Positions 1-64,000 of a stretch of 64,000 nt of DNA are shown one piece after another. The stretch is from Astropecten irregularis (Eukaryota; Echinodermata; Asteroidea; Paxillosida; Astropectinidae): NCBI GenBank assembly GCA_963971285.1, contig OZ020263.1, positions 124,001 to 188,000 of the forward strand, read 5' to 3'. Position 1 is the stretch's first letter. Each line of letters begins with the position of its first letter. Under the pieces are notes generated by a model. It saw nothing but the letters and a program-made list of their open reading frames with translations. It was not told the DNA's origin and ran no database searches. A program made the position numbers and the translations under genes.

Positions 1-3000
1 TTTGGACTTTCATAGGGTGCGATGTTATGATATAGTTAAGAAAAGAAACAAGATTGTAATGTGCCTTAAAATTGAATTGAATGCATGGGGTTGCAATGTA
101 CTTTTAGGTTACAACAAATTCTGTTTTTACATCCCATTTCTTTCATTGTTTTCAATAGCTTCGCCACCGGTAAGACGCATTTGTTGTGATCTAATTAAAA
201 CATTGTGGATTGTTCATAGTACTAGATATGCAAATAATAAGTAGCCTCAGGCGTCGTTCGTACAACTCCCTACAGTAATATATTTATATGCCTATATATG
301 CCTATATGTTTATGGCTTTTTTGCTGAGGTTCAATCGTAGAGGTATTTGGAGATAATCTTGCAGGCGTGCTGATGCCTTTTGAGAGGAGCTTTTGTCCCC
401 GTTGCGACTTCTTCAGGAAGCCAAGATTTCGCACCAGATTTTTTCTCTTTTCTTCAGGTCTTTATTTCTTACTTTCTTCCATTATTCTCTGTAATAAACA
501 GATAATGACAAGAGGTAATGCAAAAATATTGGTTATCTTATAAAGCAATGCGTTAGGGTTTCTTTAAGGAAAAAGTGTTTTATACTCGCCAAACCTGTGT
601 TACTTATCAATTGATGAATTAATTTGATAAAATCCTCGTTGGAGAATGAACTTAATGAAGGGCCCTATATATAGAAAGGATTATCTGATTCGGAAATCCA
701 GAGCACAGACTGAAAAACACCTGCTGAATATTAACAGCATATCTTGAAATCGAAAGTAGTCGCCACAAGAAGTTGAATTTGAAGTAGAGCACGTGCATGT
801 CTGTTATATGCAACCCTATCCACCAGCATGTATGATGACGGCGCTGGCTATGTCTAAATTTCTATTTTGTATGATTTTGCGTGGTTTGTAAATGAATTTA
901 CAAATGAAATGCATAAGCAGACTTAAAGCTACTTGCTTGTTACCATTCTGCAGCAATTTTAATATTGCAATATGAAAAACCGCAGTATTAATGGGGGCAA
1001 AAAGGCTGGTTCGGAGATGAGGCCGAAGAACCTATCTATTCTCTTGAGAATTTTAGGTCTTCATTATGTTGCCTGGCTCATTTCATCTATCTTTCCATTT
1101 ACAATACACACTAATCTATATTCCTGCGGCTACAGTATCCACAGCTACTACTCACAACTGAGGACTTATTAAATTAAACATGGCAACAAAAACGAGGTGC
1201 CAGCGTGAATAAAACATTATCTGTTACCCGTCAGAAAGTGGAACTCGATATACCAGTTTGCATGAAACAAAATTGATTCTGTAATTTTGGGGTGTAATGA
1301 AAAAGCTATTTGAATATTCTAAATGTTTCCTCAAACTGTCAGTATTGCGACACAATTGGAAATTACACGGATTTCCATCACTGGTTCTTGAAGGAATCCT
1401 TCGCTTCGGTCAATATATAACCGAGTTCGGAGTAGTGGAGATGTACAATTTACATATATTAGAATAGCAAGATAGATCATGGCTTGTTTGTGCCACATTG
1501 TACATTACCCTTGTACATGTAGCAAACAGGTCAAGTCTGTATCGAGTAGGTTATATATAATTCCATACTAGTTTTGAGTTTATAGGATATTTGCAAAGCT
1601 TATACTCAAGCTAAATATCATGTAAAGGGTAAGTATATATAATTATGTCTTATTCCCAATTTGGACACACGTGAATTTATTATTTTTGTTTGTTTAAACT
1701 TCCACCATCGTCAACTAAAATCCAATCAAACTGAAATGAGGGAGTATTCATTCACAGGTTGTACGGTGAATGCTTTTAGTATGGATCGAGGGCTAATTCT
1801 TACATAAAAAGTGTAACAGACCTTTGATTTTCTGTTTACAAGAGAAATTTCCCATCTGGGAAAAGAGTTCTGTAAAATCAAATTAGATATACTCGGCCAT
1901 TAACATGCATGGCTCACTTCTGTGACATAATTGCTGTTTATATGCCATAGCCTGTTAAATAATTATTCACTTAATCCTGGGAAGTACTCATATGCATGGA
2001 CAAGTGACCAAGATTAAGGGTGAGTACACGGGGTTAATTACTGTGCCTGACGTCCTCTTATTGGATCCCTGAGGGGGTGTAGGACACTCCAGTTGCTTGC
2101 TGATTATACGCTCAGACTACCCACGACTAGGATGTACTGTTAAATCGTACCAGAAGAGAACATTATACCATGCCAATATCAGACCATGAAATATATGGCT
2201 TTATTTCCTGACCTATTTCCCATATGCGCTTCATTTGGCGTGAATTAATCCTCAACATTAGGACGACATTCAATTTTGAAAAATGTTTAATCATTCTGGC
2301 TGAACCATGACATATCAAGTTCGAACAGATAAACAGATGCAGGCCTATTAGCGGGTCTAGGTTTAGAGCCTTGAAACCATTGACAAAGGGCAAATCAAGT
2401 CTAAATTTGTGTATGTTTGCAATGAAAGTGATTAGAAGTGTTTTCTCCATTTGTCAATTCAGTAACAATATTGAATACAATAGTTCATTACTTCGATTTA
2501 AGTTAACTTCGATTTAAGTAGTTAAGAATTCATTGCATATGAATGTGTTGTGGCTGTACCAGCAATGGCGAGATATATAACAGAAGCTAAAACACAAAGT
2601 CACGTCGTTTAATTGATTGTATGTGATTATTAAGACGACTTTCTAGTAAAGATGTTTGATTAGTCGCCTATCATTATATGGACCAACTGATTAGATTGTC
2701 TAAGAGGTGTGTGTAAGGTGCAACCACACAGATTGCCATTCACCTGTCACAGCTTGATTTGTCAAAGCATGTCAATCTATAAACACAGCTCTGGTGTTAA
2801 ATAGAATGATTCCCAAAGGGCTACCAACGATCTCAGTCGAGTCATGTTCGACACGTTTTGCTCAGATTAAAGGGGAAAGGTGACAGAAATTACAGGTTGG
2901 GCTCGTCAAATACGTTTACAAAACAGGGCGGTAACAACTCTTGAGAGATCATTAAGAAGATATTTGAAAATCCTTTGAAATAGTCCGTAATTGCTTTCTA

Positions 3001-6000
3001 CTTTCCCTAATTGTACAGGCTATAAATGAATGTAAATAAGCTGGTTTGGGCTTTTCCTCTTTCAAATATGTTGGGCGATGGGGTCGGAAGCAGAAAGTGA
3101 TTAGAAAATATTTATGGCTTTATATAAATAACGAATATTTCGGGCCTTAAAATCATGTTCACTTTCCTCACAGCAGGAGGAATATGATGTCGCTTGCACC
3201 CTCTCAAAAAAGGCATCTCTGATTTCAATTATCAGATGTAAATAAGACACTTGCAAGACCGGCGGCTATTTGAATCATCTGCCATTTTTTAATATGTTTT
3301 CATTTTAATTTCACTTGACTGATTTAATTTTGGCTATCGATTTATTTTATGTGTCCGGGAACTTCCCCCAGGCCGAAGTCAATGCGAATTGCACTTTGTA
3401 TCAAAGGTTCGCTATGAGCCTTATTTTTCCACGAACCAAATTTATTGTTGCCATATTATGATCTTATAGGCACACCTGCAATTTTTTCTTATAAAGGAAA
3501 TAATAAGAAGGGGAATCTTCTGTTTTCTAATAATCCTCTGATATACTTAATTGCGTTTTTAACAAAATTATCTGTCTAGGGTTTTCCTTTGATATTTTTT
3601 GCGCGTCTGTAGCCCTTTTTTCTGGAATTACAAAGCAGTAAAATAAGATTGTCTGTTCCCCTTCGGGATCTGATAAACCTTTCCCAATCAATCAACACTC
3701 TTATATTAATCAGACCAGCATTCCTCCATATTTCCTCTCAAGTATAGCAACAAATGACACCAAAATCTTACCACACACCATCATTTATTCCTTCTATCGG
3801 TTTCATTAAATGCAATTCTCCTTAGAGAGTAGTCCCTGCAAATTAATCTTGAGTTTGGTAACCATAACAACGACAGTTTAAAGGGGCAAAGAGGCATGGG
3901 CATAATTGGTGCGAGGTAGATTGATTTGGCTGGGGAATCAAGCTGGTTTGGTTGGATTTTTTTCCGGGGAGGGGTCAATTGGAGGGCACTTTTAATGCAA
4001 GTTCGTCCCAAACAAAGCTATAAAAATTAATGGCCCTTACGGCCTTACCAGAAGACGTAGTTCAGGAGGTTAAATGATAAGGAACAATATTCTTCTAATG
4101 AAGATATTTAGATTGTTGCATCGTGTAAGGGACATCCAAAGAGAAGTTGCAAATCGGAAAGGCTGCTGGCATAAATTAGTTATACTTCTCTGCAAACAGC
4201 AAAGCAAACAGCCTAAAAGGACAAACCGAGTCAGACATACCTGTGGCATATTCACTATGACAATGCTGCAAAATAATAATTGCCTACCGAATCGAAACAA
4301 ACAAATCACTTTCAATCCTTCTTGAGACGTCCAGACAAATTGTTTTGAATTTCGAGGATGTATTATGTTTAGAAAATATTTGAATTCTACCACTATCATG
4401 GCTATGGCAGTATGATAGTGCTGTGCAGTAGCCAACGTGAATGAAACAAAATTTGCAAGGGGCTTGAGTGTAGTTCGAATTTGAAAAGTATATTTCGGGA
4501 TGTTACATCATTTGTTTATTTATAGGTCGATTTATTTGTATCAATCGGAACGGATAAAATCATGAAGAATAACCTTTTGTAAATCCGTCTTGGATAAAAT
4601 GCCCGAGACAGACATCTTAAATTCACCCAAACAGTCTGTTTTCAGTGTTGTACCTGCGTCACCATTGACTTTTATCAGTATATTATGTTGTAAGACTTGA
4701 AGGCATGGAGATCACCTGAGGTGATCTGTTGTCAGAATTGATTTAGGAAGCTAGACCCAGATACACCCACATCACCTCAGTCGGGGTGAACAAAATCAAT
4801 GTTATAGGACTTAATATGTGCAAGTATCATGAGGGTAAAGTCCGAGTCTTTTTCAAGTGATAGAATACATCACACACTCATGTTATTGCTTAGTGCTTAC
4901 ACAATGGAAAATAAAACAGTTAATTTCTGGCCAACAAAAACAATTGTACACTAAATATTTTGCAAAGTTCTCAGATGCAACTGCAAGAGATCATTTTCAT
5001 TAAAAAGAAAACATGTAGAAAAAAGGAAGGTTTCAAAAATAAAGGCAACCAATGCTCCATTACTATTTAAATTGGGGTGAGATGTAATTTATGTAATACG
5101 AGGTTGAATTGAAAAACAATGCAATGTCTTTGGAAGATTCTGCCTAAAATATTAACTATACAAAATTTACAAATTCGTTGGCTTAAAAATATCATAATTG
5201 TACGATGCTAATTATATACATGTACTAATTAATAATTATGATAATGATAATAATACATCAACATTGAGCGTCAAAACACAGCTGAAATATCAATGTTGTG
5301 ATTACAAGTCGAAATTGGGCCAAGGAAGTGTGGGGAGATGTTTACTGAAAGCTATAGTGAGCATGTGTGGTATGTGGATGAGAGACTAGAGTCATAGTCT
5401 TGTCAACAGTTCTACAGCTGACTAGGATTAGTATACTACACGTGGGTGGCTCATTTCACCTCAGAGAAGGCAAAACGAAGGTGGATCAGGGGCTTGCCGT
5501 GCAATGTCCCTGGTGGCTAAATTGAATAAGCTGTCCTATAATGAGAGTTCATCTCAACCATGGTCTGTCTAAGATGCTAGTCATACATATTAAATCATGT
5601 TATGAAATCATATGATGACATTATGTATGACTGTTTGCATCAAGTAATAGGTCTATTTCAGACACGTTTATCTTAGGGTGCTTGGAATTTATAATATAGG
5701 CCTACCCTTTATAAGAAATAAATTAGACTACTGCCATCATATAATATTCTCGGTGTTAATAATAGTATATAGAGCTAAAACTCCATTGAATTCTAAAATC
5801 TTAGACGATCATTGTAATGTATACTTTTTAGTTTTTATGAAACCTTACGATCGATCTTAACTCGAGTTACAGGATAACCCGTCATAATGATTGCAATGTT
5901 TCGTAAGTCCTACGATTGATAGTAATACAATAAGTATACAGTAAGGTGAAATCATCCCTAAAAATTAAACAAAAAATGTTTTCAGGCTTAATATACTTGC

Positions 6001-8635
6001 TATTTGACTGTAACCTCAACCATTGATCTGAATAATCAAATGATCAATATACTGTACATCACCATCGCCACACATTATGAGCAGCTGGCTTCTTCCATCA
6101 AAGATTACATCTATTGAAATTGATGAAATAGAACTGGAGCAACGGATGTCCCGATCTTTTCATAACCTTTCTGCTTCCCTTATTCTCAAATGTGGACACT
6201 CAATATGGCAACTTTGGTGACATTCATTTAAAAAAAAACCATGTCAAATCTAGAGTCATATGTCAAATGAATGGCTCACGCGAGTTGCAAGGGAAAAAGG
6301 AATTATTTTGAGGCAATAAATTCCCAGCGATCAATTCACTAAGGTTGAAATTAATGTGTTCTACTCCTGCAGATAATCAGTTGCAAAATATTCAGTTGTG
6401 ACTTCAATTTCGCTCGACACGTGGCATTCGCATGAAGTATATCCAGCTTTCCTGAATACAAATATGCAATGACATAAGAAGAGGAAAAAACAATGGTGTG
6501 TTTAATAAAAATCTCAAAATGAATTATGAGTGAAATGTATATTTGTTACCCTGCTCACGCAGGAAAGAAATTGTTCAAAAAAACATTCCTATAAATAAAA
6601 AGTGATTATTTAAATACATGCAGAATGTTCATGTTTATGTTCTACCTATCAGTTGTCCCTTTTTTATTAAATTTGGAGCGAAGGAAGCGCTGTAAGCAAA
6701 GTTGATTTAACCGATTTTTGTCTGAGTTGATGATGACAGACAGACTAGACTGACGACAGTAGTGATCGCATTAATTTAGAAGGAGACTTTGCTGGAAATA
6801 TCCCCTTTGGAAAAAGATGTAATCTCTTTGACCATAACATATGTCGCCCTGAGAAACTGTGCTGAATACTAGAGGGTTTCAAATCTTGTGATGTAGTCGT
6901 AGGTTGCATGACGTGTTAGACTAACTCAGACTAGAAAGTACATCACATCAAAAACATTGTTATTTTAGGTGTTGTTGCAGTCGTATTTTATAAGTAAATT
7001 GCCAATAGGCAAATACAGAATAGTTATATGTTGGCATACGTATTACTAATCCTAATCAATATGGTCAGATAACAATATTATATATTTTCCCAGGCTCTCT
7101 CCAAATTGCTTTCTTTTGAGTGCATTTATTTAAGAAAACAAGGTAAATAGGCAACATCGCACCATGGAGCCATGATCACAGTCAAAATATTATAAGGCCG
7201 TTATCTGCCTGTTTCTTGTGTTCGGAAATCGTTGATGATATATTGGTTATTGGTTAAGTTCGATTTCAATGCTGACAAAAATATATATTTTACACTGATT
7301 TAAATACAAATGTCAACTACTTCTGATGATAAAATCGAATAATATTTAGGCATACACGGGAAATAAAAGAAGTCTGCATGCTCACATTACGGTGACCAAT
7401 ATTGTTGGCGGTATTGTCCAATATTTCCCCCAATGAGTGGTTTAAGCCAATTGGTGTTCACTCTAAGAATATTGGAAGTAATCGTGGGGCGAATTGAGAT
7501 CGATCTTTATGTTACTTTGGATAATTTAGATGATAATTTTAAGCACATTAACCCTCGCCACGCCCATCCATACCCCGGATTTAGATGTTAAATCGAATTA
7601 TTGTCAATCATACAGTTTATATTATTGTAGTTAATGGTGATCGGCTTAAAGTTATATGAAGGTGTCATGTATGTACCATCTATAACCAAATTTATCAATA
7701 TGATTATACACGTAGTTATAAACTGTAAAAGGCACACGGGCGCTACCACCGTGTTCGAAATTACTGCCACCAACGACAGCTCTCGCACTGAGGAGCGATG
7801 GCATCCGACTCGAATCATTTATATCGGTAAATCGTAAATTGTTGGCATACAATAATTAATAAGTAAGTTTGGTCAGGGTGAAGAAATGGTCTGTTTCTAC
7901 TTGCAAACAAAAGAAAACATTTGCAGTAAAGATTAAGATCATATCTGCGTTTATCGAGGTGAATACAATGTAGAACACCAATTAAAACCATGTACCGATT
8001 ATAGCGCCCCCATCGGCTGACAGTGTTTAGCTCATACTCTTTTTAAACTCTAGTTAGTCAATATAGTGCTACTTGTATTTTTGTATTTTAGCGTTTAGGA
8101 TGACAACAAAACTTAATGAAACAGTGAAATACAATGTACCACCTATACATAATCAGATGCTAGCTGCTGCTGCTATGCGCATTATATGGATTCAGAACAT
8201 ACGACAAAAGAGGTTAATTTATTGCGAATTTGCGAAGAGCCTTTTGAAATTAATCCTTTTATAGCTTGTAAAGGATACAAATTGGAAATAATTTCTACAT
8301 TTTGATGATCGCAACATACAATTCATATCCACACGTTTTCCATCGCGTAATATTACATTATAGAGGCAACAGTAACAATGAACTGAGAGATTCCGTGTTT
8401 AATCGAAAAATGTCATCAATAATCCCATTATTTCGAGTTACAAAAATTTACAATGAATACTGACATGTACTGCTGAATTAAGCCGCGTATAGAAAGCAAT
8501 TACTTATTTCTGGACGGTGTTTATACGTGCGTCATCTCCATGGTGACGGATCGGGGAGGTAAACAGAACTGTCAAAGAAAAATCAATAATAATATATAAA
8601 AAAAAAACGTTTATTGTTCATAGCACAGCCAACCT
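1..8635. other. intergenic, no supported gene
   Basis: AT-rich DNA with stop codons in all frames. Open frames here are under about 100 codons and none has a recognisable motif or a coherent pair of splice sites. A somewhat more GC-rich patch at about 7700-7830 is open on both strands but matches nothing I know. Enhancers or 5' noncoding exons of the EGF gene could lie here unseen. Confidence 0.6.
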
Positions 8636-8744
8636 GGGCTCGATTTCACAAAACGCACCGTAACTTGCTTCAATCGTAGGACTTATGATGTATCCTTCGT
8701 AACTCGAGTTACGATCGATCGTAGGGCTTCGTGAAATCGACCCC
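8636..8744. mobile_element. fold-back MITE-like element, GGGTCGATTTCAC family, copy 1
   Basis: The ends are inverted copies: GGGCTCGATTTCAC on the left and GTGAAATCGACCCC on the right. The interior contains TCGTAACTCGAGTTACGA, also palindromic. A second copy with the same ends and interior lies at 26072-26206. No coding capacity, so a non-autonomous element is inferred. No clear target-site duplication was seen. Confidence 0.65.
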
Positions 8745-9090
8745 TGAATGAATAATTATTATGGAGACCCGTGTATCTAGATAAGTAATCATCAGTCTCA
8801 TGGCTGGTATTCATCTAATCGAGGAAGCTTAGTTGATTTGTTAATAAACATTATTAAGCATGAAGGAATAATTTCAAATTCAAAGTCGATGGCACGTACA
8901 GGGCTCCGTATTAAGGAGAAGCCAAGACCATACATACCTGTGCGGTTTGTGTGATGTGGATGAGGCGGTTATCATCAGTAGACAGTCCAGCTTGTTCTTA
9001 TGCACACAACGATTCAGTTTGGATAGATTGATTTGTGCTAGTGTAAATAAGCCCATCAAATTTGATCTGGAACAAACCAAACCATCTAAG

Positions 9091-9154
9091 ATGTTGATGC
9101 TTGTGCATCTTGTAGCGTTTAGCTACCTTCTCACGCTCGCAGGGGGAACTGAAG
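9091..9154 (+). CDS. EGF gene exon 1: signal peptide
   Basis: Encodes MLMLVHLVAFSYLLTLAGG, a typical hydrophobic leader. A is at -3 of the ATG. The donor GAAG|GTAATC leaves phase 1. An in-frame upstream ATG at 8947 would bury this leader inside the protein. Confidence 0.8.
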
Positions 9155-12100
9155 GTAATCATTCTCAGCAGTTTAGTTTTAGTTTCATTCAAACATATTT
9201 TTTGTTTAAACAAATCTTCTTTAACTTTATAGTGGTTGGACCTGACTGGTTCTGAACACTTCTTGAATAGATGTTTGCATCGTAAAAAGCGTTTATTAAC
9301 ATTTCCTTTGAAGGCTCAAATTTTTATCAATTTTCAAGTGATGTTTTCGTGACCTAATATATACCAGGCCATCTCTGTTTCTAAAAACAAATGGATACTC
9401 GATACCAATGATGGATTAAGTTGGACTGAATCTTGCATTTTCTTGGTAAAACAATTAATTAGTTCGTGAGTTTGTGCGAAAGATTGAAAGACAAAGACAT
9501 CATTTTTTTCGAACTTTTCTTCAGATTTTGATTCAAAGCAATGAACTTTACATCTTCGTGTATATAGACAGATTACTAGTGCATCTGTTCGAGTGCTGGT
9601 GGACAGTAGACATAGAGTGAATGCTATCAAAATGATATCATGTTTCTCCTAAAAAAAGTAACAGATCAATTGTTTTTCCTGGTTTTTATGAATATGAATG
9701 ATTGCGTCACGGTCTTTGATACATTGGTCACATTCCCCCCATTTGTATTGTTGCAGGACTACGCTGTGTCATCGGCCAGGAGCGTGACCCCACATCCCCC
9801 GGCAAGTACCGCTGGGTTATCCCGGTTGAGGACCCCTGTCAATGCACGAAGGTTCGACTGGGCGGGTTGAACAAAGCGACACCCAAACGAGATTTCAACG
9901 TGACCTACTATGACACACCTTTCAGAAGCAGCGATCCAATCGAGATTCGACAATTGCTTAATTGTTCAGGTGAGTAATACATAATTATGTAAAAACATTA
10001 TGCATTTTGTAGTATCATACTTTGGTAAGAAACTAAAACAGAAATGTTCACAGATTTACGTATAACTTACAGGGTATGAAGATGGTGGCGGTAGAAACAT
10101 ATACCGTTACATTTTTTCCGCCTGAAATGGTGTATTTATCCAGCAATTAGTCAAACAATGACCGAAAATCTGTTTGATCTTCTAAAAGATCACAAATAAA
10201 AGAGAAAAGGCATAAGAAATACTGTGCAGGTTTCACTGTTTTCTCAAAAAATGGGCTTCGTATGGGACTGAAATATTCACATATGACGGTTACCGTATCT
10301 GTCTTGATATTTTTGCCCATGAATCTGTATTTATTTGATAAAAACCAAAGTATGATATTACCTTTTAAGGCACACTATGTGAATTGAAGGTCAATGGGTG
10401 TTTAGCATCGGCGTATCAAACCATCTCAAAGGTTACATCTTGTTGACTTTTCCAAACCTCAAGAGTTTGTTCCGTTTAATCTTATTTTGGATCAAACATT
10501 CTAACCAGTAACCAGTTACCATCCATTTTGAGGTGTCATGTCACAACAATGTATCGGTGAATATTACACATACATGTATTAGCTTGGTCACCTCTTATTA
10601 TTACGTAAAGGCATCTCAGTGTGAATATTTTACTGAAATCACATGTAAATGACAATTCAACAAGATCACAAAATATACATTCCGGGGAGCAGTGATCAAT
10701 GCTGGAGATATCGACGCCAGCCCGGCGTGCAAGACCTTTACCATAACAGCCTTGGCCTCGACGCCTTCCATATCCGATCTGAATACCTGAAGCAGGCTCT
10801 AAGCCGACTAATTTGTCCATAATAATCACCAACAATTGAATGGTTTTTTGTGCTACAATTAATTTAACCTTGCCGTACCGAACTAAGCTACTATCGTGTT
10901 GTCAGTTACGTACGCCATAATACACATTTGTATGCAGAATTTACACAGAATGTGCGGACTGGTATTTACGTTACAGTAGCAGTTACAGTTACAATAAGTT
11001 GGCTGAAGCAGTAGCACAGAAAAGAGACAAATACAAAATTAAATTTGAAACAATTTAAATGTATTATCCTTTTTGTTAATCACGTGGTATATATGATGAG
11101 TCCATCAATCCTGACACTGTACGTGTTAAAACACGTCATATGCAAATCACTCTCAAGTTATTTAATGACATTTCGAGATCTGGCCGATATGAATTCCCAG
11201 ATACGTTGGACTAAATCATCAAAAATTGCAATTTGTCTTCTAACTGGGAAATATCCGGTAATTTTTAAACAAAACCACTCATGTACATCGCCTTGATCCT
11301 TGCATTTTTATCTCAAGATTTGTACATTGTCAGTTGGCTTCGTCAGAGGCGGTTAAATGGGAGGAGCTGGGGGACTTTGCAAAGTGGGTCAAGTAGCTCT
11401 TCATACTTCAACTTAAAGGCTCCCAGTGGATACAGAGGACACCACTATGTCCTAAATGCAATAGACGGATTAAAAAATATCAAACCAAAACTTGATCTTG
11501 ATTTACACATTAACATTAACCCACTAGTATGTGACGACCCTGACAATGTCAAAGTGTGATTTGCGTGTCCATCATTATATTTTTGTCATCGATATTTTGC
11601 TCGGTATGCATGTCATGTGCATGGCTTTGACAAACAGCTATAGCTGTATGTTCTTGATTTTGGGATATCACACAATTCTCCCAGTAATATGTCTGAACAA
11701 TTTTTTTTTTTAATTAAAGTAATAGGTTGATGAATTCATCTACTTAAGGTAGTATCATACTTTGGTAAGAAACCAAAACAGAAATGTTCACAGATATACG
11801 TGTAACGTACAGGGTATGAAGATGGTGGTGGTCGAAACATATACCGTTAAAATTGTTCCGCCTGAAATGGTGTATTTATCCAGAAATTAGTAAAACAACG
11901 ACCGAAAATCTTTTAAAAAGATCAGAAATAAAAGAGAAAAGACAAGAAATACTGTGGCTGTTTTTCACTGTTTTCTCAAAAGGTGGGCCCCGTATGAGAC
12001 TGAATTTTTCACAGATGTCTGTTAATGTATCTGTCTTGATATTTTTGATAATAAATTCGTATTTCTTTCATAAGAAAACAAAGTATGATATTACATTTTT

Positions 12101-15100
12101 AATGACAAACCATGGCCCCGCTCTATATTTGAATCCGTTTTGGTTTGTTTTGTTCCCTACGCCATATACTGTGCATATTTCTCCTCATATAATACCCATC
12201 ACTATCTGACTTCTCTTCATTTGAGTTCAATTCTTCTTGATTATACCCTATTTAAAAGATCAAAAAGATTTTCGGTCGTTGGTTGACTAATTTCTGGATA
12301 AATACACCATTTCAGGCAGAACAATTTTAACGGTATGTGTCGACCACCACCATCTTCATACCCTGTACGTTACACGTATCCTGTGAACATTTCTGTTTTG
12401 GTTTCTTACCAAATTATGATACGACGTGTACCAATTGACGGATGATGGTTTTTCCTGTCGTTACAGTCGTTTTTGTTACCTGTAGAGCAGGCCCGACACG
12501 TACACCTTCACGCGTATTTTAATTAATTATCCGCTAGCTACACTCCGGAAGCGAGCCACGCGGCGAGTTGGGTTCGTTTCACGTTCAAGTTGCGATAATG
12601 ATCTGCATTTTTTGGCATAGCAGCTCCATATACGACCATACAAGGTCACATGAATATTTCTACATTACCCTACCAGTTTTTTACATGAATTTACGCCACT
12701 GTTGCTGACGTTAGGCTTATTGTATGTGAGACGTGAATTCTTTTTTCGATTTTTTTTGTTAGATGATCATGATTTTGTTTACATTTTTACTTTGGAGATT
12801 CCTGATTTGTTTTTGTTTTTATTAGTTTGTTTTGTTCTTTTGTGGGAAGTTGTTTCTTTGTTTCTTTCCTTGTTTAAGTTTGTTGCCTTTAATCAATTCA
12901 ACAGGTTGATTCCAACCATAAACGAGGGTTTTTCGGAAGTGAAACAATTAATGTCCAGAGTTTATCAATCTCGTAGGATGAAAATTATTCAGAGTAAATT
13001 TACATTCCATAAACGACTTATATCATCAGCATCATGAGAACATAAAAATTATCAGTGATGGACAACACTGAGAATGCTCGATATTATAATGTGAGGGCTG
13101 GTATGCTAGACACGTAGCGGCAACAACTGCAATTAACTGATGTGCAATTTCATGCTGAGTGTCTCACAAAAAGATGACAATAAAGAATTTCATTGTCATA
13201 ATGTATTTTCCTTCTGTATAATTATAATTATAAACACTGAACAAGCAATGGCGCACCCGGGGGGGGGGGGGGGCTCAGGGGGCTTGAATCCTGGGTGCGC
13301 CGGTGTGAACAAGTGCTAAACTTGCCTCAAAACAGATACATGTTCCTCGCTCTCATTATTTATGCACAAAACTGACGTCAAGTTGGCTAGGCTGAAATTT
13401 AAAAAAGAAAATCTATATAGTTTATAACGCCTCGATTTGAACCGAGACCATCAATAAATTGATGAAGGTTATAACGTTGCGGTGAATATTGTACGCCGCA
13501 CCGGTTGTATCCTCTATTGTTGAAACTGCCACAATTTCCGCTCGCCCGACGTGCCTCATCAGTTGGGTTTCTTTGGCATTGTACTGAGCAATGGAACTCC
13601 TGGAATATCAAATGCTGAGGTGCATACGTCTTTTTCTGGTGACCGTTTCCACTAATTTGCTCACTGACCTGAAACCTCGATGGTTTGCTGTTTTTACATT
13701 TTTATATACACTGCACATGTATAGACCCCTGATAAGAATAATTATTACACATATCTGGTAGTTATGCGTCCTTGTTTATTTTTTCACGCCCACTCAGAAT
13801 AATAACAATCAAATTTTTAGAAAAATAATAATAATGGTCCCCTTTTCTTTCACACACACACAAAAAAAAGAAGAAAGGAAAAGGTAGAAAGAATGAAAAA
13901 CAATATAAAGGGTGGGAAAAGACTCAAAAAAAGAAGAAAAAAGTAGGGAGAGACAAAATTAGCTAGCTTTGATCGGCCCGAAATGCATCCTTCGCTATTC
14001 AGTGAATTAGGGGCGCATTTTATTTCCACGACCCCCCTTGGAAAATCCTGGATCCGCTCCTGTTTCCAAAGGTTTCTTAAAAAGTGGGCACCGTATGGGA
14101 CTGGAAATGTCTCAGATGACTGTTACTTTATTTTTCTTGATATTTTTGCCCATGAATCTGTATTTCTTTGGCAAAAACCAAAGTATAGGCCTACTTATAT
14201 ATAATAAATAATAATCATCTGTCAGATATTGTCGCTCAATGCGATTTACATTAAAAACTGTAGGCCTACAAACTTTAAAATAAAACAAAATATTTAATCA
14301 TAGGGCCTATCTGAGTTTAAGAAAAAAATCCAATAGATAATGCCTTGGTTTTACCCAAAAATTTCAGAAACCAAAGCCCTGCCCTCTTTCCAGAAAATGG
14401 ACGGAAAGAGTTATGTTCAATCCATCCATATTGCATCCAGTGTAGACTGTTTAAAATGACTGCCTAGTTGTGCCCAACAGAGGGCGTATTTAGATTTAGA
14501 AACAAAATGGCTGCCACCATATTCGAATATTTTTCATTGCCTACTGCAGTTCCTACCGTAGTTTTATCAGGGAGGAATGTGCTTTTAAACTTGTTCCTCT
14601 AAGGTTTTGCACAGCTGAGATTGAAGTTCATCATGGCTTAAATCCAGTAAGTTAACTCCTAAAAGATATAACTTTTTTCCATAATATCCGTCATTGAAAT
14701 TCTTCACACTGTTTTGTTTTCTCTAACGTTACAATGATACAGGCGCCTTTACTACAGGGAGTAGGCCTAGCTATAGCCTGATGAGGCTGAGTAGGGGGTC
14801 TAACTAACCATAGAGTAAGGTCTCTTCCATCATAATAAAAAAGGGAGTTCAGCGCCCCAGTTTCTGGGTCTACCTCCCAGCCATGACAACATCCAATGAG
14901 CCCGATTCTTTCACAGGCAATTTGGCTCCACCCACAGAACAAAAGGGAATATAATTATTGCCAGCACAACATAATGTCATCTCATTTCTTGCAGGGTATG
15001 CAACCTTCATTGTGTGGGAGAAGTAATGATTTTCGATGGTCACAGGTCCATAGTCAAAACTCAGAAGCTTGACACTCCAGTGCTCCCCAGTGGCGTCACC

Positions 15101-18100
15101 AGACTTTTGAGTCTGGGGGGGGGGGCACTAGCAATTGTTGGGGGGGGCACTACAATATATATATTATATTTTTTTTCACCAACCCAAATCTCAAATGGGG
15201 GGGCACGAGGTTTTCCAGGGGGGGCACGTGCCCCCCCGGCCCCCCCTTGGCGACGCCACTGGTGCTCCCTACACTTCAATCTCCATATACTATAGCCATA
15301 TAATTTATTACTGGTCTTGCAGGGCATTAAAGCACTTGGCCACCATAGTGACTTGGTCTGGCTCAGCAGGGAGAAGTATTGGTGTAATTACTCTCGGAGC
15401 CGATTTCATAAACCTCTACGACGTGTCGCAACTTGATTTGCGACGCGTCCTAGCTGCGACGCGTTGCATCTATGCGGTGAGTCCATAGAGAAAGGATGCG
15501 TCTTAACTCTGCAACGCGTCGTAAGTTTTATGAAATCGGCCCCAGACCATTCAACCCCAGGGCCTCAACATTCACAAAGGAAATGAATAACATACAATTG
15601 TTTTGATCTCTATTTTTCATTTCTGTCCTCTGTATTCTTCTATCATCCCCCATCCTACATCATTGTTTATCTTCTCCATCTTCGTTTGATTTGCTTTCTT
15701 TACCCATTCATGCCGTTAATGACTCTTTTCTTCCCAGTTTCCGACAGACTGCATGCATCTTCACCCCTCTTCACCCCAATGTCAAGCTCTCCTAACATGC
15801 CTACACTGTAACTCCAAGTATTTCATATATTTCAGATCAATATTTTTGTTGATGAGCAGTTTGCAGTAGTTAATTACTTGCATTTTAGGTGAAATAATTT
15901 AATGAAAACAATTATTTACAAAGTTGGTATTACCGGGCAACAGTGCCATGTAGGACTTGTCTCTTTTATCGCAGCTACAGAGTCGTTTCGTACAATTCTA
16001 CAGCTAAAGTATTCAATCCAGTCTGAAAAATGTAATACAGCTCACAAATATAAATAAACAGAAAAAAGGCCCTTAAAGTTAATACCGTTTACCGTGTTGA
16101 TAAAACAGTGTGTTTTACCTATTCATTCAATATGTGTAGTTACTACACAAGGCTGTTCTAACTTGAAGCTGAAAGCCACATGCATGACATACATACATGT
16201 ACACTACAACTGAGAAACAGAGAAATTCTGGAGGAATCAGGGTTGAATAGTGATGATGTAGGTGAGCAGGTGACACACAAACTTTATTACTCAACCTCAC
16301 ATATATTTGTTTTGTTTTTGTTTTTTCAGATCCATGTTTGTCCACACCATGCCAGAATAACGGTACATGTAACGTGGAGTGGCCCAATTATGAGTGTGAT
16401 TGCCTGCCAAATTATGAAGGACAGCAATGCCAAGACTACAGTAAGTTTGAGTACCACACCTGAATGTATTCTTTATAGAACATCTGATAACTGTTATGTT
16501 TATACACATACTTTAATCCCCCTCACTTTTATTTTGCTCACACTGCTTCATTGGTCAGTATTTAAAGAGGTACAAATTCCTTGCTTCACACTCTATCTAT
16601 AGTCAAATTGAGCAGAGACATCTTATCCCTGTTTTTTTCTAAAATCCTGAAACTGTGAGGCACAAACTGCCAAACTATTATAGCAATCCTATTGAAATTG
16701 AAATTAATGTCAGAGCTAAATGTATAATAAACACAATACACCAATTTTCCCATTCCCTCTATATATCATTAGGTTTGCATTAAAACATCGTGAATAATGA
16801 GAAAAGCAAGAGAAAATAATGAGGTAAAAAGAAAAATGTAATTCCAAATAAATATATAATAAATACTAATTGTCTCTGCCATGTTTTGTGTAACAGATCC
16901 TTGCTTATCCAACCCATGTCTTAATGAGGGTACTTGTGATAAAGTTGGACACGGCTACATGTGCAGTTGTATGCCACTTTATTATGGTGTGCATTGTGAG
17001 AACGAACGTAAGTATGTAAAAGACACTCTTAAGCCCTTTTCACTCAGCAGTTTTACCCCACCAAAAACCCTAGCAACCATTCACACTAGACCCATAGTAC
17101 ATGTAACTCCCGGGGACACCATTTCACTACTTTGCTTTTCCCCTGGAAAAACATAAATCCCTGGGGATTTTGACTTTAACCCTAATCCCGTTTTGAGCAG
17201 GGGTAAACATTCCCCGGGGAAAGGCTATTCCCCGGGAATTTCTTTGGTAGTGTGAAAGGTCCGACAGAAATACCCCGGCAATAACCCGCCAAATCCCCGG
17301 GGAATTTGTCTATTTTGAGAGCCCCTTTACAGCCAGCACAATAGCAGAATAATGTATATAACTGCTTGGAAGCGAGACAAGAGGCACGTTCACACACACC
17401 AAAAAGCTCAATTATTTGCGTCGCAAACCAAATCGCGATTATTTTGTGGCGTGTCCACACAAGCAGAACGGTAATTCGCACCGGTACGATTTCTTAATCA
17501 AACTGCACATGCCCGATTCTAATGTGTAATGCATGATCAATCACAGCTGCCTGTATCTGTAGAGTGCGCCTTTCATGATGGGATACAGAAACTGGGTGGA
17601 CTGTTCACATAGCAAATAATTGTGACTATTTGCAAAAGGACGCACTGTTTAGTGCATTTTGAATTGCGATTTGAATTTCACTTCAGATCGCGAGTATTTG
17701 TGTCCACACACAAATAAGCGCGATTATTTACGTCATGATTTGAATCACGACCCAAATAATCAAATTTTTTGGTGTGTGTGAAGGCACCTTAGGTTCCCAT
17801 ATTTGCAAGTTACAAGTACCATGTCTATATGTTGTAAGGAAAGAACTCATATAAATCATTGACTTCTACTAACATTGGTTATTATAAGCTTCCAAATGAG
17901 ATATCGTGTGAAATATTGGATAATTTGTGCTAATAATAGAATTACACAATAACAAAAATCATAAAGCTACATGTCCTCAGTAAATATTTGCGCACTAAAA
18001 AAACAAACAAATTCTATCATAGCCTGAAAATAATTGTGAATTTATGCACGGACGGTATTCAAAGAGCAAAACAATTATCATCGATGGCAGATAAAAAAAA

Positions 18101-21100
18101 TGCCTGTGCTTTTGAGTTAACGGTTCAAATTCTTGAATTTTATAAAAGAGTGTCTCTTTCAAGTAAATCCTTTTTTGATATGTTTTTTCTAGATCTTTGT
18201 TTCTTTTCACCTTGTCAAAATGGTGGTACGTGCGTTCCAACTGATGAACATCACTTCTCCTGTAAATGCACATCTGGCTACGTCGGTACACTTTGCGAGC
18301 ACGAAGGTTAGTTTTGAGATTCTGCTTCCTAAAAAGGTCACGAAACATTGAGTGACGGTACACAAAATAATAATGTGAATTTTAGTGCACAGTATCTTTA
18401 AGAGTGGCAATTATATTGTGCGATGACAAACAACATAAAATGCTCACAAGTCTCTTTCATTGGTTTCCTTTTTGAGAATCATCCTCATTTCCCAAATTAT
18501 AGGGGACTACAGTAAGTTGAACATGGTCGTGAACAGAAAAAGAAATTGATTCTTGATTGCTGCCATAGCATGGGAATGTACATCACTAATGGAAAACTAC
18601 AGTGCATTATTTTAAACGTGATCGAAGGTATAATTTGATCTACAAGAATCTGACATCATACAATCAGCCCTATTAAATTGTTTTATCATTACTCGCAACA
18701 ATGCTACAACCTGAGAAACAGTACATGGGGGATTCTTGGGATATCGCAGTATGTGCGTGGTTTTATGGCTTCTGACTGCCAAACGAACGAAGATAACTGA
18801 CTATCAGGGACACTACCTACTGGATAGCTCAGTTGGTAGAGCGCCTGTACAGTATTCAGGAGGTGGCTGGTTGGAATCCCGTTCCAGTCAATTTTTCTTT
18901 CACTTTTAATTGTCTACATAATGCAAGTTTCCACTGATATCAATTTCATTTTAGATCCCTGTGTGCCAGATCCATGTGAGTTCAATGGCACGTGTGTTAT
19001 TAAATTAGAATCTGCCTCTGTGGGTTACTTCTGCAACTGTACATCTGGACGCTATGGTCCCCAATGTACCAAGGATGGTAAGTAAAACTAAAACTCTTAT
19101 AAGGAGACAAATGTCTCAGTCTTGTATTCAACTAGTTCCATCCGTCATTGTTTTGGTACCAGTCAATACAGAAGATGAAGCTAGTAGAAACCTACCGTTA
19201 AAATTGTTCCGCCTGAAATGGTGTATTTATCCAGAAATTAGTAAAATAACGACCGAAAATCTTTTTGATCTTTTAAAAGATCAAAATAAAAGAGAAAAGA
19301 CTTAAGAAATACTGTGGCTGTTTTTCACTGTTTTCCCAAAAAGTGGGCACCGTATGGGACTGAAATTTTCACAGATGACTGTTGCTGTATCTGTCTTGAT
19401 ATTTTTGCCCATGAATCTGTATTTCTTTGATAAAAACGAAAGTATGATATTACCTGTAAGTCCATTTTCTGTCTCAAACTCAATTATTTGTTTTTGGAGG
19501 CTTTGCAAATCCAGTACGCTGCCTTTAAAAATCAGAAAATACCCAATTTATTTGATTGTCATTATTCCAGATCCATGCCTGTCGGATCCCTGCACTAATG
19601 ACGGCATCTGCAGCACCAGTCCCACAACTTCGGATCCGTATGTGAAATACTCGTGTGATTGTCCAGCTGATTTTTACGGTCCCCTTTGTGCTGACTCTGG
19701 TGAGTAGAAACCAACAGATTCACAATGATATGCTGAAACTTGCACGTCTTCCACATGTGATTTTACTCTACGTTTGTGATATTGAAGGATTTATAAAACC
19801 AAGACATGGACTTTGCTGTTCCCGGGTTTTTCACTCTTCAAATGAAAAGTGTTCACAGTATTGAGTTTTTTCCACTTTGTAATAGTCTCATTTGCCCAAA
19901 ACCATGTAAGACCATTAATCAAGCATTATTTATTATTATTACTATTATTATAATTCATTCAACCAGTATAAACAAAGAGAAATAAAGGATGCAAATTGAA
20001 GAGGAAGTTATATTGCACTGGATAAAAGTATAAAGGCAAACCATCAAAATCATTGAGTGAGGCCAAAAAAAGAACACAAATATCAGAATACAAGAATACT
20101 ACAAAGAATTGAATGTGGGTAAGGGATGCAAAAGTAAGATCAACTCCTATTAACTGCAAGGATGTAGCTCGCACTAACCTACATATAGATGCTGACAGAT
20201 GCATTTCAATAAAAACACAAAGAGACTTAAGTCTGAAAAGCTGATATTCTTCAATGGATACTTATTGGCAAACATAATGTATTGTTTAATTAAAAACCTG
20301 CAGTTTTTGTGTGTTTTTTTTTCTTCTGAAAATCCCTTTGAAATGTGTTATCGTCTTGACTTTCATCATTTCATTGCAGACCCTTGCCTCTCAAACCCCT
20401 GCTCTAACAGCGGTAGCTGCCAAGTATTTGATGGGGATACTGGAGTGGAGTACTGGTGTTATTGTACAACTGGCTTTTACGGTCATACTTGCACAGTACC
20501 TGGTAGGTGAACGCACAAGAACATAACTCTCCCAGTTAAGATCAGTTGGATGTGGTAAGATCTAACGCAGTAACTGTATAGGTGCTTTATGGTTTTACCA
20601 AATCACAAAATATACATTGCTCAAGCATGATTTTGTATTTAATAATTGGGTCGATTTAATAATACAGTGTGTTCCAAAAAAACAATGCCCATTTCAAAAA
20701 TATTATGAAAAGAAATTGAATGTTTTCAGCTATTTGATTTTTAGTCTATCATGTCTATTGCATTCAGTATCTCCCAGGCCATGTTCTAACGAAATTTCAA
20801 TGCAATCCATTCATGCATCACCGAGCAATTACTGATTGTCTGAAAAAGTCCATTTTCCTTCCATTTCAATTGAGTGACAAAGGTAGTCATCTTTCTTAGT
20901 TGTGATCTGTAAATCTCCCCTCGACATGGCCGCCCACTTTCCCTACACACAGATCACCACTAAGATGACTATTTCGTTTAATATTTTTTTTTGAAAAATG
21001 GGTATTGTTTTGGGGTAACACACTGTAGAGCAGAATGTTCTCTTCATATAAATTTCTTATCAATTTGGATGTTTGCCTGGATGCGTGACCCAAACTTGCT

Positions 21101-24100
21101 TCTTTTAGAATCCATAAAATCAGTTAATTATAATATTATGGATGGGTATGTCACCTTGTGTAACCAACAATGACATACTAATAAGTGTGCTAAGAGATTC
21201 CAATTACATATTACAACTTTCTTTGTCCCTGTCCTTTTGTTGTCTTGGGCTCGGTATGCCATTCTAATCGTAATTTTTGTAGAACTTGCATGAAAACAAA
21301 TCAATCAAAGGGTTTCATCGGGTAGAAAAATATCATATAGTTGATTAATCTGTTTTTTTTGTTAATTACCCAGATCCTTGTACGTCAAATCCGTGCTCTA
21401 GTGGCAGCAGCTGTGTCACAAATAATAAGGGTACTAGATACTCATGCAATTGTCCAGATGGATTAATTGGATCTGACTGTTCAAAATATGGTAAGTACAA
21501 TGGGGATGCTCCTATGTGTAATTTTCTTATACTTATAATTAGTGTTTAAGCTATAATTTATCTGTTAACCTTGTGCACGGGGAAGAGGGCATGGGGAATA
21601 AACATACGGTAAATAAATATTCAATCTGATTGGAGTTAGGACAGACTGATGTTTCGATAGCAGGATCTTTCTCAAAGGCTAAGATTATTCTCAAAGGGGG
21701 GATCATTCGATGAACACAATAAAGATACTGCTAGGATCAAACGTCAGGCCCTCCTAATTCCAAGCATTTTTTTATGTTTCATGTCATTATTTATTTTGGC
21801 TGATGAGCAGTTTGCAGCAATTTATTACTTGTATTAATTATTCAACCTGTTCAAAAATTTAATCATGAAGTTCAAATATGAAAACAATTTGATATTCAAC
21901 CAGTTAATTATTTTGAGCTTGTTCAATATTTCACTATGAGCAGTTCTTCCAACCAGGTCTAATTATTACTCAACCACTTGAAATATTTAACCAATTACAA
22001 TTGGAGAGACTACCCAGGACCCCAAATGCAGCCATGATAGCTGCGGCTACCCCACTATGTCTGTCCACATTGAGTGAATACAGTCAGAAGGGAAAAAAGT
22101 CAGTATGACTCTCTGTGTTTCTAACAGACCTTGTATAAATTATGCCAGAAGTTCAGTCATTTGACAATTTCAGTATGATGTGTAATTTCAGACCCATGCT
22201 CGGGAACTCCAAATCACTGCCTTAACGGAGGCACCTGTTCAGCTACGGTTCAAGGTTCAGGTGTGGTGCTTAGCTGTGAATGCCTAAGTGGCTTTTATGG
22301 TGATATATGTGAGATACCCGGTGAGTAGACCCCAATATTCTACTATCTGCCTCTCTGCCATACTGTACTTGCTAGACCGTGAATGGATATCAACTCTATG
22401 AATGATTCTGATTTACCATAATACCATCATTCGATGTGAGATACCTGGTGAGTAGACCCCAACATTCTACTATCTGCCCCTCTGCCATACTGTACTTGCT
22501 CGACCGTGAATTGATATCAACCCTATGAATGATTCTGATTTACCATAATACCATCATTCGATGTGAGATACCTGGTGAGTAGACCCCAACATTCTACTAT
22601 CTGCCTCTCTGCCATACTGTACTTGCTAGACCGTGAATTGATATCAACTCTATGAATGATTCTGATTTACCATAATACCATCATTCGATGTGAGATGCCC
22701 GGTGAGTAGACCCCAACATTCTACTATCTGCCTCTCTGCCATACTGTACTTGCTAGACCGTGAATTGATATCAACCCTATGAATGATTCTGATTTACCAT
22801 AATACCATCATTCGATGTGAGATGCCCGGTGAGTAGACCCCAACATTCTACTATCTGCCTCTCTGCCATACTGTACTTGCTAGACCGTGAATTGATATCA
22901 ACCCTATGAATGATTCTGATTTGCCATAATACCATCGTTATGTGGGAATACAAGCTTCCTTCTGTAATGACTTTCTTTTTCATGTGTAGGTAAATACCGG
23001 TATACCAGCTTCCTTCAGTGATGATGCCGTGCTTTATAAATGACCTTGACTCAGGTTTTCAGATAAATCCCCTTTATGTTTGTCCATGATTCTTCAATAC
23101 TATGATATGGTGATTTTTCATTATGATGAATAGTATATAGTATGCAAACCATAATTGAATAAAAAATAAGGCTATTCCAATTATATATTATTGCTATTCT
23201 CATTGATAGATACAACCATAAATCCTTGCACCGACTATAGCACCCACATTAAACTGTCACAGATGTGAAATACTCGTGACTGTTCAATGTTGGTCTTAAT
23301 GCTGGTCTAACATGTGGAGGGGCTTTCACAAAAATGACACCAAAACCTGATGATTCCCAAATTACTATTTAAGTTATACGCAATGATTACTGCCCTGCAT
23401 GTTATTGAATGTTTGTGACATTATCAGCTGTTGTGAGGGCTTAGCCTGGAATATAGATTCCACAATTTATTCAGGACTGACGTATCACAATCTGTGAAGG
23501 ACTATGAGTGTAAGGTTCAAAGATTTTAAATTTGTATGAAAATAGTTGTGTTTCAATTACACTAAAAATGAAAATGTCTGGTCGAATAAAGGAGTATTTG
23601 CAGATAACTTTTATTCTTGTTTGTTCTTTTTGCTTTCAGATCCTTGTGAGCCAAATCCATGTCGGAATGGTGGGGCCTGTGAAACAAGAAAAACTGCATC
23701 AGGCGTGGAGTATGACTGTGAATGTGCAAGTCATTACTTTGGTACCAACTGCGGAGTCAATGGTGAGTATATTTATCTTACCAATATGAAAATTATCAAA
23801 CAGCCTAGACTATATCAGTCTTTACAATACAAAGATAACTGCCATGCGTTATAGGCCTGTTGTATGGTGTTTTTCCCCGAACAGTGAGGAAACAAAAGCA
23901 GAAAAAATCATTAGAATTGTCATCAATTAATTTTCTGTCATTAATATTTATTACAATGAAAAGCGTGAATATATAATAGAAAAGTTTTTCTTTTTTGCTT
24001 TGAGAAATATTTTGTGTATTTAATTTGTATGAAAGTAAGGCATTCTGCGTTTACACTTGAGTGGAGAAAATCCTCAAAGCATGTAGAATATACCATTTCC

Positions 24101-27100
24101 TTTACGTTTCTTAATTTCACAGGTTATTGTCTGATGAACCCTTCATCATGCCAGAATGAAGGCACCTGTAGGTCTACCTATGACGAGGATTCTGGAAACC
24201 ATGGATACACTTGCACCTGCCTTTTGCCATATTTTGGCCCAAACTGTGAAATACTCGGTAAGCATAATATGTTTTGGTCACAATTAGATCAGTGATGCAT
24301 GCAAATGTTGACTGTAAATGGTTTTCAGGGAAAGTATTGTATTACAGATTTGTGTTGATATTTCTACCTTTCTCCAGGCATTTGCTTTCGTTATTCGTCG
24401 CCCTGCCTAAATGGTGGAGCATGTACATCCGGTAATTCAGCAGATGAATACACATGCGACTGCACAACTAATTATTTCGGGACCAACTGCGATTTAATTG
24501 GTAAGCATTTCTGCTTTATGCTGCTGTAACACCAAATTTATCACATATTCCAAATGTTGGTATGGTGCCAGCAAAATATCTTTGTGAGTCGTAAGATTGC
24601 TCCCTCTAAAGTTGATAATAATACTAATCTTCCTATGGAATGTTAAACATTGAATTGATGTCGTTGTCAAGAATACTGCATCTGATTACCTCCAAAAGCC
24701 CATCAGGCCATATCTTTTTCAGCAAACAAAATTGAAAAACATGGAAAAGGGAATGAATTCACTTATATGTTCCGATTATTCACTCAAAACAAAGAATGCT
24801 ACTCGTTGCTTTCTCAAAAATGAGACACATTCCTAAGTGTATTGATATGAATTTTGCTGGAAAACTAGATGATTAGAGCAAATTCTCTCTTTTCCCTACC
24901 TAAGCCCTGCATGACCAATGAATGATGTATTATGCCCTTTACAAGGAAAAAGGCCTAGAGATATTATTGAACTGCAAGCTGTAAGAACAATAATATTTGA
25001 TACATCTCACACCGTCATATTAGTGTTTAGGTACTTTTGAATATACCTGAATCTATCCATTCACTGATTTAGTCATGCTGATCTATAAAAATGTTTCCCC
25101 TTCTTGTATCCCACTCAAACCCATAACTACACATTAAGTCCATATCAGGCCCAGGATTGTTACGTGTAACTTCATGAAATGGCATAACACCATTATCTTG
25201 TAAAGTTTATCTTGGTAAAGTTTGGCATTTGCTTCTCCTTTCTCAGGTCTGTGTGAATCTCCGATCAATCCTCCATCATGTCAGAATGGCGGTACTTGTG
25301 AATCAACATATCCAAATGGCATGCTTGGATACAAGTGTCTATGTGTACCTGATTACTATGGCGAACATTGTGAAAATCCCAGTAAGTATTGTATTGAATT
25401 AAAACTTTATAAATGGCTACATACTTAAATAAAGAGCATACTGATGGATGGTCTCCTGTCTTTGTAAAGCCTACCAATAGAATTCATGTGTCACTTACAG
25501 TAAGAATGGTAACATTTATACGCAATTTAAATGTTATTTTTATTAAAGGTTGTGTTGCATGTTAATGCACATTTCATATATTTTGTTCCATGTTATAGGT
25601 CCCTGTCTGTCAGCTCTATGTCTGAATGGCGGATCTTGCAGTCCTTCTGCTTGGCCTAGCACTCAATTTACATGCCACTGTGAACCAGGATTCTTCGGAC
25701 CTACCTGTGCAATTGGTGGTAAGTCTTCATTTAAGATGAAACTTGTCAAATATCAGATCACCTCCATCTCATAAGTCTCTATCAAGCTGAAGACTCTCTA
25801 CATATCCTTGTAAGGGAACAAGAGAAGTCTATTCCAACCTTCTACCATGACACCCTTTCAACTGAGGAGACATGTTCTGATATTTGTTATTACTGTGGAA
25901 TATTTCAGATGATACTGCATTAGCATCGTGTTCTGCATACCTTGGAAGTCCATTGTTTTATGGGAGTAATTTCTATAAGATCAAGCCTGACTGTGGCGGA
26001 GCACCCACAGGAGCAATAACTGTGTGTAAGTATACACGTGCAATTATATACCAACATTTCAAATTATACCAGGGGTCGATTTCACCAAACTCATCGTAAA
26101 TTACTATCAATCGTAGGACTTGATGCATCGGAGCCCTACGCAGGATACGGGATATCCTATGTAACTCGAGTTACAATCGATCGCAGGGCTTTGTGAAATC
26201 GACCCCATGTGCCTCAGAACGATATGGTGAAGAGAATGACAATTACATGTATTGGGAATAATAATAAATCCCATGAAAATTAATATCAATGAATACATTA
26301 TACAAATAATGAATGTTTATGAGTGGAATGGTAAAAATAATTTCATGAGGTGACAGATGGACTGTTCCATTTCACGAGGCGAAGCCGAGTGGAATGGAAC
26401 AGTCCATCTGTCACCGAATGAAATTATTTTTTCCATTCTACGAATGTGAAACATTCATTATTTGTTTTATAAAACATCTAAGTAGATCTTTGTCATTTGA
26501 TTTTGATTGGAGGATAAAATTTTAAGAGTTAGCGAGACAAAAAAAGCTTAAAATCTTGGCAAACTATATGCTCTTATTGCAGTAACGTGCGTTGCACACC
26601 AACGCGTACGCGCGCACGCAGTGACAAATAAATGGAACGCCGCTTGACCAATCACGTATTAGAGTCCCTGGCGTGCAATGGTACAAATCGGATGGAACCA
26701 AAAATGCACGGTGGATGGAACAAATTTCAACGGTTGTGACGTAAGCCATGAATTGGTCTATTTATCAAAAATATCACGTGACATACAATCCTCCAATCAA
26801 ATGACAAGGATCTACTAAGGTGTTATATAACAGTGAATATGACATTTTTTGGAAAATATGTTAACATTGACACTTGGCAATCATAGTATTTGTTTTGGTT
26901 TTACATCATAATATCATTGGAGAACATACAGTTACAGGAGAAAAAGCACAAAATACATGGATTCTTCATGGAAGACATTGTAACTCTGATGGCAAATAAT
27001 CCAACTAGGAGGCAGGAGGTCTGAAGTTGATGAATTTCCACTTTCAGTTTTAAATGTTTTTTTGTCTGATTATTTGTTTGTTCATAGATTGTGATCATGA

Positions 27101-30100
27101 TACTGATGGCGGTGGTTGGATGAGGTAAAGATATAATTGATCTCATTAAACTATTCATGATTATTAAATATTCCCTGGCACTGTCTAGTTTATATAGCTT
27201 GATGTAATCATCCCATCAAGCTGCATGGAGACATAATTCATGTTGTCCAAGTTTATTAAATGCTAACATGCTTGCATTGGCAACTTCCATCTGACTTGTC
27301 ACTAGGACTTTAAGGCTTGCACTTTTCTCCCTTTGTGACAAAAATAATGAATAATTTGGGCACCAATTCTTTGAGCAACAAGCATTGATTAACCAGGTTG
27401 CTGCTGTCTGACCAAGAGCAAGTACAGCTGAAAACAGAGGGTCTCAGCTACAGTTCTAAGGTGGAAGCTAGAGCTGTCAGGTCCGTCTTGAAATAGAAAA
27501 AGGAAAAATCCAAACATGAATTTCCTACCATGCAATGAATGACAGAGACAAAGCTCGTGTTTGGAAGAGGAGCTGTAATCGATCTTAGTATTGGTACTAA
27601 TGCTTGCTAGCCCTGCAGTGTCACAATTAAACACAAAGACAGAACAATGGGAGACTTTTGGAGAGTCGGTCTTGAGTCAACAGCACACGCGCAAACCATG
27701 CTTGCGCTATTGTAAGCATGCATGTGTTGTATTGGGCATGCGTGCGCGTGCGCTGTTGACTCAAGACCAACTCTCCAAAGGTCTCCCATTGGTTACCAGC
27801 CTGGCCATGTCTGTAGGCTGATAGTTCCTTTTCTTTGCTGTGGCATCCTAACTCAGGTGCTGTCTACTATTGTGAGCAATATAACAGGGATTCAAACCAA
27901 ATCAATCTGATATTAAATATTACTATACCTCATAAATATTCATGACCCATAGCCGAATCCCAATTGGTCAATTCACCATGACGTGCCAGTGGATATATTT
28001 GCTGATCACCAGCGAGTAGGCCTGGGAATCTCCGAAAGAACTGTTACACATGTACCATCTCACTGCACATCCTAGGAAAAGTTTGCAGCGCGCGAGCGGG
28101 AGCTTCGGCCTACATGAAGTTAATGAACATTTTGCTGCACTTACTGATACCGGTCTCGACAAAATTGTGAATATTAATGAGGTACAGTACAACAAATACC
28201 ACATGGTTTATTTCGGATTGACAGTCGATTCTAGCTTCCCTTGGTGTTGGAAGCTAGAATCGGTTGTCACACTCAGACCATGTGATATTTGTATATTATT
28301 ACATTCCTTCCCCAGACTCTTCAGCATCCCACCCGATTGCTCCTCACTCCGTCAGTGGACATCTCAGATTATCAGCTGTATAGGCTCTCAAAGTGATGGG
28401 ATTGCAATAACTGATGGCTCAGATGCTCGCAGTCCCTGGATCCAAAGTACAGATTTGACAGGCAACATTGCCATTGATCAACCAGATGTCATCGCCAACT
28501 TGGCCAACTGTAAAACACCAACTGGTGACGACTGGCAAGACATTCAACAAAGTATGAATTCTATTTGTCTTTCTCATCCTTTTTCACATCAATCATCTGC
28601 ATTGTGTACTTCTGTAGGATTATAATTGTACCCTGCTAATAGATTGATTGAGAGTTTTTAAAACAGAAGCATGTAATGAATGGGTAAAACATTAAGAGCC
28701 TGTTTGTTTAATGCACAGGATCACGAATCTTGCGGATTCGGATCCTATCCGTACCCTGCATAGGACGTGGATCTGCAATTCAGATATCCCGTGCATTAAA
28801 CAAACAGGCCCTCAATCCATCTGCTGCTAATTTACTTCAAGCATTGAAATAATCTTGTATTGAGGCATGCACATTCCATTGTTCTGTGACCAATATCAAC
28901 CTCATCAAAGAAGAGCCGTAGAGGGTTCCTTTATAAAACTGAGAATACACAGATCCAACGGCTCGACCATGGAGGTAGAAATTCCCGCCATAACTGCAGT
29001 GTCCCCACCCGCCTTTTGTCCGGCGACAAAAGAATTTATGTCCGCTGCACTCTATATTGCAGGGTGTACACCCTACAATTATAGAGTGCGACGTAGCGTA
29101 CATTTTTTTGTTGCCGGACAAAAGGCAGGCGGGGACACTGCAGTAATGGCAGACAGTGTATCATGCCGTCGGATCGGTCTATAGCTTCTATTAATATTGA
29201 AAGGATAAAACATTAGCAATGTGTTTGCCTCATAGCAGTATTAGCTTCAGTCACTTTGTCAGTAAAATTGGTTGAACAGGTAAAAGGGAGCTTTAGATTT
29301 TCACGTTGACTACGTTGACTGATACGTGATTGCGTCATACAGAGTCTTTGAACATGCGTCAAGTTGTCACCAATGTTGTCTGGGTGATTCCAGGACATAC
29401 AAACTACGGTTTGACGTTCAGCACAACATTTGTGGTCGACGTGAACAAGGTCCATGTTCACACCAATCTAAAGCTCCCTAATGGCCGCCGGGCACCATTA
29501 ATGGCGATATTTTAATCTATGTACTGTTTCTCATTTGAAATACCAGGTGGTCACGTGTTGTTCCAGGGTGAGCTATCCTCCTCAAACCAGTGGGCCGAAC
29601 AATGCGGACCAACGGGCAACTTTAGAATTACAGTGATATTTGATGAGCAAACATCGCCTGGAATCAAAGCTACGTACACTATGAAGTGTAATGACGATAC
29701 TACTATCCAACAGTGGTAAGTTCATAGCTAGTAGGGCACTCTAGGCCTAGTTGTGAAAACCATTCTTCATATTGTAATGGTCATAGGTCACAAGAACCTC
29801 CTATCAAAGGGAAGATTAGCTGGATAGGTACCCACCTCTCAGAAAGTGGAACAGTTAATTGACGCCAACCAAATCCCCTCTCCCCCTAACCCCCTCTTCC
29901 CCCCCCCCCCCAACAGTGTATGTGATCTATTCACTAGCTGTACAGCAAGCAATAGCATCTATGACATGGTGCAGATTTCCTGATTATTTATGCAAGCCAA
30001 CCCAGCACTGACCTCTCTAAGGTTTGACCAATCAGGTGGCATCTACTATCGTACCATTTTGACTGGAGCGGGATTTGAACCAGCGATCTCCGAAATACTG

Positions 30101-30624
30101 TACTGGTTGCTCTATCAACTGAGCTGTTTTGCCCCATTTTGGCAGTGTCCCTATAGCTGATAGTCATTTATCTTTGTTTATTTTGCAGTCAGAAGCCACA
30201 AAACCACTCACATACCGCAATATCCCAAGGAACATTTAAGACGTGCGTAACATTAGCATTGAGTGATCCCCATTTACTGTTTCTCAAGTTGCAGCTTCGC
30301 TCATACTGTGCATATCTTATACTTCCTTGGGATATAGCAGTATGTGAATGCTTTCATGGCTTGTGACTGCCAAACGAAGAAAGATAATTGACTATTAGGG
30401 ACACCACCAACATAGGGCTGGATAACTCAGTTGGTAAGAACATTGGTATGGTATTCCAGAGGTCACTTGTTTGAATCCCACTTTTTACCAACTTTCGTTA
30501 ACTTTGTTTGGTTTAAGATTAGATACCCAATATACAATTGCTATGGAGATGATCATTCTCATGTTATTTCGTTATATTTTTCAGGGATTGGAGCGAAGTT
30601 CAAGAGATCTGGATTAAGAATTAG
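9091..30624 (+). CDS. secreted multi-EGF protein with fibrinogen-like C-terminal start (21 exons)
   Basis: Assembled by keeping frame across GT-AG sites. Exons: 9091-9154, 9757-9969, 16330-16440, 16897-17007, 18193-18306, 18955-19077, 19571-19699, 20380-20502, 21374-21490, 22192-22320, 23640-23762, 24123-24257, 24378-24500, 25247-25381, 25599-25718, 25909-26025, 27088-27124, 28316-28551, 29343-29408, 29547-29715, 30585-30624. The product is about 844 residues: signal peptide (1-21), a 4-Cys module (22-92), 13 six-cysteine EGF domains (93-623), then a segment (624-675) ending in CDHDTDGGGWMR, which resembles the start of fibrinogen-related domains. Residues 676-844 are not recognised. The EGF domains lack the D/N-x-D/N-E calcium-binding start. 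Every EGF exon is phase 1-1, as in exon-shuffled extracellular proteins. The ATG at 9091 is preferred over an in-frame ATG at 8947 because the hydrophobic leader follows it directly. The protein is probably an extracellular matrix or adhesion component, or a lectin-like one. The TAG that ends the frame is followed by 30 more open codons. Exon 19/20 borders are uncertain. Confidence 0.85.
9757..9969 (+). CDS. EGF gene exon 2: N-terminal 4-cysteine module
   Basis: Flanked by TTGTTGCAG and TCAG|GTGAGT, phase 1-1, 71 codons. The four cysteines fall as one near the start, a CxC-like pair in DPCQCTK, and one near the end in LLNCS. There is one N-glycosylation sequon (NVT). I do not recognise the domain. 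Confidence 0.8.
10008..10375 (+). repeat. dispersed repeat copy (GTATCATACTTTGGTAAGAAA family)
   Basis: Shares about 350 bp with 11748-12100 and its 3' part with 19190-19460, including the stretch GCCTGAAATGGTGTATTTAT and a tail with CATGAATCTGTATTT. It is probably one arm plus interior of the element seen in full at 11748-12425. Confidence 0.7.
11748..12425. mobile_element. element with long terminal inverted repeats (~175 bp)
   Basis: The left arm begins GGTAGTATCATACTTTGGTA and the right arm ends with its inverse at about 12395-12425. Correspondence is continuous through the ACCACCACCATCTTCATACC and ACGACCGAAAATC parts, roughly 175 bp per arm. The interior has no recognisable transposase. 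Related single-arm copies occur at 10008, 14065 and 19190. A non-autonomous fold-back element is inferred. Confidence 0.7.
14065..14190 (+). repeat. partial copy of the 11748-type dispersed repeat
   Basis: Matches the interior of the copies at 10008 and 19190: AAAAAGTGGGCACCGTATGG, then TTTTTGCCCATGAATCTGTA and an end at CCAAAGTAT. Truncated on the left. Confidence 0.65.
15080..15269. mobile_element. hAT-type MITE with 8-bp target-site duplication
   Basis: The terminal inverted repeats CAGTGGCG and CGCCACTG bound 15088-15261 (174 bp). They are flanked by a perfect 8-bp direct repeat GTGCTCCC at 15080-15087 and 15262-15269. The interior is an imperfect hairpin with runs of G and C around GCACGTGCCCCC. 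An 8-bp duplication is the hAT superfamily signature. There is no transposase, so it is non-autonomous. Confidence 0.85.
15396..15545. mobile_element. fold-back MITE-like element, GCCGATTTCATAAA ends
   Basis: The left end GGAGCCGATTTCATAAA is inverted at the right end as TTTTATGAAATCGGCCCC. The interior has several GCGACGCGTC/AACGCGTCGT palindromic blocks. The ends resemble, but differ from, the GGGTCGATTTCAC family at 8636 and 26072. Confidence 0.6.
16330..16440 (+). CDS. EGF gene exon 3: EGF domain 1
   Basis: Acceptor TTTTTTCAG, donor CTACA|GTAAGT, phase 1-1. It shows six cysteines in EGF spacing, starting DPCLSTPCQNNGTC and closing with CDCLPNYEGQQC. Confidence 0.9.
16897..17007 (+). CDS. 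EGF gene exon 4: EGF domain 2
   Basis: Acceptor TTTGTGTAACAG, donor GAAC|GTAAGT, phase 1-1. Six cysteines: DPCLSNPCLNEGTC, then CSCMPLYYGVHC. Confidence 0.9.
17381..17790. mobile_element. inverted-repeat element, GGTGTGTGTGAAxGxGCC ends
   Basis: The left end GGCACGTTCACACACACC is inverted at the right end as GGTGTGTGTGAAGGCACC. Inverted matching blocks continue inward around ATTATTTGCGTCGC and CGCGATTATTT. About 410 bp, no coding capacity. Confidence 0.6.
18193..18306 (+). CDS. EGF gene exon 5: EGF domain 3
   Basis: Acceptor TTTTTTCTAG, donor CGAAG|GTTAGT, phase 1-1. Six cysteines: CFFSPCQNGGTC, then CKCTSGYVGTLC. Confidence 0.9.
18690..18895 (+). mobile_element. tRNA-like SINE-type repeat, copy A
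   Basis: Contains a Pol III A-box-like TAGCTCAGTTGGTAGAGCG and a B-box-like GGTTGGAATCCCG. A shared non-tRNA block upstream includes TTGGGATATCGCAGTATGTG and TGACTGCCAAACGAA. It matches 30020-30299 (inverted) and 30310-30480. The tRNA-like part sits at the 3' end, not the usual 5' head. The acceptor stem does not pair, so this is not a functional tRNA gene. Confidence 0.7.
18955..19077 (+). CDS. EGF gene exon 6: EGF domain 4
   Basis: Acceptor TTTCATTTTAG, donor GGATG|GTAAGT, phase 1-1. Six cysteines: CVPDPCEFNGTC, then CNCTSGRYGPQC. It carries NGT and NCT sequons. Confidence 0.9.
19190..19460 (+). repeat. dispersed repeat copy of the 11748 family
   Basis: Starts at ACCGTTAAAATTGTTCCGCC and runs to CGAAAGTATGATATTACCT, colinear with the interior of the copies at 10008 and 11748. 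It lies in the intron about 110 bp before EGF exon 7. Confidence 0.75.
19571..19699 (+). CDS. EGF gene exon 7: EGF domain 5
   Basis: Acceptor TTATTCCAG, donor CTCTG|GTGAGT, phase 1-1. Six cysteines: CLSDPCTNDGIC, then CDCPADFYGPLC. Confidence 0.9.
20380..20502 (+). CDS. EGF gene exon 8: EGF domain 6
   Basis: Acceptor TTCATTGCAG, donor CCTG|GTAGGT, phase 1-1. Six cysteines: CLSNPCSNSGSC, then CYCTTGFYGHTC. Confidence 0.9.
20665..21025. mobile_element. Tc1/mariner-type MITE flanked by TA
   Basis: The left end CAGTGTGTTCC and right end GGGGTAACACACTG are inverted and continue into AACAATGCCCATTT / AAAATGGGTATTGTT. Each end is flanked by TA (20663-20664 and 21026-21027). A TA duplication next to CAGT ends is the Tc1/mariner signature. 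At 361 bp with no transposase, it is non-autonomous. A second inverted pair lies inside (about 20885-20912 and 20948-20972). Confidence 0.8.
21374..21490 (+). CDS. EGF gene exon 9: EGF domain 7
   Basis: Acceptor TTACCCAG, donor ATATG|GTAAGT, phase 1-1. Six cysteines: CTSNPCSSGSSC, then CNCPDGLIGSDC. Confidence 0.9.
21640..21840. repeat. dispersed repeat with GCTGATGAGCAGTTTGCAGC motif
   Basis: Contains GGCCCTCCTAATTCCAAGC followed by GGCTGATGAGCAGTTTGCAG and ATTACTTGTATT. The same order occurs at 36444-36605. Shorter versions lie at 15845-15890 and 42600-42655. Its class is not resolved. Confidence 0.6.
22192..22320 (+). CDS. EGF gene exon 10: EGF domain 8
   Basis: Acceptor GTAATTTCAG, donor ACCCG|GTGAGT, phase 1-1. 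Six cysteines, with a longer first loop: CSGTPNHCLNGGTC, then CECLSGFYGDIC. Its last 14 bases and donor are repeated four more times downstream. Confidence 0.9.
22307..22942 (+). repeat. 127-bp tandem repeat, 5 copies, each with an exon end and splice donor
   Basis: Copies begin at 22307, 22434, 22561, 22688 and 22815, exactly 127 bp apart and nearly identical. Each starts with ATGTGAGATACCTG or ATGTGAGATGCCCG, the last 14 bases of EGF exon 10, followed by GTGAGTAGACCCC. The array therefore presents five tandem 5' splice sites. Only the first yields the EGF frame: readthrough past it meets TAG within the donor region (G-E-stop). Confidence 0.95.
23208..23325 (+). pseudogene. possible decayed EGF exon
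   Basis: Follows an acceptor-like TTGATAG. It has ATCCTTGCACC at the start and GATGTGAAATACTCGTGACT in the middle, close to exon 7 (TATGTGAAATACTCGTGTGA), then TGGTCTAACATGTGG. Stop codons and missing cysteines show it is not functional. Part of it also resembles the sequence near 7990, so a generic repeat is an alternative. Confidence 0.35.
23640..23762 (+). CDS. EGF gene exon 11: EGF domain 9
   Basis: Acceptor TTTGCTTTCAG, donor CAATG|GTGAGT, phase 1-1. Six cysteines: CEPNPCRNGGAC, then CECASHYFGTNC. Confidence 0.9.
24123..24257 (+). CDS. EGF gene exon 12: EGF domain 10
   Basis: Acceptor TTAATTTCACAG, donor ACTCG|GTAAGC, phase 1-1. Six cysteines: CLMNPSSCQNEGTC, then CTCLLPYFGPNC. Confidence 0.9.
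24378..24500 (+). CDS. EGF gene exon 13: EGF domain 11
   Basis: Acceptor CTTTCTCCAG, donor AATTG|GTAAGC, phase 1-1. Six cysteines: CFRYSSPCLNGGAC, then CDCTTNYFGTNC. The intron before it is only 120 bp. Confidence 0.9.
25247..25381 (+). CDS. EGF gene exon 14: EGF domain 12
   Basis: Acceptor TCCTTTCTCAG, donor TCCCA|GTAAGT, phase 1-1. Six cysteines: CESPINPPSCQNGGTC, then CLCVPDYYGEHC. Confidence 0.9.
25599..25718 (+). CDS. EGF gene exon 15: EGF domain 13
   Basis: Acceptor CATGTTATAG, donor TGGTG|GTAAGT, phase 1-1. Six cysteines: CLSALCLNGGSC, then CHCEPGFFGPTC. This is the last EGF domain. Confidence 0.9.
25909..26025 (+). CDS. EGF gene exon 16: start of fibrinogen-like segment
   Basis: Acceptor AATATTTCAG, donor TGTGT|GTAAGT, phase 1-1. 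Two cysteines. The end, SNFYKIKPDC...GAITVY, resembles the segment just before the CDMDTDGGGW motif of fibrinogen-related domains. Confidence 0.8.
26072..26206. mobile_element. fold-back MITE-like element, GGGTCGATTTCAC family, copy 2
   Basis: Ends GGGGTCGATTTCACC and GTGAAATCGACCCC are perfectly inverted apart from one base. The interior has AACTCGAGTTACAATCGATCG as in the copy at 8636. Intronic. Confidence 0.75.
26303..26464. mobile_element. long hairpin element centred on CACGAGGCGAAGCCGAGTG
   Basis: The arms of about 75 bp are inverted: CAAATAATGAATGTTT at the left and AAACATTCATTATTTG at the right. They continue through GACAGATGGACTGTTCCA / TGGAACAGTCCATCTGTC. Nearly no loop. The RNA would fold into a long stem inside the intron. 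Confidence 0.8.
26466..26832. mobile_element. inverted-repeat element next to the 26303 hairpin
   Basis: The left part contains AGTAGATCTTTGTCATTTGA...GGAGGAT. The right part contains its inverse, ATCCTCCAATCAAATGACAA, then GGATCTACTAAGGTGTTATA. The interior has alternating purine-pyrimidine tracts (ACGCGTACGCGCGCACGC). No coding capacity. Confidence 0.65.
27088..27124 (+). CDS. EGF gene exon 17: fibrinogen-type CDxDTDGGGW motif
   Basis: A 37-base exon encoding CDHDTDGGGWMR across the border. Acceptor TTGTTCATAG, donor TGAG|GTAAAG, phase 1 in and phase 2 out. The motif is characteristic of fibrinogen-related and intelectin-type domains. Confidence 0.85.
27645..27791. mobile_element. fold-back element, CAATGGGAGACTTTGGAGA family, copy 1
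   Basis: The left end CAATGGGAGACTTTTGGAGA and right end TCTCCAAAGGTCTCCCATTG are inverted, followed by GAGTCAACAGC / GCTGTTGACTC. The centre is alternating GCGCACGC. A second copy lies at 45154-45294 in the ADAMTS gene. Confidence 0.75.
28189..28297. repeat. hairpin just upstream of the exon 18 acceptor
   Basis: A perfect stem GATTCTAGCTTCC / GGAAGCTAGAATC has a 9-base loop. Outer arms CAAATACCACATGG / CCATGTGATATTTG extend it. It ends about 18 bases before the exon, so the folded RNA would sit beside the polypyrimidine tract. Confidence 0.75.
28316..28551 (+). CDS. EGF gene exon 18: C-terminal module, part 1
   Basis: Acceptor CTTCCCCAG, donor CAAA|GTATGA, phase 2 in and 1 out, 236 bases. 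Contains cysteines in PPDCSS, IISCIG and LANCKT. After the DTDGGGW motif it does not follow the fibrinogen pattern; I do not recognise it. Confidence 0.75.
28694..28813. mobile_element. fold-back MITE, GGCCTGTTTGTTTAATGC family, copy 1
   Basis: The left AGAGCCTGTTTGTTTAATGC is inverted at the right as GCATTAAACAAACAGGCCCT. The interior shows paired blocks GATCACGAATC / GGATCTGCAATTC. The second copy, at 59063-59186, is in the last ADAMTS intron. Confidence 0.75.
28952..29175. mobile_element. long near-perfect palindromic element
   Basis: The ends GATCCAACGGC / GCCGTCGGATC are inverted. Matching continues through ACTGCAGTGTCCCC / GGGGACACTGCAGT and CCTTTTGTCCGGC / GCCGGACAAAAGG to a centre at GGTGTACACC near 29068. 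About 110 bp per arm, intronic. Confidence 0.8.
29343..29408 (+). CDS. EGF gene exon 19: C-terminal module, part 2 (3' border uncertain)
   Basis: Acceptor GCGTCATACAG. The frame reads SLNMRQVVTNVVWVIPGHTN. The donor CTACG|GTTTGA (phase 1) fits the next acceptor but is weak. The frame stays open to 29515. A later donor AACAAG|GTCCAT with an internal acceptor at 29565-29566 is also in frame. Confidence 0.55.
29547..29715 (+). CDS. EGF gene exon 20: C-terminal module, part 3
   Basis: Acceptor TTGAAATACCAG, donor CAGTG|GTAAGT, phase 1 in and 2 out. It reads VLFQGELSSSNQWAEQCG and later TYTMKCNDDTT, with two cysteines. Protein-like, but the family is unrecognised. A phase-0 start after TTGTTCCAG at 29566 is possible. 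Confidence 0.65.
30020..30299 (-). mobile_element. tRNA-like SINE-type repeat, copy C (inverted)
   Basis: The reverse complement matches copy A from AACTTGAGAAACAGTA through CTTGGGATATTGCGGTATGT to a tRNA-like part with CAGCTCAGTTGATAGAGC and GGTTCAAATCCCGC. It stands head to head with copy D. Confidence 0.75.
30310..30480 (+). mobile_element. tRNA-like SINE-type repeat, copy D
   Basis: Contains CTTGGGATATAGCAGTATGT, TGACTGCCAAACGAAGAAAG, an A-box-like ATAACTCAGTTGGTAAGA and a B-box-like TTGTTTGAATCCCAC. Same orientation as copy A and opposite to copy C, only about 10 bp away. Confidence 0.75.
30585..30624 (+). CDS. EGF gene last exon, ending at an in-frame TAG
   Basis: Acceptor TATATTTTTCAG. 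It reads WDWSEVQEIWIKN and then TAG at 30622-30624. The same frame stays open for 30 further codons to TAA at 30715-30717. A donor-like GTAAGA occurs at 30688. The true end of the protein is therefore uncertain. Confidence 0.65.
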
Positions 30625-30717
30625 GCGTACAGCGATGTGCCTTACATTCAGTTCATGATGACTTCAACGGAAAACGTCAACAAGACAGTAAGAATTTTGT
30701 CTTTACAATGGAATTAA

Positions 30718-31609
30718 GATAAGAAGAATTATTATAACATGTAGAGTAATGTTTAAAAAATATGAAACAGAATCAACTTTTAATTGTTTAAAGTCAATTT
30801 ATAATTTTCTATTTCATTCTTGTCCTTTTGGACCTGTTACTTAAGATCACCTAGCATAGTTCAACGGCTGCATAACATCCGCTGGATCAGTCACTCACTT
30901 GCTTTGTATAATGATTGCTCATGATATTTATTACTGTTTCATTCAAATAACAAATTCATAGTCTGTGGATCGGTTTGCAGAAACACCATGTAAAAATCGG
31001 TCGTACTTTTGCACTTTCGACCCTGATGATGACTAGAGCAGGCTAGTGGAAATGTTGAGATCTAAAGAGAAGTACGATAAAATAAGAATTGCGAAAGTAT
31101 GAAAGATTCTTACATGGTGTTACTGCAAACTGATCCACATGTCAATTTTCACCTGTATGTGCACCTTATACTCAGTAATTGTATTCTACTGGTTGTATTT
31201 TCAATATTTTTTAGTTTTAGATTAATTCTTGGGTTTCTATGTACGATGACGTAATGAAACGCATATGACACAGCACTGCTATTTGAAATTACAAGCATGC
31301 ACATTCAATTTGTATAATAGGTTTTGCACAAATAATGACTTTCGTCTCAAATTGTTACGAATTGTTTTAAATAATTCCCAGTTTTTAGTTTGAAACCTGA
31401 AGTTGCTTGTTGTTATGATGAGGCAATGAAGATAGAATAACAACCATCATATCACTGGAATAGGAATCTGTGTATATATTGAATTGTAATAATTGTAACA
31501 AAGTTTTGACTGAAACAGCCAAGGTTACCTCCTGACATTGATGGAGTTCCCTTCTCAGAAGACAAATAGTACCATGTTATGCTTGAAATAGGCTCTTTGC
31601 ACTACTAGC
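30718..31609. other. intergenic, downstream of the EGF gene
   Basis: AT-rich, no open frame of note and no clear AATAAA close to the stop. An imperfect inverted pair around GTGGATCGGTTTGCAGAAAC (30965) and TTACTGCAAACTGATCCACA (31120) suggests another small fold-back element. Confidence 0.5.
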
Positions 31610-33589
31610 CACCAAATTTGATGATTTGGAACACTTTGGAAAAAGTCAGTTTTCGGCCAAAATTGACAAAAACGGCAAGGGGTACCCCTTGTCGTTTTTT
31701 CAATTTTTGATGAAAAATCAAATGCTCTGAAATAGATTCAGTTATCCTCGCAGATGAGAAATATACCAGTTTTCGTACGAGAAATGGGTTCCTTGTGATC
31801 TGAGACACCTATTAGGATGATTTTGAACACTTTTGGAAAAAGTCCGATTTCGGGGCAAAAGTGGCAAAAACGACAAGGGGTACCCCTTGCGGTTTTTTCA
31901 ATTTTGGATGAAAAATCAAATGTTCTGAAATAGATTCAGTTATCCTCGCAGATGAGAAATATACCAGTTTTCCTACTAGAAATGGGTTCCTTGTGATCTG
32001 AGACACCTATTAGGATGATTTTGAACACTTTTGGAAAAAGTCCGATTTCGGGGCAAAAGTGGCAAAAACGACAAGGGGTACCCCTTGCCGTTTTTTCAAT
32101 TTTGGATGAAAAATCAAATGTTCTGAAATAGATTCAGTTATCCTCGCAGATGAGAAATATACCAGTTTTCCTACTAGAAATGGGTTCCTTGTGATCTGAG
32201 ACACCTATTAGGATGATTTTGAACACTTTTGGAAAAAGTCCGATTTCGGGGCAAAAGTGGCAAAAACGACAAGGGGTACCCCTTGCCGTTTTTTCAATTT
32301 TGGATGAAAAATCAAATGTTCTGAAATAGATTCAGTTATCCTCGCAGATGAGAAATATACCAGTTTTCCTACTAGAAATGGGTTCCTTGTGATCTGAGAC
32401 ACCTATTAGGATGATTTTGAACACTTTTGGAAAAAGTCAGATTTCGAGGCAAAAATGGCAAAAACGACAAGGGGTACCCCTTGCCGTTTTTTCAATTTTT
32501 GATGAAAAATCAAATGTTCTGAAATAGATTCAGTTATCCTCGCAGATGAGAAATATACCAGTTTTCGTACGAGAAATGGGTTCCTTGTGATCTGAGACAC
32601 CTATAAGAATGATTTTGAACACTTTTGGAAAAAGTCCGATTTCGGGGCAAAAGTGGCAAAAACGACAAGGGGTACCCCTTGCGGTTTTTTCAATTTTGGA
32701 TGAAAAATCAAATGTTCTGAAATAGATTCAGTTATCCTCGCAGATGAGAAATATACCAGTTTTCCTACTAGAAATGGGTTCCTTGTGATCTGAGACACCT
32801 ATTAGGATGATTTTGAACACTTTTGGAAAAAGTCTGATTTCGGGGCAAAAGTGGCAAAAACGACAAGGGGTACCCCTTGCCGTTTTTTCAATTTTGGATG
32901 AAAAATCAAATGTTCTGAAATAGATTCAGTTATCCTCGCAGATGAGAAATATACCAGTTTTCCTACTAGAAATGGGTTCCTTGTGATCTGAGACACCTAT
33001 TAGGATGATTTTGAACACTTTTGGAAAAAGTCCGATTTCGGGGCAAAAGTGGCAAAAACGACAAGGGGTACCCCTTGCCGTTTTTTCAATTTTGGATGAA
33101 AAATCAAATGTTCTGAAAAAGATTCAGTTATCCTCGCAGATGAGAAATATACCAGTTTTCCTACTAGAAATGGGTTCCTTGTGATCTGAGACACCTATTA
33201 GGATGATTTTGAACACTTTTGGAAAAAGTCCGATTTCGGGGCAAAAATGGCAAAAACGACAAGGGGTACCCCTTGCCGTTTTTTCAATTTTTGATGAAAA
33301 ATCAAATGTTCTGAAATAGATTCAGTTATCCTCGCAGATGAAAAATATACCAGTTTTCCTACTAGAAATGGGTTCCTTGTGATCTGAGACACCTATTAGG
33401 ATGATTTTGAACACTTTTGGAAAAAGTCCGATTTTGAGGCAAAAATGGCAAAAACGACAAGGGGTACCCCTTGCCGTTTTTTCAATTTTTGATGAAAAAT
33501 CAAACGTCCTGAAATTGATTTTATTCTCCTCACAGATGTGAAATACACCTGTTTTCGTACTAGAAGTGGGTTTTTTGTGCTATTCTAAG
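31610..33589. repeat. 198-bp satellite array, 10 units
   Basis: Units start at 31610, 31808, 32006, 32204, 32402, 32600, 32798, 32996, 33194 and 33392. The inner eight are nearly identical and the two edge units diverge. Each holds AAGGGGTACCCCTT within a 32-base near-palindrome (one mismatch). Because 198 is a multiple of 3, one minus-strand frame is open for 64 codons in each unit, but it begins with GTG and ends at tandem TAA TAG. I read it as non-coding satellite. Confidence 0.95.
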
Positions 33590-33829
33590 AAACTACCACA
33601 CATTGTATGGTTATTATTATATTATCAATAACGATGGTTTCATAAAGAATATTTTCAGTCAGAACAACTTGAATTATATGCTTACCTTATATTGTATTGT
33701 TATTATTAATAAAGATGGTAATTTTTTAATAAAGAAAGAAAGAAATGATTCTCTTTGCGTGTATCTCTTAAAAACAGTCATACTTTTATTGAGAAATATG
33801 AACATCAAATAACCACAAGGGAAACTCTG

Positions 33830-33990
33830 ACAGGAAAATTGATTTAAGTCATTGAAAAGTGAACATTTGACAGTGAAATTGGGATTCGAACCCAGGACCC
33901 TGGAATGCAATACCGGTGTTCAACCAGCTTAGTAGTAGGTTGAAACCTTGTATTTCATTCCAGGGTCCCGGGTTCGAACCTTTAAATTAA
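33830..33990. repeat. tRNA-like inverted repeat with B-box-type ends
   Basis: GATTCGAACCCAGGACCCTG and CAGGGTCCCGGGTTCGAACC are inverted around a short centre with CAATACCGG. The GGTTCGAACC part is a perfect Pol III B-box-like sequence. No complete tRNA can be folded. Confidence 0.6.
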
Positions 33991-33999
33991 GATCCTGGG

Positions 34000-34044
34000 T
34001 TGGGGTTAGGGTTAGGGTTGGGATTTGGGTTAGGGTTAGGGTTA
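34000..34044 (+). repeat. interstitial telomere-like (GGTTAG)n tract
   Basis: About 45 bases of GGTTAGGGTTAGGGTTGGGA type repeats with two imperfect units, matching the TTAGGG telomere repeat used by most animals. It is embedded between the two satellite blocks. Confidence 0.85.
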
Positions 34045-34377
34045 TCATAATTATGATAAGGCACAGACAGTTAATAAAAACCATTAACGAAGTACTGATC
34101 ACTTTTCTATATTGCCCAAGATTGGGCTGCTTTATTATTGTCAATAGTCAAGAAAATAGTCATTAAACTGATATTTCAGAATTCTAAAACAGCATATTCA
34201 AAATCTTGTCAGCTTTCAAAGATTTAGATGTATAAGCATAAGGTTTTTATACAATAATAAATACAATTTGTACAATAATTGCCATTCAAAGCTAATTTAT
34301 ACCAAAATACAGAAGATCTCATTGGTACAGCTACAAACACATCGGAAACGACAAATTATTGTACAATATCAGTCAAA

Positions 34378-34557
34378 AAGCCTGTGTGTATGAAGCTTGT
34401 GTGTGATTGATGGTAGCTATACGTATGAAGCTTGCAGTGTGTGATTGATGATAGATATACGTATGAAGCCTGTTTGTGATTGATGATAGATATACGTATG
34501 AAGCTTGTACGTGATTGATGGTAGATATACGTATGAAGCTTGTGTGTGATTGATGTA
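34378..34557. repeat. minisatellite, ~36-bp units, about 5 copies
   Basis: The unit contains ATATACGTATGAAGCTTG followed by TGTGATTGATGGTAG. The copies vary by short indels. The array ends exactly where the diverged satellite resumes (CCCTTGCCGTTTTTTC). Confidence 0.85.
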
Positions 34558-35400
34558 GCCCTTGCCGTTTTTTCAATTTTGGATGAAAATTCAAATGTTC
34601 TGAAATGGATTCAATTCAGCTCGCTGATGAGAAATAGACCTGTTTTTAAACTAAGAATGCTCCAAGACACCTATTAGGATGATTCAGATCACATTGGGAA
34701 AAAGTCAATTTGGGGGCAAAATTGGCAAAAACGACAAGGGGTACCCCTTGCCGTTTTTTCAATTTTGGATGTAAAATCAAATGTTCTGAAATGCATTCAA
34801 TCCTGCTCGCTGATGAGAAATTGACCTGTTTTTAAACTAACAATGCTCCAAAAGCCCTATTAGGATGATTCCGATCACTTTAGGAAAAAGTCAATTTTGG
34901 GGCAAAAATTGCAAAAACGACAAGGGGTACCCCTTGCCATTTTTTCAATTTTGGACGAAAAATCAAATGTTCTGAAATGGATTCAATTCTCCCCGCAGAT
35001 GAGAAATAGACCTGTTTTTAAACTAAGAATGCTCCAAGACCGCTATTAGGATGATTCAGGCCACTTTAGGAAAAAGTCAATAAATTTTCCGGGCAAAAAT
35101 TGCAAAAACGACAAGGGGTACCCCTTGCCATTTTTTCAACTGAATTTTGGCCAAAAATCAAATGTTCCCAAATAGATCCAATTACCCTCTCTGATAAGAA
35201 ATAGTCCCATTTTATGCTGGAAATGGCCTCTTTGTACTGCTAGCCACCAAATTTGATGATTTGGAACACTTTGGAAAAAAAAAGTCAATTTTGGCCCAAA
35301 AATGACGAAATCGACAAGGGTCCCTTGCCATTTTTTCAATGTTGGACTAAAAATCAAATATTCTGAAATGAATTCAATTACCTTCTCTGGTGAATCCGTT
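34557..35400. repeat. diverged relative of the 198-bp satellite
   Basis: Four or five units about 186-199 bp long, marked by CTATTAGGATGATTC at about 34671, 34857 and 35043. Most keep the GGGGTACCCCTTGCC core. They are visibly more divergent than the 31610 array and look like an older block. Confidence 0.85.
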
Positions 35401-37632
35401 CTTGCCCTTGTATGGTACACTAAGGAGGAATCAGAATCAGAGATTTCATTTATAAATCATCGTGAGTTGCACAATGATTAATTAATCACTTTACATTTTT
35501 AAAAACGTCATTTATTCCTATTGTTCTATATGGTGATATATTCATAGCTACACCAATGTGAAGTATATTCTGTGTATTATAAATTATATATTAATCTATA
35601 TATTAAAATAATATATCATTTTATTATAATATGGCAATAATTGTGTTGTGTGCTTGTGTGATTTTAAGTTGTGATTTACATAATATCATAATCATTATAA
35701 GTTCAACAAGCCTGTTATTCTATTCTTTGTGCGATATTGCTAAAATGAGCGTGAATATCAGACGATAGTATTTTAATGTATAGCAGTGATTATCGATTCG
35801 CGTTTTCGTTTGCTCATTTCCGAAAAGCCTGAAATTTGCCTCGAAAATGTTCTGCTTTAATTATCATTGTATACGTGTCAATACGTCGAGACAAAATGTT
35901 ACAAATAATTATAAACCCTAACATGAAACTAAAACAACCCTTTAGAGACCGTTCATTCATTCATTTATGCAGCCCTAGATTGTGGAACAAATTGTCAATT
36001 TAAATAAGAAAAAGCCCAAACAAAGAAAACTTTAAATTAAAATTAAAAACACATTTGTTCATTTAGCATGTAACATAGAAGGTTGCCACGTAATGTGTTT
36101 ATAATTATTGCGTTTTATAATAATCGTCATTATTAAAGTAGTCTAAAACCTTTGTCTATATATAAACTTTGATTCAGCTGGGTTTGCTAACAAGTTAGTG
36201 TACAAAAGAAGGGTTTATTTCAATGCACAATTCTATATGAATACCTCGCTATTACCCATTTCGGCAATGATTATTATTTGTATTTTCTATTTTTATCAAA
36301 ATCAAAATGCAAAGAATCCTCTCTGAAGACTTGGACTTTCATATCACATTAAAGTTGTTCGATTGTACAGCACCCAATATAGTAATATTACTCATAAGAT
36401 TTACAGACTCAGACAAAGTTACATATCTAATGTATTAAAAACTGCTTAAAGTTAGGAGGGCCTGACTCGTTTCGATCCTAACATGATCTTTGTTAGATCC
36501 TGTTAGGATCGAAACGCGTCAGGTCCTCCTAACTTTAAGCATTTGATATATTTCAGGTCATTTTGGCTGATGAGCAGTTTGCAGCAGTTCATTACTTGTA
36601 TTAAAAACTGTTATGTGATAATGTAAAATAAAGTTTAGTGTACAATATCCACGTTTCAAACTGGGTAGCTCATGTGTACGTCTCATGTCTGAAAATATCC
36701 CCAAAGTTAACAAGCAAATTTGACCATAATTTGATACTTAAAGAGACACTTTGTAAAAACTTCTGTTTTGTGCAAATGATACCCATACGGTAGGACTTAA
36801 TGTTTCAGAAAAAGAATCCGCATGGAGATGTATACATTTATCAAAATAAAACATTTAGAGGCCTAAGTACAGGCCTGCATACATGCCTTAGGAACATTGT
36901 ATTTCACTCTAAGCTGTCACTAATAAACATATCATTTCGTCTGTTTGTTCACCGAGCTGTCTAGCTGTCTGTTTAAAGGAGTCTCAGGATAAAAGGGCCA
37001 TCAATACCAGGATGCATCAAATCTCTCTAGATCAATTCGTAATCCTGACTAATCCAGTAATCCCAAGATAATTCCAGTATCCTACTACGTAACAGGATCC
37101 CATCTCCCTCCTTCAATGAAACTAATGAAAGGCGACTCAATTCCTTCCAGGGATCAGAAAACAGCTTGCATCCAAGACGTCTATCTATCCGGACATAAAG
37201 ACTAAAGCAAGGAACTTGCTCCAAGATCGAGGAAACTAAGGACTTAGAACTCAATGAAAGTTTTAGGCTAACAACGTCACACTTCGTTTCCTAGTGAAGA
37301 ATGATGACCAGCCTTCACCTTTTAATAGGCAGTTTTCTGCTGTACAGTACTGTTTATTCCTTAACGCATAAATCAACCATCTGATTGGATCAATTTGTCA
37401 GCTTGTAACACCGTATACCACTGATACTCCCTCCCCCCGATCAACCTCAAGTCATGTACGGTTACCACAGTCTGTTCCACCCCCTCGGTGATATAGAAAG
37501 TTCATCAAGGACCACGTTACGTGTGCAGGACGTCAGCCAACGTTATTTAGTCATGACACTAGTAGAACTGGTATAGTTGGATTGTGAACATCGTTCAGTA
37601 ATATCGCTCTGTGAATTAAGAAACTTTATGCA
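35401..37632. other. intergenic, upstream of the ADAMTS gene
   Basis: AT-rich. It contains the inverted repeat at 36444-36540 and no supported exon. The last 300 bp before the ATG must hold the ADAMTS promoter or 5' UTR, but I see no certain TATA or initiator. Confidence 0.5.
36444..36605. mobile_element. fold-back element with GATGAGCAGTTTGCAGC tail
   Basis: GCTTAAAGTTAGGAGG...TTTCGATCCTAACA is inverted as TGTTAGGATCGAAACG...CCTCCTAACTTTAAGC (36444-36540). GGCTGATGAGCAGTTTGCAG follows, as in the repeat at 21640-21840. Family copies share the cassette around GTCAGGCCCTCCTAA. Confidence 0.7.
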
Positions 37633-37725
37633 ATGGCTACAAGATATGCATCGTCAACATTGACTCATTTGCTGTGTACAACATTATTAGTCGTCAGCTT
37701 AGTACAAACTGGAATTGTTACAAAG
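37633..37725 (+). CDS. ADAMTS2/3/14-like: ADAMTS exon 1: signal peptide
   Basis: GCAATGG start context. The leader has the hydrophobic core [15 protein letters not shown]. Donor CAAAG|GTAGGT, phase 0. Confidence 0.85.
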
Positions 37726-40700
37726 GTAGGTTATGATAATGTATTATGTTCATGTACAGTGAATGGACATCATAAGTTCAATGCGCTGTGTGTGATTGTA
37801 ACTGGTATATTTTCCTGCTGCGGTAGACAATACTTGGAAGCAGAGAGCCTTCCAATGCCTTTACGGTGACGAACCAAGCAACCTAACACTGTGTGACCCG
37901 ATAGGCCCTATACACAGTTCACTCTGAAGGCTGAAACAATACAAGACTTGGCTGTTACTTCTTACTAGGCCTAACTAGTCTTATGTCAAGCAATGTGATT
38001 GATGTGGTTATGCATTTAACTCGAACAAATGTGGCAATTATAAAATTTCGAGTGTAATAACTCAAGTAGGCTTACACTAAAGTTTAGCTCGTAGTTTTGA
38101 TGAGAATGGACTCTTGGATAGAATACTTGGCAACCCTTTTAAGGAAAAACAAGTAATTTGAGGTAGTTCGCTGTTCTGTTTGCAACGCAAGTAATTATAC
38201 TAATTATAATTTATATGGATGGATTTCTATTCTTATTTATACTGGACTGTGCAACCCCAATCGTGAGGGAGAAGTAACATTCTCCGTGACAGTGTCAAGG
38301 AGACTATGATAACTAGCCTACATTACCAATAGTTGTCACTTTGGTTTTAAGGACAATTTATGAAATAAAACACTAATCTCTGTAATTCTTTAAACGATTC
38401 TGTGATGAAAGATAAATTCAATCACCTCATTGCAATTCGAAGATATTTCTTTTATTTTAAAATCAGTAAATCATGTAATGTGGTTTTGAAACTGAAATTT
38501 GTTCTGGTAGCAACTCAAATTATTATGATATTCTTAACGGATGTGTATATGTCATATCAGAGGAAAATGTTTGGTGCATTGTAGTGATGAACATACCACG
38601 GATACAGCCTACACAATAAAGGAAGTGTGTGTGGGGGGCATGGGGGGGTCTTCCATACCAGCAGCCAGTGTTGACATCATAACTACGTCAGCTAGTTACA
38701 AGTAACTACGTCATGACATATTTCAGTCATATGTGAGATTTTCCGTTTTACATTCTGTGAAATCAATGTGAAGGTTGTCTAAGTAATTCGTTTTCAAGTT
38801 TTTGGATTTATTTTCCCTTCAGATTTTAGGAGAAGTGTTAATTAGGAAATAACTACATAAAGGATAAGGTTTTAATAATTTCGTTTATTCCTGCATTGAG
38901 ATTAATGGAAGTATGTAAATTGTAATCAGAACCTCATCTATATTGGTTCCTATCGCATCATTTCCTTGCTTTGGTTTTTCAATTCCGTCACCCTATGTGG
39001 CCATTATACTCCCGGTCATTCACCTTTGCGCCATCTCTTTGTAAGTCACTGCGCAATATTCTTCAACTTTTTCCGAACGTCCGTCCCCAAAAGGCATATA
39101 GTTATTTTAATCGGTTTTGGCCTATAGCTTCATTGCAGAGTGTAAAAGCTATACCGCTATAAATTATTGCGAATGATTCATACTCATATTATTTATGTGG
39201 CTGTTTTCACAGTTCCCACCATGTGATAATCCAAAACTGAAAAACGGAAAAGGATAATATTGACGGAAACAGCTTGGATCCCAGCCCAGGCGGGTTTATG
39301 CCATTAAATGGTTAATAAGAGAAGACATGTTGTTCCGTCTTTGAGATTGACATCATTTTACACAGGTCATATTCCGTACGTGTGCTGTATCCATTTAACT
39401 TATGAAGAAGTTTTACCTCCTACCATTTACTTAGCATGGGTCAAATTAGGGCCAAGTTTGTTCGTAGACTGACCTGACCTCTTGTTGTCATGGTTACTGC
39501 TATTGAAATTAAAGAGGTATCGACCTTGTCTGTTATCATTGGGCAGAAACTCAGTTATAAATATGTTGAATATACTTCAAAAGTTATAAGCCTTACAATC
39601 AGGTCTCACCCATATAACATTGACAGATGGACAACGATTTGAGATGAACTCTCAATATTGACAATAATTTAGAACTGTTAGAAAACGGATGCTATTCCAT
39701 TCCTATTTATTTTCCTCATAGCATTCCGGTACTGCAATTACAAAATCGGTTTCTCATAAATCCTCAAAACCGTTTGGTCCTGAAACCGTTTTAAACAAAT
39801 CTCTCTTCTGTCCGGTAGCACAACTCTAATAGTTGCGGTGAGATTAATCTTAGTTTAAGATAATTATTGTGTAATGTGAAAATAAATGTTTTTTTGCTGT
39901 TTTTCAGGTGTATGCGGCCAGTATTCCCGAAAACGTGCCACTAAGTGAGAAACATCGTGAGTGTATCTCTATATCCAGTTTTGAACCAATTTGACGGTAT
40001 TAATTTGTGAGTACGTATATACTTGAGACATCACAAAGACTCAGAATTTCTAATGAACTTGCATGCCTTTCCTTATCACAGATCACCTGATATCCAAACT
40101 GTCACACTATGAATTAGTGAGACCGTACAGATCAACATCTGATGGCGACTTTTACACACATGACCTCTCCACAATCAAAGAAGAGGAGAGAAATGTGTAT
40201 TTACGAGCCAAAAGAGACACACATCAAAATGGCCGCTCACGACACACCCGTAGCACATCACATCGGATAAGAGGAGGTGATCACCATGACGACCTCCAAT
40301 TAAATCATCACTTCCGGGTTGATGCCTTTGGCACGCATCTGAAGCTCAATGTTACAAGAAATCGATTCTTAGTCAGTCCAAAGATGAGGGTTGAACGATA
40401 TAATGAAGATGGAACCAAAGATATATACAGACCTCAGACCTTGTGTTTCTATACTGGACAAGTCAATGGTGTCAAGAAGTCATCTGTAGCCATAAGCAAC
40501 TGTGATGGATTGGTAAGTCACACACTTTGCCTACTTTCAATTTAAGGGATATCTGTCCCTCATAAGAACACATTCACGTGACGTATCATGATTATTATAA
40601 CCGTTTTCCCTTGTTTTCTGGAAAGGGAAATGTTTTCAATGTTCACAGTTTAGTTTATGATATAATGATGATTAAAATGACTTTTTTCTTTCATCAATGC

Positions 40701-43700
40701 CACGACCAATGATTTGGTGCTAAGTACACCGAAAACCTGTCCTCTCAAAATAAAAACAGGCCCCTCTCATGCCGGGAACAACAAAATTAACAGAACATAA
40801 AGAAAACGGACAATAAAACAATAGTGTAAAATAAATAGTGTAATATGCTATTTTGATTTAGTGATTACACAGACTGTGGTTTGGAATTGTAGAAACGTCC
40901 GGCTCCAAATCCTCCATTATGACAATAATTATGACCGATCGGAAAGGGTTCGGTCAATAACTGTGGGTTCTGGGAATGAACCGATAGCATTATTCACTCC
41001 CATCGCTCTCATCACTCACATCGCGTTTCCATTTTTACTACGTTTACGTCATTTTAAAAGATCTCAAAATTGTTTGTCATGATGTACTCTTTTGACTGGC
41101 ACTATTTACACAAATGGCTTTTTCCAAAGAAATGTCTTAATGAGAAGAGGCTATTGTTTCCATTCCTAATTTTTTCTTTGAAAAGTGTGAACATTCCAAG
41201 ATTCCCAATATTGTTCCAATTTACATCGTCTATTGCACCGAAACCACAGTGAGAAGTGTTCTTAAAATGATACAGTATACCCATAGAGCTTGTTGTACCT
41301 TTATCGAATGACGTGGTACACAAAATGAAGGCCAGACTTGAAATACGTTATTGTCTTGGGAAACTGACGAACACATTCAAAGAATGAAACTATCAATGGG
41401 GATGACTAATTCCTTAGCTTCTATAAGTTATGATAAGATATATCTCCTCCCTTAACAGGAAATACAATGTATCCAGGTCCCGTAACCACTTAGAAATAAT
41501 TGACAGATCAGATTGAGTTAAAGATGAAGGATCGAAACTTGGATATATGTGGGGGTTCGGGATGTGAGTGAAGTTGACCAAATCATAAAATGTTTGTAAA
41601 TAATAACTGTGCTACTCCCAATGTAGTGTTTTAGTTGTCTCCAGTATTAAAGTCTTGTGGTCTACCTCATGGTAGGATGTTTGCAATTTGGACGCCAGTC
41701 AAAAATCTGAGCTACTTGGAATATGAATTTCAGTTCTATGTTTATTCCAGTCTATCTGCCGTGTGAGAAAATGCGTTTGCCCGTGTAAAATCAGTTGTAC
41801 AATGCAAGATGTGTTACGCAAAATAATACTAAGCAATGGAAGGTTAACTGGGTATTGCCTTTAGGCCTATGGAAGTTACTGACGACCTATACTTTTAACT
41901 TGGAAGAATTGTAAAAACTTTGCCTTCGCGCCCTATGGCAACTTGCAGCATGTTGCCAAGGTACGGTAGACAATCGGGGTCACTGATCGAACTACAAAAG
42001 AAACATAATGTTTACTTTACTTTCTTTCGTTTTTATAGTAGCCCCACTCATACAAATTGAGAATGTAGCTCAATACTCTCTCGACAATTGTCAACAATTA
42101 TTGATTAGCTTAGTAACTTCAGAGATTTTACTACTTCCAAGAAATAGTATCTAATTTACCGCGTTGGTATATTTAACGCTTAACCATGTTCAAAAGACGT
42201 CCGCAGTGTTAAGGATCTCACTTTCATTTGCTTGGTGTAGCAGTGCGTTAACAGTAATCAGATTAAAGCGTTGGAATTTAGTTCTGTATAGAAGGCTGTA
42301 CACAAAACATTTCCTCTTGCTTTGAATTTAATTGAAAATCGATGAGGTATAAAACATGTAATAGAGAAGAGGGCAGCGAACTTTGCAGGATCCCAGACCC
42401 CAAGTGACTCTTACGACATCTCTGCATTGGGCGAAAAGTGACACTAATATTCTTATACTCTACCCTAAAACTTTATGGTCGAACCAGCGGCAGCCTTCGT
42501 AATGTTTGTTTGTGCTCAGAGTTGGTTGACTTTCCGATCCTATAACAGGACCTATTCCAAGATATCCCTTATAGTATAGGCTCTTTTTTTTCAACCTTTG
42601 AGGTTAAGGAGATCCTGTAAGAATCAAACGCCAGGTCCCCTAATTCTAAGCATTGTTCTTAGTATAGGTTACAATTTGTATTGATGTGTATGCCTACATG
42701 TAGTTTTCTTGATTTATTTGTCTCCCAGGTTTCCCGATCAATGTGACGTACCTGATTTATGGTGATTTATGATGGTTATTTAAGTTACACTGACGCACAC
42801 TCAGCAATAAAAACCTGTTAAGATTGCACGCGTACTTTTCTCAGAAATATCAAATTATTTAAAAAAAAAAAAGAAGAAAGACCTGAGCTATATAGGTGGG
42901 AAATCCTGTTGACATCAGATATTCTGTGAATTATTGTCTTTGGCAACTTCGAAAAAATAGAAGAAATTAAACAACGAAATTCTACTTGTGCTTTATATTA
43001 TAAGAAAACTTAGTGTTCGGTTTTGAAGATGGTTGAAAAGGCAATCTTGGCAACTTGAAATTATTGAAGACACGTTGCTTGAGTTTATACACTACTTTAA
43101 TTTTAGACAAATTTAATTTGAATTGCATAGAAGGAAAGAATGGATTTCATTCGATAACTTGGCCGAAAGAAAAAAATGTAGAGTTAATGAAAACAGAAAG
43201 ACAACAATTAATCAAATTAATATCCGATCCAGCCTGTCAATCAGCCATGTCCATCATGAAATCCATTATGAACACCTGTTATTCATGTTTACATTATCTT
43301 TCAAATAACCAAAACTGTGTATTTTATTCTCATTCTTCAGAGTGGTTTCATCCAATCAGGTGACGAGGAATATGTTATTGAGCCATTAGAGTCTGTAGTT
43401 GGCAGGTCAAAGGTCAATGTATCCAGAGGACATCTTCACATCATGTATAGACCCAAGGACTTTAAGATGGAAGCTAACGACCTTCAAACTGCTTGTAAGA
43501 CTTTGAATCAACCTCATCATACATAATTTCTTGATGAAATGAAAACACATTATTCCTCAAACACACACCTCAATAACTTAATACATAATTCATTATAGTA
43601 ACTGGATGGCCGTTTGTCATTTCATATAGGTTATATAGTCAGCAATTGCAGATAACAAGTCATTTTGAGCATCAGTTATTAACTCTTCACCGGATTTTTC

Positions 43701-46700
43701 TAGAAGTAGAATCTCACAAATTGGAAAAAGAGGAGCCTCCTAATTGCAACAGTAGGCATATTCATTATTGAGTTTAAACATCACCAATGTCGCACCAAAA
43801 CATGACATCCAAATGTGCTCTGGTTTGCACTTTTATCCTTAGTTTCAATGACGCACGACCTTCGCCATGACACACCAGAGGAAGATACCCCAAACCAAGG
43901 ACAAGAATCAGACAATGGAGACAGGCAGAGTGAACATGGACGCAAGATTCGTAGCGCTGGAGATCCTGGTCAGAAACATCATGTTGAGACACTCCTAACG
44001 GCTGATTATTCTGTTACCAGTTTCCATGGTGTTGATGCAACGGACAAATATCTGCTTACCATGTTGAATATTGTAAGTTCAGGAATTATGTCTCTTTCTA
44101 ATGTTTTTGCCCTTGCAGTGGATTATATTTGACTGACGATTTATCACATTCCTTCTGAGTATTGGGAGGCCAAGTACCCGTATTATAGGACATTCCTACT
44201 AACTCCCACGTTGCCATGAGACATTTCTAAGTGGACTTATCACCCCTTCACAATAATGGCCTATTCACAGTATAAATTTGAGCACCAGTTACACCTAAAT
44301 AAGAAACTTTATAGGTATTTGAAGATCATGGGAACAAAATGTACAGGCAATTGATGAGGCAATTATATAAAACTTCATAGACTATTTCACTTTGAGTAAT
44401 CTGTTCCAGCTGTGTAGCAGCTGATTCCCACAGGATGCTTTCCTTATGAATACAATCCTCATTTCAAGTATCACTTTTCCATGCAATAGCCTCATATCTC
44501 TCAATAAGAATCAAGGATAGAAATCATGTATTAAATGTCGTGGTACAGAACCAGATATACATCTTTCCTATGGGCAAATAACAGCAATTTGTGAATCTAG
44601 CTTTACATAGGTCGACCATGGTAGGTGGCCGAGTCATATTTTTTATCTTTGTAACAATGTATGGACTTCTTGGGTTTCTTTTATACGTTCCCCTGATCAC
44701 AGTTAATATTTCTTGCAGGTAAATATGGCATACCGGCATGATTCCATGACAGCTGATATTCAGTTCGCAGCTTCAAGAATTATTCTCCTTTCTGAAGCTT
44801 TGGTATGTATTAACTCTTTTCATTTGTTTGTTAATGTTATCTTAAGTATTTGTCTGTCTGTGTTCAAAATTTCTGTCTTCTTTCTTTGTTGTATTCAGTC
44901 AGGAAATATGGTTGTGGAGCGTCAAGCCCAGGCAAGTTTGTCCAATGTCTGCCAGTGGTCTACGCGACAAACAGTACGAGATGACACACAGGCAAATCAC
45001 CATGACTTATCTGCATTTGTTACCAGGCTTGACTTTGGACCAGCAGGTGAAATACAATACACGTTTCTTGATCTTGTTGAAGATTTTGTAATATATGGAT
45101 GGCAATGGCAAATCATATCAATATTACCATAACTGCCAGGTTTCTGTGTGTTTCCAATGCATGGGAGACTTTGGAGAACCGGTTTTTTAGTCAACAGCGC
45201 ACGCGCACGCACGCGTAAAACAACCGCGCATGCTCACATTTGCGTGCGCGCGCGCTGTTGACTTGAAAACCAGTTCTCCAAAGTCTCTCATTGAACACTT
45301 TACATTCTTAGTTCCCTTCCATTAACTCTTGTACTGATGCTTGATTTGTATTTTCTTTCAGGTTATGCCCCAGTGACAGGAATGTGTGCAATGACAAGGA
45401 GCTGTGCTCTAAGCAGAGACGAAGGACTGTTATCATCATTTGTAATGGCGCACGAAGCAGGACATGTGTTAGTTTGGTTTTTCTTTTCATTTTATTATCA
45501 ATTTTCAGGGAATAGTTCCAACATTGGTGGAGTAAGTTGCAAAGGGTAGTTGTTTGTTTAGTTTACATCCCTTGTCTCTCCCACAGTTTGACAAATCTTT
45601 CAACTATGAGGTCACCTTGTTGCATTTCTGTTTATTTCTCTGTATACAAACCTTTCGATGGATGAAAGGGTTCCCTGTGCAGTTTAACCCGACATAACCT
45701 TACACCGAGAACAGCATGGTACAAGGAAGTTCACAATAAAGTTACAGAGTGTCATAACATCGTCTTTAAGATACTGTGTTATAAGTTCAAAGGTTAAGCT
45801 GGAGAATTATCCTATTTCTTTGAATTGATTTTAATTTCTGTCTGTTCTACTCCTATAGCTTTGGTATGGAGCATGATGGTGCAGGAAATTCTTGTACTGA
45901 AGAACCTTATCGAGGTTCCATCATGGCACCCGTGGTTATTTCAACATACACTAATCATTTCTGGTCGGACTGTAGTATTCAAGAACTCCAGCGCTATCTC
46001 AGGTAAGCGGTTTCGTATTTTGTTTGGTTGTCCCCTTTTTTAAACTGCTTGTGGGGAACAATTTGAATTCAGAGACACTTTTCTCTAGAATTTTTTTTTA
46101 AGAAACAATTATATTTTTAATAAATTTGAAGAATGATGGGATAAAATGACTTCAATTTGTTTTCTGATACAGAAACTATGATTGTTTGGAGGATGACCCA
46201 TTTGATAATGGTCTTCCTGAGCTTGATGGATACCCTGGGGAATGGTATGACATGAATGACCAGTGTAAATTTGACTTCGGTGAGGATTTTGAGCAATGTG
46301 GAGCGGTAAGTAAAACATTTTATAAATTTCTTGAAAACAATTAAGGAGAAAAAAATGATGTTTAACATGAATTGCTGCCGTGCGTACAACTCCTATATAC
46401 CTGGCCAGGTTACAGAGTGGCCACACAATGATCCATGTAATTTGTTTGGTTATGTCAGCCACATCGTAATGTTATTGAACTATACTATGTTATTGACGTC
46501 ATCATTCATTTCCTTTCCAATGTTTTTAGAGCGAAAACAGATGTTAAATATCATTGTCACAATGTGATATGCAATATTATTTGGTTGCGCTGTAGAGTTT
46601 TCTCTAGCCATTCTCTGGAATGGTCGGGCAAGTCCTGATTAGTGACACTGATTTATTATTTGACCATGATTGATGTAAGTAACATAACCTTGCTTGGTGC

Positions 46701-49700
46701 TTGGAGTCTTGGGGTAAAGCTTGCTTTCCAGGAATGCTATCGCTTCGAATGCGGATAATATTATTTGAACACGAAAACTCGCCCCTCTTTATTCAAGTCA
46801 GTGAATAGAATGTTGGCATTTCTGCTTTGGATCAAATGTCGTTAATGAGAGTTTTTGCAGTTTTTATTACACTTTCTTGTACTGTTTGTGGTTTGCCTGC
46901 GTCTGCAATTATAAGACATGTTGAGACCGACCATTGTGCCAACTGTGTATAATATAGGGATTGAGCAATGGAGCCTATAAAGTATCAAATTTATGGTTCT
47001 GCTTTTGAGAGTGTCCGGTTGAAATATGCCATATGGATTGTATTTGTCGTATCCCATGAGGTAGATATAATGGCACCGCCTCAGCTATAATTTTTTCAGA
47101 TATATTATTCCTTTCTCTCAAGTTAAACTGACGTGAACCGTGGCGGTAGCTGCCTCCATGCGTGAACCTAGCTCCTTGTGTTTCCCAAGGGAGTCTTTGG
47201 TCATTGATTCCACTTTTCAGTCTGTCAATCTTTGCCCTATAACAATAAATCAATCAATCAGAAGGGCTTGGAACGACTGAAAAACCGTCGAAGTGATCGT
47301 AGGCCTACTCGGTTGGGGCCTGGTTATGTGTCATTGTAAAGTTATCTCTGATGTTCCTCTTCATGATTTTCCAAGAAGTTTCAGCATGATAATTCCAGCA
47401 TGCCGCTTAGCCCACAAAGCATCTGCGCCTTGGGTTTGGTCCTGTCATCATCGTACTAGAGGGAGTTTGTAAGCTCAAACTAAACAAACAATCCCACATA
47501 GGCAAAGGTTTTGGTTTTGGGTTTGACTGAGTTCAGTGTGAATGATACTGGCTAATTATTATAAGAGACTGTTGTGCCAGCTGCATCAGTTCTGTGACCA
47601 CAGACTACAGTGCTAGGAAGCTACATTAATGTCATGTTGTGGGTTCGTAAACTCTGACCTAGGCCGTTTTCCAAACCTCGGCTCCGGCTCCGGCTCAGGC
47701 TCCGGCGCTGTCATCCATATGCTGAAAATGTAGGTTGTGGCTTTTCATTGAAGCTGAATCTCTGTTTTCTTGTTCACAATAGAGTATCTACTTCCAATCC
47801 GTAACCAAAAGCCTCTATTTTGATACCTGTTATTCAAAAATGGAGTCACGAAATGGAGCCGAAGCTGGAGCCTGAGCCGGAGCCGAGGTTTGGAAAAGGC
47901 CCCTAGTTTCTCATTACTGCCATCCCATCATTACTGCACCTCTTCTCCATCAGCTAGACATTAATGTGCACATGCGACTATCATACCGTATTCATCCAAG
48001 TTTTCTTTATTTGTTTACGTATTCATGTGTTTAATTTTTGCATTTGATCACAAATTGGCTAGCATATCAAGGGCCGATCATTTTGTCATGTGTGATTAAA
48101 GGATCAATGTCAAGCAGTACTATTATACAAAATGATGCTTCTATGCCAAATTTGCCGTTCGAAAACTTCGATATGTCCAACCAGCATTCCCACACTTCAT
48201 ATTTCCAATCCCAGATGTTTAACCGATGATCCTTCAAACCTGTAGCAACTTTAATATTATATCGGTGGTAGGTTATGTAAATAGGAGGAATTATGAGGGG
48301 TGTATGCGACCATGAGTGGTACCCCTGATGTCTAGAACGTCCCTAGGTGGTACCAGTGACCTCATAGGGCACACCAGAAAACCATGCAGCTATTGTGCGG
48401 AAAGTTTATTGATACTGCTCTATAATGGGAAAAGTCATGATGTAAAACCGAGAGGTTATTCTCACTGGAACGAACCAGAAAGTGGAATAATAACTATTAC
48501 AGAAAAGGTGATAATCGTCGAGTTCCTTCTCATTTGAAGGTTTTACCATTTCACTGTATTCATATGATTCATACTCTAAACATATGAAGTAAATATACCG
48601 ATTTCACTAATTTCAGTGCTTAACTATACATGTATATATTATCTAAGACACTGTCTATAGCGTTGTACTCCATTTTGTACCAATGATGAAACAGCACATG
48701 AAACAAACAAAAATTAAAACCAAAAGATGAAACAAAAACTAAGACGGGATCTTTGCTAAAATTGGACTTGGCGGCATGCAGATTCCCGCAATACAAACGC
48801 AACAATATCTTCTCCAGGAGATTATACAACCATGGATTGTACAACCTTCCTCCATGGTACAACTGAACTAACTTTTGATCTTTCTGCAATGCTTTCTGTT
48901 TGTGATTTGTTTGAGTTTTAATACCGATGTCAGCAGGGGTGTAGTCTGTGATTATTAATACACACTGTGTAGGTGGGTCATGACGGGTCAATATTCCCGT
49001 TTTGCGGTTTTTGGCTGCATATTGAACCAATGGACATAATTATATACATGTATAGCATTTTCTCAGATTGTGTAATTTGCATGCTCTTAGTAACAATGTA
49101 TGATGCTCTCTGAACGTTTTCTATCTAAAAAGTGTAAAAAGCGCAATATGAATGATGAATATTATTAAGTTACCATGTTTTCATATAGAGTTTGCTGTTA
49201 TTGTCACAAATGATGACAATATGACTTTAGAGATTGATGTTATGGTGTCATGATGCTTGTAAGCAGCTGCGTGTATTGCTTCACTAATTAAATCACTGCA
49301 CTGTGTCTCCTGAATTCCGGCCCAACAATCTTTAGATCAGCCAAGTTAAAGAGATGTCTAGAATCGATAGTTTCAATTAAAAATCATTTTCTCCGTAGAA
49401 GAAAAATATAATAGTTCAAATAGGAATGGTTCCCGACTCTGAATTTGTAAATGGATGAAAAACAAACGAATTTAAGTTTTCTTCCAACACCAACTTTAGA
49501 AATAGAAATCAATCAAACTGTTAACCAATCGAGTTAAAAATCGTGAAAATTCTTTTCATCTTGAATTTAATCAAATCAGTTATCTGAAAATGCACCTCAT
49601 ACTGCGTAATTCCTCAAACGAATTAAAGAATAACACAGTTTGAGAATTGGTACTATCTAGAATTGAGGCTGGAAAAGCAATGCAGTAGTTTATAGCTCCA

Positions 49701-52700
49701 GATGTTTATATATTTACATCTTAATGTAGGCCTATACAACACACTCAGCATTTTTACAACCATGCAACAAACACACAATAGTGTGATAGGAAATGGCAAC
49801 TTTCCAAAATGGTGGCAGACGTGGGAAAGATCACGAAGGTTACTTGTGACTCTTACAGACAGTTGGGAATGAAACTCGGGAAAAGCGATTATTGAAAAGC
49901 CAACGAAGCAGATTCACCATGGGAAAAGTCTAATCAGAAATGGCAACTGTCAGACTCGCAGTTCACTGCATATAAGGGATACCACATGGTACTTTGTATT
50001 CTGAGTTCAGATTTACCAATTTCACATATAATTGGTGTCGTTGTAACGGTTGTATTAAATTGTCGCTCAGTTTGTCAGTTTAATCAGGTCGACAGTATTT
50101 TTCCATATGAATATTGTAAAATCTCCAGTCTACCTCCCCGTTTAATGTCTATCACATTTTTTTAAATGTAGTTATTAATCTTCTGTGAGATAGCACTACA
50201 TTCATAATTGGGGGTGGGGGCGTTTAGGTCATTATGGAATGAAAAATATGAACTAAGAATCTCCAACGAAAGTGTGTAGTAACTAGTAATCGACATTTTT
50301 TTAATAATAGTCAGAAATGTATCCCGGATATTTTCTTTAGTGAGTATTTATGTGAGAATGAAAACCAATAAAATGAATACAAAGTTTATTGTTTCTCATT
50401 TCACAGCGATCCTATATACAGGTGGTCCGCCTAATATGCCGCGTCACTGATTTCCTAACAAGTCTGGCTGAGGGGACCAGAAAACCTTCAAAATGTCATC
50501 AAATAATGAGAGTAAGCTAGGTCATGTGTTACTGGATCCCAAAGGGGGTAACAGGGGGTTAGATGGGGGTGCAGTGTGATCAAAATAACTTTCATTTAAA
50601 GCCATGTTCACTTATTCTGTGTCCATTCATGTTTCCATTCCGTTTGATCAGAGCTAGGTGCCGTGTGAGCTTTTTCGGCTTTTTCGTTTCTCTCCCCCCC
50701 CCCCCACCCTCCCCTCTCTCTCTCTCTCTTGTTTCCAATCTTAGCATAGACCTACATCCAGACTTGGATTAAGTTGACAACTGAACAGAAAATAGCATCT
50801 AGACAATATGTTTGAAGTCACTAAAACATGTTACTTTAGTAGGCCTACAGTGGACATGCAAATTAGGCTTGCCCTTCACCGACGTGGATGAGCACTGTAT
50901 ACAGTGGACATGTTTAGCGGTGGTTGCCCATGGCTATACATCTGTGCAACGATTTTACAATTGTTCATATTTCATGTCTTCAGAAATTGGAATTTTATTA
51001 AATGTATGAGCTTCCTGTAGCCATGATAGGAAGGAGATTGTCTTTTTTAGTCCGACCAGTTTGATCCCCGGGTCGACCTTTGAGGCAGAGGTGGAATCTG
51101 CCCAAATCATTGGAAATAAATTCCGCGCGTCACTTTCCTGTGACTTGTCCTTGACACCCAGGTCGGAAATTACTGCTTATGAGAATTTCAGATTCAATAT
51201 TTTTACAACGGGAGAATTTTGTCAACCGTTGATGAGTTGATGTCAACCGAGAGCTAGGTCGCTGTGTATTATACACAGTGATAAACTTAACTGACCCTAA
51301 GCTAGTACGTTCTGACAGATGAACGATTGGAGGAGATTTTTATCTCTTGATATGATTACTTTACCAAGCATGTTTCCTCAATCTTAGTAGCTTCAAATAT
51401 TATTTCAGGAAGTGCCTTATAGCAGCTGCAACTTAAACTCACAGGAGATACACACAAAGCGGATACACACATGTTATCAAGAGAAGTGCATGAAGAATTC
51501 TGGTTTGAAGTAATTTCCTTATTAAATAAATGAGATATTTTGGCACCGCGGACCTATAATCATATTAATTTTCTGTTCGCACTCATCGTATGCATGCTTT
51601 GCCTCTTCGTTGTGATGCATCATTAATTGTGTGTTGTGTTCATTCTAATTATGCATAGTTAGCCAATCCTTTGCATGAGTGTATCAGGAATGACGGCAGC
51701 TTTAGTAGTCTCAGGATTTTACTACTATTGTTAAGATTTAGAAATAGAATGATGGTATCTGTGAACCTGGAATTACTTATTTAATATGTCTGAAGTGATT
51801 CTAATATACATCTTCCCACGGAAATCCTATGTGTAAATCGTTCAAACATACAGCAAGAAACTGAAATTCTCGGTCGTTTTCACTTTTGCGTTTGCTTGGC
51901 TTTCGGCCAATCTGTGGTGTAATGTCACTGAGTGATTTGCCATGTCAATCATTTATCAGAGGTATCTGGTGTATAGTGACAGGTGCTCAGAGAATCACTG
52001 GCATCGGCAAAGGGAGGATGGGGAGGAGGCGATAACTCCCCGACTTTCCACTTTCTCCTGCGTTATTATAGTGCATTTATTAGTGGCATCTTAGACCATG
52101 TTTTAGACCAACACCCTTCACAAAAACTCTTGGATTAATCCCCAAATGGCAGGAACCGTCTTCTTTCATGTAAAGATAAATATTACTGGAACTTAGGGGC
52201 AAAAAGAGACAAAGTCCCCGAGTTTGGATATGAGCCTATGTCTCAGTTTAAAATTTGCCTCTCTCTTTAGAGTTCCTGGCTACGTCTGTACTGTGGAGTC
52301 CCCTTGCGGATACTGAATAGGCTTGACAGAAATTAGTTTCCAAGAAAATCTTGATAGCAGGTGTATCATTGAATTGTTTATCTTATGATGAGACTAGCAT
52401 GAGCTGTGTGGTCAGAGAAACATCTTCAGCTGTTACATTTTGGCAGTGATGTTTGATGACGAAAGCGGAGTTTCATATTTTGTATTCACTCAACAGATGT
52501 TTAATTCGTTATCTTTTCTTGGAAATTCTGTTCAGAAGAAACCTTCTTATTTGTTTTCCTTCAAAACAATTTCCAAGGATGTGTTGTACGTCATCAGCGA
52601 ATACATGAACGTTGTTTTCCGTGTTGAGCCTTTTAAACCATTAGCATTACGCCTGTAAGTTTTCAAAAATTATAAACTGATTTCTCTCCAGTGCATGGAA

Positions 52701-55700
52701 AAAACATATATCCAGAGTTTTTTCATGACATATTTTAGTAATGTTTGTTATGATAATTTGTAGAGCTCAACATCCAACCCAAAGGATAATTTGAAAGACT
52801 CATTTTTCATTGTTCGTCCCTGAGCTATTGTACTTTTGTAGCTGTTTGGAGTTGTTGACATATCGTGTTGTGCATAGTATGTCGTGTTCTTGTGTTTCAT
52901 GATCAGATCCACCACCAAATTTGCCCTTCAAGAATAATACCAGAAATGTTTGACTTCTGGAAGACTTAATCATAAACATGCATTGGGAGGAAGTGTCTGA
53001 TGTTCTTTCTTCATACACAATGTACCTTTCTTTGTTGTGTCAACTTAATGTCTTATAAACTGGATTTCATTCTTTTGCATTAATGGCGCTTATAAGAGGC
53101 ATAATATGTCAGAATATTTTCGAGGGTGTAATGGAGGCGTACTTCGACACCGAGATGGCACTATCTATCCCATTTTCTCTTGCTGAGATGTGCTCCTGTT
53201 CCGTGTTGAATTGTCTCAATCCAGTTCTAAGATTTCCAGTTCAGTTCTGACTTGGGCTTTTATGTAGCCAATATAATTCCGTGGAAAGTGTCAACAGAAT
53301 GTGTCCATACTCCATATTGTATTTTAATCACTCCCGTAACAAATCCATTATGTCAGAATAGTTGGAAAGCATGATACAGTATTTATAATTTTTTCTTTTC
53401 TTTTCTTGAAATATGCAGCCTGAAGATGACAATGCTTGCTCTCAGTTGTGGTGCATCGACCCATGGGATCCTCAGTACTGCAGAACAAAGAAAGGACCCC
53501 CTCTAGATGGTTCATACTGTGCTCCAGATAAGGTAGGTCCAGATAGCTAGACAACCATAGACGGACAGACAGACTTAGTACTGCAGGACAAAGAAAGTAC
53601 CCCCTCTAGATGGTTCATACTGTGGTCCAGTTAAGATAGGTCCAGATAGCTAGACAGCCTGATGGACAGACAGACTCAGTACTGCAGGACAAAGAAATGA
53701 CCCCACTTGATAGGTCACAAAGTGGTCAAGATAATTCAAATCCAACCAAACACCTAGAATGACAGACCAACTGATGAAGAAGATTCCTCCACTATATGAC
53801 CATCAATGTATTTAATCTTCTTATTTCTGTAGTGGTGTCTTCAAGGCGTTTGTGGTTACAAGGATGTTGGTAGACAGAATGGAGAATGGAGCAAGTTTTC
53901 ATCATGGAGTTCTTGTACTTATCCTTGTGGTGTTGGCGTTCAGGTCAGGAAGAGAGAATGTAACAACCCACCGTAAGTCTATTGTCTTATCCAGTGTCTT
54001 TATCTAAGGCATGCTTGTTTCATGTCATTGGGCTACAAGCTTCCCACAAAAGAAGCTGCCATGACAGGTGCACTAGGATGATCCACCTGTTACATCACTG
54101 ATTAAGACCAGAACTGAAACCAGCAGGTCTTTTGAGATAATTGTTATGTATTTATTTTTGCTAATCATTGGGAACAAAAAAACTTGACCAAGCCGCAATA
54201 TTCCCAATGCGAACTAGTAAATCAGTTATATCATCAAAGAGCATTAGTGTCTCTTGAAGTTATCTTTGTCTTTTTAGTGTATTATTTTGTTTAATTGTTT
54301 TCTGTAGGCCAACTAATGGTGGCAAAGACTGCAAAGGAGATTCATACGAGTACCGTCTGTGCAATAAGAAGGTAAAGATTTACAATTGGGTGTATTCCAG
54401 AAGTTACATTCCCTATAAGCAAGAAGCATTATTTGATTTTTCTTTTCACTTTTCAAAGTAGCCTTGTAAGGCTCAATGAATCAGTATCCCTAATGATCCC
54501 AACATTAGTGTTGCCCCTGATGTCCATAATTTATGTATGATTATAATTTGATCTGTGATTTTATGTTGAAAGGCATGTTTTGGTGAATATGAGGACAGAC
54601 GTGCTAAGCAGTGTGAAGACAACTTAGCCAGTTTCTCTATGAGAGGAAATACACATACATGGTTGCCACATGAAAATCGCAATGGTAAGCTTTTCATTGA
54701 TTTTGAACCCCCGTTCCAACCAAATATGGCTACCTCTGTTCCCCTGGAGGGGGGGGGGGGTACCCCTGGAGGAGAGATACCCTTGGAGGAGGGGAGGGAA
54801 GGGATTCACTAGATTCATCCAGTCACTACCTCCAAAATGTACAATGGAAAATCCTGAGGAATTTCTGAGGGGAAATTCTTTAATACAGCTTTGCCTGACC
54901 ATTCATAATTTTAAGATGTTTGATCTGCTGGAAAACCATTATAGCATTAAAACATGATTCATTGCTTACAGAGTCATGTATACATAGATCCTGTGACAGA
55001 TCTTTTGACATGTATGTACCCACTTTTCATGATCCATGAGAAATTGATCACAATCTCTCATCTGTGCGACAACAAAGAGGACTACTAACAGTTCCCTCTA
55101 CACATCTTGCAGGTTCACAACAATATGCTTTGTTTTGGTTGCCATAGAAACCTTGCAGTGCAGACTGACCTGCATCTCTGAAAGCACTCATGACGTCGTA
55201 GTGGCTGATTACAATGTTATTGATGGTACTCCATGTTCCTATGACGACCATTACAGCGTCTGTGTACAGGGTAATTGTGTGGTAGGTATTGTCATCACAT
55301 GACATTGCATTAGATGATAATTAACTCGTTGCCAAATGTGCAACATAATGTGTTTTCATTCATCAAAGGCTGATGCCCATTGTGCAGGTGTTGAGACACA
55401 GTCACAAATCATACCCATCCCAGTGGAATGACCCATATCTGCCATATTATGCAAAAACATCATGAGAGGAATATAAAAATGAATTTTGAGAACGATTTTA
55501 ATAAAATGGAGCATTTAAATCAGTCTATTAGAAACCAGTCATGTATTCTCAGAGGATCACTTAATATACAAAAATTAGTTTATAGAGTTTACAATTACGC
55601 TGAAGGACAAGCCTAATTTGCATATTTATATCCAATATAAATATTCTTGATAATAAAGACAAATGATTGAATATCAATGTATTTCTATCTGTTTGAACAC

Positions 55701-58700
55701 AGAAACTTGGCTGTGACAATCATATTGATTCTACCAAGGTTGAGGACAAATGTGGAGTTTGTGAAGGAGACAATGGACAGTGCATACACATCAAGAGAAA
55801 CTTTGTTCAACAACCAAAAACCAGTAAGATTAAGAGGAGATTATTAGACTTACATAAAGAGTTCAGAGTATGTACACACTACTATCAGTCTTATCAGAAA
55901 TAGACTAATTAATTGAAAATTAATGATGATGACAATGAAAGATTAATTCAATAAAAATAAGCTACTGGAATTTGCATATCAGCCAGAATCACCTGTAATA
56001 TGCCTTGAATTTTCCTCAATTTTCTACACTGACAAGACTGTTTCTCAGGCAAATGAAAGCCACTGCTTTACCTTTCAAACTTTGTAAAGAAGATTAAGAA
56101 CTAAGAATGGAAGTTTGTACAGCAAGGAATTGATAAGGGATGTCCAGAATAGGCTTTTACAGAAAGGAAGTGTGTAAGTTCAGATCGCTGGTGTTCTAAA
56201 CTAAATTAAAAATAGTCCTTCTGTGTCTCACTGAAAAACAATTGCCCAGCTACCTTCTTGGCAAAGACATTCAATTGAAGTATTGTGTTATTGTTTCTTT
56301 ACAGAATATCAAGTTATTCACACCCTCCCAGCCGGTTCAAGAAATATTGATGTCAGGCAAAACACAAACACAGAGAGTTTTATAGGTGAGTAAGACATAG
56401 AGTGAAAAATACTCAAAATATTGGAACGTTTACTTTCTAAATACCATATGCTTACATTCACAAGCGATGTAGTGATGTAGTGATAAAAAACTTCTTTCTT
56501 GCCATTATTGGATACCGTTGTGAGTATTTGTATACAGGTGATGCACAGGTGGATTAGACCACAATGCCAGCTTTCAACCTCACCTGCTTGGAAAAATGTG
56601 AATGTCTTTAATTTGTCAAATTGGATGAGTTGATTCAATGATTCTAACTGATTATGTTTCAGCTCTACGACGCCCTCCAGAGAAGGTATACATTTTGAAT
56701 GCTCGTGGCACGCAGGCTGGCCCACACTCATTCATTGGAGTAGGAAGTCGCTTCGTATACTCCCCTGATGAGGAACGACTTTTCTCTGTCGGACCAATAC
56801 AAGCTGATGTGGATTTACTGGTAAAAAAAAGATTCCCTTAAGCTTATAAAAGTAATTCTGAAAAATGTATAGAGATATTTGAATACCTTTATCCACTTAA
56901 AAGTGTTGTATTAGAAGGCATGTCGACTGAAGAAGGTTCTGAATCATGTTTACAAGTTAAATAAACTCAGAAAACTTGTTTTACTTTTTATGATGAAAGA
57001 CTAACTCCTTCAGTCGGGGATGTGAAACTTCAGATTTCTGTACACCTGCTGTGTACAAATTAAGGTGTAGAAACTTTTAAATTTCAGCTTTTTCCCTTGA
57101 TGTTTTCAGATTTTTGTATGTAGCCACTCACATCCCTGTTCAGTGTCATTCAATGATATTAATCAATGCAATCACCATATAGAAGACCAAATGAATTTTA
57201 ACAATTATTCTATTTTGCTTTCCAACTGGATAGGTATACTGGAAGAAGACAAGCAAGCCTATCAATATCACCTATGAATACTTCCTCAATAGTCAAAGAG
57301 AACAACCTCCTATCCACACGCCTGAGGTTGAGGTTCCGGAGGTTGCTGGGGTTCCAGAAGTTGAGGCACCAGAGGTTGAGGTTCCAGAGGTTGAGGTTCC
57401 AGAGGTTGAGGTTCCAGAGGTTGAGGTACCAGTTGCTACTCAGGCTCCACAGCCTAATCCAAACCAGCCAGAATACATATGGCAAGATGAAGGGTGGACA
57501 GCTTGTACTAAGACTTGTGGTGGAGGTGAGTTCAACATTGATAACTGAGCAGACAGAGATGAACATCATGGAATAACCCATTTTGAGGCTCTTCCATATC
57601 CCATCACAAACATACAAATGTCAGCAAGGTAATTGATTAATATTTCATGTCATCAACAGGGTTTTCCTTCCATCGGTTCCAGTGCTATCAAACCAGTGAC
57701 AATTCCAAGGTCAAGAAGACATTTTGTGGTCAGGGCAAATACAACCCAAAGAAGGGGAAGCGAGCTTGTAATCAACAATCATGCGAGTGAGTATAATGGG
57801 TTAGAATTCTAATCTTAACAATTTAAGATTTCAATTTCTCATTCTAAAAAGACAGTTTGACATTTCCATGGCAACAGTTTAACCCATAATTGAGCACTTT
57901 TTGTAGCTACAGGGGAGGAGTTGGGTAGAGTTTCCCATCACTCCCAGAGGGTTCTTGAAGTTTTCCACTCGGATATGAAAAGATGTTATATTTATTTGTT
58001 TCAGAGTGATTCCCCAGACTGATCCAGTGATCCAAGCCAAACCAGTTACCACCATCCCACCAACCACCAAACCACCAACCACTGTACCGCCAGTACGTAC
58101 AACCCAGCCTCAAAGGACCACAGCGAAGCCAACACCTCAGCAACAGCCTACAACAACAGCAGCAACTACCCAAAAATCTACTACAACAGCAACAACAACT
58201 AAGCAACCTGCAACAATAACTCAGCAACCTACTACAACAACACAGCAATCTACTACAACCAAAGCAACAACAACCAAGCAATCTACAACAACCACAGCAG
58301 CAACGACACAGCAACCTCCAACAACATCACCAATAATAACTCAACCACCACCTACTACTACCTTAGCAACCACTGTACCACCGGTACCAACCACACAGAA
58401 AATAAAGAAGCCCAAGAAAGGCAAGAAAAAGCCTTTCTACAGCTGGAAGTCAGAAGAGTGGCAGCCATGTTCACATACATGTGGCACATCAGGCATACAG
58501 ACACGTGAAGTTACTTGTTCTAAGAAGCTTGGCAAGAAGAAATCCACAGCACCATCATATAAGTGTAAGAAAGCAAAACCAGCTACAAGTCAACCATGTA
58601 TTCAGGAGCCTTGTCCAGCATTTTGGAGTATTGGAGAGTGGTCAAGTGTAAGTATACCATTGTTGCTCATAATTCCACAATTTGACTCAACCCCCGTCAA

Positions 58701-59812
58701 TTTCAGGAGGAAAAGGAATGCAACTTTCCACCCTTATTAATATAATATTCCTATGAAACTTCAGCAAGTGCAAGTCAGAGTTCTCAAGATATTCTCAAGG
58801 ATTTCAATATTTCCTCCAAATAGTCCACAGCTACTGACTTCCATCCATGCAGTTGCATCCATGTTCTCATAATTTGTCTTAATTATTTTCCCTGGATACA
58901 GTGTACTGTGACATGCGGAGAAGGTTATAAGAACCGTGATGTGATTTGTGCAGCAGCCCAAGGTGACCCAGATGAGTTCCAATGCTATGAAGATCAACCA
59001 GAGTCAACAACAACATGCAATGATGGAGAATGTCCCGAAGGTAGGCCTTACACTATAGACTAGGGGCCTGTTTGTTTAATGCAAAGGATCCCATAAAAAT
59101 AGGGATCCATGTCCCATGCAGGGTGCGCTAAAATGGAATCCGGATCAGCAGGATCCATGATCCTTTGCATTAAACAAACAGGCCCCAAGAGGATCATGTC
59201 AGGTTTCTCAACCAGAATTAAATTGTTATATGAGTTTCTACCAGGCCATCCTATTCCATCTCATTCCTCACTAGATGCACATCAAACCTCCTGTGAAGAA
59301 AACAACAGAATTCTGCCAAGAATTCTTTGAATATGGAATGTTGAATTCAAAAAGTTCAATATGAAACCTTGTGATTTTTGAGGCAATAATCTCTTTCAGC
59401 ATTTTGTGCTCATACATGAAATGTATAATTATGTCCCAGGCTTTACCTGTCCTTTTAAGAGATCGTTAAGCATCTAGATGTCAGTGTGTATAATATTGGT
59501 CACATGAAAGAGTTAGGGACTAGTTCTGAACTCCGGCACTTCGAACTTCATCATGAAAATCATTATAAATATAATTATCAATTGATGAATGCAGTAATTA
59601 ATGATTGGTATCTTATCCTTATTTCATCTAAACCACATACAGAAACCGGTTGTGTTCCAATGGAGAGTGTCATTTGCAACAAGAGTATGTACCGAACATA
59701 CTGCAACATGCCTGGCTATGAGTCCATCTGTTGCACTACCTGCCAAGAGCAAGAAAACCAGTCCAAGAAGAAGAAGAAGAGGAAACGTGGCCGTGGTGGA
59801 AGAGGGGAGTAA
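37633..59812 (+). CDS. ADAMTS2/3/14-like: ADAMTS metalloprotease, procollagen N-proteinase (ADAMTS2/3/14) type, 23 exons
   Basis: Exons: 37633-37725, 39908-39956, 40082-40512, 43341-43494, 43843-44072, 44719-44802, 44899-45046, 45362-45467, 45859-46002, 46173-46305, 53419-53532, 53833-53972, 54308-54371, 54573-54684, 55148-55281, 55703-55823, 56305-56385, 56663-56820, 57234-57525, 57660-57786, 58005-58647, 58902-59040, 59643-59812. They join in one frame of 1288 residues. Order: signal peptide (1-30), prodomain with a furin-type RKIR ending at residue 279, zinc metalloprotease with HEAGHVFGMEHD (H427, E428, H431, H437) and Met-turn SIMAP (M454), disintegrin-like, TSP1-1, Cys-rich, spacer, a PEVEV-repeat linker (862-897), TSP1-2, a Thr/Gln-rich linker (about 985-1103), TSP1-3, TSP1-4, PLAC and a basic tail. 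[18 protein letters not shown] and TWLPHE are close to the ADAMTS2/3/14 branch, which removes collagen N-propeptides outside the cell. All catalytic residues are present. The two linkers are not usual for this branch. Confidence 0.95.
39908..39956 (+). CDS. ADAMTS2/3/14-like: ADAMTS exon 2: start of prodomain
   Basis: Acceptor TTTTTCAG, donor ACATC|GTGAGT. It reads [16 protein letters not shown], phase 0 in and 1 out. The short size makes this the least certain early exon. Confidence 0.7.
40082..40512 (+). CDS. ADAMTS2/3/14-like: ADAMTS exon 3: prodomain
   Basis: A 431-base exon with acceptor TTATCACAG and donor GATTG|GTAAGT. It ends [20 protein letters not shown] plus DGL, the conserved prodomain block of ADAM/ADAMTS proteins. 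A basic stretch ([16 protein letters not shown]) lies in the middle. Confidence 0.9.
43341..43494 (+). CDS. ADAMTS2/3/14-like: ADAMTS exon 4: end of prodomain
   Basis: Acceptor CATTCTTCAG, donor TGCTT|GTAAGA, phase 0 in and 1 out. [18 protein letters not shown] is the typical I-x-x-x-x-x-Y-x-I-E-P-L prodomain motif. Confidence 0.95.
43843..44072 (+). CDS. ADAMTS2/3/14-like: ADAMTS exon 5: furin site and start of catalytic domain
   Basis: Acceptor ATCCTTAG, donor ATATT|GTAAGT. A hydrophilic stretch rich in D, E, Q and H leads to RKIR (276-279). The catalytic start is [17 protein letters not shown] and KYLLTMLNI. Confidence 0.95.
44719..44802 (+). CDS. ADAMTS2/3/14-like: ADAMTS exon 6: catalytic domain
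   Basis: Acceptor TTTCTTGCAG, donor CTTTG|GTATGT, phase 0-0, 28 codons. [10 protein letters not shown]...SRIILL fits the family V-x-x-x-x-R-H-x-S-x pattern. The next intron is only 96 bp. Confidence 0.9.
44899..45046 (+). CDS. ADAMTS2/3/14-like: ADAMTS exon 7: catalytic domain
   Basis: Acceptor TGTATTCAG, donor AGCAG|GTGAAA, phase 0 in and 1 out. It contains LSNVCQWS and [16 protein letters not shown], the conserved NHHD block. Confidence 0.95.
45154..45294. mobile_element. fold-back element, CAATGGGAGACTTTGGAGA family, copy 2
   Basis: The arms GGGAGACTTTGGAGAACC and CCAGTTCTCCAAAGTCTCTC are inverted and continue through GTCAACAGCGC / GCGCTGTTGAC, with an alternating GC/AC centre. It fills most of the intron between exons 7 and 8. 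The same family occurs at 27645. Confidence 0.75.
45362..45467 (+). CDS. ADAMTS2/3/14-like: ADAMTS exon 8: zinc-binding site, first half
   Basis: Acceptor TTTCTTTCAG, donor CATGT|GTTAGT, phase 1 in and 2 out. [14 protein letters not shown], then MAHEAGH. The zinc motif is split by the intron after HEAGH. Confidence 0.95.
45859..46002 (+). CDS. ADAMTS2/3/14-like: ADAMTS exon 9: zinc-binding site, second half, Met-turn
   Basis: Acceptor CTCCTATAG, donor [24 protein letters not shown] then GSIMAPVV and [14 protein letters not shown], all matching the family. Confidence 0.97.
46173..46305 (+). CDS. ADAMTS2/3/14-like: ADAMTS exon 10: disintegrin-like domain
   Basis: Acceptor TGATACAG, donor [20 protein letters not shown], then [12 protein letters not shown] and QCGA, the usual start of the ADAMTS disintegrin-like domain. 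Confidence 0.95.
46306..53418. other. 7.1-kb intron 10 of the ADAMTS gene
   Basis: The largest intron. It holds the GGCTCC-rich fold-back element at 47661-47904, a CT-rich tract at about 50688-50730, and an unexplained 136-codon minus-strand open frame at 48620-49030. I saw no exon continuing the disintegrin frame, and exon 11 joins directly in sense. Confidence 0.7.
47661..47904. mobile_element. fold-back element with GGCTCCGGCTCC ends
   Basis: The left GGCCGTTTTCCAAACCTCGG and CTCCGGCTCAGGCTCC are inverted at the right as GGAGCCTGAGCCGGAG and CCGAGGTTTGGAAAAGGCC. About 45 bp per arm with a 150-bp interior and no coding capacity. Confidence 0.75.
53419..53532 (+). CDS. ADAMTS2/3/14-like: ADAMTS exon 11: disintegrin-like domain, second half
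   Basis: Acceptor AATATGCAG, donor TAAG|GTAGGT, phase 0-0. CSQLWC, then [16 protein letters not shown], nearly the ADAMTS2/3 signature. Its 3' half and donor are duplicated downstream. Confidence 0.97.
53575..53740 (+). pseudogene. two decayed partial copies of ADAMTS exon 11 plus donor
   Basis: Copies begin at 53575 and 53675, 104 and then 100 bases after the matching point in the exon (53471). The first keeps CCCCCTCTAGATGGTTCATA but its donor GT has become AT (TTAAG|ATAGGT). The second is truncated and more diverged. Not expected to be spliced. Confidence 0.85.
53833..53972 (+). CDS. ADAMTS2/3/14-like: ADAMTS exon 12: TSP1-1
   Basis: Acceptor TTTCTGTAG, donor [20 protein letters not shown] closes the disintegrin-like part. 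[20 protein letters not shown] opens the first thrombospondin type 1 repeat. Confidence 0.95.
54308..54371 (+). CDS. ADAMTS2/3/14-like: ADAMTS exon 13: end of TSP1-1
   Basis: Acceptor TTTTCTGTAG, donor [29 protein letters not shown] is the conserved NGG-x-x-C-x-G-x-x...LC block. Confidence 0.95.
54573..54684 (+). CDS. ADAMTS2/3/14-like: ADAMTS exon 14: start of Cys-rich domain
   Basis: Acceptor TATGTTGAAAG, donor [22 protein letters not shown]...HTWLPHEN follows the family pattern R-x-x-Q-C...W-x-P. Confidence 0.9.
55148..55281 (+). CDS. ADAMTS2/3/14-like: ADAMTS exon 15: Cys-rich domain
   Basis: Acceptor [20 protein letters not shown], then [11 protein letters not shown] and CVQGNC. An upstream CTTGCAG at 55107-55113 is rejected because it reads into a stop. 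Confidence 0.9.
55703..55823 (+). CDS. ADAMTS2/3/14-like: ADAMTS exon 16: end of Cys-rich domain
   Basis: Acceptor TTGAACACAG, donor [21 protein letters not shown] and [13 protein letters not shown] are the classic ADAMTS CGVCxGDN block. Confidence 0.97.
56305..56385 (+). CDS. ADAMTS2/3/14-like: ADAMTS exon 17: spacer
   Basis: Acceptor TCTTTACAG, donor TATAG|GTGAGT, phase 1-1. [15 protein letters not shown] matches the spacer start (I-P-x-G-A-x-x-I-x-V). Confidence 0.93.
   Translation, partial: NIKLFTPSQPVQEILMSGKTQTQRVL
56663..56820 (+). CDS. ADAMTS2/3/14-like: ADAMTS exon 18: spacer
   Basis: Acceptor ATGTTTCAG, donor TACTG|GTAAAA. FIALRR across the border, then [22 protein letters not shown] and DVDLLV, the usual spacer signature. 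Confidence 0.93.
57234..57525 (+). CDS. ADAMTS2/3/14-like: ADAMTS exon 19: end of spacer, PEVEV linker, start of TSP1-2
   Basis: Acceptor ACTGGATAG, donor TGGAG|GTGAGT. The spacer ends with NITYEYF. Seven Pro-Glu-Val units follow (mostly PEVEV), then [16 protein letters not shown] opens TSP1-2. Confidence 0.93.
57321..57428 (+). repeat. 15-bp coding minisatellite (PEVEV)
   Basis: The unit CCAGAGGTTGAGGTT encodes P-E-V-E-V. There are four near-perfect copies preceded by three diverged ones, 36 codons in all, in frame inside exon 19. Copy number could vary by slippage without changing frame. Confidence 0.95.
57660..57786 (+). CDS. ADAMTS2/3/14-like: ADAMTS exon 20: TSP1-2
   Basis: Acceptor CATCAACAG, donor [21 protein letters not shown]...FCGQGK...RACNQQSC completes the second thrombospondin repeat. 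Confidence 0.93.
58005..58647 (+). CDS. ADAMTS2/3/14-like: ADAMTS exon 21: Thr/Gln-rich linker and TSP1-3
   Basis: A 643-base exon with acceptor TTTGTTTCAG and donor CAAGT|GTAAGT. About 115 residues of TTT, KQP, TQQ type sequence with VPPV and PPTT ends look mucin-like and O-glycosylatable. A basic patch ([11 protein letters not shown]) precedes [20 protein letters not shown]. Confidence 0.95.
58902..59040 (+). CDS. ADAMTS2/3/14-like: ADAMTS exon 22: TSP1-4
   Basis: Acceptor CTGGATACAG, donor [19 protein letters not shown] from exon 21 joins [16 protein letters not shown], then CNDGECPE. Confidence 0.93.
59063..59186. mobile_element. fold-back MITE, GGCCTGTTTGTTTAATGC family, copy 2
   Basis: The ends GGGGCCTGTTTGTTTAATGC and GCATTAAACAAACAGGCCCC are perfectly inverted and continue through AAAGGATC / GATCCTTT. 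124 bp, inserted 23 bases into the last ADAMTS intron. Confidence 0.85.
59643..59812 (+). CDS. ADAMTS2/3/14-like: ADAMTS exon 23: PLAC domain and basic tail
   Basis: Acceptor CCACATACAG. Six cysteines in PLAC spacing: [20 protein letters not shown], then CCTTC. The tail [15 protein letters not shown] is highly basic. TAA at 59810-59812. Confidence 0.93.
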
Positions 59813-60732
59813 GAGCAGACTTTTGGATGAATAAGATAATGAAGTACATTATAATTATGCAAATTTATTAACAAAAGTATTTATTAACTGTTTTGACAAA
59901 TAATTCATCAAAGTTAACCACATTGTAAAAGAGCCATCACATTTTCTTTTATAAAAAAGTTCATTTTCGTCTCAACATTTCGCAATGCTGAAAAAGTTAT
60001 CTCTAACTGGGTTGAGTGTTACTGGTTCACAGTCATGATCGATGCTGGTTAACCCTAAAGATTATAGGACAGTATTATTGGGAATCAAGTTCAATCTTGG
60101 GATTTCTAAGCTTACTCTCGCAAAACGAAGTACTTCACTTTGCAGAAGAAAAAAAGAGAACCATTCTGGCCCATTATTGCAAACTCTGGAAATGTGAACT
60201 ACAATTCAAAGTGAATGGCTCAGTAAAATTAATTCAAGCCAGCTCTAAAGGCTGGTAATGATGACGTATATGAATACGTATTATGATAGACTGACTCGAT
60301 GGTCAGTGATGTGTAAATAGCGTTAAATATGGCATTATTTTTTATTAAGACTCAGTTTCATGGCCCTATACTCATTATAACTGTGCTATTATTATTGCGA
60401 TGACAGAAGCCTATAGACATTATTTTATTGTATTATGGGCGCGCGCGCGCCGCGCGCCGAGATATTTTGTAAAAAGGATTGTTGTGTTCTTTTACAAGCA
60501 TTATAATAAGTCCTTGGAAGACATAAAGCGGTAAAACCAAGAAATGGTTGAAGATAAGTCTAGGAATAGAAAAAATATGAAGGTGCCAGTAAATCAGAGA
60601 AAAGTATGTGCACAAACTATGATGGGAATTTCTGCGGAATATCGCTTGATATTTATTATCATTTTTATATTATACGTGACATTATCAAATAAACCACCAG
60701 GAAAACTGAAAGTGATTGATTTAAGCCATTGA

Positions 60733-60950
60733 AAGATGAACCAAGAAAATTGACTGGAGATTGGTGGTGTCCTATATCGTTGAAGCCATGAACCACTCAG
60801 TGGGAATCATTAGGACCCGTTAGCAAAGTTGCAAACCTGAGAAATGGTATACTTATTGGAGAATACCCAGAGCATGTACAGTAGGCCTATTCCCCAGAGG
60901 TCGCAGGCTTGAATTCCGCTTCAGTCAATTTTCTTGGTTCACATTTCCAT
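60733..60950. mobile_element. inverted-repeat element with tRNA-like B-box
   Basis: The ends GATGAACCAAGAAAATTGAC and GTCAATTTTCTTGGTTCACA are inverted. Near the right end, GGTCGCAGGCTTGAATTCCG resembles a Pol III B-box. The CAGTCAATTTT tail is shared with the SINE-type copy at 18690. Confidence 0.6.
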
Positions 60951-61562
60951 GACATGTTATATAATTGTTGAAGTGGAACTTCTCGGCCTGTAGAGCCATG
61001 AACTTGACTCAAGCTTAGTAGTGTTATATATCAGAACTAATTCTTTATCCAATGTAAAAGATTTGCATTTTATAAATGCCTCTGTAAATGCTTAGCTTTT
61101 TGTATTGTTTTTCTGACTATTAGTTTTATAATATCCATGGGAGGTCAATTTATCACAGTAAAGTTGGTTTACTACACGATGATTAAATTGATTTAGGGAA
61201 AAATAACAATAATTCAAGTTTTGCCGTGTAGATGTTATAGGGAAAGGCAACGACTACGTGTATAGAATAATTGTGAGTAATAATTGAGTAGAATAATTTT
61301 GAGTGACCAAAAATCCTCCAAGATAAAGAAGATCTACCTTTAAGCTTAGGTCCTGATGAATTATGACGAATGGGATTCAAGTTAGTTTTAAATATATATA
61401 GTTATACTGGAACAATGTGCTGGAAATATGTTAATAAAATTGTGCATTTTGCTTTTGGAAATTTCACGTTTTGCCTATTGAAAAAGTGCCAATCAATCAT
61501 GTCTCAAAGTTCTCGAGCCAATGGAGCTGTTAAGCATGCACCCAAAATAGGCTAATACATGT

Positions 61563-61735
61563 ACTAAGCACACAAAAATGTCTGGCTCAATCAAACAAAC
61601 CACCATTACAAAGTCCATTTGATATTCATGGTCAGCGAAAAAAGCCAAAGAACAATCACAAGTAGGCCTAATAATATACACAACGCGTGGAAATTTGGTT
61701 GTTAATCCTGTTTTTATTTCATGATTGAATGATTT
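61563..61735 (+). repeat. truncated copy of the 61759 MITE interior
   Basis: Colinear with 61797-61955: AAGCACACAAAAATGTCTGG, CATGGTCAGCGAA, CCAAAGAACAATCACAAGT, GGAAATTTGGTTGTTAA. It lacks complete terminal inverted repeats. Confidence 0.75.
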
Positions 61736-61758
61736 TTGTGCTAAGCAGAGCTAGCTAG

Positions 61759-61995
61759 GGCCAATTTCATAAAACTGTTAAGCACAAAAATTTGCTTAGC
61801 ACAAAAATGTCTCTCCCAATAAAACAAATCACCATTGAAAATTCCATTTCGTATTCATGGTCAGCGAACAACAGCCAAAGAACAATCACAAGTGATACAC
61901 AAAACGTGGAAATTTGGTTGTTAACCCGGTTTTTATTAAGACATAAATGTCATGCTTAGCAAATTTTTGTGCTTAACAGTTTTATGAAATTGGCC
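61759..61995. mobile_element. MITE with 42-bp perfect terminal inverted repeats
   Basis: The left end GGCCAATTTCATAAAACTGT continues through AAGCACAAAAATTTGCTTAG and is inverted without mismatch at the right end (61954-61995). 237 bp, no coding capacity. It lies about 260 bp before the gene 3 start codon. Confidence 0.85.
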
Positions 61996-62078
61996 GGACG
62001 GCGCACACACTGCTTCCGGTGCACGCGCACGCAGCAGACGATAACTGGAGAACGCATCATTTTCGAAAAAAGTTTTGA

Positions 62079-62083
62079 CCAAT
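62079..62083 (+). promoter_or_regulatory. CCAAT box candidate upstream of gene 3
   Basis: TTGACCAATCAGA lies about 175 bp before the ATG, followed by a GC-rich stretch (62130-62215) with the palindrome GCTAGCGCTAGC. This looks like a promoter region, but no transcription start is visible. Confidence 0.3.
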
Positions 62084-62255
62084 CAGATTGCTTGTATAGG
62101 GACATTTAAGTTTGAAAGTGTTGTTGTCATTGCGCGTCGCTGTTGCGTGCGTGTATACTTCATTCACGCTAGCGCTAGCGCACAGTCAAACCGCGTTTGA
62201 ACGCCAGCTAAACCACATGTAAAACATCTTTTGTAGGAAACTTGACTCGATTTTC

Positions 62256-62523
62256 ATGGCAACTGATATTGGAGGTTATGGTGACAGGATGTCAGAACTG
62301 GAACCAGGTAAAACCGAGGTGGAAACGAGATCTGATGGGACAAAGAGCGATGATGTTTCGTGGAAGTTAATGTCTGCATCTGGGCCGGGTCCAGCGGGTG
62401 AAGAGGCCGTTTCATCGTGCACAATGGCAGGCGACCATAACACCGACGAATGTACCGATCACTCAATTACAGCGATGGAAGATGACAAAGAAATTAATCT
62501 GCCAAAATTTGACGATTCTCAAG
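62256..62523 (+). CDS. gene 3 exon 1
   Basis: ATG at 62256 in TTTTCATGG context. 89 codons plus one base. Donor TCAAG|GTAGGC, phase 1. Acidic end: DDKEINLPKFDDSQ. Confidence 0.75.
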
Positions 62524-64000
62524 GTAGGCATAAGCTGTTTTGTTATGATGATGGTAAAAACACTGACGTGAATGTCTGACATCATTCATCATCATGTTCA
62601 TATTTATTTCGAGTGTTGCGCTATTTTAGTAAAAATCAGGCCGGGGCCAAATTATTCCTTTTCCAAATGCAACACAATTTACTCGTATGCCTGGGCAATA
62701 CTGATTAGGCTGTATGCTACGTGTAATGTACAAATGTGGGGCTAACGTTTTATAAACTGTGTTGTGTTCACGATGCAGCCTATTCTACTTTTTCTAGTGG
62801 CACTAACGTTTAGACCACTATGCCTAGCCAAACTTTTATTTAATTGTTGCTGATTTATTATTTGATTTATGCCTAGCCTGAGCCGAGGGCGAGGCTGAGG
62901 TCCTGACTGTCACTGACTCGAAACTGTAAAAGTGGGTCCTGCTTGTGTAGGTCGCTGCATAGGGCTAATTCGGGTGTTTTTCAAAACAAACAAATGACAC
63001 TCAAAAGTTTAGTAAAGCATCCTATGCCTATGGCCTAACGTGAGCCCTATATTTAACAAGCACTCTCTCCAGTTGCTTTAGAAGAAAAAAAAGAATTAAA
63101 CAAATGGATGATTCCGAAGAGGAGTTAAGCCTATAAATATAATACTCAGATGTGTATACACATGAACTTTTGAGTGTCATTTGTTTGTTTTGGATAACAT
63201 CACCGATCAAGGTCAACTTCTTTTTGACTCTCCCTGTACTGGGGATGTAGGCCTAGGCGGTCTAGACCCTTAGTAAGTTGTAGGTTTCTATTATTAGAAT
63301 ACAGGACCAGTTAATCAAGAATTTCTTTTTGTTTTGTTTTTCTTGTCATTTATTTTGTTTTGTTTCCATTTTTATATTGCTTCTCTAGAGGACATATTTG
63401 CACAACAATCACCAAGTGGCACTGGCACACCAAATTCCCAAGGAGAAATCATTGCTGCTGATGAAAGTCACCAACAAGCTGTCCTTCAAGAAAGCCATGT
63501 ATGTATTCCATCCACTGTACTACCTGAGGCTAAGATAGAAAAGCAAGCTACTGCTACTGAAGTGAAGCCAATTCCCACTGAATCAACGCCACAGACCAAT
63601 GACATCTATACCATTCCTGAGGGATGTTTTCAAACAGAAACAACGCAAGTCATCCAAGATTCACCAAAGGAGAGTCTTCCCATATGTGAAAATCAAGATT
63701 GCCACGTAGCAACTCTAAGCCAGAACTATAATGCAGAGACTGCTTCCACTCAGGCTTCTCAGTCACAAGTTGCTGCAGCTGCAGACATCCAGCAAATGAA
63801 CACAAAACAGCATCTGCCAATTCCCAACTCTGAAATACAAGATCTTGGCATGTTTGCACATCTCATCACAGATCCAAACACTGCAAGTTTCTACCGGGAG
63901 GAAAATCTCAAACCTAGCATCAATGAAGTCAGTCATCAGCCTGTTTCCAGCCTGGGCCTATTCAATGGGTCCCAACAGCAACCAGCCATAGATTCTCTTC
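62256..64000 (+). CDS. N-terminal part of an unrecognised acidic, Ser/Gln-rich protein (runs off the window)
   Basis: Two exons join in frame: 62256-62523 and 63389-64000 (at least 293 codons, open at the window end). The protein starts MATDIGGYGDRMSELEPGKT, has no signal peptide or membrane segment, and is rich in S, T, Q, E and D with few aromatic residues. A more ordered stretch near the end reads DLGMFAHLITDPNTASFY. Composition suggests a largely disordered intracellular, possibly nuclear, protein. No domain is recognised and the defining part may lie beyond the window. Confidence 0.75.
63389..64000 (+). CDS. gene 3 exon 2, partial
   Basis: Acceptor TTGCTTCTCTAG with a good polypyrimidine tract. 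It continues the frame as EDIFAQQSPSGTGTPNSQ and is open for more than 200 codons to the window end, far longer than expected by chance in this AT-rich DNA. Confidence 0.85.

Follow-up and report, generated by a model that had tools for sequence, protein, structure and literature searches.

A mirage-type tandem array repeats an exon end and its splice donor five times in an EGF-repeat gene

Tandem repeats lying across exon-intron boundaries, termed mirages, were described in the Adh3 and globin genes of lancelets (PMC3087553). In BflGb6, the units are 150-160 bp long and number 6 and 3 on two haplotypes, while in BflGb9 a unit of 157 bp duplicates the 3' boundary of exon 2 (PMC3087553). Imperfect repeats of 60 and 108 bp in PGBD5 were likened to mirages in a later account, which also cites troponin C (PMC3902484). 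Normal splicing is reported in the two accounts to be undisturbed by mirages (PMC3087553, PMC3902484). In human IFI6 (also G1P3 or 6-16), two downstream repeat units of a minisatellite serve as splice donors (PMC4526556), and internal tandem repeats at the exon-intron boundaries of segmental-duplication genes are described as able to change splicing (PMC2812944). The cases of boundary repeats that we met in the open-licence literature were those of lancelet and human. The IFI6 unit is approximately 12 bp long and in frame, so that the downstream donors make viable isoforms. In intron gain by tandem genomic duplication, a duplicated exonic AGGT becomes both ends of the new intron.

We analyzed a window of 64 kb (the whole stretch of DNA under study; GC 34-44% in 2-kb steps), and all positions below are those of the window. 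In its own register, the array found in an EGF-repeat gene consists of five ungapped 127-bp units placed head to tail at 22307-22941 and approximately 97% alike (Table 1), the number of five being read from one assembly. Tandem Repeats Finder returned 22307-22936 with a period of 127, 5.0 copies, 97% matches, 0% indels and a score of 1183. Five copies at an exact spacing of 127 bp had been claimed in a first-pass annotation of the same DNA, and the unit starts bear this out. A 31-base unit probe matched the window 5 times at up to 3 mismatches, as compared with a mean of 0.00 in 100 dinucleotide shuffles. The repeat starts with the last 14 bases (22307-22320) of the EGF exon at 22192-22320, and the first unit runs from there across the donor, so that the array spans the exon-intron boundary. 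Each unit was said to open with these 14 bases followed by GTGAGT; the donor motif is indeed intact in 5/5 units, but the 14 bases are exact in copy 1 only, with one C>T each in copies 2 and 3 and one A>G each in copies 4 and 5.

Table 1. Positions of the array units, the surrounding exons and intron, and the second boundary duplication in the window (a slash marks a splice junction)
Feature	Position	Strand	Remarks
EGF-domain coding exon	22192..22320	+	129 nt, both ends in phase 1; acceptor TTTCAG/AC, donor CCG/GTGAGT
Intron holding the rest of the array	22321..23639	+	1319 nt
Unit 1	22307..22433	+	true exon end and authentic donor 22320/22321
Unit 2	22434..22560	+	donor copy 22447/22448; acceptor-like TAG lost (CTCG)
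Unit 3	22561..22687	+	donor copy 22574/22575
Unit 4	22688..22814	+	donor copy 22701/22702; restores frame but with stops
Unit 5	22815..22941	+	donor copy 22828/22829; right edge differs from internal junctions at 3/5 last bases
Following EGF exon	23640..23762	+	acceptor TTTCAG/AT, donor ATG/GTGAGT
Second exon-end/donor duplication	53471..53734	+	103-bp unit, 2.3 copies by Tandem Repeats Finder

The host gene has 13 EGF-like exons located between 16.3 and 25.7 kb, among which the array-bearing exon, numbered 10 in the first-pass annotation, is the eighth. The array-bearing and following exons, when joined, matched the EGF family in Pfam (PF00008, E 3.8e-09; the queried peptide carried two extra glycines). 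Pfam was applied to these 2 of the 13 exons, and the rest were named EGF-like from their cysteine pattern by eye.

Judged by its anatomy, the array is of the mirage kind, bearing two of the features that define it, namely units lying across a boundary and copies of the splice signal. As in the lancelet mirages, many of which carry copies of splice signals, tandem units lie across a boundary, and as in BflGb9 the 3' boundary of an exon is duplicated (PMC3087553). On the other hand, it is the acceptor side that is copied in BflGb6 and the donor side here, and the units of lancelet Adh3 measure 10-72 bp as opposed to 127 bp (PMC3087553). The present array further differs from the lancelet mirages in belonging to an EGF-repeat gene. 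The GC content of the window is also lower than that of lancelets, so that its host may be another animal. It shares with IFI6 a minisatellite at an exon end that supplies additional donors (PMC4526556). The repeats of the human segmental-duplication genes differ in that their units average 30 bp and reportedly gave rise to novel introns (PMC2812944). Splice signals are copied via tandem duplication both here and in intron gain by tandem genomic duplication, although an existing donor is copied in the present case and a new intron is not evident. In contrast to the in-frame unit of IFI6, the unit here is 127 bp long and brings an early stop.

The donors of the array were scored with a matrix built from the other 12 donors of the gene. 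Donors 1-5 scored 11.18, 11.60, 11.60, 11.18 and 11.18, all within the range of the 12 reference donors (8.7-13.1), with donors 2 and 3 slightly above donor 1; no other GT in the array exon and its intron reached the lowest reference score. The earlier description of five near-identical 5' splice sites in a row is therefore accurate, and the sequence gives no reason for the first donor to win because all five score alike. We rejected RNA structure as a means of hiding the later donors, as predicted accessibility gave donor 1 no consistent advantage. With 80-nt flanks, the mean predicted unpaired probabilities of donors 1-5 were 0.34, 0.34, 0.33, 0.40 and 0.40 (mean over 60 random places, 0.48); they were similar with 150-nt flanks, and 0.34, 0.19, 0.29, 0.40 and 0.40 with 40-nt flanks. 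When donors of equal strength are duplicated, it is often the intron-proximal copy that is used, which, like the downstream donors used in IFI6, speaks against the first donor being the main one here. Reporters in which elements between donors suppress the intron-proximal donor have been described, by which the default preference is not settled (PMC1877881).

By computation, use of donors 2-5 would add 127, 254, 381 and 508 nt to the exon, and 4/4 of the resulting translations contain stops, each running directly after the exon into Gly-Glu-stop at an in-frame TAG, just as the first-pass annotation had read. Its statement that only the first donor gives the EGF frame stands insofar as donor 1 is the sole donor with an open frame. 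It needs amending for donor 4, whose 381-nt insert restores the frame, albeit only beyond several stops. Donors 2-5 would thus give no in-frame productive isoforms of the IFI6 type.

Altogether, the array is quite likely a mirage-type minisatellite, which arose by tandem duplication at the boundary and was then amplified, with the first donor used for the most part and the slips destroyed by NMD. All four internal junctions read CATTCG/ATGTGAG (slash, unit junction), and because they are alike we infer that a single founding duplication was subsequently amplified. On its right, the array is flanked by CATCGTT-ATGTGGGAATAC, which has ATGTG in common with the unit start and is without the CG of the junctions; this similarity is a plausible site of the founding event. 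The founding step would have duplicated approximately 125-127 bp once, from the 14 exon bases to the ATGTG-like intron repeat, at a short similarity. Unequal exchange or slippage would then have raised the number of units to five, a number that probably differs from one haplotype to another. Over 122 columns (the ragged last 5 being left out), any two copies differ at 1-6 positions (ten pairs, mean 3.1%). Copies 4 and 5 differ at 1/122, copy 2 has two private changes, and copies 1 and 5 have private or edge changes, a mixed picture as regards the homogenised interior and less affected edges of a mirage. The expansion is probably recent, as had been suggested, the mean divergence counting as recent only relative to the diversity of the species. 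By analogy with the published cases, the first donor would mainly be spliced, by which the 129-nt exon and its context are kept and the other copies are removed with the intron. Mis-splicing at the array is possible, and transcripts from donors 2-5, with their early TAG, would on paper be NMD substrates. Such loss would be small and probably tolerated, and a positive function would not be needed.

The first-pass annotation had gone further, proposing that the array buffers the donor, sequesters U1, or controls dose through NMD. A rival reading along these lines is regulated unproductive splicing, in which the donor array would set the frequency with which intron-proximal donors are used and copy number would tune the dose through NMD. 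The five equal donors and the TAG lying in frame two residues past donor 1 fit such a scheme, and the downstream repeat donors used in IFI6 provide a precedent (PMC4526556). Nevertheless, we consider it unlikely. The donor copies gave no sign of selection: 0/8 variable columns fall inside the six donor bases (chance P = 0.66) and 2/8 inside the 14 exon-derived bases (P = 0.23), with little power, and room for weak selection to escape, because there are just five copies with eight variable sites. The early stop comes from GTGAGTAG, which is not special to the array because the EGF-like exon ending at 19699 has it too. The 12-bp units of IFI6 keep the frame, whereas 127 bp breaks it. Donor scores and predicted accessibility likewise single out no donor for a role, a copied donor has decayed in the second boundary duplication of the window (see below), and lancelet boundary arrays are reported to leave splicing undisturbed (PMC3087553, PMC3902484). 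Buffering, U1 sequestration and dose control are left without support in this analysis.

Misjoining of haplotypes or of a shorter array into five units by the assembler has known parallels in lancelets, in which the repeat number of PGBD5 differs between two assemblies (PMC3902484) and a globin array came out wrongly assembled in a draft (PMC3087553). An artefact of this sort is improbable here. Mere reiteration of a single copy would not account for the substitutions private to copies 1, 2 and 5 or for the one common to copies 4 and 5, and the spacing is exactly 127 throughout.

Acceptor-like sites (TTGCTAG) with tracts of 68% pyrimidine occur in 4/5 units, and 3 of these have a donor copy downstream; the pyrimidine content falls within the 53-84% measured for 8 true acceptors. 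Three more sites of similar quality are found in the same intron outside the array, with first exonic bases at 22990, 23019 and 23210, and the acceptor-like sites are therefore not special to the array. The birth of an exon or intron, in which such a site (first exonic bases 22376, 22630 or 22757) and the donor of the next unit would bound a 72-nt cryptic exon, has these sites and the intron-gain model proposed for mirages (PMC3087553) in its favour but is extremely improbable, given the in-frame TGA that a phased reading by hand shows in this 72-nt stretch, the loss of the AG in unit 2 and the comparable sites outside the array. We also rejected a recursive splice site at 22990, approximately 50 bp beyond the array, where a pyrimidine tract and TAG/GTAAAT (TTTCTTTTTCATGTGTAG/GTAAAT) fit the loose recursive-site pattern. 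The pattern occurs once on the + strand of the window and not on the - strand, and 100 first-order Markov sequences average 0.97 per 64-kb strand. A search of the window for known RNAs gave 0 Rfam matches at gathering scores.

The window holds a second duplication of an exon end and its donor, in the candidate single ADAMTS-like gene at 40057-59060. Of 10 reading frames scanned in this region, 5 scored above a curated Pfam cut-off, one each for the reprolysin propeptide, reprolysin and the ADAMTS cysteine-rich family and two for TSP1; another frame, at 55048, matched the cysteine-rich family below the cut-off. The host exon of the duplication, at 53419-53532, is the ADAMTS cysteine-rich one (PF17771, E 2.5e-07), and the 103-bp unit begins within it and crosses the donor AAG/GTAGGT. 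Copy 2 matches copy 1 at 93/101 aligned bases, and copy 3 matches copy 2 at 73/93. In copy 2, which reads AAGATAGGT, the donor is ATAGGT instead of GTAGGT. This looks like an older event of which the spare donor has decayed.

Among four long-period arrays in the window, 2 lie over a donor. When arrays were placed at random 20,000 times, at least two donor overlaps arose with P = 0.085, and the overlap with any boundary gave P = 0.104 (mean 0.58). The enrichment of arrays at boundaries was therefore rejected, the placement not being beyond chance. The test used 14 donors and 12 acceptors from the EGF-like exons and one ADAMTS exon only; the list lacks the acceptors of two EGF-like exons, three acceptors were set by eye and may be a few bases off, and a fuller list would raise the chance overlap. 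Self-BLAST at the 26 listed boundaries (plus strand, E at most 1e-4, at least 30 bases, less than 3 kb apart, most satellite and low-complexity rows set aside) found no further boundary duplication besides the two. A local duplication of 28 bases, guessed to lie next to the array, was discarded, as 4/28 bases match ungapped at an offset that may be wrong.

Taken alone, the array adds one further example to the structures already described as mirages. Two boundary duplications in 64 kb, one with its donors intact and one decayed, hint that such events may be common in this genome, with a count that is not beyond chance; if they are, gene prediction and splice annotation in this genome need care. 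Equal donors at a fixed step of 127 bp in one intron amount to a natural experiment on donor choice. It is rather doubtful, albeit conceivable, that arrays across boundaries recur in this genome, outside lancelets, and that the spliceosome reliably takes the donor farthest upstream among the five equal ones. If both were true, the arrays would allow exon definition to be weighed against intron-proximal preference in a natural setting.

Other repeats were observed in the window. Two satellite arrays with similar unit sequences lie at 31620-33579 (198-bp unit, 9.9 copies) and 34555-35204 (186-bp unit, 3.4 copies), and an interstitial GGGTTA repeat, telomere-like and of the TTAGGG type, at 33997-34044. 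A direct repeat of 149 bp (61571-61718 and 61800-61937) is 81% alike. Another of 361 bp (10009-10366 and 11749-12099) is 85% alike and recurs in part at 14073-14186 and, as a similar translation, near 19.4 kb, which suggests a dispersed element.
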